Assembly: GCA_026075535.2 (NCBI GenBank)
Contig: AP026540.1
Location: 5,208,001-5,272,000, forward strand
Length of the DNA stretch: 64,000 bases
Source: Tricholoma matsutake
Lineage: Eukaryota > Basidiomycota > Agaricomycetes > Agaricales > Tricholomataceae
Reading direction: 5' to 3'
A model generated the notes under the pieces. It saw only the letters and a list, made by a program, of their open reading frames with translations. It was not told the DNA's origin and made no database searches. This document shows, piece by piece, positions 1 to 64,000 of the stretch (positions are counted from its first letter, which is position 1; each line of letters starts with the position of its first letter). The position numbers and the translations under genes were made by a program.

Positions 1-1
1 G

Positions 2-394
2 GATGGAGATTCGGTCGACTTCATGAACGCCGCGGAAGCGTGTGCTGAGGCAGCTAGCCCACTGGATCGCGTCATTCCAATAGCATCACTCGCTCACCGT
101 CGGTTCAGGACAGAGTTCTTCGAGCCATTGTTGACGGCGCCCAAAATCAAGGGGAACTCAAAAGCGAAACACAAGGTTCCCAAGCCTGGGGTTGCTTTTG
201 CTCCTCCTGGGCCCAAAGGTCGCCTTGCTCGTGCGGTCAAGGAATTACTTGAATCTACAGAAGTCGACGAGGAAGAAAGACTCCGATTGGTTACAGGACT
301 CGCGTCAGCCCTCAAAACAGTTGGGGTGCGTTCTGATCATTCACTCCGTAAGAAGCTGGATAAATTCGTGACTCCCCGTGCACCGAACAATTGA
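2..394 (+). CDS. C-terminal part of an unidentified host protein (5' end outside window)
   Basis: The frame is open from the first bases of the window through a TGA at 392-394, so only the last ~130 residues are visible; the ATG at 23 is probably internal. The segment is hydrophilic and lysine/arginine-rich, with a Pro-Gly-rich stretch (around 'PGVAFAPPGPKGR') followed by a predicted helical charged tail. I recognise no domain. It converges on the minus-strand amidase gene that ends 118 bp downstream. Being at the window edge, neither its start nor its exon structure can be judged. Confidence 0.5.
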   Translation, partial: DGDSVDFMNAAEACAEAASPLDRVIPIASLAHRRFRTEFFEPLLTAPKIKGNSKAKHKVPKPGVAFAPPGPKGRLARAVKELLESTEVDEEERLRLVTGLASALKTVGVRSDHSLRKKLDKFVTPRAPNN

Positions 395-512
395 AGTAAA
401 CATTTCCAGTTTACTCCTTATTTTATCCTTCGATGTTTCAACCACTTGGAAGGATGTTTTTCTCTTACTTTGGGTAGTCCATGTAGACGTGAGATTTTGG
501 ATGCATTTGCCG

Positions 513-2889
513 CTATGGACGTGAAGGCTTATTAAGAGTTCTGCGTGCAACCCTTCTTCGAAACCCAGGCCCTCCTGCAGGACCCACTATCTGATTGCTC
601 GGCACCGGAGGGTTGGCATCGCGCAGCGTACCCCACACGTTATCCGCTATCCACCCGTCGTTCTTAGCAGCAATCTCTCGAAAGTAAGTTTGGCCTCGCC
701 CGTCAACATACGCGAAATTCTGAATTGTATTACCAGAACCGTTAATGGCATGTCGAAGCATTGGCGAATTGTCTAATCCGACTTCGCCTGTCGCATGCTG
801 AACAGAGTGGATCGACTGATAAGTTCCGTGGGGTCGGAGTAAGGCACGCGTATACGTTTGTTGGACATCTGACCCGAAGACACCTACTTGCAGTTCAGGC
901 GTATGAAGGACGTCACTATCTTTGAAGCTGCTCACCAAACTCTGCTGTATATAGGCTGTAATTGGAGAAAATATTCAGAGGGTAGGAAAATGTGTCCTGC
1001 AACAGGGAGGTCCCTTGGTGTGTGGAGCTGATAGTTCCACTAGTCGTTTGATTCACCCACTGTAACCCGCAATCACAGTCAGAATTCCAGTCATGCATGC
1101 AGCCATTGACATTATGTACCTGAATCCAGCCATCATCCGCATACCGCGCCTTGTTGATATATTCTAAGGATTGAGAGAATCGCACAGTTTTTACCCCATC
1201 CGAGGTGATTATGTCGCTCTCAATGACTAATTCCCGACTTACAGACACCGTCGTCCACACCGTTTCGTTTCCGGCGCTCGCCCCGCCGGATGTCGTCGCA
1301 CGGAGCGGAGGGGCTTCATATTTCTTCAGCTTCCCTGTAGTAGTTGTATTTCCTGTGCGTACATGGATGCTGCCCGAGACAAACCAGTTAGGGTTAATTG
1401 TTGGTTTTGTCCCCTGCCCAAGAACGCGCAATGTAATGGTGTGAGCGCTGGGTGACAAAAGACTCGGTAGGAAAGGCGTTATATCTATCCAATATGTTGG
1501 AGCATCATATGCCCCATACGCAGCCAGCGGACGCCAGTCTGAAGGGGTTATTCCCCCTGTATATATGACGGCATATGGCCAAACGACTCCAGCGAGTTGG
1601 TCATCAACAAAGAGCTGAACTTCTCGAAATGGACCTTTCCCAATCAAACCTGTACTTGCGGGGAAGTATGAAAGGAACTCGTCGGGAGTATCTGTGCTGT
1701 TGTAAGTATGGCGGCAAATCTTGGTACTGCAAGCTTACTCGAATACCAGAATTCCTCAGCTGCATTTCCGGAGCAGAATATCTCGACGAAAGCCTCAACT
1801 GCCGTGTTAGGCAGAGAGATGTTTGTAATAGCTCCGGTATCATTCTCGATCGAAAAGTAGTTGGGAAGAGTCGGGGACAGGTTTGATAACGGTATTATGT
1901 GGTCGGCTGTTATTGGAGTCGGAAAATTTTCAGTCGGGGCGTAAAATGTTGCAGTGAGGATGGCTACACCGAAAGGCTTGAATATGACTGAACCAGCGAG
2001 AAATAGCCTAATTATTACCGTGCAGTACTCCATCAAGCATCCTGATCAACAATGTAAAGTTCAAAAAGCGAAATGCAAAGTGTTACACGTACAATGCAGG
2101 TGATATGATATTGCCGAGGTCCATCATCAAATCTCCTTCGGTGGCAAAGAGTGGTGTGAAATGAGTAACGTCCTTAACACTAGTAGCATAATATTGCATA
2201 ATCATGTACCAGAGAAATGCAGTTTCCACACCACTCACGTATTCCAAACAATGCCTGTTTTTGTTGGTTCTGCGCTAGAAGTCCGCCAGACTGGACGGGA
2301 AGAATTAGACAGCGGAGTCGTGGACGTTAACAGCATTACAACTCACTCTCAGTGTGTGACAAGTAGATGGACTAATCAACTAAGTCGGTTAGGCACAGTA
2401 ATATCTTGCATTTAGCCTGAACATGGTACGTACGCCTAGTCTATCGTATTGCGTCCCAATCCTGGGGAAAATGACGCTGAGATGAGTACCGTGCTTAAAC
2501 ATTCAGGTGGGTTTGAGAAATACTTACGAGTAGACAGATAAATTCAATGCGACAGTGGCCCATTTGCCTATGCTTCCACAATTCGGTGCCGTTGGTGGGA
2601 CGTATCGTACAACAGCTGGGGCGTTGTACGAACCGTTTCCAAAGGCATGCTTCAATAGCTCTACAACGCAGCTAGTACCCCCCTGTGGGACTACGGGAGG
2701 TGCAAACACTTGAAGATCAAGTAAAGGGGCGGGAACACGATCCTCGGTAAATAGAGGGACTCGATTCTCTAGATCAGGAGCACCAGAGGGCTCCCCAAGT
2801 CTTGATGACGATAAAAATTCGAGAGGACTTGGTTGCGCAAGTACCAGACCAAGGAAGAGTAGGATTGCAAGCATAACTTCGTGGGGCAC
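513..2889 (-). CDS. Peptide-N4-(N-acetyl-beta-glucosaminyl)asparagine amidase A-type secreted glycoamidase, multi-exon
   Basis: Family: PNGase A-like enzymes, which release N-glycans from glycopeptides and are secreted in fungi. Exon 1 (2889-2528) opens with a signal peptide (MPHEVMLAILLFLGLVLAQ) and ends at a GTAAGT donor. Short exons then carry QYDRLG, IWRTSSAEPT, GIVWNT, VKDVTHFTPLF and DLGNII, all matching the family order, each bounded by GT-AG signals. The next blocks hold TATFYAPT, EEFWYSNTPDEFLSYFP (restored over an intron near 1650-1735), GPFREVQLF, GVVWPYAVIYTGGI, PTYWIDITPFLP and HTITLRVLGQG. The last block (938-513) has GSGNTIQNFAYVDGRGQTY. The junction near 915-940 changes frame without an obvious intron, so either a very short intron or a frameshift is present there. 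Many N-glycosylation sites fit a secreted protein. Identity is sure; exact splicing is not. Confidence 0.85.
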
Positions 2890-3316
2890 TAGATGTTGTC
2901 CGAAGCGTCTCCAGCATCTTGTTTAATAATTCTAAATCTAAACAAGGAAAGGAACCATGTGGAGATCAACGTTCAACCCTGATCATACTTTGGCCGATAG
3001 AGTACATCGAGTCGAAAGTTTAGTCAGCCGTCTTCGATCTCATGCATCAATCATGCACATGGATCACCAGTAACGAGTCCGCCGAAGGTCAATTGTCCCG
3101 GTGACACTAAAGGTTCCTTCCATATCCATCGGGCAGACTAGCAACCGATACATTGCTCTTGTACGAGGTGCGATGCGTGCTACCCATCACGGCTTCCCGG
3201 ATCGAATCATGGTCCACTGTCTGGGAACTGCATACTTCTTAATCGGTTCTGAGGTCAAATCGTTGCGACTTCGCGCTCCAAGCATCAGAGATAATCGTGG
3301 TCGCGAACGGACTTAT
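2890..3316. other. Intergenic stretch, no gene recognised
   Basis: This lies upstream of the amidase start. I see no coding signature, repeat or RNA gene. It should contain the amidase promoter, but no convincing TATA element is placed close to 2889. Confidence 0.4.
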
Positions 3317-3319
3317 TAA

Positions 3320-3620
3320 GAGCACTTCAGCAACCTGGTCAAACTTCGTTTTTCATTCGTTCCTGAGCGAGTTTCGGTCGAAATGGTGGAACCGATTTGG
3401 GTAAGTTGCTGAGCTCATGTGAGTGGAGTATATTATGAACAGTCAATACAACACTGCAAACCAGGTATAAAACAGCCTAAAAACCTAGTACAAACTTACA
3501 AAAATCTTGAAAACGCGAAGACAAAACGCGACGTGGTCACGTGGGTTGACAATCTTTTGGCTACTTATCTCGGTTTGATCTTCCTTCGGTTCCACTTTGA
3601 CCGAGATTGCTGAAGTGCTC
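3320..3620. mobile_element. MITE with TAA duplication (PIF/Harbinger-like)
   Basis: The ends are inverted copies: GAGCACTTCAGCAA at 3320 and its reverse complement ending at 3620, with weaker similarity for a further ~20 bp (GGTCAAA and GGAACCGA on both sides). The direct repeat TAA flanks it at 3317-3319 and 3621-3623. A 3-bp TWA-type duplication with a 14-bp perfect TIR fits non-autonomous PIF/Harbinger elements. There is no meaningful ORF. Confidence 0.75.
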
Positions 3621-3631
3621 TAATTAGAGCG

Positions 3632-4313
3632 TACAGTCGTGGACAAACAAACACGACAATTTGAGAACGACAAATTCTTAGGGAAAACTAACTTCAGATT
3701 CAGATTCAGGGAAGCCAAACACGTCTAAAAACATATCTCCGAAGTTTTTCCCACGAGTATTTTGGGCGGCCAAATTTTTGGGCGAAATTTTTCAAAGATT
3801 TCAGGGCTTTTCCGTGGGTTTGGGTGAATAGATCACCTCCTTTGGTTATCTGGATGTCATCAAATAATGATTATCACATCAAATTAGCCCAAATAGGTGT
3901 CAGAGTCGCATCAAAAATCAACTGGCCAAAGGAAGAGGTAGAGTGCGCTGACAAATCAAATTGCTATTTTAGGCAATGCATAATTATTTTTGTTCTGACA
4001 CGGGAACACAATCTTTTGGTTTATACTTGTCAGATCCTTATCCAGCTCTTCAAAAGGCGTCGATTGCGCTGTTTTTCGGGATTTTTAGATGAGATTTTGT
4101 GTCCGGCCAAATTTTTGGGGCAAAAATTTTCATTTCAACAGCTATGAAGAATCGGCTTGCGCACCAGCTAACATCGCAAGGACTCGGAGAAGCAAGAAAC
4201 AACTACAGTCGCGGACAAACAAACACAACAAAAAATTTGGTCCAATTATGGACACCAGCTCACAAGTTAGATTGTCCGTTTTAATGCACAAACAATGTAT
4301 TTAGGACCTATTG
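3632..4313. repeat. Tc1/mariner-like terminal fragments and a dispersed repeat (copy 1)
   Basis: TACAGTCGTGGACAAACAAA at 3632 and TACAGTCGCGGACAAACAAA at 4204 are near-identical and start TACAGT, like Tc1/mariner ends flanked by TA. Segment A (about 3923-4160) recurs at 60703-60914 in the same orientation. Segment B (4204-4313) recurs at about 60925-61040 in the opposite orientation. No transposase is recognisable in either copy. Copy 1 ends just upstream of the uS10m gene. Confidence 0.6.
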
Positions 4314-4427
4314 CAAACGCTGCCACCTCGTACTAGTCTTGTATCGACTAGGATATGGGGATACATCAATAGCAATGGGTACCTCCTCTCCTACATCCTA
4401 GCTTCTCGTTTTCTAACCCAACTGCAG

Positions 4428-5014
4428 CGTTTCAACGGAAGCCCAGCTCGATCCAGACACACTACCACGCCCGATACCTCCCGATGCTAACGTTGCCGAG
4501 TTCTCAGAAGAGCAGTATGCATCATCCTTAGTGCATGGTCGCAGTGTATATCTCCCTTTCTTCCATCCCCGAACTCACGACATCCCCGTCGCCAACATTC
4601 AATTCCGATCGCACCACACGCACCTCTTAGATCTCTTTACACACTTTGCAACTCATGCCGCGTACTCACTTGGTATTCCCATCTCACGGGTTGTATACCT
4701 CCCTACAAAAACACACTCTGTGGACGGTTCCACGAAGCCCGTTCATACACAAGAAGTCGCAGGAAAACTTTGAACGTCGTGTTCACAAGCGTGCGATCAA
4801 AGCTTGGGATGCGGATCCTGAGGTAGTGGAACGATGGTGCCGTTATCTGCGGCACCATGCACTGGGTGGTGTCGGGATGAGGGTGACGAAATGGGAACGG
4901 ATGCCACTTGGGGTTGGTGTGACGCGGCTGGCGCATTCTACTCATGGGTTGGAGGGTTCTAGCGACTCCCAGAAAATCAAGGCTTTGGGAGAAAAGTCAT
5001 GGAGGAGATGGTAG
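4428..5014 (+). CDS. RSM10: Mitochondrial small ribosomal subunit protein uS10m, with apparent frameshift
   Basis: The translation carries the S10 fold signatures of fungal uS10m: SVYLPFFHPRTHDIPVA, FRSHHTHLLDLFTHFA, then TLWTVPRSPFIHKKSQENFE and RRVHKRAIKAWDADPEVV, followed by the variable C-terminal arm. The first half is in frame 1, the second in frame 2; the switch falls at an A5 run (4707-4711), and removing one A would join LPTK to HTLWTV with no other change. No intron fits there. Because the gene is essential, an assembly or homopolymer error or a tolerated indel are both possible. The 5' side opens after a CTAAC branch site and CAG acceptor at 4425-4427; the first exon upstream is not resolved, and a transposon fragment lies right behind it. 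Confidence 0.8.
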
Positions 5015-5721
5015 CTTCGCGAGAAGATAGTACGGATATGTTGTCTCACAAGGGCTCATTAGATTAAACTTCCATCACCTTTTTGCGTGAAGCCGATTTC
5101 CGTTCATCAAGCGAACACGAGAGTTTCATGAAGTAAAAAATCATACTCTACTGTTCTAAATTCAAAGTGTCCAGACTGTCGCATAAGTAACTCGTACGAA
5201 ACAGATCGTCTCTAAGCAGCTATTCAGTTATCGTGTAAAATACTTATGAGACGGAGCACACGGTACGTAACATAGCCGACACCCGGCCTCGACACGCCGC
5301 AGCGTTAGATTTGAGACTTTCTCAAGCTCAAGGAGAGCATAACCTCGTTCTCAATAAATTGAGAACTCGGAACAAAATGTGATTCCGTACCAATACTAAA
5401 AGCGCTGTAAGGCTTATTCGAGGTATAAGCGACGTCAATTGTGTGATGGTGGATTGGCATTTCAGCATCTTGAACATGACTTTTTATTGTCAGACTTTCT
5501 ATTCAGCTCAATAAATGCTTGCGGAAAGTCACCCAATAAAAACACAGTCATGAAACTGACAATTTCTGATCTACCGATATTTTGGCTCACAAATTCCCCA
5601 GAGGTGTATGATAAGTGCTGGCAAGACGACCGTCGCGCGACGCCTGAATTTCTGTGAATTGTACTGTTTTGAAAAGAAGCCTGTGTCAAACAACGACAAC
5701 TATTACATATTAAAAATAAAT
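5015..5721. other. Stretch without recognisable gene
   Basis: Between uS10m and the Helitron I find only short ORFs without family features. It may hold uS10m 3' UTR and decayed repeat DNA. Confidence 0.35.
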
Positions 5722-5733
5722 ACTTACATGATT

Positions 5734-5753
5734 CCCACTACTTTAGTAGTGGG
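5734..5753. repeat. Perfect hairpin at the Helitron left boundary region
   Basis: CCCACTAC, loop TTTA, GTAGTGGG form an 8-bp stem. The preceding ACTTACA (5722-5728) and the following GTAGTGGGTTTT resemble ACTTACA (26574-26580) and GTAGTGGGCTCT (from 26594) at the other side of the Helitron, which suggests a terminal signal. Confidence 0.5.
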
Positions 5754-5890
5754 TTTTAGGGTTGGATGGACAACGAGATGCAAATGCCCGATGCCCAACG
5801 CTGATGTGTCCAGTTTTCATTGGCTCCCAATCACCTGATCTAAATTGATAAGTGGTTTTTGTAAGCAATCCACGGATTTTGTCTCAGATC

Positions 5891-7589
5891 ATGTCGCATC
5901 GCCCTCGATCATGCGTAAATATTTTCTCAACCTCATCTTCGTTGAATCTGTCTATCATGTCCACCGCTCGTATCCTTGGCAAATCAGTACCGGCCATTTT
6001 CGACAATCAGCAACCTACTTGTAGAATCTCTCGGCGCTTTGCTTGTCTGTTGAAGATCCCTGAGTCAACGGAATATGTCTCGTTGCCTGTGAATGCCGAT
6101 ATGGGGAGCGGAAAACTTACTTCTGTGGTCGATTTGCATGTCGACGAAGAGTTAACTTCTGAACTGGTGCTTGGCAAAGACTGGATTTCATATTATCGAG
6201 AATATGCCATTTCCGAAGGCGTGATAAGCCCCATCTGTCCTCAGAATGAACAACGGTCAGAAATCGCAGGTGCGTTCGTTCATCGTTTTCTATCCATAAC
6301 AATTTGAAAGCTGTTCAATTACAGATGTTGATAGACTTATGGAACCTGTCGAACACGCCGACGATGAATTTGAATGCGATCTTCCAATCGCTATCAACCC
6401 GTCGTCATCCGCTTCGAATTCTATGTCGATTTCTAAAAATCTCCCAATTATTCACGAAATATTATTAAATCCTGCGTGTGCACTTTATTCTGGAGTTCGC
6501 TCTTCCGAATCAGAAGCTTTGCTTATATCTCATGGTATTCCTCTGCGTGAAAAAGACTTTCATGCCTCTGTTATGGCGCTTATCCATCATCTCGTCAATG
6601 GGCTTTGTGTCTATCATTCCAATATCGGATGTCAATCCATTGTAAAGCGTAATGATGCTCTCGATCTCTCGTTACTTATTTCTGATCAAATTCTCAAAGC
6701 CCCTGTTGATATTCTTCAAGTAATATGTAGTAGCCTTGGATACTCTTATAAGGCTGCTGTTGTTGAGCATTCTCAGCTAATACGTTGGTTGCAAGCCCGA
6801 CATTGTTCCTTAGAAGAAAATGAGTATCCAAGCTTCCAGACAACGTTTGACGGATCTGAAAAGTGCGTAAGACCAGAAGCGTTAGCGATAGCTGCCAGTC
6901 ATGGCTTATCTCCTGTGGGGACGATACACGACATCAAAAATTCGGTGGTTGCTCACATTGCGGATGCAAAATGTACTCAACTCAGTAAGTCTGTTCCAGT
7001 GCTTCCTCCGGCATGCGTCAAATTGCGAGAAGATTGTCCGTCTGAGTTGCCGCAGATACCTGATAATCAGAACGAGCTCCGTATTTTTTTTTAATCTCAA
7101 ATAGGTAGCAATGTTCGGCGTCGACCTCTATGTCGCTTGCTTCAGTTGTACAACATACAACGTGATTCTAAATCTTCGACCTCCGTTTTGCGGCGTTGTT
7201 TGAAGCACTATGTAAATGGTCTTCGGAAAGGAAAAGCAGTGAATGGACAATCTTCTCGTACTTTTCCATCAATAACCTCCAGAACGACTCGTCTTCGAGA
7301 AAATTGGCCACAGATGGTACCACAGACATTAAAAGATAAGATCACTCAGTTGTTTCGAATGGAGACTTCTAGTCAAGCTCTTCAGAATGTGACATGCGCA
7401 TGCTGTGCAGAATCACGCCCAGTATCGGATTGCGAATGGTTCTCTGCTGACTCTGTAGATCTGAACTGCTTTCGTGGCTCAGATAATGCTCAGTCCGAAA
7501 TCCATCCTAATTTTGCAATACCTCATCCATTCACTACAGGCATTCTGAGAGACGCGCTGTTGGGTGCGTCAAGTGCATCGAATGATTGA
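5891..7589 (+). CDS. Helitron protein, N-terminal exons
   Basis: The first ATG of the open frame is at 5891. Exon 1 (5891-6269) contains a 'LVLGKDWISYYREYA' segment; a 55-nt GT-AG intron (6270-6324) joins it to exon 2 (6325-6984), and a second intron (6985-7104) joins exon 3. Exon 3 carries a Cys-rich segment (NVTCACCAESRPVSDCEW) followed by 'FAIPHPF'. These precede the Rep domain in agaric Helitron proteins; their biochemical role is unknown. The passage into the next block near 7560-7590 changes frame and no convincing intron is visible, so the protein may already be broken there. Confidence 0.6.
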
Positions 7590-10500
7590 TGGTGATCGGA
7601 ATGAAGATGATACGGCGTACGAACTCAATCTTTGTTCGTCATGTTGGAACTCTGTTAAACACCACAAATTACCTGCCCTTGCGCTCGCGAACCACACGGC
7701 TCTTGGAACAGTACCCTCTGAATTACAAGATTTGACGTTGATTGAAGAATCCATGATCGCTCTGTGTCGCGCAAAATGTTGGATCGTTCAACTGAGTGAG
7801 CAACAGTCTAATCTCACCTTTCCCCAAACTCAACGAGGATTTCATGGGAACATAATTATTTATCCTCAGCAGCCTCAACGAGTGGCCACAGTGCTTCCAC
7901 CCTCCGTACAAGAAATCACATCTTTCATATGTGTCATCTTCGTTGGTTCGACACCTCCATCTCGTGAATGGCTTCGAGATAAAGCTAAACCTCTCGCAGT
8001 ACGTGCCCAGAAAGTTCGAGAAGCATTGATATGGCTAAAAGCTCATAATCCGTTGTATGCTGACATCGACATCAACTACGATGTATTAAACAGCTTACCA
8101 ATGAACGACCTTCTACCATTTCATGTAGAACATGTACAATCACACACAGATGACGATGTTCTAACCTCACGATACGATGAGCTCACACCTACAACGTCGA
8201 GTGTCCATCAGCAGCCGCCCCCTGATGCTGAGATAGCATTCCAAAAAGTGGTGATATCAGATATCGATGGTCATGCGTCTTCCAACGAGCTGCGAGCAGC
8301 GGCGTTATCACATATCCAGAAGAAGGGAGGCTATCTCCAAATTCCTCATGAACCTAATCCTGAAAATGAATTTGTTAATCCTTGACTATTTCCCAAACTG
8401 TATCCGACGTTGTACCCATTTGGAGTAGGTGGACCCGAGGATCCGAGACGCAAAGAACCGATATCGTTCAAGCGGCACATTAAACATTTCCTGAACTTGG
8501 CAGATCGTAGATTTCAAGAACACTCCTCATTTCTATTTACAGCATTTAATATGATACAGAGACGGACATTGCTATTACACACAAGCTTGAAGACAAAGCG
8601 CAGAAACTTCTCGTCTGTAGCGAACACATTTGCTACTGCATCTCCGGATGTTATTCATCGAGTCCTGGAAAGAGTTGTTTGAGGAGACTTCAAGACGGCT
8701 TATGATGATGAGGAGCGCCGAGTATTAAAGTTAATGCAAGAGGTTCGTGTGATCAACAGCCATGTACCTGGATCTTCTGCAGCATGGATCGACATGCGCA
8801 ATCAGATTCGCGCAATGATCACTCAGTTTGGAATGCCTACGTTTTTCATAACCATCAATCCTGCTGATGTGTACAACCCTCTCGTTAAATTTTTGGCAGG
8901 TTCTGACATCGATATCGATCAGTTGTTACCAGAGCAGGTACCTAACTATTGGGAACAAGCACTCTTAGTCGCTCGAAATCCAGCGGTGGCCGCAAAGTTT
9001 TTCAACATCTACATGAAGGCATTCATCCATTCTCTACTTGGTTGCAATGCTAATGGGGAACATTCACAAGAAGGGATTTTCGGAGTTGTCAAAGGTTACT
9101 ATGGATGCGTCGAAGCTCAAGGCAGAGGGTCTTTACACTGTCATATGCTCATATGGCTAGAAGGAGGATTGAACCCCGATGAAATTAAGAATCGAGTCCT
9201 GCAGGATGACAGTTTCAAAATTCGCCTGTTGAATTTCTTAGAAGACTCCATCTCTACGTCCGTACCTGATGATCCTGACCCTACTCTAACAGTTCCATCA
9301 TCGACGCACCATCCGTGTTCGGTTCGAGGAATGAACCGAGGATGTCGAGCACAGTCTTTATTTGCAGAGCGCGTTAAGGATCTCCATCATCTTGCTGAGC
9401 AATGTCAACGTCATAGCCATCGGTCCACTTGTTATAAGTACTGCAAGGATTCAGAGAAAAAAGAATGTCGATTTGATCTCGACGAACGTCATTGCTTATT
9501 GGACACCGTTGTGGACCCGGACACAGGCGAGATCGATTTAAGACAATTGGACAGGATGGTGGATAATTTCAACGACACAATTCTTGCTGCCATTCGTTGC
9601 AACATGGACATCAAATTCGTCGGTTCTGGTGAATCTGCAAAAGCGATCTTGTACTACATTACGGATTACATCTCTAAGGCTCAGCTGAAGGCACATGTTG
9701 CTTATGCTGCGCTGGAAATGGCAGTTCGCAAATTAGGAGAGTATAATCCTTGGGATGATGAACCCACCGTTCGAGCTAAGCGCATGTTGCAGAAATGTGC
9801 CCACGCCATGATCGCACACCAAGAGCTATCATCACAGCAGGTAATGTCGTATTTACTTGAGTTAGAAGATCATTTCACTAGTCATGAATTTAAAAACTTG
9901 TTCTGGACCTCGTTTGAAGCTGCCGTCAACAGTGAAGATCCCAGTCCAGAATGTTACCAACTCTCCGATGCCGATAACAAGAAGCGTATACAAGGCACAA
10001 CGTTGAATGAAGGAGACGAGGAGATACAGGGCGAAAATGAAGAGGCTGATAGATCCGCTGATGTTGATGAAAAATTCCCGCCAGAAGATGTCGTTGAGCA
10101 CGATGAGATAGGAATTTCCTTAGGAGATGGTGATGAGATCGTAGCGCACTCATCACAACTCACAGATTATATATGTCGATCCAAGGTTTTGCAATCCTTG
10201 ACATTATGGGAGTTTTGCGCTCAGACAGAGAAGGTTAAAGCAGCGCGGGTATCGCAAATCGACGATTTAGAAGACGTGAACCTAGATGACATTCTCATGT
10301 TCCCGAACAAGACAAGATCGACGTACTGGTTTAAGACACCTCATGAAGAATGTTACACGCATGCGTTGAAGATTATCCATTCAAATTCACGACGTGTTCC
10401 TGTCTTGATAGGCTCTGTTCCAAGGCGAGACCGGCGAGAGACATACGCAAGGTATTGTCGTCTGATGTTGATACTGTTCAAACCATGGCGAACTGCGTTC

Positions 10501-12041
10501 GATTTGCGGACACCACAAGAATCATGGGAAACAGCGTTTGAGAATTTTAACACTAGTACGCTATGTTCTGAAGAATTTAAACAAACGATGAACAACATGC
10601 AGTTGTTGCATGAATGTAAAGACAGCCACAACGATCATTTCCATGAGCGCCATACCCACCAGTTGCGATTGGCACCCGAGATCGCTGGTGATGATACCGT
10701 GGCCGTTGAAGATGCACTTGGAGGCATTGATGATTCGCAAATCCTGCAACATTTAGAGTCAATCGATGATTGTTATTCAGAACGGAAAAACTGTACGAAT
10801 TTCAATACACTTGACTGTGTGGATCATGCTGAACAAGGAGGCTTATTTGATGTAACACCGTCAGATGCTCGTTACAGTCTTTCACCAGCTGACTATGTCC
10901 ATGTCGAACAACTGCATCTTAATTCCGTTGATCTAGAAAGCATGTGGAAGACCGAATATAAACGTCGTCGTGATACATGGAAGCAAAGGACAACTGCTCA
11001 CGCAGATGACAGTATCTCTCTGACCTCAACTGCAGACAGTGCGAGCACGAGTACCGCCATCGTTGACGGAAACAGTGTTGAAGTCACGACGAGTTTAAGA
11101 GCACTAGAATGCTTGATGCCTTCAACTGAACTCCAGTCTGATAATCGTATGCTGGCAAACACTGTTGATACGGACCAATTAGCACACAAATGGTTATTGA
11201 ATCCAGAGCAACTTCAAGCATTCAGAATCATCACCGAACATAGCCTACATCAGCACGACAACCCGTTGAGAATGTTCATATCCGATGCTGCTGGAACAGG
11301 AAAAACTAGAGTTATCAACGCTGTGAAAGACTTCTTTGAGCAGAGAGGCCAACCAAGACACTTCCGACTGTCATCGTACATGGGCATCGCTGCTCGTCAC
11401 ATTTCTGGCATGACTCTTCATTCTCTTCTGTGTTTAAGCACGAAGAAGAGCAAGAAATCGAATGATAAATCTCATCGAGATTTAATGGCGATGTGGGAAG
11501 GCATCGATTACCTATTTATCGATGAAGTGTCGATGATCAGCTGTCAATTTTTATGTCGAATCAGTGAGGCACTCAGTTTTGCTAAAGGTGATCCTCGAGC
11601 TTTTGGAGGAATTAATATCATCTTCGCTGGAGACTTTGGCCAGCTGCCACCTGTGAAAGAGACCAGATTATATTCACATATCGATACGCGAGAGCGAGCA
11701 GCAACAACTCAACGTCAGAAAATTGTGTTCAGGAAATTACTCTGGCTCACGGTCACAACAGTAATCATTCTTCGTCGATCAGAACGACAAATTGGCGACG
11801 ATAATAAACAGTTTGTTGAGTTACTTGCACGGTTATGCGAAGGCCGATGTACTGCCTACAATTTCGATCTGTTGAACAGCCGTGTGATCAGACCTGGAAT
11901 GAACATCTCCTTTAATAGCGAACCGTGGCGACATGCTCCAGTGATCGTGTACGATAACGCGGCAAAAGACGCAATCAATGTAGAAGCCGCTTCTGCGTTT
12001 GCGAGACAAACGGGACAAGAATTACATTGGTACTACGCTGA
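7564..12041 (+). pseudogene. Helitron Rep/helicase, 5' part (interrupted by two TGA and by Gypsy-1)
   Basis: One frame runs from 7564 to the gypsy insertion. In order: a DUF6570-like zone (NLCSSCWNSVKHHKLPALAL), 'LYPTLYPFG', then the HUH Rep endonuclease with GRGSLHCHMLIWL (catalytic HxH pair) and ILYYITDYISK (tyrosine motif), then a PIF1-type SF1B helicase with Walker A AAGTGKT, Walker B LFIDEVSM and GDFGQLPP. Rep nicks and joins single strands for rolling-circle transposition and the helicase unwinds. In-frame TGA codons at 8383-8385 and 8680-8682 sit where CGA (Arg) would keep the frame, e.g. before GDFKTAYDDEERR. Gypsy-1 then cuts the helicase inside YYAED, so this copy cannot make an intact protein without splicing out 10.6 kb. 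Confidence 0.9.
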
Positions 12042-12239
12042 TGTGGTGACCCGGGGCTTGACCCCGCATTTGTATATATTATATTTCTTTGCTATTGACC
12101 TGGCTGGCCCCTATAAAGGGACCAGCCTTCTATTTTACATAAGCAATCCTTTACTACCACCTCGAGTACACACGATAATATACGTTATTTGTGTTTAGCT
12201 CCTGAGTGATCTTAAGGGACCCCCCTCCGACTCACAACA
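12042..12239 (+). repeat. Gypsy-1 5' LTR
   Basis: 198 bp, TG...CA ends. It differs from the 3' LTR at 12053 (G versus A), 12183 (C versus T) and 12190 (T versus C). Each difference converts a CpG in one copy to CpA or TpG in the other. Confidence 0.97.
12102..12127 (+). promoter_or_regulatory. TATA box inside an LTR palindrome
   Basis: TATAAA at 12112-12117 is centred in an inverted repeat: GGCTGG and CCC on the left, GGG and CCAGCC on the right. This is the likely core promoter of the retroelement; the same arrangement is in the 3' LTR at 22532-22557. The palindrome could form a hairpin or cruciform around the box; that it has a regulatory role is inference. Confidence 0.6.
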
Positions 12240-12492
12240 GTTTTTTAAACACCCAAACTCGTATAGAGTTAAGCTCGACATCGCCCCATCAGCGATCATC
12301 ATCAACATGACCCTGAACTTCTCCCGCGAAGGGAGAAAATTCTCAACGCAATCAGCGACGGAAGCATATCCGTCACTAGGACCTGAATCAAGTTTCTTTT
12401 GCACTCGACTCTTTGCTTTTCGCCCGCTGCTATGACCGAAAATTTTTCTTTTCTCTCCATTGCTGAAGACTGTACAACAAGACCGACACCAT

Positions 12493-12753
12493 TGTTGGAG
12501 CAGACTATATACGCTGCACAGTGGAAGAGACAACACGTTCCTTACAACCTACCTGGGGTTTACTTAGACTTACAGCTAGGGTTAGCAGAGGTAAGAACAC
12601 TATATTCCTACTATAGTACAGGTTCTCCTTATATACATAATAGTAAGGATATCACATGACTCCAGAGGAATATGCATATGAAACATGTATCAATATTGGT
12701 AATTAATGTGGGAGAATATGCACATGCAACAATATTGGTAATTAATTTCAACA
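12493..12753 (-). mobile_element. Ty1/copia solo LTR nested in Gypsy-1 leader
   Basis: TGTTGG...CAACA ends; the sequence is a close reverse-complement match to the copia LTR at 60416-60651 along its length, with extra bases near the end. The 5-bp duplication ACCAT flanks it (12488-12492 and 12754-12758). The right copy of the duplication regenerates ACCATGG, so the ATG of ORF1 (12757) is kept. The orientation is opposite to Gypsy-1. Confidence 0.92.
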
Positions 12754-12756
12754 ACC

Positions 12757-13293
12757 ATGGCCTACACCAAGGCCAAAACCAAGAACAAACTGAAGCCTGC
12801 TCCTAAGCAGGCCGCGCAAGGTAACTCTCATCCATCGCCATCAGGCTCGGATTCTCCTTGGCATGCGCCGAGAGATTTAACTGGACCCCATCCACTTGAG
12901 GCGCATACAAGCACCTCGAGAAACAACGTTTCCCCTACTAGGGATACCCTCGAAGTGCATACATCCGCTTCGAGAAACATCAATTCCTCTGCCCTCGGAC
13001 TACACCATCAACGGGCCACCATTGAGGATGCTGACAACAGTGATCCCAAATCCAGAAAATCTTCCTCGTCAAAAAACAGTCAACGAGACTCTCAACCTAA
13101 CCCAGGACCTCCTCCTGGTTTGCTGAACCTTTCTCCTCTGGATGAATTGACCCCAGAGCCCAACAACAACCAGGTTACCCCCGGTAGTGGTATCGATCTT
13201 CCCCGCAACAACCAGGTGTACGATACACCTGGATTATTTCCTGCCATGTGGCCGGATAACACCATCAGCGCCTGCAACGCCGATGAACACTAA
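12757..13293 (+). CDS. Gypsy-1 ORF1, Pro/Ser-rich protein of unknown function
   Basis: 178 codons starting at the ATG that follows the copia LTR. The product is basic at the N-terminus (KAKTKNKLKPAPKQA) and then rich in Ser, Pro, Asn and Asp without a recognised domain. It ends with TAA at 13291-13293, 11 bases into the next frame, whose ATG is at 13283. It may be the first part of the capsid precursor with a frameshift into the main frame, or a separate small protein. No gag motif is visible in it. Confidence 0.6.
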   Translation: MAYTKAKTKNKLKPAPKQAAQGNSHPSPSGSDSPWHAPRDLTGPHPLEAHTSTSRNNVSPTRDTLEVHTSASRNINSSALGLHHQRATIEDADNSDPKSRKSSSSKNSQRDSQPNPGPPPGLLNLSPLDELTPEPNNNQVTPGSGIDLPRNNQVYDTPGLFPAMWPDNTISACNADEH

Positions 13294-16200
13294 CGATCGG
13301 CTGCGCCGACGAGAAGAGAAAAAGCCCCTCGAGAAACCTCGAGAGGATGAATCAGACGAAGAGTTTGGAGCTGAGCACTTCGCTCAGATCGCGACGGATA
13401 TGTTTACCCGTTGCATGGATGCAAGAGATTTTGAACCTATTAAGTTGGAAAACCAACTTAAAGATCTGGCGTTGAGTTACGCCAGACACTTTTCTGGTAG
13501 GAGTATATTTAACCCTACCATCCCTCGTCCCGCCACAGCGGAACAAGATCCCAATCCTATCCTACCTTGTTCCACCAACCCTGCGGAACGACAAGATCCT
13601 TCCGCACATAGACGTAGTTCCCCACGTCTACAAAACCCCAAGTTATCTCGTGAAGTACCTTCTAAGAAGAAGGTACACTACATCAACAACAACAGGATCA
13701 TCCTTCAAAGGATACGTGATGGCGATATCCAGGATGGATGTCCCACCTTGATCCCCGACCAGGGGATCCGCTTCGACAAAGATGGTCAACCTTGGGATAA
13801 GGATGACACTTCATCTCGCCATCAGAAGCGGGACATCCCACCCTCTGGAAATTCCAGATGGCCTGTGCAGAGTCACGCAGGCCATGGAGGACCACCAGAT
13901 GGAGATGGATCCAGGGGTGATGATAATGGAAGTGATAGCAACTCAACGTATAGCACGTCAAGCGACGACAGTACCAATTATTCTTCCCGGATAGAGGAAG
14001 AGGCGTCCCGCAGAAACTCGTTGAATCATCGATGAGAAACACGGACTCACAATTCTTCCAGATGTACGCCATCTGGACATTCTGGTACCCAACGAGAGCC
14101 AAATAGCCCTTACTGGTCTACATCTTCCCATCCCGATTCTTATTGAGAAAAAGGCTCTCGCCGTCCCTCAAAATATTTGAGGGACATCCATACCAAGATA
14201 CATAGACAGATTGACAACAAGGTCTCTGTCTTGACAGAAATTCCTACCACTGGAGGCAAGAATGGTCCCTGTGTTCCCAATCTGTCAAAGTACGGCGGAT
14301 TACCTGACACCGAAAGCTTTGAAAGATGGCTAAATACCCTTCTTCGGTGGTTGAAGGTGAACAAGGTATGCGGCCCTGAGCTGGACTCAGACCATATTGA
14401 ATATACGGTGATGTTCCTTGAGAACACCGCCCTCACTTGGTTTGAGGATAGCGTTGACAGTGCATACCGCCCACACTCAATCTGGACTTTCAAAGAAGTC
14501 ATCACTGGCCTATACGACTGGTTTGTGCATGAAAATGCGATGCATGATGCAACCGATAAATTCTGGCACGTCGAATATAACACCGAAGAAGGTGTTATGG
14601 GCTATTACCACAAACTGGAGCGATATGCTACCAGGATGATACAGGCACCTGATCCTTTTACATTCAAAACGCAATTAGTGACCGGGTTGCCCACAAGCAT
14701 CATCTCCTTTGTACTGGACAAAGGATGCTCCGCTGAGACAAGCTCAGTGCAAGATATTTTACACTTCGCCTGCCAGGCAGAAGAAATAGGTAAAATGAGA
14801 AAACACTTCAACAAAAAGAAGCATATAATGGATTCCATCAAGTCGAAGAGCGCATCCTCTTTGACTAAAAGTTCTAAAACAAAAGACCCTTCACCTGAAC
14901 GGTCTCATGAACAATCCCGAGATCGTTCCCAAAAACAGGATAAGAACTATCGTGACAACTCTAAATATCTGGGTTCGAAGTATCCTACCAAGGAAGTTCA
15001 AAGTCACGGCGATAGCGATCACCATAACAAAGATCGTTGTGATACTCAACATCGCTCGTCTGGAGGAAAACCATCCAGACATTCCAGATCCAAATCAGAC
15101 AAAAGGTCTGATGACAAGAAGACCCTGACTTGTTACAGCTGTGGAGGTCCACACTACTCCACAGATAAGGGCTGCCCTAAATACGGACAGCCAAAACCAT
15201 CGGCTAAAATGTACGCCGCTCAGGAAGGATCAGGCTCTATGACTGATCTCCAGACATCCCGTGCTCAACCGAGCAGTGATCACCACTCGAGTCCTACCAG
15301 GGACTTGGATTTGCACTCTGCGATGAGTGAACGACTCACCGCAGCATACAGCGACTCAGAGGACAACACTCCCTCTGAGTATGGGTCTGCGTTGTCAGAC
15401 ATGAACCCTGATGGTTCTCAGTACAGTTCAGAAGGCAAACTGTACAACTTGGAATCTGACACTGGAGATAACCCCAGTGAATATTCTGGATCAGAGCACT
15501 TTGGTGCAATCCGAGAAATCCTTTCAGAGTATGACTCCAATAGTTGCCCATCCGCCCAATCAGTATCCGACTCAGAGGAAGACTCTGAGGACGAGATGGA
15601 GAAGAAATCTCCATCATTTTCTGAAAGATTAGGCGTCATGATGGACAACCTTTTCAAAAACAAACTGCGCTTTAGAGGCGCGACCACTTTGAGGAAATCC
15701 TCAAAGAAAATAACCCATCCTCCTCGCTCAGAGAAGGACAACCATTGCTTCATGGCAAAAATGAGGCTTCATGAACTTGAAGCTTTCATCCTCCTTGATT
15801 CAGGCTGCACATCTGATTCAATCTCACCTGAGTTTGCCATGTCGGCGAACCTTAAAGCCCACAAATTGAAGGAACTGGTGTCATTGCAATTGGGCACCGT
15901 TGGAAGCCGTTCGAAGATCAACTTTGGACTATTCACCAATTTTGAAATTGGTGAAATCAAAAACACCCACTACTTTGATGTTGTTAACATCGATAGGTAT
16001 GACACCATTCTGGGCACCATGTTCATGAGAAAACACGGTATAGTATTAGACTTCGAACATGATGAAGTACGCGTCAAGGGCAAACACCTCGATACCATCA
16101 TCGAGGGCCCTAACACTTTCAAGCAAGCCCGGCGTCATGCTATGTGGCCTCAACCTTCCAAGGATGAGTGACTTGACCGCGGCCACCTGGCCGTGCAAAA

Positions 16201-19200
16201 GAAAAAAGACCCGGACAAGCCTGGTCCGAGTTCTATGAAAGTGCAACCTCCATCTGTGAGACGTAGGAATGTTGAAATGGAAGAAATAGACAATGTTGAC
16301 AAACATCATCCATTGAAGCTGAAACTTTCAGACCCCGTCCTTTTGGGACCCAAAGAGGGACCCCTGAGCAATGAAGAGGACGATCTGGAAGAGATCGTCC
16401 AGGAATTCACTCAGGATAGATTTCCCGATGGACCCAATTTTGAACCTCCCGGGTTCGATCCCTCTATCCCTGCGGTACTTCCGCCAGATCAGGTCGATGA
16501 CCTGAACGACGTACTCTTCGCAATTTGCAAAGATCTGGCTGATAAAGCTAAAAGTAAAGGACCTCTTTCAAAGAAGGACCTTCCACGCCTCTGTGAGGAG
16601 TGGAAACAATCTTGTCAGGACATCCTTAATGGAGTACCTGACAAACTACCTCCTTTAAGGGAGATAAACCACCATATCCCACTGGTGGATGAGAAGAAGA
16701 AGTATAACTACTATCTTCCCAAATGTCCGGACTTGATGAGGAAACCCCTCGCTGAGAAAATATCCAAGTACTGCAAGGCAGGCTGGTGGCGCCCTGCCCG
16801 CGCGGAGCAAGCAGCTCTGATGCTAGTAGTTCCCAAGAAAACAGGGAAACTTCGCACTGTGATCAATGCAGTGAAACGTAACGCTAACATGGTGAAAGAT
16901 GTTACACCATTTCCTGATCAAGACTTGATTCGTCTTGATGTCACTTGAGCGAAGTACCGCTCGAAGATTGACCTCTCGGATGCCTATGAGCAGGTCCGAG
17001 TTGCGCCAGAAGACATCTGGAAAACCACATTCTCAACTGTTCAAGGCGTTTACGAAAGTCTTGTTATGCAACAAGGCGACAGCAATGCACCATCAACCTT
17101 TCAAAGGTTGATGAACTCCATATTCCGAGACTACATCAGAATATTCGTCCACGCCTACCTGGATGACATTTTTGTGTTCAGTGACACGATCAAAGAACAC
17201 CAGAAACATCTGGAGCTCGTGTTTAACAAGCTACATGAGCATTCTCTGTACCTTCGTGCAGAGAAGTGTGAACTCTATGCTGAAAAGGTAGAGTGTCTCA
17301 GTCACATGATTGATGAACATGGCCTACATGCTGATAGCGATAAAATGGCGCGTATACAAGAGTGGAAAACTCCTCATAATTATCATGAAGTCCAGCGTTT
17401 TCTGGGACTCATGCAGTATCTGGCACATTTCCTGCCAGATATAAGTGCTTTCACTAGTCCGCTTTCTGCGATGACTAAAAACGGCCAAGCCTTTTTGTGG
17501 CAACCATTGCACGATCATTGCTTCCAAATGATTAAACACATCTGTTGCACGACACCAGTGCTGAAGCCGATCGACCCAGATTCACCTGAACCAATATGGG
17601 TGATCTGTGATGCCTCAGTCTTTGGGACTGGGGCAATGTATGGTCAGGGACCCGAGTGGCAAACTTGCTGCCCTGCTGGGTTCCTGTCCAAGAAATTCTC
17701 CGACGCTCAAAGGAACTACTGTACCTTTGAGCATGAGACGATTGCCATACTTGAGGCACTCCTCAAGTGGGAAGACAAACTGATCAGTAGGCGCATTCAT
17801 GTCGTCACCGACCACCAGGCACTTGAGTTTTTCCAAACTCAATGCCAACTGTCTGCTAGGCAAACGCGATGGATGGAATATCTATCGCGTTTCGACTTTG
17901 ACATTCGTTATGTCAAAGGCAAATTGAACAAAGTAGCAGACCCTCTGTCCCGCTACTACCAATTCGACTCTTGGGATGATGCTCCTTTAGTCCAACACTA
18001 CGTCTTCACAGACATACGTCTCAACCCCAACCACGAGGATCTCCTGTGGGATCGACATCTCGAAATCAAAAATTGAGTAATTGAAACTCGTTCTGCTGCT
18101 TCCCAGCAGAAACGAGTTGGTGAACAACTAAAAGCTCTTCGAGAACGAGTCAAAGAGCATGAGGCAGCCGCAGCCATAATGACTGCAAATGCAGAAGAAG
18201 TAACCACAACTCCTTCAGACACCAACCAATCGCAGGATGATCCTTCGATTTATGCCTCTCAGGCTAAAGGGCCTGACCTGCACATTCACATGTCAGAGTT
18301 AGACCCCCTGAACGACAATATCCGCAAGGGATATGTCAATGACAAACATTTCAAGAAGGTTCTTGAAAAACCTAAGGACCACCCGGACTTCCAGATTCGG
18401 GATGATTTCATTTGGAGAAAGAACAGAGGAGGTGAAGATGTTCTTTGCATCCCCACCTCTACTTCCAAGGGTGCGACCTTACATGGTCATATCATCGAAC
18501 AAGCCCACACACTGGTAGGGCATTTCGGCCCTCTGAAAACATCGGAATACATCCGACATTGGTATTGGTGGCCTCGACTTCAATACGAAGTCAAAAAGTA
18601 CTGTGATTCATGCGAACCTTGCATCCACTCGAAGGGGGAATACCGCTCCCCTCGAGGCAAGCTGCACTCATTACCGACACCCATGAGACCATGGGAGTCA
18701 ATTGGAATGGATTTTATCGGACCCTTCCCAGAGTCCGATGGATTTGACTACCTTTGGGTAATTATATGTTGTCTGTCTTCCATGGTTCACCTTATCCCAG
18801 TGAGCACGATGATGACAGCATCGCAACTATCTCCCATCTTCGTGAAGGAGATTGTCCATTTGCATGGACTACCTGGCTTGATCGTTTGCGATCGAGACTC
18901 TAAATTCATGTCCAAATGGTGGCGTGAAATCCACCGTATCTTGGATGTAAAGATACTCATGTCCATGTCATTCCATCCTCAGATGGACGGAATAACGGAA
19001 CATGCAAACTGTTCGATCACTCAAATCCTCCAAGTGTTCGTTGCATCCAATCAGAAAGATTGGGTAAAGTTCCTCTCTCTCGTAGAGTTTGCAATAAACT
19101 CTACCATTAACAGAGCAACGGGTATGGCCCCATTTGAAATCAACTATGGATTCTTGCCTCACATGATGCAAGAACTTCCTTCTACAGAATGCATTCCTCC

Positions 19201-20533
19201 CGGATTGCGTACTTTCGCAATGAATGCACTGCGAAACATGGTGATGGCCCATGATAGCATCATCGCTGAAAGAGTCTTTCAGCAGCACTATGCTAACAAG
19301 CATTGGCACGACGAGCCCAATATCAAACAAGGAGACCTTGTTTACCTTTCCACCAAAAATCTTGCGTTGCCAAAGGGACGCGCAAGTAAGCTGCTACATA
19401 AATTTGTAGGACCCTACAAGGTCCTACAAGCTTTACCCAAGAAATCCAGCTATGTGTTGGATCTTCCCAGCGAGTTGAAATGCTGGCGTATACACCAGCG
19501 TTTCCACGTGAGCCTACTAAGGCCTCACCACCCTAATGATGACTTGTTGTTTCCCAACAGGCATTATCCTGACGCATATGACTTCAGTGCCCCAGATGAC
19601 ACCGAATGGTACGTCAAAGAGATCATGGCTCACAAGTGGTGTGGCCGTACCGTCCAGTTTGAAGTCAAGTGGAGTCTGGGAGACACCACTTGGGAACCTT
19701 TAGCAAACTGCAACGATCTTGCAGCTCTAGACGCTTATCTGGCACTGATGGGTGCCAGAGACTGGCAAGAATTGCCAAAACACGCAGGAACTCCTGCACA
19801 TCGACGAACTTAGCTATTTTGAAATTTCAAAGACACGTCCAGCAGATTTCAAACTCCGCAACTGTAAATCACAATGCGTGGAGTTTCAATTTTTTTCTTC
19901 CTTCATCGCTTGGTACATTACCATGGCAAGTATTCCACCAGACAAGGACGACCCCATGGGGGACGATTTCGATGACAAAGAACCTAGCCAGACGCGCGAG
20001 ATGGGCCCCAGTGGCCAGTCTCAAAGGGGGAAGGAGAAGCAGAGAGAGCTCGAGCCCACCGGCTCAAGCAGCAGCAACACTTGACACCATCGTTTGCCAA
20101 GCCCTGGCGAGATCGAAGAAGCCATCAGCACTAGCAGACATTCTGCTAGAGAAGAACAAAACCGGCGAGCTGGTGTGGGCACCAGCTCTTCCGCTACTGG
20201 AAATTGGAGGATTGACGGTGAAGGCATCGTCCTTCACCGAGGCACTTGCAACATCTGCAAGAGCTACGCTTTACATGTGTACACCCACGTGTACAACCAC
20301 GATGATGAATATTTCGATGCGAAGAAGCGTCGAGATTCGGAAATTAACTCTGGTGCTCTCGCCAGAGCCAATCATGTTTATGATGAATATGAAAAAGATA
20401 TTGCTGCCCTCCAGGATACCATCCGGAACCTGGAGGATGAGAATGAGCACCTGCATGAGCAGCTCGATGGATGTTCATCCAAGCGAGCTTGTACTCATGA
20501 ACTCTCTCCTTACCCTGACAGACCTCAGGGTAA
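13212..20533 (+). repeat. Dense series of short perfect hairpins in Gypsy-1 coding DNA
   Basis: Hand-verified stems of 8 bp or more with short loops: 13212-13232, 13441-13460, 13655-13676, 14163-14185, 14577-14598, 15139-15164, 15354-15380, 15421-15445, 15687-15706, 15932-15955, 16378-16400, 17091-17113, 17417-17441, 17749-17768, 17823-17842, 18349-18368, 19082-19104, 19265-19283, 19325-19343, 19404-19429, 20131-20149, 20167-20188, 20408-20436, 20510-20533. Many more have 6-7 bp stems. The longest arms (11 bp) are at 15932 and 17091. Confidence 0.9.
13283..19813 (+). pseudogene. Gypsy-1 gag-pol polyprotein frame, interrupted by five TGA codons
   Basis: A single frame of about 2,180 codons ends at TAG 19811-19813 and is broken only by TGA at 14033, 14144, 16169, 16946 and 18074. 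Capsid-like region at about 14280-14850 (YGGLPDTESFERWLNTLLRW), an unusual zinc knuckle CYSCGGPHYSTDKGC (CX2CX3HX6C), aspartic protease (LLDSGCTSDSIS, ~15790), RT (LRTVINAVKRN, IDLSDAYEQV, YLDDIFVFSD), RNase H (WVICDASVFGTGAMY), integrase zinc finger (H..H..CDSCEPC), integrase core (GMDFIGPF, CDRDSKF) and a C-terminal chromodomain (WYVKEIMAHKW..VKWSLGDTTWEP, 19605-19760) that would direct integration to heterochromatin. The TGA at 16169 could be a natural gag/pol stop; those at 16946 and 18074 cut RT and the RNase H-integrase linker. The DNA is packed with short hairpins. Confidence 0.93.
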
Positions 20534-22325
20534 TTCGTATGCCGGTGCAGCCTCTTGGCCTGCTCCACCTCCTGCTCCCTGCCCCATCATCCCCGACGAG
20601 GACGTTAACATGAACGAGGTCTACCCACCTCTTCCTAACCTTCCACCCCCGAGATATACATTCTCAGGCCCTGATGTTCCCAGGACGGCAAACTGGAAAC
20701 CAGCTCCCAAGCTGCATGGCCAAGTTCCTACGTCCATTCCTCAGAACACTGAGGAATTTGATAGCTGGTCCCAGATGGCCCACACCTCTGGGAACTTCGC
20801 AATGTTGGAACGAATGCACGAGTACATGCAGTTTGTCAATGACACTCCTTCAGGGGCTCAAATGCCCCTGATGACTTATGCCCTTGCCCACTGGAGATTA
20901 CCCGGTTGGCTCCCTGTTAAAATGCAGTCGGCTCGAGGATTACGCTGACTCAATGACCCTACTCACCTGGAGCAACCCTCGCTCCTGGATTCTGCTGAAA
21001 TGTGGGTGCAATTCATGCACCGACACCTGTACCAGTGGCGATTCCACCCTGGTACCCTACTGGACAAACAGAGGGTCTCCCTCCCACATGTCAGGGGACA
21101 ACTCCTGCTTCATCAACAGATTCCTTCAGGGCTCTCCCCTGAAGCCAAACTACTTCTCTAACTTCATATTGTGGAGGTACTAGCCACACCGGGATTGTAC
21201 CAACAGATTCGAGGGCGCAAGCACCTCTCACTGTCCCCCATGTGCCATCGGCAGCCCATGCCAATCAGCAGCAATACAATTTCCCTCGAGGACGTCATAC
21301 GACACCTCGCTTCTATGGGAGTCTTGGATGAGGAAGTCCGAGAAGGTTCTCACTATACCATCGGCTGGCTTACAGCAATGGCTACTGCCAACTCTTCCCA
21401 TTTGGAAGAGTCTTCTACCGCTGCAGACATCGTAAGATGTCTGCGGCAACATCAAAATACCCATTCAGAGGATGCTCCTCTGATGTCTGAACCCTGGTGG
21501 TGGATTGCTGGGCCTAACAACGTGGCCCTTCGAGAGCCACAAAGAAAAAGAAGAAGAGAATCCACCACTCCCACCAGGGGCAGAGCTCCCTCTCATTCAG
21601 GGCGACCTCGCCCTGAATCAATGACTTCCACTTCCCCGTCCTCCAGATTCTCTGCTGGACTATCTGCATCTATGCACACGAGCACCTCTCACGTGGACAT
21701 CCAACCCCCTGCCAGCGCCGGACCTTCATATCTGTCTGGCTGGCATCCAACTCCTCCAGAGGAATATTCCCTGGAGAACGATCCAAACTCAGGATGGTCC
21801 AGATCCCCCCTCATTGTCAAGGTGACTCAAGGCCAGAAGAAGGCCTTGAAGAGAGCTAGGAGAGTTGCCGCCAGCATCCCTCCTAATGGGCACAAGAAGT
21901 CCATTAGCAAATTCACTCCAGTCGCGTCTACCAAGCCATGAAAAGTTAGAGACGCTGAGGACGACGGTGATACCACCGACTCCGTCTCTTCATCCGACGA
22001 TGAAACATTCACCGTCGATAAGTCCACTGTCGATAAGGACCATTTCCCTCTTGATGAAGGGCAAACGACGGATACCTCGGCTCTGGGGAACTCCCCAGAG
22101 ACACCCATATCCCAATTGTCTTCATTGGCATCAAACAACGAAATGACCCTGCTTTCTTCTGCGCCCGATTACGAGCGTGAAGACCCCGTACCCACAACTC
22201 CGGAGGAAGTTAGACGTATGATAGCCGATGTCAACCTCCCTGATTCCTTGTTGAACCTCGACGAGTCCAACATATCATTGTTGAGCCTCAACAATACCCA
22301 CATCCCTGATGACCCTACTAAATAA
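19923..22325 (+). pseudogene. Gypsy-1 third ORF downstream of pol, function unknown, four internal stops
   Basis: ATG at 19923 in a good context (ACCATGG) opens a frame that ends at TAA 22323-22325, about 800 codons, interrupted by TGA at 20082, 20946 and 21939 and TAA at 21159. Features: an acidic N-terminus, a CNICKSYALHVYTHVYNHDDEYFDAK stretch with possible metal ligands, a coiled coil (about 20380-20470), a Pro-rich zone (PAPPPAPCPIIPDEDVNMNE), a 'PRTANWKPAPKL' segment and an acidic/Ser tail. No envelope-like signal peptide or transmembrane segment is visible, so it is not an obvious env. Position between integrase and the 3' LTR suggests an accessory protein. Codon use and hairpin density match gag-pol. 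Confidence 0.75.
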
Positions 22326-22471
22326 GGTCGTCGCGTTTTTTAATAAACAAACGAATTGATTCACCTCGTCGTACCCTGATGATACCCACATGCCAGACGA
22401 TACTCTCTTCGAGATTGTCTACTTACTCAAAACATTATGCTTCTCCCCTGGACGAAGCCTAAGGGGGAGGG
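22326..22471 (+). other. Gypsy-1 3' untranslated region with polypurine tract
   Basis: A purine run AAGGGGGAGGG at 22461-22471 sits directly before the 3' LTR, the expected primer for plus-strand DNA synthesis. Confidence 0.85.
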
Positions 22472-22669
22472 TGTGGTGACCCAGGGCTTGACCCCGCATT
22501 TGTATATATTATATTTCTTTGCTATTGACCTGGCTGGCCCCTATAAAGGGACCAGCCTTCTATTTTACATAAGCAATCCTTTACTACCACCTCGAGTACA
22601 CACGATAATATATGTTATTCGTGTTTAGCTCCTGAGTGATCTTAAGGGACCCCCCTCCGACTCACAACA
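22472..22669 (+). repeat. Gypsy-1 3' LTR
   Basis: 198 bp, ends TGTGGTGA...TCACAACA, followed by the duplication GCTGA (22670-22674). Three transitions separate it from the 5' LTR, all at CpG sites. Confidence 0.97.
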
Positions 22670-22674
22670 GCTGA

Positions 22675-23755
22675 AGATAAACATCACAAGTCAAAAATTA
22701 ACGAACCACATCTAAGAGATTATCTGGCTCACCTACCATCTGGTCAGACTCAACAGTGTCTCGGCCGAATCCCTCTTGTGTTAGGCATACCTGTGCTAAT
22801 CTCTCAAAATTTTGATGTCGAAGGTGGAATCGTAAATGGGAGTCGAGGCACCCTGACTCATATTCGATATCATACTGACGACAATGGGTGCCGGCACTTG
22901 AAATCAGTCATCGTGAACATCGACGATAGCACCGACAACGTCATGGGAACCTTACATGTACACCATCTGCCAATTTTAACAGACTCTATGGAGATCACTT
23001 TCAGCCATCCGTTTACAAAGTGTAAATGCAGAATTCAACGTACACAAGTACCAATTTTGCCTGCATTTGCTATGACTGCTCATCGGGCTCAAGGACAAAC
23101 TCTGAGCAATGTGATTGTAGATCTTCAATCTTGCAGAGGAACTGAAGCACCATATGTGATGATATCCCGTGCTCGCTCTCTTGATGGTCTACTGATCTTG
23201 AGACCATTTGACCATCGCAAAATTTGCTGTCACCAATCTGAAGATGCGCGCAAAGAGAATGAACGATTAGAATTATTAAATGTGATCACGCTCCTAAGAT
23301 CTGGTACAGACACTGAAAAACAACGAGCTTCTCAATCTATGAAAAATTACGATCTGACCGAAGCCAGCATTGCAAGTATCATTCTACCTGACAGCAGTCA
23401 CAGCGACACAACAACTACAAACACTGAAAACTCATTAGAAAAGTATCAAGCTCAACTTGAAAAATTCTCACACCTTCACAGTGTTGAACAAAACCCATCC
23501 CAGTTAAAAGTGTCATTGCAGGCAGAAAGTGATGATGAAGATGATGGACGAGAAGCTGGCGATGGCAGGAACTGTGAAGATGATACACATGCAGAACATG
23601 GAGTTTCAACAGTAATCGATAACACCTCTACCTCTCCCACTGATACTGACGATGTCGCCCTCATGCATTCCTTCTCCGATGTCACACAACCAATAGGTCG
23701 CAAATGCCAACCACAACATGAATACCCAATAGCTAAATGGCGGCAGCACAAGTGA
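22675..23755 (+). pseudogene. Helitron helicase, 3' part
   Basis: The frame continues the helicase cut at 12041. It contains IPVLISQNFDVEGGIVNGSRG and the C-terminal PIF1 motif FAMTAHRAQGQTLSNVIVDL, then 'MISRARSLDGLLILRPF', followed by a low-complexity acidic tail. The apparent stop TGA (23753-23755) is followed eight bases later by GTAAGT; a 65-nt GT-AG intron would splice in phase into the frame read at 23829, so the TGA may be another CGA mutation and the protein may once have continued. Confidence 0.85.
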
Positions 23756-23828
23756 CATCTTGGTAAGTTGCATAAACATCAGACAATATTGTCTCACCTA
23801 ATTTGACATCACTTGTAAGACATCGCAG

Positions 23829-25357
23829 TCCATGTTGTTCCACGACCACCACCACCTTTAAGAATGATGGAGCCTTCGCCCTTGTTCCAAAATCGCAAGA
23901 AAGGATTCTACAAGAGCTTTGTGAAAGAATTCACCAAGTACACGTTCAAAACTCTTGCATCACTTTCTTGTGGTGTCGATTTCTTTGAGGAAAAGGAGAA
24001 TCCGGAGAGGAACAATAACCGTGTCTTTGTCGACAGTGGTGGCAAACCAATGAAGTTGATGTTGTTCGGAGAAATCGTGCACTCTAGTCTAGGGATGCAG
24101 TTGGATTGCAAAGGCAATCATTTCATGAAAGCAGACAATGTGCATTCATTCTTTCCTTTGATATGTTCTGACATCTTATTTGCTTCACCTCAGTTCATTG
24201 TTGACAGTTCCAAGCCTAAATATTGTCTTGCACTCGCCAAACTGACGTGCGCTACTGAAAACATCAGTATTTTATTCGAAAACACACGTCAAGAGTTACA
24301 AAACATATATAACAACTTAACTATGGACGAACAACCAAATGTATGTACACTGTTCTAATTGATATCGTCCCTGACCTTTGTTTCGTACTTCACAGCAATT
24401 CACTCATACAGATTGGTTGAAATCAACCTCATCAACCAACAGAGGTCCCTGAGATCTGATCCTTGTCTATTTTGGACCCATATATGGGGTATGTTCACAT
24501 TAACTTCCATTGTGTGCTTCAATTTTGACACAGCACAGATTCCAGCAACCATTGCCTCTACCTCAAACTCGCACACTATCGGAACCAAACGAAAGCTGGT
24601 TGGAGATGAGGACAATGGTGCCGAGAGCCAAAAATCACAGACTGAGAGCAACAATCAATCAACTGCGTCTACATTGTCCACTGTCGACACACAGAAGATG
24701 ACGTATCCCACTGGTATGTAATGTAGCTCATATTACTCACCAAATATTCAATCACTCTGGTGCCGATAGAAAACGACATATACATCAGCGCTCATTTCAA
24801 CCCACGTCTGTTGCTGGATTACGGCGGCAATTTATTTCGCCATCATGGAGCCATGCTCGTGCAACATGATGTTAGGGACATCAACCTCCATCTGATCCCT
24901 CCTTGGGAATATTACGACAAGCTGCATGCCGGTACCATGGTTTTATGCGATGTCACGCTTCACATGTATCAAATGGCGATCCCCAATGCGAGTGCAAGCC
25001 AACCCAAAATGAGAAAGGTGTGTAATGTACATTCATATGAAACACATTCATTTCCCACCATAACAGACATTCAAAATCAATGTGGAGACCATCAGAGTCG
25101 TCGCAAAATCAGATCTGCCAATTGAACTTTGTACCCAACCAGTGTTACCCACCACGATGGGACTTACGACCTCTGCCGAGCGTTCTACTCATTCACGACT
25201 AGATACCACGCTTACTCCCTGCTCTCAGTTCAAAGTGTTTCATGAGGAGAACGACAACAGTGCTGCAGACGATGACTTGCTGATGAAGATCGAGTGGTCC
25301 AACTCCGAATCCTCTCAAACATCTAACGGCGCAAAGGGGAAAGCATGCTCAACATGA
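23829..25357 (+). CDS. Exons downstream of the helicase, uncharacterised Helitron-linked protein
   Basis: Several open blocks read as one multi-exon gene: a Pro-rich start and 'FYKSFVKEFTKYTFKTLASL' block (23829-24340, donor GTATGT), a short block to a GTATGT donor near 24490, an exon with 'TIGTKRKLVGDEDNG' resembling a nuclear localisation stretch, then 'HAGTMVLCDVTLHMYQM' (to ~25018, intron) and 'FKINVETIRVVAKSDLPI' to TGA at 25355-25357. The last two exons have a beta-rich look and suggest an OB-like or captured agaric protein, but I do not recognise the family. It could be a C-terminal extension of RepHel, a Helitron accessory gene, or a captured host fragment. Splice sites in the middle are not resolved. 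Confidence 0.5.
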
Positions 25358-25582
25358 TATTGTTTCTTTTCTGTGTTCTGGTTTTCTTTTGTCTCTCCTA
25401 CTTTCATTTTGTCACAGAAAAAAAAAGTTAACTTAGTGTACTGATTACTTACTACCGTTGTAACTAACTAACATGTACTACTATGTCTAAATGAACACTG
25501 TAATGTACCCTATCAAGCACGAACAGCCTTTCATGAGTTTCATTCAAACAACAGACGTCACCAATGGTCCAGCAGAAGACTA

Positions 25583-26451
25583 TCAGGAACGGAGTCTTGC
25601 AATCTATTGACTGACAACGCAAAAATAAAATAATGCTGAAAACATCCAACTCAACATGAACACCTGCAACACAATGATATGTTCACTCACACGCACACCC
25701 TCTGTCAACCTTTGTTGCTGAGAGCTGAGCACTACACGACAATGAACAAGATCTCCCACTGCGATGTCACCTGAAACATCTGCCATCAGCACTCCGAGCA
25801 CACAAGTGAAGAACACCATTGACTAACCGTTCACATTGCTGCCATCGACAGGTTGCAAGAACTTGTCAATAATGTTTACAGACTGTTTGCAATCCATCAA
25901 CACAGGTGATGACCATCATGAACATTACTCACCATATAATGAATAAACATGTATATCAACATCCTGTCATCAGTGCCATTTAAATGGTGAATCCATCGCT
26001 CGATCCGAGGACACTGAGCAGGCATCAGAATTATTCACACAACCACAAAATAAACACGAACAGCACCAAGCCTGTAATCAACGAAATCATCGTGCAACTC
26101 GATCCTCTCCAGCGCCGAAATCTCCTGTCGCCAATACAGAGCCATCGTCTTGGAGCACATTTCTGGTCTACCCAACATCAACAATGGCCCGTTATCATTG
26201 ATACATGTTGCCTTGACTTCGCCGATGACACTCAGCTGCACAGGAGACGATACATCTTCCCCTACGAAAAATGAAGTGCCATCAGCAGCACAAGGACCTC
26301 TGCGAAAATCCGACCCGAAGATTGATTCATACAGCGGCGTACACACCAAATCGGCGACCCCAATCATAGACTGCACATCGTCATCCATGGCAGCGATGCA
26401 TACACTAATAAGGACGAAGACAAAATACTTACTCGCGAACAACTGAAACAT
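25583..26451 (-). CDS. Small multi-exon hypothetical gene on the opposite strand, inside the Helitron
   Basis: Minus-strand blocks: 26451-26035 (MDDDVQSMIGVADLV..FFVGEDVSSPVQLSVIGEV..GPLLMLGRPE) and about 25825-25664 (CVLGVLMADVSGDIAVGDLVHCRVVL), with a clean 60-nt GT-AG intron (25604-25663) leading to a last exon encoding IARLRS and TGA at 25583. The alternating hydrophobic pattern resembles an OB-fold, which would suit a single-strand-binding role, but no diagnostic motif allows a firm call. Its position at the 3' end of the Helitron and antisense to RepHel suggests a captured or accessory gene. Confidence 0.45.
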
Positions 26452-26649
26452 TCAGTACGTCACCTCCTTCTCACGCCACCATATCCTCCAGTACTCACCG
26501 CAACGACCAAGATCTGGTGAGAGACAAACCTATATCTTGCGTTATACGTATAAGTGCTCTCGTTATCACACCTACTTACACGGCGCTACGAAAGTAGTGG
26601 GCTCTGCCGCCGCTCGCCGGCGCGCTACCCGGTTATCACTTTAACACCT

Positions 26650-27309
26650 GCAATACGACCCTTTAGAAAACAGATCACATGACACCCACATCACATGTAC
26701 TCCAACTTGAAGTTTCGAAGTTTAAGCATTCAGTGGGGTGAATCAAGACAGTATGACATCAAACAGTGCAGTAAACTAGTGGATTGTCCTAAGGTTCTAG
26801 GGAGAAAACACGTGTATTGGCCAATAATATAGGATTTACATGGGAATGTAACAAAAAATCTGGGCGATGCGTCGTGACAACTCTCGACGCGCCTCGTGGA
26901 AGATAGCATACTGCCAGTAGAGACCCCCCGTCGACACCATGTGTTTCCACCATACTAGTACAGTGCCCTGCTAATCCAAAATCCCACCAGCTCTAAACAC
27001 CTAGACAGGTACATCCATGCTGAGTATATCGTAGGTTTCGGTGTTATAGTGACAGAGGTGGCATGCATCTGCAGCTATGATCTGGACTTCATGCAGCCTC
27101 AACCACTGAGGACCGAGTTGTTGAGGGGATGGCTAAGTGTGCAACCATGTGTCTCATCAGGTTGAGTGATCCTTGAGGAGAAGAGGGGGCTGAGAGTCCA
27201 GAGGAGGAGCAAGAGAAATTAAAAGTCATGAAGTGAGTAAACAAACCCGGCACGCACTCACGTGCTCAGGCTTTACTCATGTGATCTGTTTTCTAAAGGG
27301 TCGTATTGC
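26650..27309. mobile_element. Non-autonomous element with 33-bp perfect inverted ends
   Basis: The end GCAATACGACCCTTTAGAAA and its continuation (26650-26682) are matched exactly in inverse at 27277-27309. There is no ORF inside. No clear target duplication is visible just outside, so the superfamily is open; the length (660 bp) is MITE-like. Its right end is 26 bp before the mL38 start codon. Confidence 0.75.
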
Positions 27310-27335
27310 TTGAGACCTTTTTTTTTGTAGGAAAC

Positions 27336-28981
27336 ATGTTCGCCGTGCGCAAGCTTCGAATTCAGAACTGGACTACTATCTTGCTGAGACGCGGTAATGT
27401 AAGTTTACAGGGTAGTCTCGATAGCACATCTCCCGCGCCATTACCGCCTGCAATTCTGAGTCCTGAACAGCCAATTCCATCGACGCCTGCGAAAAACACT
27501 AGAGCAAAAACCTCGACCACACAGTGTCATCGTCGACGCAGGAGAGAGCCCATCCTTCTACAACGGCCAAGCATCTCCAGAATCAATCCCCGCAAATGGA
27601 ACAGGCCGCTGGCGGAGGGTGTTTTGCCTGCGTATGATCGTGCGCTCAAAGTGATTCGTACGGACAGTATACAGCTCCTCAACGAGGCGAGAGAGCTCGA
27701 GGCCCTCGTTGTGAAGCAGGAACGGATAGTACAGCGGCCGGGGGATGAGCCAGAGGTCGAGGAGGCTTTGGAGAAAATGAGAGAGAAACTATATATTCTT
27801 CAAGTGCAGAGTGAGATCAATTTGCCGGAGGTTAGATGGAGAGTTGCAAATGCTATGGGCGCGTTCTTCTGCCTTCAAAGGGAGAGTTGTTGTTGATCTT
27901 CATACTTAGTGGATATGAGGAAGCCTATTCACCGGCACTTGATAGAACAGAGATGGAGGAAAGAAGGTCGTCTTGACTTGCTGGTTCGTATCTCTCTCTT
28001 GACTTTTGTTGGTTTAGCTAAAATTTCTGCCCACGCCAGATGGAGCGTATACACCAAATGAAGGTTATTCCAGACGTGCTTCCCGACTTGCACCCTTCAA
28101 TCGACTTGAATGTCACTGTACGGACATACGTTGACAAGTTTCGCAAGACAAAACCAATACATGATGTAGCAATTGAGCCGGGAACATTTCTGTCTCCCGA
28201 GCAGGTATATGCATCAAGTTTATAACTCGACGAGTACTCACGCGCCATGTGCAGACGCTTATGCCTCCCAGATTGTATGCGAATGTGTTCCATACCGACA
28301 CAAGGCTTTATACAATGCTCCTTGTTGACCCTGGTGCGTCGGCAACCGAAACTCAAGTATCTGTGTAATTGATGATATTTCAGATGTACCCAATGAGGAA
28401 GAGGCAACATTCAGCACCTTCCTCCACTGGCTAAAGTAAGCTTTTTGCCATTACGCTGCATTAGGCTCCAACTTCGTATTCTAGACCCAATGTGCCACTT
28501 TCTGCGCTACACCAAACCCGTATTCCCGACCTGAACTCCCACACTCCCTACATTCCTCCGCATCCTCAACGCGGCACTCCTTATCATCGTTACGTGCTCC
28601 TCCTTCTCCCGCAGCCACCGGCCTCGGGATCGTCTTACACGCGTAACGCCGAAGCCCGTGCACAGTCAGGCATTACGACTTCGGCCTACCTCAATATACC
28701 GCCTGTGACCGACGCACAGCGACGCCAGTTTGATGTGCGAGCGTTTGTGCGGCAATGGGGATTAGATGATACCAAGGGCGGAGGTGCCCATATGTGGAGG
28801 GAAATATGGGACGAGGCGGTGTCCAAGATCTATTCAGATTTATTAAGTGAGTCTTTCTCTTGGAGGATCAGGATGCTGATTTGTACTTCCACTTTTCGCA
28901 GAGGAGGAAGAACCGAGTTATGGCAAACCATTGAAGACACATCCGTACGCGGAGTTGAGGAGGACGAAACGATATGTGTAG
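27336..28981 (+). CDS. MRPL35: Mitochondrial large ribosomal subunit protein mL38 (MRPL35 in yeast; PEBP-like)
   Basis: Structural protein of the mitochondrial large subunit with a phosphatidylethanolamine-binding-protein fold. ATG at 27336 opens a basic mitochondrial-type N-terminus. Hallmarks in order: QSEINLPEVRWRVANAM, KPIHRHLIEQRWRKEGRLDLL, ERIHQMKVIPDVLPDLHPSID, PRLYANVFHTDTRLYTMLLVD (the PEBP core), FSTFLHWLKPNVPLSAL, TPYHRYVLLLLPQP, DVRAFVRQWGLD and GGAHMWREIWDE. Introns are short; the one at 27859-27909 appears to use a GC donor (GCGCGT) with a TAG acceptor, others are GT-AG. The final exon ends KRYV with TAG at 28979-28981. Domain order and length fit an intact gene. Confidence 0.92.
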
Positions 28982-29274
28982 TTGCTTGCTCCGTGGTAGT
29001 GAGTATCAGGTTCAGTGCACATTCATTGGAACTTCATTCCCAGTCAAAACCAGATCTGACCGGAGTGAATAAGAACAAGGGAAATTGAACATTCAATTTG
29101 TCTGTTGAGTGGGGGATGTGTAGGTGAAGTTTAAGTAGTTTAGTTAATATGAACATTCATATTGGGTCATCCTGGCACACCATCTGGTTTCAATAAATTC
29201 CTTCTTACAGCTAATTGCATAACTGCATAGTATGCTGTCATGACTTGATCTCACTGACTGGATTTACTGTACAG
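28982..29274. other. mL38 3' flank
   Basis: AT-rich sequence with no ORF or repeat that I recognise, up to the TATTA duplication of the next element. Confidence 0.4.
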
Positions 29275-29279
29275 TATTA

Positions 29280-29470
29280 GGGTCGTTCACAGTAGACGAA
29301 ATCAGTCGCGAAAGCGACTGATTTCCAAAGTGATTTCAAAATGTTTTTTTATTCCTAGGAGCCCATGTGCCCTGATCACACACTGTGACACATTTTTGGA
29401 ACCCCTTTCGTCCTGTGCGGACTCTGAAATAAAAAGTGTTCGCTCATTGTTTGCAACAGCCACTGTTGAC
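29280..29470 (+). repeat. Left terminal inverted repeat of the 12.2 kb element
   Basis: Contains a perfect hairpin at 29298-29325 (GAAATCAGTCGC, loop GAAA, GCGACTGATTTC). The corresponding hairpin in the right arm has two mismatched positions consistent with C-to-T or G-to-A changes. Confidence 0.8.
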
Positions 29471-32400
29471 AGTTCCCGACACAACATAAGTGACCAAAAT
29501 CAATGAATTTCAAATTTCTGTGTATAGTTGGTTTCTAGTGCTGTTCCAGCCCGGCTTGGCCTGAAAGCCGCAGCTTTGGCTTTCTTGAACCTCAGGCCAG
29601 GCCAAAGCCGTCAACCACAGCTTGGCCCTGGCTTGGCCTGGCCCAGGCTGCGGCTTTTGTATGTAAAATGTTCAAATTTTGCCCACAGGTCCATTGGTTA
29701 TAAACTTATACAGGAAGCTAATTAGAACAATACAAGTCTTCTTGTCCAATAAACAGCCTCAGACTGTGTTCACTCAGGGTAACTACGAGCCACCAATGTA
29801 CAAAGAAACAATTTGAATTAAATTTAAACTCGCCTAAATGCAAGAGAGGGAGGTGGAATTAAATACATGTCCACCAAAAAATCATGACCACATGTTGCAT
29901 GTTTCCCACTCACCAGTAATGGTAGGTGGATGCTGGGCCATTGATTGTTGATGCTGGGGTGTTACGAGTCCGAGGTACGAGGACTCGTCTTTTTAACCTG
30001 ACCAACCAGCCAACAAAAGTGATACGTTAAGTCTGATGGCTGCTCGGCAGATGTCGGAGTTTCAACACTGTCTGAAGACAGGCTTATATTTTGAAGTCAG
30101 TCCAACTCAGCCCCTTATAGACTTTCACACTCAGCGGGTTTTACTGACATGCAGATTTTGAACGAAAAAAGAAACTGTCATGTTGAGTCACACTTCCTCA
30201 AAAAGCTCAGCAGCATGACGTACATGCAAAAGAGTTGTTTGTTGGGCAAGTAATGGTTTTCAAGTTCTTTTCTTTTCTTTTATTTTCAACTAACTAATGT
30301 TCTAATTTGATCTTTAAGTTCTATCACCACGAGATGGCACCAAGACAGCAGATCCACACCTGTGCCACTGCTGCAAGCATCTGTTCACAGGGTGGATAAT
30401 GGATCATGACACGGGGATGGGGACGATGACACAACAAAAATAGTGGCTGTGGCAGACGATGAGGGGGATGATGAGGATGGGACAAGAAGGAAGTGCAGGC
30501 AAAGGATGCAGCACCGTACAACAAAAATGGTCCAAGAGGCATCGCCGACGTCTCTTGGGCTGTAGTTAAGTTTTTTTCTTATTCATTTCATTTTTTTTTT
30601 GGTGCTAACAAAGTTTCTAGGTATTAACTATGGACAACAACAACAACCCTGACCCAGCACCAAACCAGGACAACAAGGACGATGGCGAGGACAGCAAGGA
30701 ACATGGGAGGACGATGACAATCATGGTGAAGGCACAGCAACAATGGGGACAACAACAATGACAACTCCCAGGATGATGACAGGGGGATGACACAACCAAA
30801 ATGAAAATGGCGGCAGCAGTGATCAAGGCAGGACAACAATGCCACACGAGGAAGGCACAGGAGACAGAGATGGCCTGTACGATGACAAAACAGGCCCAAG
30901 AGATGTCTCTTGGGCCTGTAATATGTTTTTTTCTCTTTCATTTCATTTTCTTATTACTAACACAACTTTTTAGGTACTACAAACTCAAACTACTGCCACC
31001 AAAACCGAGGGACTGACAATGCCAAGGACGACAACAAGCAAGAGGGCTGACCAACACAGTGAAAACGGGAGCTATGGGGACAATGACAACAAGGAGGCAG
31101 ATAGTGACGACAGTGATGATGAAAAGATGGTGGGGATGAAGACCAGGCCAGACTACAGGACAACCAGGCACAGGGATGGCAACAGTGAGAGACAGGGAGG
31201 AGAACAAGATGACAATGATGGCTACCACCATAGCACCCCCAACCACTAGGGATGGCGGCCAGGGACAACGGGAGTGGGACCCATGCACCCAGGATAATGC
31301 ACCTGTATCAATGCACCAAGATGACACATCCATGAGGCTGACACACCAGCACCAATGCACAGGACCATGTCCCCCTCTCCCCTGCATTTTGTGTGGGGCG
31401 GGGATGTTTTTGTTTTTGTTTTAATGCCCCTCCCCTGCATTTTGTGTGGGTGAGGGGTTTGTATATAATTGTAGTACTCCCTCCTCACATCTTGTGCAAG
31501 AGATGTAGTTAATCAATTTTTTGATCTTGATTATGTGACAAGCACCTCCTTTGAGGAAGATGAAAATAGAGTTTTGAGTGTGAGTGTCATAAACAAACCT
31601 TATAGTTATTACTAGTAATCTCCTGTGGCTCAACTACAGTATATGTGATCATACCATTAAAAGGTCTTGAGTTCAGTCTTTCCTTCACACAAATTTATTT
31701 TGTAGGCACTTCATGAAGTTTCAAAGAGCTTGGAACTTGAATATATCAAATTTGACTATCCAATATGGTATACTTTTGTCAAGTACCTGGAATCTGGTTA
31801 TTCCAACCAGAATCCCCAGAGTCCAACTGGAATTGCTGGATTCCACATCTGTGAATGTTATGGACAAGTAGAGATCATCAGGGCCTGTACACCCCCCTAT
31901 CTACAAGCTTGCAAAGGGAAAACTAAGATATCTTATTTCTACTGAACATACAAAAAATTTGCATTTGCATTTTTGGGTTCTGTGATAAAGAAGATGATTG
32001 ATTCAGAGGACTCGTACATGCCAGGCACAGCCATGGCCCAACTAGAACAAGTCATTGTCATCATCCTCGTTGTCCCTGTCATTGTCCTCTTCCCCATTGT
32101 CTAGTCCTCGCCATCCTCTTCCTCATCCCCGTCGTTGTTCTCTTCCCCAATGTCGATGTCATCATCTGGTCCTGGTCCTGGTTGTCCCATTGTTGTTGTC
32201 GCTGACGCTGTCATCCTCTGCTACCTGCCGGTGTTTTTCAAGCTGTCCTTGTCTTGTTGGCGTCCTTTCATTTGACCCCTGTTGTCCCCATTTTTGTTGT
32301 CATGTCATCATTGTCTCCCCCTCATTGTCCTCTCCCTCTTCCTGGTCCCTCTTGTTCCTGACTACTTCCTCATTGTTGGCCATTTTATTGTTGCTCCCAA

Positions 32401-33380
32401 GGGGTGTCAGAAAAAAAATTAAGGATACCGGGTTGAATTTTTTTTGAAGCCATGAAGTGGGGAACTACTGTGGGAACTACTTACCTAATAAGGTAATTCA
32501 GATTACAAATCATTGACCACTAACAAAAAATTGAGTATCAGTTGTGTTGCAACTGCTTTCACAATAGCTTTCTGGCTTAGCTTTGAGTGAAGGAGATGTA
32601 GATAAAGTATCTCAGAGGCCTGTGTCTGTAAAATAATAATATTAATTCACCCTTGGTTGTGTCACATGTGTAATTCTGAACTATTGAACTATTTCTTGAA
32701 ACCCATCTATTGCAAGTTGAAAACTAGTTCAGTTTCACATCTGAATTCCGAATAGCAAGCAATATTTATATGCTATTTTTAAACAATGTCTCCACCAAAA
32801 AGAAATGCCAAGTGTGGTGTGAAAGTCAGAAATCAGGACATAACTGCCTGGCAGGTGTGCAGGTGTCATAATCCCTTCCACAACACATTTCAAGCTTCAC
32901 TTTTGGTGACAAAAAAGACAGTATGCTGCTAAACATTTAGAATAGATCACCAGAGGACTCTGGCTTGTATGTGACTTGAATATTTCTTCTACTTCTTCAC
33001 AGCAAAATACCCCAGAAAACACATAAAATAATATGTTTTCTTGATAATTATCTTCTGAGATCATTTATCTATGAGACCTTCACCCAACTGTAAGCCAGAA
33101 AGTTATTGTAGAAATAATAAAATGAGCTGAAATGCAGTTGATACTGCAATATTATATTTGCTCATGCTTATTCATCAAGGGCCAGCTTTAGTCAGTGCAA
33201 ACATCAGCAATATGGCAATTTGGTTTCCAGTTTTTTTCAGTTTTTATGGTTTCCTGGGTTGTGCAAAACCTGGGAACCAGGAAACCAGGAAACCATCATG
33301 GGCTGCTACTCTACAGTGATTTACTACAGTACAAATCTAGGTAATAAAATGATAAATTCATGGTCGTTCCCTGCCATTTG
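29471..33380. other. Non-coding interior of the 12.2 kb element (left part)
   Basis: It includes a palindrome around 29965-29989 (ACGAGTCC...GGACTCGT). At 30250-31010 there are units with GGCCCAAGAGA...TCTCTTGGGCC inverted repeats followed by intron-like stretches (pyrimidine-rich, CTAAC, TTTAG) related to the array at 42.4 kb, then GAC/ACA-rich low-complexity DNA to 31430 and TC-rich DNA at 32055-32420. ORFs here are compositional. GGTTTCC/GGAAACC repeats lie at 33215-33300. Confidence 0.5.
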
Positions 33381-33881
33381 TTTCTTTTTTTTTTTTTTTT
33401 TTAGTGTTATTTTTCGGACCTCTCAGGGCGTACCCTATAATGGTCATTACATCTTAGAGTATCTATGTAAGGCCCCTTTGCCTTGACCTCTCCCCAGTCC
33501 TTGCCCCTCAGATGGCATGCCCTGGGCAATTGCTCCCCCTGAGGTCCAGTTCTTTAGGCCGTTTAGGACTGTGGGCCCTTCGTCGACCTCTTCTTTGGTT
33601 TGCTTGGTGTCCTTGCTGTTGAGTTTGCGTGACTGTTAGTTGCCTGGCCATCTCATGGCAGGCATGTGTTGGACAGTGTGGGTGTGGGGTTTTGTCTGAT
33701 TCTGGTACCTTTAGTCGCGTGCTTCGAAATTTCCATAGTCCTCTGTGTTCCAGGCAGAATTTTATTTTATTTTATTTTGTTTTGTTTTGTTGGTTGGGGA
33801 TATGCGTGGCATCTGTAGTTGCTAACTCTTGAGTTTTGAGTTGAGATCGTCCCTGTAGAGTGGTGTGCAAGAATATGTTCC

Positions 33882-36800
33882 TCATGATATGTGATGTTCA
33901 CCTTTGGTAGGGAGCAGCCATCCTGTTTTGTTCACATAGCCAATTAGCACTTTTACCCCTTTTTCTGTGCTCAGTAGCACTGGTAGGTCCCTGGAGTCTC
34001 TTCTCATTTGGTGGTCTAGCTCATGCCGTTCCTTATTGTAGGCCTCGCATTCGAAGAGGAAGTGTATGATGGTCTCTTTCACTGGTGGGCCTTGCCCTTG
34101 GCATGCTGCACAATCGCTCGATTCTATTTTCTTGATGTGATGCAAGTAGAAGTTCAGTGGTATGTGTCCCATGCGTATCTGAGTCAGTAGACTGGCCTGT
34201 TGTCTCTTGAGACTTGACTGTATTTTAGTGTAGAGATTGTATGAGAATTTTGGGTCTAGTCAACTCAGCTTTGGTTGGTGTGGAGACGCTAGCCATATCT
34301 CCTTTTCTCTGTCTTTTAGTTCGTGGTGATACCTCTGCTTTACTGCTGCTACACTTCTTGGCAGTTTCCCTCGTAAAATGGGTGGTAGCATGTGCCGGGG
34401 GCTAGATTTGCCTTGGGCTGCTCTTTTCGCTTCTTCGTCGACTTTTTTGTTGCCTTGCACCCCGCTATGTCCCGATATCCAGGCCAGATGGAAGCGCTTT
34501 GTATTGGGGTTTATGTTGGTCACGTTGACACTTTCTGCGATAGTCAGTAGGTCCTCGATAAGGTATTGGGCAGTGGTAGCTTTGCACGTCTTGATCCTTT
34601 TGATGAGAGCTTGGCTGTCTGTTAGTATGGATATCGGGAGTCATCCTGCTATGTGCTCTGATTTGATCATCCAGATACCTAATAGCGCCCCTACCACCTC
34701 TGCTTCAAATGATGTGTACTCGTTTGCGCTTCCCAGGTGGTATCTCAGCACCTTGGACAGCATGTGCCTACCCTTTCTATACATTACTGCTGCCACTCCT
34801 ATACGTCCATCCATACCCAATCCATCTGTGAATACTTTGATTTCTGGTGTGCTGTCAGCTTCATTGCATATAGAGGAGTCTCAATCCTCAGCTATCTCTG
34901 TGGTGAAAGTCATGAGAGTATATGTGGGAGGGCAGGGATTGGGTGTTATGCTCTCTATTCTGTCTGGGTGTATCCCCAGGAAGTGGTCCAACAGCTTGTG
35001 TAGAGGCATGCGATGTTTCCTTGTGTGGATAGTACAATATTCGTGTATTATGTGGTGTAGTGGGTGTGTCTCTGGTAGTGTGCATATTTGCACTATAGAT
35101 CTGTGGCATGCCTTTAGCATGGTTAGCTCTAGTGGGAGAATGCCTGCATGTAGATCCAGCGTGTCAGTTGGGGTGGTGTGAAGTGCCCCATTTATTGCCA
35201 GGGTGGCTATTTGCTGTACTTTGGTTAGCTGACACAGTACCCTCGTTGATCCTGTCCTTTGCTTTGCTCCTGGAATTGTCCTTGGGGGGTTGTACCATAT
35301 CTCTGCCCCGTATGTCATTTTTGGTATGGCCACCATCATGTAGAGCTGGCGCATTAGTTTTGGCGAGAGTCCTACCTCTGTCCTCGCGAGGCGTTGGCAT
35401 TGCATCACCCACTTGGTGGCGCTGTCTATGGCCCTATCTTCGTGTTTCCTCCATGTTAGCTTGTCATCAATGACTATACCAAGGTACTTGTAGCTGTTGA
35501 CCATCTTGACTTCCCTGCCTTGTAGTGTTAGTCTTGGTTTGTGTAGTGGACGTGTACCTCCGTTCGGGGACTTTGTTTTCTTATGGCCTAAATGCATTAC
35601 CGCTAGTTTGCTGATTTCAAACCTAGAGTTGTGGTCTGCTGACCACTGTAGTGCTCCATCTTCTTTCTCCATGAGTTCTTGGATGCTCTGGGTGGTTTCC
35701 TCGAAATCCTTGCCAACAGCCATTACCATCGCATCGTCAATGTATCCTAGTGCTTGCAGAGTGTCGCTTAGCTCCAGTAGATCTGCATTGTAGAAGTTAA
35801 AGGCCAGTAGGGATACCAGGTCACCTTGCCCTACTCCATTGTCTATAGGTATCCGTTCCGAGATGTAGTCATCGAATTTCAGTTGCATTGTCCGGCCCCT
35901 CAGCAGTCGCTCTATGAATTTTACTATTGTTTCAGGGACTCATCTCTTCTTCATGTTGTGTAGTAGTCGTTCCGTTACCATGTTGGGGAATGCCCCTTTG
36001 ATGTCTAGAAAGAGAAGCGATACTACTTTTCCTTTCCTCCATGCTTTTTTGACCTGATGAATTAGCAAGTGTACTGCGTCAGTTGTGCTTCTGCAGGGTC
36101 TTCCTCCGAAGTGTGTGTCCAGCAGTAGTTGGTATTGCTCTGTAACTGAGATCAGGTTTTCTGAGATTACTGCTGTGAATACCTTGGCCATAGTGCATAG
36201 TAATGCGATGGGGTGATACGCTTTGGTTACTTCATAACTCGGTTTTCCCGGTTTCCTCAGTACGCACGTCATGGATTCCTGCCACCCCTGGTAGTAGACT
36301 CCGTGACTCAGTATTGCCCTGTATATTGGTAGTAGGTATGGGACTATGAGGTTGGCTGTTTTTTGTAGAATGATGTTTGGTATGTTGTCTGGTCCTGGTG
36401 CTTTGTATGGGGATAACTTCGCTATGTGCATGTGGATCTGTTCCTCCGTTATTGTTGCTGGTAAAGGGATCGGGTCAGGGTAGTGGTATTCCTGTGGTAC
36501 CGTTGTTCCCGTTGGCTTTGGTGGAAAGAAGGCCTCTGCGAGGGCCTTGGCTTTGCCCTCATTTGTGTTTACCTCCCTTAGTAGTCCATCGCCTCTCTTT
36601 ACTTTTAGTGAGGGTATTCTCATCTGTCCTCCATCACCTATTGGGTTAGAAATGAATTTGTTTGCCGTCCATATGTCTGAGCTGTCCGCATTTTCAAGGT
36701 AGTCATTCCAGTGGTCCATCTTGGCCTTGATGATGTCCTCTGCGTATCTTTGGCGGGCCTGGCGTAGTGCTTGGTGACTTGGGTGTTTGTTCACTGCTCG

Positions 36801-37910
36801 ATTTCTATATGCTTCGGCTCGTAACCTGTTGACTGCCTTTTTTGTTTTCCTTAATTCTTTTGTCCACCACCTCTTCGATAGAGGGCATGGGAAGTTTACT
36901 GGGACTTTGTTTTCGATTGTGTTCTGTATCGCTGCCGTGAGCTGTTCTATTTCCCTACTCAAGTCTTCATCAGTTCTGATCTCAGACGGTATTGGGATTA
37001 CCGCCAGCTCGTTTTCCAGGTGCGCATTGAATTCCCCCCATTCTGTTTCCCTGAAGTTTAGTGATAGCTTTGTCCATGCCTTTTCCTGCATTAGTTCCAG
37101 TATTATCGCTATCGGGTAGTGGTTGGTTTTGCCTGGTTGCCTGGCTGGTATGGTGTCGCATTTCACCACATGATTTACTAAGCTGCTATTGCAGAACACA
37201 TTGTCGGGCCTAGAGTGTCGTTTTGAAACCATGTGCTTGAGCATTGGTATGCCCTTTGGTAGCGCCATGTGCATGTCGTATTCTGCTACTAGGTCTATCA
37301 GTTCTCCTGCGTCTTCTAGGGCTTTGGAAGTGAAAAGGTGTGTGTCTTCATCCCTATCCCACATTGGGTGATGTCGGTTGAAGTCCCCTCCCCACAGTAC
37401 GTGTGTGTCCTGGGGCCCTTGGTGGCTATTTCCGCTGTCGTGCATGTATCTCTTTAGTGCTTCCAGTGTGTGTGAGTTCTTGCATGCATTGTATATACTG
37501 TATACTTGGAGCCTGCTGTATGTGCCTGTTAGTTCAATTGCTACTATGTCGTTGGTGTCTGGAATGTCTAGTATTTTCCAGTCATTTGAGGATAGCGCCA
37601 AATTTACCCAGATCGTGGATCGCACTGGTGTGTCTAGGGTTCACCTTGAGGAGGGGGTTACTGCTGTGAAACGGTTTGGTGTTCTAATGCTGCTGAAAAA
37701 GGTGATGTATGGTTCCTGTATTAGTATGATGTCCCAATGTGCTGCTAGTGAGTCATTTATGAGCTCCAGGTGGGCAGTGAGTGATTTATTCAGATTTATT
37801 TGTAGGACTCTTAGCTTTTGTTCTTCGTTCATCTCGTTATTCATAGTTCGCTTCAGGTTCTTGCCTGTCCCAACTTTGGCGCTCGAGTCCGCGTTCATTT
37901 GAGGCTGCAT
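33882..37910 (-). pseudogene. LINE ORF2: endonuclease, reverse transcriptase, RNase H (five internal TGA)
   Basis: One minus-strand frame of ~1,340 codons. APE-type endonuclease at the N-terminus (RVLQINLNKS, IILIQEPYI; WGGDFNRHHPMWDRDED), RT (YKAPGPDNIPN, YHPIALLCTMAKV, LFLDIKGAFPN, GVGQGDLVS, GYIDDAMVMA), thumb (TWRKHEDRAIDSATKWV), RNase H (VFTDGLGMDG, FEAEVVG, LTDSQALI, WISGHSG) and a C-terminal CAACQ...ETIIHFLFECEAY motif. Target-primed reverse transcription would use these activities. The interruptions, at 37641, 35940, 34881, 34641 and 34260, are all TGA, with no TAA or TAG. Confidence 0.9.
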
Positions 37911-37962
37911 GTCTAGGTTGGAAATTTAGTTGGGTTTGCTGTGTCTGTCCTCTCCTAATTGG

Positions 37963-39642
37963 TCACACGAAATCTGTCAGTCCTGTGGTGGTTGCCACCC
38001 TTTGATTACTTGGAGGTGCTGCTTCCCATGTCCAGGTCTCCATAGAAGGGTAAAAGGGTAGTAGATTCTCCGGGTTCCTCTCGTCATGCTCATTGCATTT
38101 TCTGAGGAATGTGGGGCACGTCCGATCGTTACTTGCATGTCCACATTTTCTGCATGGGGTACATAGTAGTGTCGCCATGCTACAGTCACTAGTCCTGTGG
38201 TTTTCTCCACACCTAGCACAAATGTCTCTACTGATAATGCACTCGTGCGCCACATGGTTATATCCCTGGCACTTTAGACATCTGATTGGTTCTCTTTTGC
38301 ATTTGGTTACTGATACCTTTTTGTTGCAGATAACCAGCCCACCGAGTATGGCTTTATTTGTGCTATCCAGGTCCGTGAAAGTGATGATCATATGTCCTAC
38401 CGTTTGGTTTGGGTTCCGCCGTCCAGGGGCCTTCGCCCACCTACATTTGCTAATTGCATCCTTGGATAAGTCATTGGACTCCATCACCTCCTCTATGTGT
38501 GTTTTCTCTGATACATCAAAAGTTAGTGGGACAAAATATGCCATAGTGTTGAAGTTGTGAGCTTCTGGTAGTATGGAGGTGCCCAGTTCGCATTCCATGT
38601 GCAATATGTTTGCCTCGCTGCGAAGCCATGCTGCGGATTTGTCATCTCCAGCCTCTATTAGTAGCCCTCCATTTTTGAGCCACATTGCCGAACAGAGTTT
38701 GCACTCTTCGTTTGTCATTTTTGCCACTTTGGTTAGTTTTTCGTTCAGCTGTTTTAGTAGCTGTGGTGCCAGCAGTGTTTTTAGTTCTGGGATGTCAACT
38801 GAGAGGGTCCATAGGAACTGCCTTGCCCTTATACCTTCCTTTGCTCTGACCCTTGGATCCACTTGGACTGGTGGTCTGACTGTACCCTGGTTCAGGGTGT
38901 CCCTGTAGGGCGTGGCTGGCGTCTTCTCCTTTTCTGCGGTACTTATCATTTTTTCGGTTGCTTTGCCTAGTTCTTCGGTTGCTTCTTTTGCTTGTGTTAT
39001 TACCTCTTTTGTGGTTTGGAGTAAGCTGGCCATGCATTCTTCCGTTTTCTCTTTAAACGTGTTCTGAATCGTGTCGACAAGCGAGATCAGTTCCTTCGAT
39101 ACTGTGGTGGTAACTTCCCTTGTTGTTTTCATTAATTCTAGTTCTTGGAGTAGAAAAGCCACTGCCCATATTCCATTTAGCATTTGTAGAGGCATATTCG
39201 GTAGGGCTCCAACTTGGAAGAGCGTCTTGGCCAACAATGTCATTGATGGGGTTGAGCCTGATGGGGCCATTAGGCCCTTTGCTGCTAGCCAGGAGAGCCC
39301 TGCTTTGGCATCCGTTATGTCTCCCAAATTGGCTCCACTTTGGGGTACTGCTCCCATTCATCTGGTGATCCTACCTTTCTCTGCCTGTGAATGGGCTGGT
39401 TGCTTCTCTTTGGTGGATAGTTCCGGTGTCATCGCCACAGGGTTCGCCCTTTTTTGGATTGAGTTGGGGTTCTCTGATAAAGTCATTTGCCGAAGTCCCG
39501 ATGTAGCTGCCAGTGTCTGATTGTCCGGCATTTCAGTTGCCGGGTGCTGGGGCGTCGTTCGCTTTTCCTTCAATCTGCCCCCTTTGAACCATGGGAATTT
39601 CATATGAGGTGGCGGTACTGGATCAAGAAGCGTTCCTGCCAT
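37963..39642 (-). pseudogene. LINE ORF1: gag-like nucleic-acid-binding protein with three CCHC knuckles
   Basis: Frame from 39642 to 37963 with one in-frame TGA at 39358-39360. The middle is helical and the C-terminal third carries CLKCQGYNHVAHEC, CARCGENHRTSDC and CRKCGHASNDRTC, the zinc knuckles that package LINE RNA. The downstream ORF2 is in another frame and starts shortly after. A start at 39357 would avoid the TGA and give 464 residues, so function of the short form cannot be excluded. Confidence 0.85.
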
Positions 39643-39904
39643 TCGTTATTGTCCATGCCATCCATTGTTCATTGTCCATTGTCCCCACTGTCTGTTGCCC
39701 TGCCAATGCCGGATATTGTTTGGGCACTTTGCATTCTGGGTGTGTTCACTCATCTGTGTGGTCGTCCAGGTGGTGTGTTGCAGGTGGTGGCGCAGCACGG
39801 TTGGTTTGTTGTGGTTGTGGTTCAGTGTGGGAAGTTGTCTGGTAAGTGGTTCCACTTTTGTTTTTTGGGAGCACAAATACGACCACATGGTCCATGCATA
39901 GCCA

Positions 39905-39985
39905 CAGGGTATATATGCACCCACCAAATGATTACTTTGTCCCAGGCTTGTCCCACTGCACATAAATAGTAATAATTAGTACTTA
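39905..39985 (-). repeat. Dispersed repeat shared with 59.97-60.05 kb
   Basis: The segment around CCCAGGCTTGTCCCACTGCA matches, in reverse complement, CAGTGGGACAAGCCTGGG at about 59993-60010 and its flanks including a CATTTGGTGGGTGC block. It is probably the end of a small transposon family. Confidence 0.5.
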
Positions 39986-41264
39986 CACTAGTTCTTTTTT
40001 CTTACCAGTATAAGTACATCCATTATGCATACTGTAAAAGACTGGACCTTAAAATGCTACTGTGGTTTCTGTAGTTTCCATAGCACTTTGATTTGAGAGG
40101 TTTCCTGGAAATTGGACATGGGTTTCCAGGTTCTGAAGTTTTCTGGTTTTTTCTGGTTTTTTCTGGTTTTATTCAGTTTCTTTGGTTGAGCAACTGCTGG
40201 AAACTAAAATGCTTAATTACTGATGTATATTGTGTTAGAATAGTACAGTATATGCCCTGTTACAGTCTCTTTGTTTGTGAGATTGCCAATATCCCTCCAG
40301 TATAAAATTATGTTACCTATAAACTTTTTTAACAGCTTGAGGGCTGGACTAACTAACCATCCCTATATGGTAATTTGACCATGTGACACCCCCTTGGTTG
40401 CTCCCCATTCCTACAAGTAGTGACTCATGGGCCACGGCAGCAGTTGGGGTTGGTGGTGGTGGCATCATTAGGCATGGGCTTGTTTTGTCATCATCGTGTC
40501 ATTGCAACACTGTTAGATCCCCTAGATTAATGAAAACATATGTTAGTTAAGCAAAAAAACAAGAAATGAACATGGAAAAACTTACCTGGCCCAAACATTG
40601 TTTGGCCACATTTCATGCACACTGCATGACATGACCCGTTTGTGTCATTTGCTGGTGTAGCCATGGGTGTTGTGTGATGGAACTTGTATTTGGTTACTAG
40701 TTAGAGAATAAGCAAAGAATGACAAAAAGCTTATCATACACAACAACATCATTGTGCATTTGCCACCAACATGAGCGATGTTTGTCAAACACAGCCACCT
40801 AGGATATGCATGGAGTTTGCTGTCAAATCAAGTTGAAGGGGTAGGTAGTTGAATATGTGGTAGGGGCATAAGCGATGCAGCCAATGTGCATGGTGGATTA
40901 CTCGAGGATGGTTCAGCAACAATTGAGAAATGTACATCAATCAACGATCAATTAAATTGCCATATTGAAATAATTTTCTCATCACCAAAAAATTTGTTCA
41001 AGCCCACCAAGAAGCTGTGGCTTAGTGGCTTGGCTTTGGCTTTTTGGAACCCCAAGCCATCATGAAGCCGTCTTCATGGCCTGGCTTGGCTTGGCCTATT
41101 TGGGCTTGGCTTGGCCTGGCTCACAGCTTCAGGCCAGGCCAAGCATAGCACTATTGGTTTCTAAGAGGGTGCAAAGGACAAGAACAAACAGGACAGAAAA
41201 AGTTGAGAAAACCTTGTTGCCATTGTGGTTGCACACAAAGGGTGTATTACACCGTTGCAACCAA
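39986..41264. other. Non-coding interior of the 12.2 kb element (right part)
   Basis: TTTCTGG/GGTTTCC repeats at 40090-40200 mirror those at 33215-33300; the rest has no ORF of interest. Subterminal TTGGCTTGGCC repeats occupy 41010-41150. Confidence 0.45.
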
Positions 41265-41448
41265 TGAGTGAACACTTATTTATTTCAAAGTCTGCACAGG
41301 ACAAAAGGGCTCAAAAGGAGTTCCAAAAATGTGTCACAGTGTGTGATCAGAATTTGGGCACATGTGCTCCTGGGAATAAAAAAACATTTTGAAATCACTT
41401 TGGAAATCAGTTGCGAAAGTGACTGATTTCATCTACTGTGAACGACCC
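41265..41448 (-). repeat. Right terminal inverted repeat of the 12.2 kb element
   Basis: Reverse-complement counterpart of 29280-29470, ending CGACCC at 41448 before TATTA. Confidence 0.8.
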
Positions 41449-41453
41449 TATTA

Positions 41454-42048
41454 ATTGGATTCATGTATTTGCAACAGCTTTACTTAGATTACTACATAGT
41501 GAATTCAGACCTCACAACCCTGTGGATTCCTCTGATTTTCTAGCTGCCTAGTGGTTATAGTTGCCCTCATAGTTATAGTACAGCATGATCACTAAGATAC
41601 TTCATTTCCATTACAATGGGACAGTACTAGTTCACTGCCTCAGGAAACCCAGTTGCTTCTGAGCAACATTAAGCCCATGCGGGCACAAAACAGCTGGCTG
41701 TATCTTAGTACTCACCACTCACATCAACTTGGCTTGAACTTGGCATCAAGATTCAACACAAAATTCAGTGTCATTATTCTCAAATTTTACCTGCTCCAGT
41801 TTAAGCTTGGTTTAGAGAGGTTTAGACTCTTTTTTAGAGGTGGTTATTTCAAGTTCACATGAATGTCCAGCTGTTACTGAGCCAAATGTGACTTCTGGGA
41901 ACTAGCCTCTGAGGCAGGTTCACCTAACCTTCCCACAATACCTTATATATTAGTTGACATGATCCTATCATGTTATGCCTATTGATCTGTGTTAGATCTA
42001 CTGATATCCCTTACCCACCAGTATATCCCTTCAATATAGCTAAACTTA
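41454..42048. other. Stretch between two mobile elements, no gene recognised
   Basis: AT-rich single-copy-looking sequence without ORF or repeat features. It ends at the GATAG duplication of Gypsy-2. Confidence 0.4.
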
Positions 42049-42234
42049 GATAGTGTTAGGGCGACACCCACTATCTGCTAGCTAAGACTGTGCAGGTTCT
42101 CTCTACAAGAAGGGGGCAGGATCCATGTGTGTGATGGGGGAATTGATGGTTTTGATGCGAGGGGTTATTTATAGATGAGTTTGTTGAGATAGGCCATTCA
42201 CACCACAAGCATAGGTGGAATACCTAAGAGAACT

Positions 42235-43445
42235 AAGGTGTGACACAGGTACGGGTAAACCTGTGATAATATGGTTACCGATATGCACGGTTATGGGTAT
42301 GGGTCAGAAGTTGCCATACCCGGGTAATACCATACCCATTTCCACGGTGTTATGGGTATGATGTGGGTATCTTTCATTCTTGTTTTTTTCTAACTAACTA
42401 ATGTTTTTATTCGACTTTTAGGTTCTAATGGTGCTATAACTGGCCCAAATGACGTCTATTGTCATTTGGGCCCTAGGTATTTTTTTTCTATCTTTTGTTC
42501 CTGTTTTTTCCTAACTAACTAATGTTTTTATTCAACTTTTAGGTTCTAATGGTGCTATAACTGGCCCAAATGATGTCTGTTATTGTTTGGGCCCTAGGTA
42601 TTATTTCTATCTTTCATTCTTGTTTTTTCCTAACTAACTAATGTTTTTATTCAACTTTTAGGTTCTAATGGTGCTATAACGGGTCCAAACAACATCTATC
42701 ATCGTTTGGGCCCTAGGTATTTTTTTCTATCTTTTGTTCTTGTTTTTTCGTAACTAATGTTTTTATTCAACATTTAGGTTCTAATGGTGCTATAACCGGC
42801 CCAAATGACATCTATCATCATTTGGGCCCTAGGTATTTTTCTCTGTCTTTTGTTCTTGTTTTTTCCTAACTAACTAATGTTTTTATTCAACTTTTAGGTT
42901 CTAATGGTGCTATAACAATGAGACAACACCGTTGACAGCACTGCCCCACCACCATTGTGAGCCTCTGCTCGCAAGGTGGATAACAGGGATGGGAGCAGCA
43001 ATGAACAAGAAATGACACACCCTGCCCCCAGCCTCACGAGCAACTGCTCGTGGGGTGGATCACAGGTGGGACGACGATGACAAGCAGCAGCGGACCCAAG
43101 GACCACCACCACAACAGCACCCCCAACTGCTGCCACAAGCAACTGCTCGTGGGGTGGAAGCAGGGAGCAATGAGTTTCATTCTGGGCAACTATGGCCACC
43201 ACCCCCCCCTCTTGCTGCAAACGGCTGCAAACATGAGTGGGGGGGGTTTCTTGTTTGATATATTAGTTTAATCTAGTGTAATTATATTATTAAAATACAT
43301 ATTCATGTCAAAACCCACAAATAATGATGGGTAACCCACTGAAACCCACAGTAATACCACACCCTTAACCGTAGGGGTATGGTGTTGACGGGTATGGGTG
43401 CAGGTACCACAAAATATACCTGGGAGTTACCTGTGTCATGCCCTA
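42235..43445. mobile_element. Non-autonomous hAT-type element in the Gypsy-2 LTR
   Basis: Ends TAAGGTGTGACACAGGTA and, inverted, TAGGGCATGACACAGGTA. An 8-bp duplication AAGAGAAC flanks it (42227-42234, 43446-43453), the hallmark of hAT transposition. GGGTATGGGT-type subterminal repeats lie inside both ends. No transposase; the middle is a tandem array and GC-rich units with a GCAACTGCTCGTGGGGTGGA motif. Confidence 0.9.
42366..42913 (+). repeat. Tandem array of ~120-bp units resembling alternating exon and intron
   Basis: Unit starts (GGTTCTAATGGTGCTATAAC) at 42421, 42542, 42661, 42777 and 42897. Each unit has a ~55-bp block with an inverted repeat (GGCCCAAATGA...TCATTTGGGCC) ending CCTAG, then GTATTTTT, a pyrimidine run, CTAACTAACTAAT and CAACTTTTAG. 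The second part has every consensus signal of a fungal intron. Confidence 0.9.
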
Positions 43446-43686
43446 AAGAGAACACAACTGGGGTCCCCTAGGCATATATTTAGGGTTTATATACTATGTT
43501 ACATATATTGTACATTGTTGTTACCAACACACTCATACATGCACATACATATTGATGCGTGTGAAATAAAATTCTCATGCTATCAAAGTGTAGCATCATT
43601 TGGCATCATGTAGCATAATTCGACATAATAAAATAAAAATGAAATTTTATTAGGTAATGGAGTGGTTTCCTAACATTACCCCCCTT

Positions 43687-46600
43687 TTATGCCTTGACTT
43701 CCAGGTGAGAAAATATAGTGTCTGTCCCCTCTGTAAAATTTTGGTAAGGCCAGAATCTCATCCCCTCATACACCATTCTTGCAATGCAACACAGAGCATT
43801 CGGATTGCATTTAAAGAATTGGGCAATCATGTTGCGCACTCGCTTACAATTCTCTTCGGGCTCCCACGAATTATTTTCGTCGGTATAGTTTTTCCACTTT
43901 ATTAAGAACTCCAATTTGTTCCGTCGAAGATGTGAGTCTAGAATTTCTTCAACTACATATTCTGGAGCACCTTCTACTATTATTGGAGGTTGTGGAGTAG
44001 TTTGTTGGCCAGGAATAGTGGGTGGGCGGTAAGGGGGTAGGCGGGATATGTTAATCTCGGGATCAATCTTGAATGATCGGGGTAATTTTAGCACTACTGC
44101 ATTAGGCAAGATCACTTTAGAGATTGCATATGGGCCAACTTGTTTCTCCGTAAGTTTCCTTGAAGGTCGTGGAATATTCAGGTCCTTGGTACTTAGCCAC
44201 ACCAAGTCACCAACTTTGTACTCTGGAGCACGTGCTCAAGTACAATCTGCATGTCGCATCATGTCATCACATGCTTTCTTCAATGCCGCCTCTGCTTCCT
44301 CTTGTACCTTTTGCATCTTAGATACAAAGTCTTCTACCGACTGTACTTTGACTTCCCTTCTGGGTTCTACTCCCATGCAAGGATGATATCCATAATTCAT
44401 GAAAAAGGGTGACATACGAGTAGCCGAATGGAATTTGTTATTGTGGGAAAATTCAGCAATTGCCAGCCATTTGGGCCAGTCAGTTTGTCAGTAGTTGAAA
44501 AACATACGTAGGTACTGCTCCAACTCCTGGTTCATTCTCTCTGTCTGCCCATCAGTCTGCGGGTGATATGCCATAGATAATTTAGTTTGAATTCCTAATA
44601 TGTTGTTCAGTTCTTGCATAAACATGGAAGCAAATTGTGGTCCACGATTGGAGATAACGGTATCGGGTAACCCATGTAACCGCCATACCTAATTTAGATA
44701 GAGGTGCACCAAGCCCAATGATGAGGTTTCTGTAGTAGTAGGAATAATATGGACCTCCTTTGTGAAGCGGTCACATACTATGAATATTGCATCGTACCCT
44801 TGAGCCTCAGGTAATCCGGTAATAAAATCCACAGATATATCTTGCCACAGTGCTTTAGGTATAGGGTTTGGCATTAATTTTCCTGCAGGTTTCTCTGGAA
44901 ATTTCTTCCCCCTCATGCACGTATCACATCCATCCACATACCCCAACACATACTTCAAAATTCCGGGCCACCAATAATTTCTCATTGCTAATTCCAATGT
45001 CTTCCATCTTCCTGGGTGTCCGGCAGTCAGCATATTATGATGTAACTGGACAATCTCCCTTCGCAAATCCTGATCCTTCGGTACATACACCTTTCCTCGA
45101 AACAACACCAACCCTTGTTCCTCAGCCCATTCATCTCCTTTAATATTACCTTTCTTCTCTCCCTTCAGAGCTTTCACGGCTTCCACTACTTCATTGTCCA
45201 TTTCTGAACATTGTCTAATTTTAGACAACATTTCCATTTCCGAGCTATCTATTAATAGATGCCCTTGATGCATAGTGCAAATGCAAAAGTATTCGGGTTT
45301 GAGTAAGGTAACATTCTTATTGTCCTCCTCCACCCCCCTTTTATGATCAATATGTCTGGATAATGCATCTGCTTTCCTTATTAAGCTTCCTGCTTTGTGG
45401 ACCAAGTGAAAATTGAAATGTGATAGGAATAGTGCCCAACGCGCTTGCCAGCGATTAAGCTTTTTAGTGGACATGAAGTATTGCAGATTTTGATGATCTG
45501 TCCAGATCTCAATCTGATGTGTACATCCCTCCAAATAATGCCTCCATGCCTCCAACACTCATATTATCCCCAACATCTCTTTGTCATGCACATCATAATT
45601 CCTCTCCACATCATTCAACCCTCAGGACAAATATGCACAAGGATGCCATTTGTCATCTTCACACAGCATTGATAATACCGCTCCAGTAGCAAAATTGGAT
45701 GCATCTGATTCCACTCGTAAAGGGCATGTGAAATCTACTGGGGCTAATATTGGTCCCTCCACAAACTTCCTCTTCAACTCCTCAAACACTGTCTGCTGCT
45801 CTCCCCACCTCCACACTACTCCCTTTCACATAAGGTTATGTAAGGGTGCAGCAATTTTGGAAAAAATGTGCACAAAGCGACGATAATAATTTGCAAGTCC
45901 CAAGAAGGCTTGAACCTCCTTGACATGGGTGGGCACAGGCCAATCTGTGATTGCCTGTACCTTGATCAGATCCATTTTTATCCCATCAGGGCCAATCAAT
46001 AATCCTAGGAACTCAATTTTGCTTGCCCCAAACACACACTTCTCCGGTTTCAAAAATAGATCATTCTCCGCTAACCTCTGTAGCACCTCCTGCACTATCG
46101 CCTCATGATTTTCTTCATCCTCTGTGAATATCAGAATGTCATCAATAAATATTATTACCACGCCTTTGTCTATTACATCCTTGAAAATGTTGTTCATCAT
46201 ATTTTGGAAGGTCGGGGGACTATTAGTCATCCCGAAAAACATGACAAGCAGCTTGAAGGATCCTCGACACATGGCAAATGCGGCCTTCCACTCATCTCCT
46301 TTCTTTATTCATACATTATTGTATCCCCATCATAAATCCAATTTTGTAAAGACCTTGGCTTTTCCCACCTTGTCAATTATTTCTGAGATCAACAGCAGGG
46401 GGTATGTGTTCTTCACTGTCCACTCATTCAGATACCTATAATCTGTACACATCCTCTTCCTTTGGTCTTTCTTTGGCATGAAGAATATTGGTGACATCTG
46501 TGGTGATCTCAAAGGTCATATGTATCCTTTGCGCAATTGCTCCTTCAGGAATGCATCCACTTCTTCTTGTTCCATTGGAGATAATGGATATACCTTTGAC

Positions 46601-47508
46601 TTCTTTGGCACAAACCCTGGCTTCATCTTGATTGCATGATCGCATGGCTTCCGCACCAGCATTCGCTCAGACTCCTTCTTCTGGAACACTGACAGATATT
46701 CATGATACACTTTTGGCACCCACTCCTCCACTGACTTCTCCACCTTCACAATATTCTTGTCCCATGACTGTCCTCCACAAATTGCTCTAAAGATTTGCTT
46801 CTGCTCTTCTTTCTCAATCATGATCAGAACTTCCCCATTTGGCATTTCCTCATCCTCCACTTCCTCCATCATAACAGAATACTTCCTCGGATGTTCTTTC
46901 TCTCTCTTTTTCCTTTTTTCCTTCTTCATCTTCCTCCCATACACATTACATTCCTTAGGACAATGAGTCATTTGTACTTTCCCAGTTTTCCAATCAATTT
47001 CAGGATTATGCTTCCATAACCACAGACATCCTATTATTAGATTGGTTTTCCCCAGATCGCACACTTTGAATACGGCACACTCCTGATGCTCCTGATACTT
47101 TAGTACCATAGTCACCTCCTCCTTGATAGTTCCTCCACGATTGACTGTTCTGTCAATGTTATACACCATTATAGGTTGCGCCAGGTTGCGTGTGCTAATA
47201 CCGTTTCCAGTAATTAAGGACTGATTAATGAATAATCATCCTGTAGCACCACTATCAAGCAATGCTTCCACATCAATTGCTGCATGCATGTCCACTGTCT
47301 TCAGTCCCACAGTCAAGGTGATTTCAGGTTCTATTTGCGCAGAGCAAATAAATAATTTAGGGGTTTTTGGAAATAGTGCTGGGCAATTTTCTTTGTCACG
47401 TGATTCACAACAGTTGTACTCCTTGATTTCCTTTTCTGATTTACTCTGGGTTTCCTCGGATACTAATACATTGTAACGATTCTGGGTCACCAATGGGGAA
47501 ACCTTCAC
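43687..47508 (-). pseudogene. Gypsy-2 pol: protease, RT, RNase H, integrase, chromodomain (multiple stops)
   Basis: One minus-strand frame. Protease motif ALLDSGATG, RT (FFMPKKDQRKRMCTDYRYLNEW, VFTKLDL, LLVMFFGMTNSPPTFQ, IIFIDDILIF), RNase H (VESDASNFATGAVLS, IWTDHQNLQYF), integrase zinc finger (HHNMLTAGHPG..CDTCMRGKKF), integrase core ([37 protein letters not shown]) and a C-terminal chromodomain (YVVEEILDSHLRR..FLIKWKNYTDENNSWEP). Stops: TGA at 47236, 46516, 46330, 46309, 45826, 45622, 45559, 44488 and 44233, TAG at 44689. Several TGA replace arginines conserved in the family, e.g. both in the block before EWKAAF. Confidence 0.92.
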
Positions 47509-48602
47509 TGGGACTCTTCCACAAAATTCTTCTGCTTGCCTTCCTCCAGCTTCACTTCCTTGATTGTAGCTTCCCTAATCTTTCTTTTCTGCCTACAATT
47601 CCTAGTGATGTGTCCTAACTGCACACAGTTAAAACATTTAAGTGGGGCTCGTCTCCTCACTTGATCAACCTCCATTGCCTCTGCTGGTGCTGCTGACTCC
47701 ATAAGTATAGGTGTCACTGCCATGGCTGGTGGCTGTGCCCTTGGAGCTTGCACCTGAGGTGCCTTTCCTTTCTTGGACTTTCCTCCTGATGGCTTTCCAA
47801 ATTTACTACTTCCATACATCAACTTTGATTCCACCTGTTCCTGCCAATATTGCCAGTCAAGGCACATTGCCCAATTATACCACTCATCCAACTTCTCTGG
47901 CATAGAAGGTAGTCAGTAGATAGACTTGAATAAAGAGGGATTTAATCCTGCTTTCAAAAACTCTACCAACACAGCTTCTCCCATATCTGTTTGCAAAGCT
48001 TCTGCTTTGAACTGCAAAATAAATTCATCTGCTGTTAGGGAACCTTGGTGCATGGTCTTTAATTTAGCATTGGCTGTTGCCTTTGGATTAGGGTCTCCAA
48101 ACTGTGCCTCCAATCTCTCCAGAAATTCCTTGAAGGTTGCAAATGGTTTATTTCCCATGGCAATTTGATTAATAGCCTTGTTTCTCCAGAGCTGTGCTTT
48201 CCCCCCCTGAATGTATGAGAGAGCAAACATAATCCTAGACTCAGCTGTACAAAACTCTGGCTTCCTCCCATGGATGTACAATACTATAGAGCTGATGAAA
48301 GATTTTGTATTTTCCATGGTACCATCAAAGATTTGCGGGGGCACATACTTAGGTAAGTGCACTTTTCCATTTCCTGATTTCTCTGCCATCTCATCCTCCT
48401 GTGACATCCACTCCACCATCTCCTCCATCTCATCATCTCTTTCTACTGTCATCTCTGGCTGTACTTCCACTTGTCTGGGCTGTGATGCTGCCAACACTGA
48501 CACTAATTGCAACATTTGCACCATAAGTGTATCAATTTTCGCCTCTAGTGCTGGTGTGGGAACAGGATTAGGGCCGGGATCAGAAGTTGAGGGTTCGGAC
48601 AT
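47505..48602 (-). pseudogene. Gypsy-2 gag with CCHC knuckle (one internal TGA)
   Basis: ATG at 48602. A short N-terminus is followed by an acidic stretch, the capsid core (FDGTMENTKSFISSIVLYI, ALSYIQGGKAQLWRNKAI, FLERLEAQFGDPN, TADEFILQFKAEA) and a basic C-terminus with CFNCVQLGHITRNC (CX2CX4HX4C). A TGA at 47913-47915 interrupts it; the terminal TGA at 47505-47507 overlaps the start of the pol frame, so a frameshift or reinitiation would be needed for Pol. Confidence 0.92.
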
Positions 48603-49077
48603 AATGGTAAAATCTGTGATGAATCACTTCTTTGACAAATTCAAGATTTGTTCTTTGGGACCTCTCCAAATGTTTACGGGTCACATGATCATTTGTCGAT
48701 CGTTCGTCGTTTGTTGGGCGGCTAATTTGACACTTCGGATCAATAACCCTTCCAACAGTGCCTGATCTCAGAGATATCACTGAATTCGGCTTGTAACTAA
48801 AATAGTTGTCCGAATAGAGTGATGTAAATCATGACTAAACCAGATCCAATTGGTTGTCTGGTTGCAGCTGTCCTAATGATGAGTGCTGCCTCTCGATCAC
48901 TGGTGGTCACAATGTAAGGCGAGGCCTGGCGTCGGCTTATGAAAGAAAAGGTAGATTATGTATATACAAGTACTTCCAGCTCATGCTGAAAGGATGAGTA
49001 ATTGGATGTGGCACGGTGAAACAATGATGTATGCTCAAGTAAGAGAAGGCGCACTGATATAGGAAGTTGTGTTCTTC
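48603..49077 (-). other. Gypsy-2 5' leader
   Basis: 475 bp between the 5' LTR and gag. I do not recognise a canonical initiator-tRNA-like primer-binding site next to the LTR. Confidence 0.6.
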
Positions 49078-49479
49078 TGTTAGGGCAACACCCACTATCT
49101 GCTAGCTAAGACCATGCAGGTTCTCTCTACAAGAAGGGGGCGGGATCTGCGCATGTGATGGGGGAATTGATGGTTTTGATGCGAGGGGTTATTTATAGAT
49201 GAGTTTGTTGAGATAGGCCGTTCACACCACAAGCATAGGTGGAATACCTAAGAGAACACAACTGGGGTCCCCTAGGCATATATTTAGGGTTTATATACTA
49301 TGTTACATATATTGTACATTGTTGTTACCGATGCACTCGTACATGCACGTACATATTGATGCATGCGAAATAAAATTCTCATGCTATTAATGTGTAGCAT
49401 CATTTGGCATCATGTAGCGTAATTCGACATAATAAAATAAAAATGAAATTTTATTAGGTAATGGGGTGGTTTCCTAACA
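49078..49479 (-). repeat. Gypsy-2 5' LTR (intact copy)
   Basis: 402 bp; ends TGTTAGG...CCTAACA, followed by GATAG at 49480-49484. Confidence 0.95.
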
Positions 49480-49484
49480 GATAG

Positions 49485-51522
49485 ACTATAAACTCTGAAA
49501 GGTGTCCAGTGTAGTCAGTGCTGGCACTCATAGCAACCCCTGCCATTCTGCCATTGTGCCCTCCTCCTTCCCTCAACTTGCATCAGGCACATCTCCAGAA
49601 CTAATTCAACTCACAATGTTCAACATCCATCACTGGCCCTTTACACATGTCCTGTGCCACATACTGTCAGGTACTGTAAGGGATACTTCAGCTCACACTG
49701 ATCAGGGCTCATCACTGTGTTCCCATTATGATGTTTAACATCCATCACAAGCCCTTTACACATGTCCCACACCACATACTGTCAGGTACCATTGGGGATA
49801 CTTCAGCTCACTCTAATCAGGGCTTGTCACTGTGTTCCCACTGCACCAATTGTCGTCCCCCACCATCATCTGCCTGTCTCCCATCAGGAATGCCTCAGGA
49901 ATACCTCAGCTCATGCTAATCGGCACATACCATGCCCATCATCACCTCCACCACTCATCCCCCCTCACAACTCCTGATCAGCACCCATCAATGCATTCCC
50001 ACTGTGCCCAGCATCGTCTATACCCTTGTGCTCCTGCTAATCAGCACACCATGCCCATCATCACCTCTGCCACTCATCCTCCTCACAGCTCCTGATTGGC
50101 ACCCATCAATGTGTTCCCACCATGCCCAGCATTGTCTACACCCTTGTGCATGCTCATTGTCCCCTCCTCATGGCTTCTGATCAGTGCCCATCAATGTAAG
50201 GGGACTAGGGGGTGCCCCATGTGTTTCTCCTATTTTTTACATTCATCCTATATTTTTCCTCACTTCATTTCCTCCTATTCTTCATTTTCTATGACTTTTC
50301 CTTATTTTATTACTAATTTCCCTTTCTATCACATTTGTGCATGTTGACAGTTTTATATTTAGAGGCAGAGTACCCATTCCAACATCTACCCCTTGGTATG
50401 ATGTCATTCGGTGGTGTTAAGAACTGATCCTGAAGTGCATGTCAGAATATGGTTGGACCCTGTGGGTGTCAATAGCAGAAGGTTGTCAGGTCATAGCGGA
50501 TTCTGCAGAAGGAAAATGGAAAGGACTTGGCTTCAACTTATAAGACGTTGCGCCCTTCACCTCATCTGGTGTCCTAATTTCAAGATGAAGGTTTGGAGGT
50601 AGGAGCAGGTAGGTGCAGGAAGTGCAGGAAAGGAGTATGGAGGGACTTGGGTTAAGTTTGGATGAGACCAGAACTTTGGAGGGAGAACTAGAGGTTGAGT
50701 CAAATGGAGTTCAGACTCTCAGAGGATGGAGGTAGGAGTGGAACAAAATGGATTGGCAGGTTAAGTAGAATTTATGTCAAATCTTTATCGAGTCTTTGTC
50801 AATATATGAACTGAGGAATACAAGTTGAAACTAACTAAGCTTAAATACTGGGGTACAGAATTGGAGCAGAATGTCTCAGTAACTGTGGCAGTGTCTCAAC
50901 TGTGTAAATAAATTACTTAGCAGGGGCCGCACAGGAGTCTGTAGTCGAATTTGCAAAAGAGATGGCAGCCTTGAGAAGGCGGCCTGATGCACAGCAGTGT
51001 GGCAGTGCAAGGTGGCTGGGAACAGAAGTGGAAGGAGTCAGTGAATGTTGGGTTCGAGATGTGGAAAAGGGTCAGACGGATGCAGGTTCTGATCAGGTGA
51101 GGAACAGTTCTTGACAGGCAGCCTTGATCTGCCTATCTCTGCCTTTTCTATTTTTAGGCTATTATTTGATTTTTGCAATCTTCACATATACTGGGCATTG
51201 GCAAAGAAGTCCTTAGAGTTTTCTCTTCAGATTTCCCTTTGCGAGGTGCACCTCCACTCCCTGTAATATGTACCATAATGTTAACTTTGGATTTCCCTTT
51301 GCTAGTCCACTAATTAAATGGCCTCTAAGGTTGCCCTTATAATCAACACATTCCCACCATGCCCAGTGTCATCTCCACCTTTGTGCTCACTGTCCTCTTG
51401 CTTTGGCTCTTATAATCATGTTCATCACCATTCCCACCATTGTGCTTATTACTTGCATTCACTGGTTACTGTGCCATCAAGGAACATCATTTTGTAGATC
51501 TAGATGTGTTTTGAACAGTAGT
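49485..51522. other. Repeat-rich stretch without a gene
   Basis: Two diverged ~115-bp tandem copies around 49610-49850 (shared CATACTGTCAGGTAC and ATACTTCAGCTCAC) and related segments at 49975-50190 (CAGCACCCATCAATG). The remainder is AT- or AG-rich with short chance ORFs. Confidence 0.5.
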
Positions 51523-52370
51523 CTACTCAGAATCACTAGTACAATTGCTGACCCATTGATGTTTGATGAGAGCCTGGTGTTTATGATGACTTTCCTGATC
51601 TAAACCCTCATCCCCATGGTCATCCTCATCATCTCTGTCACCCTTGCTACTACCATCATTGGTCATGGTCTTGCCCTTGCCCTTCCACTTAATCCCAGCA
51701 TCACAACAAGTTTTCTGCTCTTTAACTTTAAGTTCCCCTGCCATGATTTTTGCCCTGTAGGTCTCCAACCACTTCTGTCATTCCTCTTTTGTCAACTTGA
51801 CAAACTTACAGTTGCCATTATTGATTGCATCAAGTAATTTGTGCAGGGGTTCTATGGCTGTGCTGAGTTCACTTGGGTTGATGAATTTGTCATAGGTCCA
51901 GCCAATGAATTCAATACCATAATGTTGAATGATTGCCTCTTCATAGTTCACATAATGCATTGTTCACATAATGCATTGTTCACATAATGCATTGTTGCAT
52001 TGGGACTGCCAGTGATGGAAACTATGGGGTGAGAAGTCAATCAGTAAGAATTGCAATTTGCGAAACCTTATTTGAGGACTCAACATACCCAGCATTTCAC
52101 TAATCTTCTCTTGAATTTCATGTTTCAAGTGATCCACTTTCTGTTTTGATGTTCAAAGTAAATCTAAAAGTTACCGTTAGTCAGTTTTTAAACTTATGAT
52201 GACATCAGACTGTGACTCACTCACTACATCACATCCAGCAACTGCAAATGCTTCCAGCTTTGTACCTATCTCTGTTGTATCCCAGTGCTTTCAAACTGCA
52301 ATCTTCATGTACTCCTCAAGAGCTGGTGAGGTAAAAAACCAATGTGGTTTCATATGATACTCAGAGTTCT

Positions 52371-52564
52371 TATAGTGAGTCAGGGGTAGTTTAAGTTTAG
52401 ATCAGGCTCGACAATGACATGAATAACGTATGATTATGTAGAGCTGGTGATCTAGTGTAAAGCTAAGGTACAAATTAGGAAATAGCTGGTTTTTTAGAAA
52501 CCAGCTGCCTCAGAATATAATAGATATAAACTTGATCCCCCCAGGGTTGGTGGGGATCACTACA
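52371..52564 (-). repeat. 3' LTR of the non-autonomous element
   Basis: 194 bp, nearly identical to 56536-56729. The segment just inside (to ~52690) repeats the LTR end (GGTGGGGATCACTACA) together with the polypurine tract once more. Confidence 0.9.
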
Positions 52565-52981
52565 CTCTCCCCCTTTAGCTTCACACATGGGTGAAGATAA
52601 GAAGAAAGGAAAAAAAAATACCTTGTGGTTACAAGGTAATAATAGGTACTTGATCCCCCTGAGTTTGGTGGGGATCACTACATTCTCCCCCTTTACCTTC
52701 ATGCATGGGTGAAGATGAGAAGAAATGAATGACCTTGAGGAGAGGGTCATCAGTATGTGGATATCATTGTGGTGCAATGAGGTGAATAAGTTTTGTTTAT
52801 TAAAAACTCAACAACCTGAAAAGGGTTGTTGGGTATGTGGGTATCATCGTGGATCGATGAGGCAAATAAGTTTTGTTTATTAAAAACTTGACAACCTGAA
52901 ATGGGTTGTCGGGTATGTGGGTGTTTCTGGAGAGTTCCCCAGAGAGATATAAGTCATTATGATTCATCTGAATCATAGAGT

Positions 52982-55900
52982 TCATAATAGTGATTCTGAT
53001 TCCAAGATATCATCATTCTCCTCACAAGAATGATCATCCTCACTCTGATCACTATCCTGCTGGGTGTGATCCTCCTCATCAGAGTAATTCTCTGATTCTG
53101 AGTCTGACATATCATTCTCTTCAGAAGAATGATCTTCAGTGGCACTCACATCACTATCCTCTTGGATGTGATCATTATCAGACACATCTGACTCTCTGTC
53201 AGATTCCTCATAGGGCTGCCAGTGCTCCTCTGTTGAGGAGCAGTTCTCAGGATCAGAACATTCCCAAGTGTGAACTTCATAATTCCATCCAGCTTCATCG
53301 ACGAGGGGTGCCTCATCAGAAGAAGAACCATCCAGCTGTTCTCAGGCTGGATAATGCATGATTTGTCTCATACATGCCATCCGTTCAGGCTCAGGCTCAG
53401 TAGTACCTGGTAAGTTTTCTAATTCATCTCTATCAGATGAATAGTTGGGACATTCCCAACTGTGCGAAGCATTACGCATTGTTGAACACATTCGAATGTG
53501 TGACATGTGACTAGTGTCATGCATCTGAAGTCAACGTGTAATTGTCAATGTCTCTTGCGCAAACGGCATGGGTAGACGATGTACATTGTCATCTACCCAT
53601 CTACCTTGGGGTGTAGTATACTCCCCAAGGTTCTCTTCCTCTCTCTCTGGTATCCTGTCCTTGTCAGGAGCTCTGGGAGCTGTACCAGGTAAGTACAGCT
53701 TTTTATCTCAGTCAGGAGCCACTAATAACAAAGCTCGTGACTTTGTTTTAGGTATAACATCTGGGCGGGGATGTCTCTCCCATACTGTGTCGCTCTGGCA
53801 CAGTTTCAATGTCTCAAGATCATGGTGACATGGCCCATTCTGAGGTTGCAGCAGTGTATGGAATATGGCCCTTTGGCAGTCATAGGAGGGTTTGTTACAC
53901 ATTTTTGAGTGCGTAGGGTCTGGGGTAACCAGTAAGCAGTTCATTTGAACTGCAGAGTGTGATACTGATAAGGTTTTTGACTTCTTTTCAGCGTTAACGT
54001 TTGTGTTTGAACGTCTTCTGATAACTGCACTGCCTGGGTGCAGCGCTGACCTTTTGGATCGATGGAGACGTGTTCATTCAATGGGCAGTAAGGGTGGTGC
54101 TTTGAGGGGCTGGTAACGCATGTTGACGGGCATTGGGTGTTGAGTAGCAGGTAAGGTCATTACCTGCAAACTGGGGGACAGTGCCTCAGGCACTGTCCAT
54201 CATTTACTGACATTTTCTGTTACAGAACAATGTGTTTTGTTGTTTCTCAATGTTAGCATGTTCACGTTCAAATGTGCTCAGTTAGCTGCACCGCCTCAGC
54301 ACAGTTTCAACCCTTCTGATTGAAAGGACTGTTTGTTTTGGAGGGAAGGTGTTTGGATGGTGGGCATGGCCGCTTGGGGGCCGTGAGGTAGATTTGTACA
54401 TGTCTTGGAGCATGTAGGAGGTCGGTTACAAGGTGAGTAGCTCATTTGAGCTACCGGAGTTGTCACTGATGAGTTTCTGGACCTCCATCCAAGATCAATG
54501 TTCATGTTCGAATGTTCTCTGATAACCGTGCCATCTTGGCACATTTTCAACATTCTCAACCGACGGGGCTGCATGTCATCAAGGGATGATGGTTGGATTG
54601 AGGTCACAGCTGCTTGGGGGCCGTGACGTGGATTCACTCATGTTTTTGAGCATGTAGGTTCTTGGCGAATAGGTAAGTAGCTCGTTTGAACTACTTGTAA
54701 TGTCACTGAGGAAGTGTTTGCATTTTTCTCAGTGCTAACATTTGATTTTGAACGTCCTTGGATAACAGTGCTGCCTTGGCACAGCTTGACATCAAGACAA
54801 TGAGGGGTTGATTATGCAGCCATTGGGGGGCTGTAAGGGATGTCGATACACACTTTTGAGCTCATTGGGTATTGGGGAACAGGTAAGTGCATCACCTGTG
54901 ATGCTGAGGACAGTGCTGATAGCACTGTCCATGGTTTACTGATGCTGTTCTCTCTTGAACGACGAGGTTAGTTGTTCTTCAGCATAGTAGGATCTGAACT
55001 CGATGCCAATGCATCGAGTACACTCTGCTGCTCATGTACAAATGTCCAATGACATTCATTTCCCTCGTCTCTTGCTTTTTCTTTCTTGGCTCGACACTGG
55101 GTGGAGGCATTTGCCAGCCCAACACGTCCATCCTTGTGATGGGTGTCTTTCCTTGGATCAAGCAGATGACAACGAACTGGTTCATCAGCATGCTTATCCA
55201 GGGCATGGTAGCCCAGCTTCGAACCATTGGGATGACAGTGATGCAGTTCCTTGTGGGACTGCGGTGGGTGTGTACATCGAGGGGAACGAGGTACATAGTT
55301 CATTTGAACTATTTGAGTTCTCACTGATGAAGGGTTCTCCTTCCTTTCAGTTAGAACGTTTGTGTCTGAACATTCATGGATAACTGTGCCCTCTTGGCTC
55401 AGTCTCAATCTGTCGGATGGATGGGAATGTGACCATTTGTTGGGGCGCCGTGGGGAGGGGTTGAACATGCTCATGAGCACACTGGTTTTGGGGAACAAGG
55501 TAAGCATCTTGTTGGATCAACATAGGGTAGTGCAGGGGGCACTACCCATCATTCACTAATGGTTTTTCTTTATGTCTGGGCAATGGGGACTCAATGTGAC
55601 TGTGTCGAGTGTGTCATCACCCTCGACAACCAGCTTTGATGCTCGTTCTTCACTCTTGGCTGTCTCCTCTCCCCCTTTGTCCTGTTCTGTGGGAGAGGTA
55701 TTTGAACTGGCGCTGACAATGTCAACGACATTGTCGGGATCTTGTCTGGTGATGAGAAGTGGTTCCTGTGTGTCTGGAGGATGCACAGTCTTGAGGCTTG
55801 GGGTTCTCTCATCAACTTCGACTCTGCATCGGTCGTCTGTGTCTGCCTTTCACCTCTGCTCCCTGTTGATGACCTTGACTTTGTGTCAGTCATTTGTCTG

Positions 55901-56491
55901 GTCTGGGACTCGATGATCTTGATGGATCGTCTCTTCTGTCTCTTTGCCTTGTCCATGCCAGGACCCGACTCTGTCCTGGTGTCTGACAAGCTTCAGACTT
56001 AGTTGTTGCTGGGGTTCATGCCCAGCAGGGTCACTGTATGCTCGTCTTTTGACAAGCAGTGGGGAACTGCTGGCTACTGCACCAGTTTGGGCCTCAAACT
56101 GTTTGGTAAAACAATTCACGAGGGCTCTCACTTCTCGATGAAGTTGTTGAGGATCATAAATGATCGCGCTTCTGCAGCAATCAACTAACTCACTCGTTGC
56201 CTGGGCGAAATGCTTGGCAGTGAGCTCTTTGATGGACATACAGATTCGATGCTCATTGGCATCAAAAAAAGATTGCATTTTTTCAGTCTTGTGCCATGCA
56301 AGGCTGTGATGTGGCATGATGCTTCAATGCATCGTGCTGCTGTTTCAGGTTGATATGGCACAAAAAGGGTTGTCTGGTGCCCATGAGGCATCAGCATGCT
56401 TTGGGAAGTCTCTGGGATGGTGCCAGAGGGGGAAATCAGGGTCAATGTTGATGGGCTGATAATGAACGTGTGAATGTTCACCACGAGGCAT
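52982..56491 (-). pseudogene. Tandem-repeat protein of the non-autonomous LTR element, decayed
   Basis: From ATG at 56491 (MPRGEHSHVHYQPINIDPDF) to a stop at 52982 one minus-strand frame is kept over ~1,170 codons, with about 14 TGA, 2 TAA and 1 TAG. After an N-terminal helical block (SIKELTAKHFAQATSELVDCC) come repeats of roughly 70-90 residues marked by 'CQDGTVIREHSNMNI', 'SQEGTVIHECSDTNV', 'CQGSTVIQG', 'HPGSAVIRRRSNTNV' and 'QMNY/QMSY'. Then 'EYTTPQGRWVDDNVHRLP' and a Ser/Glu/Asp-rich tail. It may be a gag-like structural protein trans-mobilised by another gypsy, but no gag or zinc-knuckle motif is visible. Confidence 0.65.
53640..55560. repeat. Diverged ~240-bp tandem repeats with internal hairpins
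   Basis: At least eight units; on the plus strand each starts near a GTAAG-like site (53689, 53932, 54151, 54433, 54673, 54893, 55291, 55500). Hairpins recur at equivalent places: 54176-54198 (10-bp stem), 54908-54930 and 55525-55547 (9-bp stems), and AGTTCATTTGAACT-type palindromes. Confidence 0.8.
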
Positions 56492-56535
56492 GATGGGTTT
56501 TGAATATGTATAGGACTTTTTGATGTCAAAAAAAG

Positions 56536-56729
56536 TATAGTGAGTCAGAGGTAGTTTAAGTTTAGATCAGGCTCGACAATGACATGAATAATGTATGATT
56601 ATGTAGAGCTGGTGATCTAGTGTAAAGCTAAGGTACAAATTAGGAAATAGCTGGTTTTATAGAAACCAGCTGCCTCAGAATATAATAGATACAAACTTGA
56701 TCCCCCCAGGGTTGGTGGGGATCACTACA
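56536..56729 (-). repeat. 5' LTR of the non-autonomous element
   Basis: 194 bp, partner of 52371-52564, followed by GTTCT. Confidence 0.92.
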
Positions 56730-57133
56730 GTTCTGCACCATGCAGAAGAATCCCTCAATGCCAACATGGTAGGAGAGACCCATCATCTGTTACTGCCTCG
56801 TTAGGGCCATTAAGATATGATTTTTATGTACTTACAAGGAGTTGCATATTCCATGCAACATTGGCTACATCTTGGATTCATGCATGTGCAGTTGGTCATC
56901 AAATCTTCAATGCAGTGTCCTTGTTTGCATTAAGTTCTTGAACAAGCTTAACTTTCTCCTCCTTGGTAAGGGCTTTGTATTCCTCTTGATATTCTTCTTG
57001 AAGGTCCATCAATTTCATAGGATCTCCATCTAAAGGACAAGTCAAGATGAGTACATTAGCATAACATTCAAGTAAATGGTCAACTAAAAACCTTTATTCA
57101 AGCCTGCAGCCTTTAAACTCTTGAAGGCATATA

Positions 57134-57535
57134 TGTTAGGAAACCACCCCATTACCTAATAAAATTTCATTTTTATTTTATTATGTCGAATTACGCTACA
57201 TGATGCCAAATGACACTACACTTTGATAGCATGAGAATTTTATTTCGCATGCATCAATATGTACGCACATGTATGAGTGCGTCGGTAACAACAATGTACA
57301 ATATATGTAACATAGTATATAAACCCTAAATATATGCCTAGGGGACCCCAGTTGTGTTCTCTTAGGTATTCCACCTATGCTTTCAGTGTGAAAGGCCTTT
57401 CTCAACCAACTCATCTATTAATAACCCCTCACATCAAAACCATCAGTTCCCCCATCATGAGCGCAGATCCCGCCCCCTTCTTGTAGAGAGAACCCGCATG
57501 GTCTTAGCTAGCAGATAGTGGGTGTTGCCCTAACA
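57134..57535 (+). mobile_element. Gypsy-2 family solo LTR
   Basis: 402 bp, reverse complement of the Gypsy-2 LTRs as they lie in the window. The duplication ATATA flanks it (57129-57133, 57536-57540), showing loss of the internal part by LTR-LTR recombination. Confidence 0.95.
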
Positions 57536-58162
57536 ATATATATGCATTGGTCTTCTGGTGATGAGTCACCATCTTTGTGCCCCCTTGGAAAAAAATATCA
57601 AGGAAGTAACATGGTTTTTTACTGAACTGCCTGCCAAGGTTGTCCACTTAGCAAGGGTATAAGTATACCACTCACTAACTGCTTCATTGATCAGGCATTA
57701 GTTTTCCTGGTGAGCCATGAGCTTCTCCTTGCATTGCTGAGCAGGGATTGGGGGTGGCTTCTGAGCTGGAGGCCTTCGCTGCTGGGGAGCACTTGTAGCC
57801 TTCACAGTTGAGATGGTGGCATTCTGAAGTCATGTGCTTTCCAAGAATTCAGAGTGGAAGAAAGTGTAATACAAGTATGTGGTAAAGGCAACCATATGAG
57901 GAGGTAATGTCCAGAGGGTTCATGTATGTATAGGGCATATTCAAATGGAGGTAACCAGTGGGAGAGTTAGAAAGTAGGGGTAAAAAATAACTAACTTGTA
58001 AAGGAAAGGTGTAGAGCAACATAGATAACCAAGAAAAATCATTAGTTTTGCCCATGTGAGATGTTCACAAGGGGGGTTGAGCTGGTTTGCAGTGGTATTA
58101 TAAGCCTCAAGCGCATGTTGGATGGCTTCTGCACAAGTCTTGAGTGCCTTTCCAATCTTGTC

Positions 58163-59610
58163 TCATAACTTGTAAGCTTCTAGCAAGTCAGAAATTATTG
58201 ACATGTATAATGTTAACGACACACTGACACCACTCATTCCTAGTTTAGTTAGTTCAAGTAAGTGCTGGACACAGAGACACTCGAGATGGTCAAGTGCCTT
58301 TCTATATCTGCATTGGCCTACCACCATGAGCACATCCTTGTATTCTGATGAAGCAGGTGACCAGCATGTTTCAATGTGATTTTCTTCTTCAAAACAACAA
58401 ATTTCTTCATTACACACAAGCCAGTGGGTGTAAGTGGTTCAATGTCACGTCTTGGCATCTGCAATTTGCTTCTGGGTGTACCCATTGTTGATGACAAGGT
58501 GATTGTACTCAACCTTGGCCTGATCAGCCTCTCCCCTGTTCCAGCAAGATGGTCAGCATTTTATCTATAACTGTAAGATCACACACCATACTGGAGACGG
58601 TATAATTTGGAGAGATGCTCAACATAGTCTGCTGTCTTTGGTAGTTCTGGTAAATGAAATTCCCTGATTATGATGTTAGAATACATGATTCAGAAATGGT
58701 GAGATAACCCACTGAATGCTGCATGCCTATCCACATGATGAAAATAAAAGTGTTCATCAATTTGCTGTTGGTAGTGAAAGGGAGAAGCAAGATGGGTGAT
58801 TGAGGCAAGTTCATTTGATTTGTAGAAAGTGTGTTCACATTCTTTGAAATCCTCTAATCCCACACCCTCCATATACATTGGATGCCAGTAAACCTGGCAG
58901 CCATGGTTATGAGCATGACCATGGAAAGCTGGAATGACACCATGTAAATGAAATGCAGCAGTCTTTGCTCCAAGGGAACTTCTCATCAAGGTCTTGATAA
59001 AGGCACATATGATATCGTAACCCAGTCCAGTGTTAAGTTCAATGACCTCATTCTCCAAGTCTGCCATAACATCTGAGCTGGCTATGGTTGGTGTGGGACT
59101 TGATGACCTCTTAGGAGTCCATCCTGTGTTGCTCCTCTGTGTTTCTTGCATACAATGATGACCTAAGACCTGGCTCTCAACTTCCTCATCAGACTCCTTG
59201 GCTGTTTTATCATAGTGGATGCCCACAATCTTGTAGTAGGGTGGGTAGTGCTCTTAACAAAGGTGGAAGAAAAAGGACAGATCATTGAGTGGCACATCAT
59301 CTAAAATCTGATTTGCTTCCCTGACAAGGTGTTTAAATAGGAGAAATCGACTGATCAGATATGCAGGGCAAGTGCATGTCCATTGATCAGTCTCGATGAG
59401 ATATGATTTCCCTCATGGCTGATTTTCTTCTTCATCAAGCTTGGCCAATTGTTCAGTGTGTCCTTTTGTCTTTTTAGGCTTTTTCAACCATTCCAATTGT
59501 TTTTCCACAAGCCTATTCTTGTCACAGCAACTCACATCCTTCCAGTCCACTTGAAAGTCTTTCTGCCAAGAGGCCAACATCTTTGGCCTGCCAATGCATT
59601 GGAAGTCCAA
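58163..59610 (-). pseudogene. KDZ (Kyakuja-Dileera-Zisupton) transposase remnant
   Basis: The block 59226-58690 carries VIPAFHGHAHNHGCQVYWHPMY, GVGLEDFKECEHTFYKSNELAS and ASPFHYQQQIDEHF, the signature of the catalytic region of KDZ DNA transposases, which are frequent in mushroom genomes. Upstream pieces (59610-59413: LASWQKDFQVDWKDVSCCDKNRL, then a Lys-rich stretch) and downstream pieces (58512-58163) belong to the same protein in other frames, so it is broken or intron-containing. Element ends were not found. The companion gene follows on the same strand, as in large KDZ elements. Confidence 0.75.
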
Positions 59611-59640
59611 TACCTAATCAAGTGTCCTCCAAACATGAGG

Positions 59641-60056
59641 CAAAACATCAGTAATGATGGTGTGCATAATGAGATCAAGTCATGGTCAGTTGAACTCTTG
59701 CAAATTCCTAGTGTTTGAAGGTCCGGTTGGCTGGACCAAAAAAATGACCGCAACCCAACTGAACCCAACTAAATGCAACCAGACCATCACTTGTGGTTGC
59801 CCTCATTCAAGGTCAGTTCGGTTGCTAGTTGCCTTACTTTCTAAAATGTTTGAAAACCGTCATAAAACCAGTTGCAATCAGTTGCAACCAGTCTTTTATA
59901 GTATATATCATAGGCACTTATACATACATAGATAATAAGAAAAAAGAAGTAATGAGAGTAATAATTATTGCTACTTATACTATATTTATGTGCAGTGGGA
60001 CAAGCCTGGGGAAAAGCAGTCATTTGGTGGGTGCTTATATACCCCATGGCTGTGCA
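59641..60056. repeat. Small-transposon remnant with CAACC/GGTTG repeats
   Basis: Short repeats of CAACCCAACTGAACC and TTGCAACCAG type at 59745-59895, and a segment at about 59965-60050 shared in inverse with 39905-39985. It truncates the copia remnant that follows. Confidence 0.45.
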
Positions 60057-60381
60057 CAGACTGCTCTCTCTGACACTTGTCAGCAGATAGCATGGATAGA
60101 GTCCTTATTCCAGGAACTTGGATATATACTGAAGCACGTACCAATCTGTGCTGATAATCAGGGATCCATCTTTATCGGATCAAATCCAGTTCAGGAAAGA
60201 AGGACCAAACATATAGACATTCACTACCACTATACCCACAAATGCATATAAAATGACAAAGTCACAGTCATTTTCATTCCTGGAAGTGATGATCCGGCTG
60301 ACATGTTCACAAAGAACCTTGGTGCCATCCTATTCAGGAAATTTAGAGACTCTCTCGGAATTACTTTTGAGATTCAAACTT
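60057..60381 (+). pseudogene. Ty1/copia RNase H C-terminal fragment
   Basis: Translation shows LSDTCQQIAWIESLFQELGY, ICADNQGSIFIGSNPVQERR, TKHIDIHYHYTH and then, past a TAA at about 60249, 'FIPGSDDPADMFTKNLG'. These are the conserved end of copia Pol. The 5' side is cut by the preceding repeat. Confidence 0.85.
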
Positions 60382-60415
60382 AGCTGCTTAGAGTGCTGTA
60401 CAGTTTGAGGGGGGG

Positions 60416-60651
60416 TGTTGAAATTAATCCCCATGATGCATGCTGTATACATGAGGCAATACATGCAGCATACACATTCCTGAGTCATGTGACTGCCTTA
60501 TATTTATGTATATAAGGAGAACCTGTACCATACTAGGAATACAGTGTTCTTACCTCTGCTAACCCTAGCTGTAAGTCTTACTAAACCCCAGGTAGGTTGT
60601 AAGGAACTTGTTGTCTCTTCTGCTGTGCAGCATATATAGTCTGCTCCAACA
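60416..60651 (+). repeat. Copia 3' LTR with adjoining polypurine tract
   Basis: TGTTGAAATTAATCC...CTCCAACA, 236 bp, preceded by a purine run GAGGGGGGG (60407-60415). The same LTR family is found, inverted, as a solo LTR at 12493-12753. It contains TATATAAGG near its middle as possible promoter. Confidence 0.88.
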
Positions 60652-60702
60652 CTAAACAGAGCCGAAAAGTCCCCAAAAGCCCAAAATAAGAACTGCAGGA
60701 GT

Positions 60703-61040
60703 GCCAAAGGGAGAGGTAGAGTGCGCTGACAAATCAAATTGCTATTTTAGGCAATGCATAATTATTTTTTTCTGACACAGTTTGCTTGTCAGATCCGTAT
60801 CCAGCTCTTCAAAAGGCGTCGATTGCGCTATTTTTCGGGATTTTTAGATGAGATTTCGTGTCCGGCCAAATTTTTGGGGCAAAAATTTTCATTTCAACAG
60901 CTATGAGGGATCGGCTCGTGCAATTCAACTTAATAGGTCCTAAATACATTGTTTGTGCATTAAAACGGACGATCTGACGTGTGAGCTGGTGTCCATAATT
61001 GGACTAAATTTTTTGTTGTGTTTGTTTGTCCGCGACTGTA
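60703..61040. repeat. Dispersed repeat shared with 3.9-4.3 kb (copy 2), Tc1/mariner-like right end
   Basis: Segment A (60703-60914) matches 3923-4160 directly; the following ~115 bp match 4204-4313 in reverse complement and end CCGCGACTGTA at 61040, the mirror of the TACAGTCG ends at 3632 and 4204. Confidence 0.65.
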
Positions 61041-61129
61041 TCTGCAACTCCAAAGTGGAACTGTCAACCAATCAACGTAGCAATCATAGAAAATTTCCTT
61101 TTGTATTCATGAAAAAAGAGTTGCAGATA
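61039..61129. repeat. 91-bp mini inverted-repeat unit
   Basis: TATCTGCAACTC at 61039-61050 is matched perfectly in inverse at 61118-61129. It may be a minimal MITE or a transposon end-to-end product; no duplication was confirmed. Confidence 0.5.
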
Positions 61130-61198
61130 CGCTCTATTGACTCACTGAAATAAACGGAGTTAAATATTTTCTCGAGCGAAGATCAACTGTATTGCCGT

Positions 61199-62839
61199 TC
61201 AGGGGACGTGGGTAGATCCGTCAAATAGAACATTCAGCCAAGCCGCCAGACGATAACCTTGCTTCGCAATCTGGGTCTCAATCTGGCAATGGGATGAGGT
61301 AAAGACTAAACGAGAGGACAATTACATACAACAGGGACGGCACCAGTGTAGTAGTTTGAGGTGCAGAGATCCTGTCCATGAGTAAGATTAAGCACGAACG
61401 ACTTATAGTGAGTCATCAGCAAGCTTAACAGATGTTTAAATATGACAAACTGACGCAATCCAATGTATTGGAATCCTGTGCCCAGACAAGAGGACATGCA
61501 AGAGGTGTGATTGACCGGGGCCGCAAAAGTGTCGTCGAGATGTCATCTGTGATATCCCACCTGGCAGGAGTCGTAGTCGAAGAGCATGAAATCCACGATG
61601 CCGCAGAGGAGGCATACCCACCCATCTTACAGGAGAAAGTTATGACGGATTGATGCTAGGCAACAATAGAGAATATAAGGTACCTTGATACGACTGACAA
61701 GTGTATTCGCCCAAGTAGTGACAGAGCCGCCGTAGTTAACAGGGAGAAGGGTATTTATAATACCAGAATCTAGAGGAATAACAAGAACATCAACTCCTGG
61801 AAGTCATCTGTTCTGTGACCCTGACACGTACCCCATACCTGAAAACAAACGTCAAAATTGATAGCCTGAAGGAACATAAATTCTTACTGCGTGCAAATTC
61901 GTCGTAGAACCACTACATGTGACACTAATAGAGTTTCCTCCGACCGCGAGACCTTCGACGTGCAATGGCTGACCAACATCACCAAGGAACTATAAAACCG
62001 TCGTTAGCTCAATAAAAAGGTGGAGGTACAAGAATATACGTGGTCTATGCTTCAGGTCAGTCAGTGGATTGCGAGTAAGACCGGTGAGACAAACCAAGGA
62101 ATTTCAGAGCTTCCTGGCGTTGGGTAGCAGATAGCCCAGCATCAATTACACGTGTGGTGTAGTTTGCAATTGCGGTCACTGACAACGATTAGTTCAACTC
62201 ATCGTTTCGATCTTCTCAAGAGACTCGGAAACGTAGATGTATTATTAAACTTACAAATACACTTTCCGTTCGCACAGTCGCGAGCCCCGAATACAGAGCA
62301 GGAAGTCGGCGGATTATCTAATCAAGATCATATCAACCACGGACGTGAAGGAATCCATGGATATACGTGCCATGAGCGTCGACATAGTGCAAGCTACTTG
62401 ACCTGCGCAACCAAGTAAATTTGATTCCATTGGCATGACCTCCCAGGAATGCTTACCAAGCGTATGCTGTTTGTCTCTTTACTTCATCAGCCCACTACTA
62501 GCGCGTTATTTTTCAGGATCTTACAATGTCCAACATTGCTCACCGTAGCAGCAGGGCCAAGGGATTGATTGTAAGTTGATCCTAATGAAGTCTGTACGAA
62601 GGACAGAGCTTTCGGAGCAAGAAACTGGAGACCGAAAAGAGTCGGCAGTCATTCAATGTCTGGTGATTGACGTCACTGACCTGCATGGCAACGTAGCTTT
62701 GTGCGTTAAAAACATCAGCCGCGAACTAATATGATACGGTACTGAGGACCTACCCGACGGCCTGGTGTCCACTAGCCCCCCAGGCATATACACCATAAGC
62801 GCAGATCAAACTAGTCCAAATGAGAGTAGTTGACTTCAT
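61199..62839 (-). CDS. Secreted S1/P1 nuclease (zinc-dependent single-strand nuclease)
   Basis: ATG at 62839 starts a signal peptide (MKSTTLIWTSLICAYGVYA); the mature protein begins WGASGH, whose Trp and His are the N-terminal zinc ligands of the family. Short exons with GT-AG introns then give YVAMQFLAPKALSFVQTSLG, GPAAT, WADEVKRQTAYAW, SSLHYVDAH (zinc-site His and Asp), DNPPTSCSVFGARDC, AIANYTTRVIDAGLSATQRQ, EALKFLG, DVGQPLHVEGLAVGGNSI, CSGSTTNLHA, YGGSVTTWANTLVSRIK, SAASWISCSS, HGQDLCTSNYYTGAVPVV and IAKQGYRLAAWLNVLFDG. These match the order and length of fungal P1-type enzymes, which degrade single-stranded nucleic acids and 3'-nucleotides outside the cell. Stop TGA at 61199-61201. No disruption is evident; I did not fix every splice site. 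Confidence 0.9.
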
Positions 62840-62990
62840 GGAGGATGCTTCAAAGAGCGAATGGTCGATGCTTTATATAAATCCGTAATGGCCCTTCAAA
62901 ATAGGAAACCAACCAGACTAAGTCTCGAGGCATGAGGTGATTCGCAAATTCTGAGTACCATAAGTAAGGTAGCCTTTCATCCATAATCCA
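62840..62990. other. Upstream region of the S1/P1 nuclease
   Basis: Contains TTTATATAAA-like sequence at about 62870-62882, some 30-40 bp upstream of the start codon on the minus strand, a candidate TATA element. Confidence 0.4.
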
Positions 62991-63004
62991 CCAACATCAC
63001 ATGT

Positions 63005-63533
63005 GAAGACCAATAGTGGAAGGTCGCCAATGGCCGATCATAGGACCGTCCCTGCACGGCCTACACCCTATTGGGAGAGCGTTGGCATACTCGACTTGGG
63101 ACTTCATCGGCAAGGGGTGGACCGTGGACGTATATACCGTGGGAGGAATAGATGGGGAACAGGGGGAGTATCGGTTGAGGGGGATGGGGGGTGGAACTGC
63201 AGAGTAAAGGCAAGAGTCGTTCGTTTAACCACGATCGTTTTTTCTTTTCCGACAGGCACAAGTTAAGCCTTCCCGTGATCGATCCCGTGTTCGTACACCA
63301 ACTATGCAGTTCGCTGACAGCTGGAAGCCTCGGCGCTCATGCGGGCTCGGGAAGTATAGAATACCGTAGTGGGAGGAAGCGCATCAGCCAGTCCTGCAAG
63401 CTTGAGAGGGCGTGGTAGCGGTTCAGGTGCTTGTCGATGAGGAGGGTTCTTTAGGTGTAGCCTACTTCCGGGGGATTGTGTTCGGGCGCCCTTTTAAAAA
63501 AGGAATAAATCCTTAATCCAAAAAAAAAAAAAA
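63005..63533 (+). pseudogene. Poly(A)-tailed retrocopy of a host transcript, 5'-truncated, intron retained
   Basis: The 14-bp direct repeat CCAACATCACATGT lies at 62991-63004 and 63534-63547. The insert ends in AATAAA (63504-63509) and a run of 14 A (63520-63533), as in LINE-mediated retrocopies. The readable part gives 'GPSLHGLHPIGRALAYSTW' and 'DFIGKGWTVDVYTVGGIDGE'; I do not recognise the parent. A GT-AG segment of ~58 bp (63199-63256) interrupts the frame and looks like an unspliced intron; joining across it would extend the frame to TAG near 63418. Confidence 0.75.
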
Positions 63534-63547
63534 CCAACATCACATGT

Positions 63548-64000
63548 TGTTACATTTTTGTGACAGCTGTCCAAAACGGGATGAACTGTAGAAAGTAGCT
63601 CTATGTAGAGCTTGTTAGACTAGGTTTTCTCAAAATTAGGGAACTCTTTTAATACATGCTAAAGTCATATATTCCAAATGGTTTGCCATGAGATTAAGAA
63701 TTGAGTCTGGAATGCTGGGAGTTATGTTTCCCTATATACTGCAATCACTGATATGTATTATGTACTATAAAGGTGGGTTATGCCATATGTTATGTATGTG
63801 GTATGTAGGTGTAACCCTCGGACCCTTACCACAACCGAGGACTTCGACGCGGCTATTACATATCAGGACAACGCCTATTACGCTTTGATGACCCAATTTT
63901 TACTATATCATTTCATTTTCATCTTCGTTGCACCTCATCCTTACTCTGTGCAACGAAGGTTAGTCTAATCTTCATTTCATATATACTTACATACTGATCC
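63548..64000. other. Window end, no gene recognised
   Basis: AT-rich DNA with a perfect 10-bp-stem inverted repeat at 63923-63958 (CTTCGTTGCA and its complement). A Tyr/Asp-rich short ORF near 63820-63900 may be an exon of a gene beyond the window, but this is not supported further. Confidence 0.35.

Follow-up and report, generated by a model that had tools for sequence, protein, structure and literature searches.

Conserved arrays of perfect Watson-Crick mini-hairpins in LTR retrotransposons of Tricholoma matsutake

Introduction

Does the coding sequence of an LTR retrotransposon hold more perfect short hairpins than chance provides, and, if so, has evolution kept them? This question is raised by an element, Gypsy-1, in a 64,000-nucleotide stretch of the Tricholoma matsutake genome (contig AP026540.1, positions 5,208,001 to 5,272,000; the window in the following), in which an initial annotation had noted many such inverted repeats by eye. 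Genome-scale ordered RNA structure (GORS) occurs in RNA viruses, and RNA viruses can also carry dispersed packaging-signal hairpins across the coding genome that share a loop motif to which the capsid protein binds. A limited literature search returned no account of a both-strand mini-hairpin architecture in retrotransposons, and the words "hairpin", "inverted repeat" and "palindrom" are absent from the accessible part of the matsutake genome paper (PMC10211490).

Results

Gypsy-1 is a Ty3/Gypsy LTR retrotransposon with paired LTRs (Table 1), a target-site duplication, GCTGA, at 12037-12041 and 22670-22674 (flanks read directly), and reverse transcriptase (RT)/RNase H ahead of integrase (Pfam order by coordinates: RVT_1 and RT_RNaseH, then Integrase_H2C2 and rve). 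The main frame of the window's copy contains five internal stops. The Pfam search found SH3_Tf2-1 and no chromodomain at E 0.001; one stretch looks chromodomain-like by eye. A protein search gave 981 relatives, and those with species names among the 120 matches listed are Agaricomycetes. An alignment of 30 RT sequences produced 71 and 72 pattern matches in viral_contigs and genome_contigs, respectively, with 0 confirmed relatives. A second element (52371-56729, minus strand), flanked by the target-site duplication GTTCT at 52366-52370 and 56730-56734 (flanks read directly), is a short LTR retrotransposon related to Gypsy-1.

Table 1. Features of the two hairpin-bearing elements (window coordinates).
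Feature	Position	Strand	Remarks
Gypsy-1 5' LTR	12042..12239	+	TG...CA ends; 98.5% identical to 22472-22669
Gypsy-1 main frame (frame 2)	13187..19813	+	gag-like, RT, RNase H, integrase (Pfam)
Gypsy-1 hairpin array	13212..22295	+	perfect local hairpins
Gypsy-1 example hairpin	17091..17113	+	within conserved RT motif; alignment of copies
Gypsy-1 example hairpin	17896..17918	+	paired changes in other families
Gypsy-1 example hairpin	19082..19104	+	paired change in family near 67% identity
Gypsy-1 third ORF	20094..20948	+	hairpin-rich, 7 vs 0.29 in codon shuffles
Gypsy-1 3' LTR	22472..22669	+	98.5% identical to 12042-12239
Second element LTR, 3' in sense	52371..52564	-	97.9% identical to 56536-56729
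Second element body	52565..56535	-	hairpin-studded, 31 non-overlapping stems of at least 7 bp
Second element diverged tandem units	53656..55571	-	hairpins at matching places, paired changes
Second element LTR, 5' in sense	56536..56729	-	97.9% identical to 52371-52564

The hairpin observation is real and larger than first described. All five hairpins quoted as examples in the initial annotation were found, with stem lengths as stated. The excess that it had seen at 13212-20533 is genuine. It had counted 24 stems of 8-11 bp there; if loops of up to 20 nt are allowed, the perfect stems of 8 bp or more number 42, compared with a mean of 1.85 in 60 dinucleotide shuffles. The main frame contains 36 such stems, compared with a mean of 2.44 and a maximum of 7 in 300 codon-preserving shuffles. 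The extent had been drawn incompletely, as the 3' part (20534-22470) is enriched as well (10 stems vs 0.52 shuffled). There are no 8-bp stems in the leader (12240-13211); 61 of the 64 non-overlapping stems of at least 7 bp (loop 3-12) at 12240-22470 fall within the array listed in Table 1, and the other three, of 7 bp each, sit in the leader.

Nor is the property confined to Gypsy-1, as had been supposed, since the second element, which the initial annotation had overlooked, is equally studded (27 stems of at least 8 bp at 52000-56800 vs 1.55 shuffled). One of the two carriers of the trait has pol genes and the other is short, which we count in favour of a cis-acting fold. The LINE (0 stems of at least 8 bp vs a shuffled mean of 0.97) and Gypsy-2 (1 vs 1.57) show no excess. 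Corresponding values were 8 vs 3.3 on the Helitron side (1-12039), 11 vs 4.1 at 22672-34000, 5 vs 2.1 at 56800-64000 and 12 vs 1.4 at 39400-44000, where a 119-bp tandem array contributes part.

Stems of the array are mostly 8-9 bp and seldom longer than 9 bp, with loops mostly of 3-5 nt, and they recur about once per 115-160 nt across the Gypsy-1 lineage and the second element. Their spacing in Gypsy-1 could not be distinguished from random (coefficient of variation 0.73 vs 0.84 for random placement, 0.67-1.08). Folding in 150-nt windows gave a mean z of -2.51 for Gypsy-1, with 61% of 67 windows below -2, and a mean z of about 0 for Helitron, LINE and Gypsy-2. On the criterion of predicted folding energy, Gypsy-1 is a case of GORS.

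Comparison of copies showed that the hairpins keep their positions and that pairing is maintained as the sequence drifts. All 31 scanned loci of the Gypsy-1 lineage were hairpin-enriched (the window's copy and 25 distinct others, down to about 67% identity), as were all 10 copies retrieved for the second element when judged against mononucleotide shuffles, and hairpins were retained across copies far more often than the divergence of their flanks would predict. Two-sided changes that ended in Watson-Crick pairs numbered 27 in the Gypsy-1 lineage, compared with 3-10 at slid registers, and 115 in the second element, compared with 19-39 in slid controls, the latter being per-copy, non-independent counts. 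A third set of homologous hairpins showed no excess of two-sided changes (2 of 8 pairs; 132 of 500 shuffles).

Relative to conservation-matched controls, pair-breaking single changes in the Gypsy-1 lineage were approximately halved (399 vs 772 expected), where the control positions also had to pair in the defining family, as laxer controls overstate the depletion; pair-keeping double changes were in excess (98 vs 49). For the second element, double changes that keep the pair fell below control (2 vs 8.7; 14 vs 18.6 in a less controlled comparison). Singletons of families F1 and F2 occur in arms at an ordinary rate (observed/expected [O/E] 0.88-1.07), whereas changes fixed between F1 and F2 are depleted there (56 vs 89.7 expected), with O/E 0.51 for F3-defined and 0.62 for F3+F4+F5-defined hairpins, values reached by 0 of 2000 shifted masks in either case. 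In most comparisons, this family-level depletion was most pronounced at third codon positions and in sequence outside the main frame. For F4-defined hairpins, the depletion between these two families was not significant (31 vs 37.3, P 0.16; O/E 0.95 in the other comparison), and F3-defined 8-bp stems reached only O/E 0.85 (P 0.11). F3 singletons were somewhat depleted in arms as well (O/E 0.87, P 0.02), and shared minority variants were in slight excess (O/E 1.1-1.23).

Because F1 and F2 copy-specific changes arise at an ordinary rate and changes fixed between these families are depleted, the pattern favours purifying selection on pairing over a mutational process that writes palindromes. Taken over many copies, the comparison indicates that evolution has kept the hairpins. 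The earlier proposal that structure constrains synonymous choice is supported by the codon shuffles, the paired changes between families and the arm depletion of family-level changes, including that at third codon positions.

Discussion

We suggest, at a probability of about 0.55, that the Gypsy-1 lineage and the second element are selected for a folded state acting in cis. The hairpins would act within the replication cycle that both elements share, so that the genomic RNA, and perhaps the complementary strand too, stays in many small self-contained folds, with stems held short of long double-stranded RNA. The likeliest use would be genome packaging and reverse transcription, a step that we assign only tentatively. 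According to PMC11381356, Ty3 POL sequence is required for RNA localization and packaging via undefined sequences, and SHAPE mapping gives Ty3 genomic RNA a well-folded core of about 20%; some of its stable regions lie inside POL. Gypsy-1 resembles Ty3 in being a Ty3/Gypsy element with predicted structure inside the pol region, and differs in carrying a perfect mini-hairpin array readable from sequence alone.

The mode of action may be like that of viral GORS, but in a retrotransposon. As in viral GORS, the folding energy of Gypsy-1 lies well below that of shuffled sequence along the coding genome, with many small stem-loops. Unlike in viral GORS, the host of the structure is an LTR retrotransposon, the hairpins are kept in position with paired changes across families, G-U tolerance is almost nil, and the predicted structure is stronger than is known for viruses. 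Dispersed viral packaging signals are similar in the many small hairpins along the coding genome; however, Gypsy-1 shows no common loop motif by eye, the loops differing between hairpins.

Selection might act on the sense RNA alone, with small losses of stability already costly, as in viral GORS. The A-rich loops are in line with this possible, if doubtful, explanation, as is the slightly stronger folding of sense than of antisense in both elements (pooled p 0.03), but a similar sense-antisense difference is seen in the Helitron (-0.27). A plain sense-RNA fold moreover predicts a preference for G-U, and the lack of a clear one counts against it: the second element has a weak preference (16 of 26, p 0.12; ratios of 0.53 vs 0.26 in a less controlled comparison), but the Gypsy-1 lineage, whose stems are perfectly Watson-Crick, has none (143 of 289, expected share 0.465, p 0.32). 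An apparent excess of A-C over G-U (raw 102 vs 62) was gone once corrected for composition.

With less certainty, G-U appears to be tolerated hardly better than A-C. As it disrupts a pair nearly as much as A-C does, the constraint seems close to symmetric between the strands. It is conceivable, though we hold it rather doubtful, that selection along the whole genome favours local foldability of both strands, through Watson-Crick mini-hairpins in template and complement; this would suit a step that needs self-folded RNA as well as self-folded cDNA, or the sense and the antisense RNA each folded on itself. Near strand symmetry and stems that rarely exceed 9 bp would also fit escape from or control of RNA silencing, a link that the initial annotation had offered as a candidate role alongside compaction of the genomic RNA; sense and antisense folds would then hinder duplex formation or small-RNA access. 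We consider this unlikely, given that perfect stems of at least 7 bp occupy an estimated one tenth or so of the element.

The initial annotation had also raised a template-switching process, in which the element's RT would fold back on its product, use one arm as template for the other, thereby writing and perfecting palindromes that have no function. Such a mechanism is described for RNA genes in PMC8794818, and the hairpins treated there share with those of Gypsy-1 perfect reverse-complement stems and compensatory change; the paired changes and the perfect stems with little G-U preference would be in line with it. However, unlike what that source describes, the Gypsy-1 lineage lacks one-arm clustering (3 of 29 hairpins vs about 8, P 0.016, a rough value with 21 of the 29 from one family) and neutral turnover. 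If arms were copied neutrally, paired changes and reversions should be roughly equal in number; the shortfall of pair-breaking changes is 373, against a surplus of just 49 paired changes, and the depletion affects fixed changes, not F1 and F2 singletons. With no one-arm clustering and far too few paired changes, template switching is disfavoured as the main cause and seems improbable. Chance, base composition or codon use can practically be dismissed, as dinucleotide and codon shuffles do not reproduce the stem numbers, which refutes it for Gypsy-1, and the excess recurs at all scanned loci, a mild and partly repeat-derived excess of 8-bp stems in other window parts being the one point in its favour.

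Genome-long selection on RNA structure is already known from RNA viruses. If the preferred reading, a selected fold acting in cis, is true, structure would be a cis requirement for the replication of LTR elements. The near absence of G-U tolerance is puzzling for the standard view of compensatory change through wobble pairs. With many copies per genome, and copy-specific changes as a mutational control, these elements allow selection on nucleic-acid structure to be measured directly.

Hairpin Excess in Gypsy-1 and Its Controls

The initial annotation had reported 24 perfect 8–11 bp stems in Gypsy-1, a Ty3/Gypsy LTR retrotransposon, at a density beyond chance. All hairpins that it quoted are present. 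With loops of up to 20 nt allowed, 13212-20533 contains 42 stems that pair perfectly over at least 8 bp; 60 dinucleotide shuffles averaged 1.85. The excess persisted under codon-preserving shuffling of the main frame (36 stems observed; mean 2.44, maximum 7 in 300 trials) and, with synonymous-codon shuffles, in the third ORF (7 versus 0.29) and in ORF 21171-21941 (5 versus 0.27). The Gypsy-1 leader, 12240-13211, contained no stem of 8 bp. As also claimed, the LINE and Gypsy-2 lack an excess (0 versus a shuffled mean of 0.97 and 1 versus 1.57 stems of at least 8 bp, respectively); several other stretches of the window showed a mild excess, 2.4- to 8.6-fold, of which repeats are partly the source. 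Predicted folding in 150-nt windows was much stronger than in shuffles for Gypsy-1 (mean z -2.51 sense and -2.23 antisense, 67 windows) and gave z values near 0 in the LINE, Gypsy-2 and the element initially labelled Helitron.

The stems comprise 27 of 8 bp, 20 of 9 bp, two of 10 bp and three of 11 bp, most commonly with loops of 3–5 nt. The 64 non-overlapping stems of at least 7 bp have a mean spacing of 158 nt, indistinguishable from random. Because stem and loop sequences vary between hairpins, what the hairpins have in common is an ability to fold locally, not any evident motif.

Gypsy-1 is flanked on both sides by the target site GCTGA, and a purine tract precedes its 3' LTR. Pfam detected RT, RNase H and integrase domains in the main frame, with a gag domain slightly below cut-off. 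The insertion cut a frame that ends in the 5' LTR; another frame follows at 22778.

A Related Short Element

A short LTR element on the minus strand, overlooked initially, resembles Gypsy-1 in its LTRs and 3' end (59–67% in main blocks) and lacks any 200-aa ORF. In 52000-56800, 27 stems of at least 8 bp were counted (shuffled mean 1.55), and folding z was -2.26 sense and -1.94 antisense (25 windows). Its tandem units are 58–65% alike, with hairpins at matching places. Both sides had changed in three of seven pairs in a four-unit set, in which pairing holds in every one of the 28 cells, in one of them as G-U, and in three of ten pairs in a three-unit set; shuffles reached these two-sided counts in 16/500 and 21/500 cases, respectively. 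A third hairpin set, common to this element and Gypsy-1, had two of eight pairs changed on both sides, not above shuffles.

An LTR hairpin with a TATA-like sequence in its loop occupies matching places in both elements; in Gypsy-1 one of its positions is unpaired. Neither element has a TGG-type primer site after its 5' LTR. Short post-LTR stretches complementary to an LTR-internal spot suggest Tf1-like self-priming in both, although this complementarity was read by eye and could be chance.

Features in and around the two hairpin-rich elements (window positions)
Feature	Position	Strand	Remarks
Gypsy-1	12042-22669	+	Ty3/Gypsy element; LTRs 198 bp, 98.5% identical, TG...CA ends
Gypsy-1 main frame	13187-19813		Five internal stops in the window's copy
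Gypsy-1 LTR hairpin	12102-12127, 22532-22557		TATA-like sequence in loop
Gypsy-1 post-LTR stretch	12246-12252		7-base stretch after LTR, complementary to matching LTR-internal spot
Second element LTRs	52371-52564, 56536-56729	-	Direct repeats 97.9% identical; target site GTTCT
Second element LTR hairpin	52484-52506, 56649-56671		TATA-like sequence in loop; CTAAA in its place in one LTR
Second element post-LTR stretch	56515-56536		6-base stretch after LTR, complementary to matching LTR-internal spot
Acidic 119-aa frame, second element	52982-53341	-	Near 3' end
145-aa frame, second element	55886-56323		Similar by eye to start of Gypsy-1 first frame
119-bp tandem array	42368-42916		Strong inverted repeat within units; gives several stems outside both elements
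Isolated perfect inverted repeats	30890-30919, 29298-29325, 33247-33287		11–14 bp, outside both elements
Gypsy-1 leader repeat	12493-12662/60482-60651		89–96% identity over this and the next two pairs
Repeat pairs, window left part versus 60–61 kb	3925-4157/60703-60916, 4204-4312/60932-61040
Related repeats	49078-49483, 57130-57535, 43442-43676, 42054-42233		180–406 bp, 89–95% identical; probable LTRs, whole or partial, from other elements

Hairpins in Other Copies

An integrase search of the genome (161,040,721 bases, 13 contigs; the window is C3:5208001-5272000) gave at least 81 matches, 66–100% identical except for one 56-residue piece (63%). Hairpins were enriched in all 31 loci scanned, which comprise the copy in the window plus 25 other distinct copies, with five scanned twice. 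Among families F1 to F5 of the Gypsy-1 lineage, stems of at least 8 bp numbered 41–49 versus 1.6–3.2 in seven 9.2-kb copies of F1 (near 94% identity), 32–46 versus 1.9–3.3 in six of F2 (near 87%), 20–38 versus 2.1–4.3 in seven of F3 and F4 (near 73–83%) and 13–16 versus 1.9–2.5 in three F5 stretches of 5.3–5.6 kb (near 67–70%). Part of the second element, 52566-54000, matched at least 12 other places over at least 900 bases (72–92%); ten stretches of its family, 0.9–1.4 kb long, held 5–11 stems versus 0.05–0.2 in mononucleotide shuffles.

TGA accounts for most internal stops among the listed integrase copies, and differences between F1 and F2 are far more frequent at CpG sites than elsewhere, suggesting CpG decay following insertion.

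The stems are conserved across copies. From F2 to F5, fractions of 0.75, 0.60, 0.47 and 0.33 of comparable Gypsy-1 hairpins had at most one broken pair, where flank divergence predicts 0.41, 0.19, 0.11 and 0.03. Forty pairs changed on both sides at family level, 27 of them ending Watson-Crick, versus 3–10 when the partner was slid by 1, 2, 3 or 5 columns. Pairing survived 115 of the 161 two-sided changes seen in the second element, versus 19–39 in slid controls (per-copy counts, not independent).

Selection versus Mutation

As a guard against bias, each comparison between two families used hairpins defined in a third, and control pairs likewise had to be paired in that defining family (5432 pair comparisons, in both directions and not independent). 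Single changes that break a pair were reduced (to G-T, 143 versus 248 expected; A-C, 146 versus 286; others, 110 versus 238), two-sided changes that keep pairing were in excess (98 versus 49) and those that break it were rare (15 versus 35). One comparison, of F1 with F2 at F3-defined hairpins, showed no depletion of changes to A-C (13 versus 13.2). Single changes were also depleted in the second element (16, 10 and 11 for G-T, A-C and others versus 25.5, 30.2 and 40.4), in which, however, pairing-keeping two-sided changes were rarer than in controls (2 versus 8.7; 14 versus 18.6 in a less controlled test).

Copy-specific singletons, presumably mostly post-insertion, occur in the arms (the two sides of a stem) of F1 and F2 at an ordinary rate (O/E 0.94, 1.04, 1.07 and 0.88); F3 singletons were somewhat depleted (0.87, P 0.02). 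Fixed F1-F2 differences were depleted in hairpins defined in F3 (28 versus 55.0) and in F3, F4 and F5 together (56 versus 89.7), each matched by 0 of 2000 shifted masks, whose own average was 0.90–0.92; F4-defined hairpins alone gave 31 versus 37.3 (P 0.16). A broader family-level test of seven comparisons gave depletion from O/E 0.67 (P 0.00025) to 0.95 (not significant), with 0.56–0.91 at third codon positions and 0.62–1.10 outside the main frame. Shared minority variants showed a slight excess in arms (1.1–1.23), which cannot be fully explained. Taken together, reduced pair-breaking and depletion of fixed changes, with an ordinary F1/F2 singleton rate, are the signature expected of purifying selection on pairing. 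As the main cause, neutral copying from one arm into the other, as in template-switch mutation, is disfavoured: paired changes and reversions should then be about equally frequent, but 373 pair-breaking changes are missing and the paired excess is only 49, and changes were not concentrated in one arm (3/29 hairpins versus about 8 expected; a rough P of 0.016, with 21 of the 29 hairpins from F4).

Which Molecule Folds, and a Possible Role

Were sense RNA alone folded, G-U should be tolerated above A-C. Such a preference was not detectable in the Gypsy-1 lineage (143/289; expected share 0.465, p 0.32) and was a weak tendency in the second element (16/26, p 0.12). In each element the sense strand was predicted to fold slightly more strongly than the antisense strand (pooled p 0.03), but the Helitron had a similar difference. 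Pairing is thus constrained almost symmetrically on the two strands; the folded molecule could be sense RNA subject to strict demands on stability, RNA of both strands, or DNA.

We found no published account of such a hairpin state in an LTR retrotransposon in the portions of the literature searched; it resembles the genome-scale ordered RNA structure of viruses. Since the trait is common to a pol-bearing element and a short one, the hairpins more probably act in cis in replication than in the control of translation. In Ty3, genomic RNA localisation and packaging are reported to need POL sequence, the responsible sequences being still undefined (PMC11381356). This requirement and the presence of the trait in both elements tentatively favour a folded genome that would serve packaging and reverse transcription, a use given a probability of roughly 0.3.
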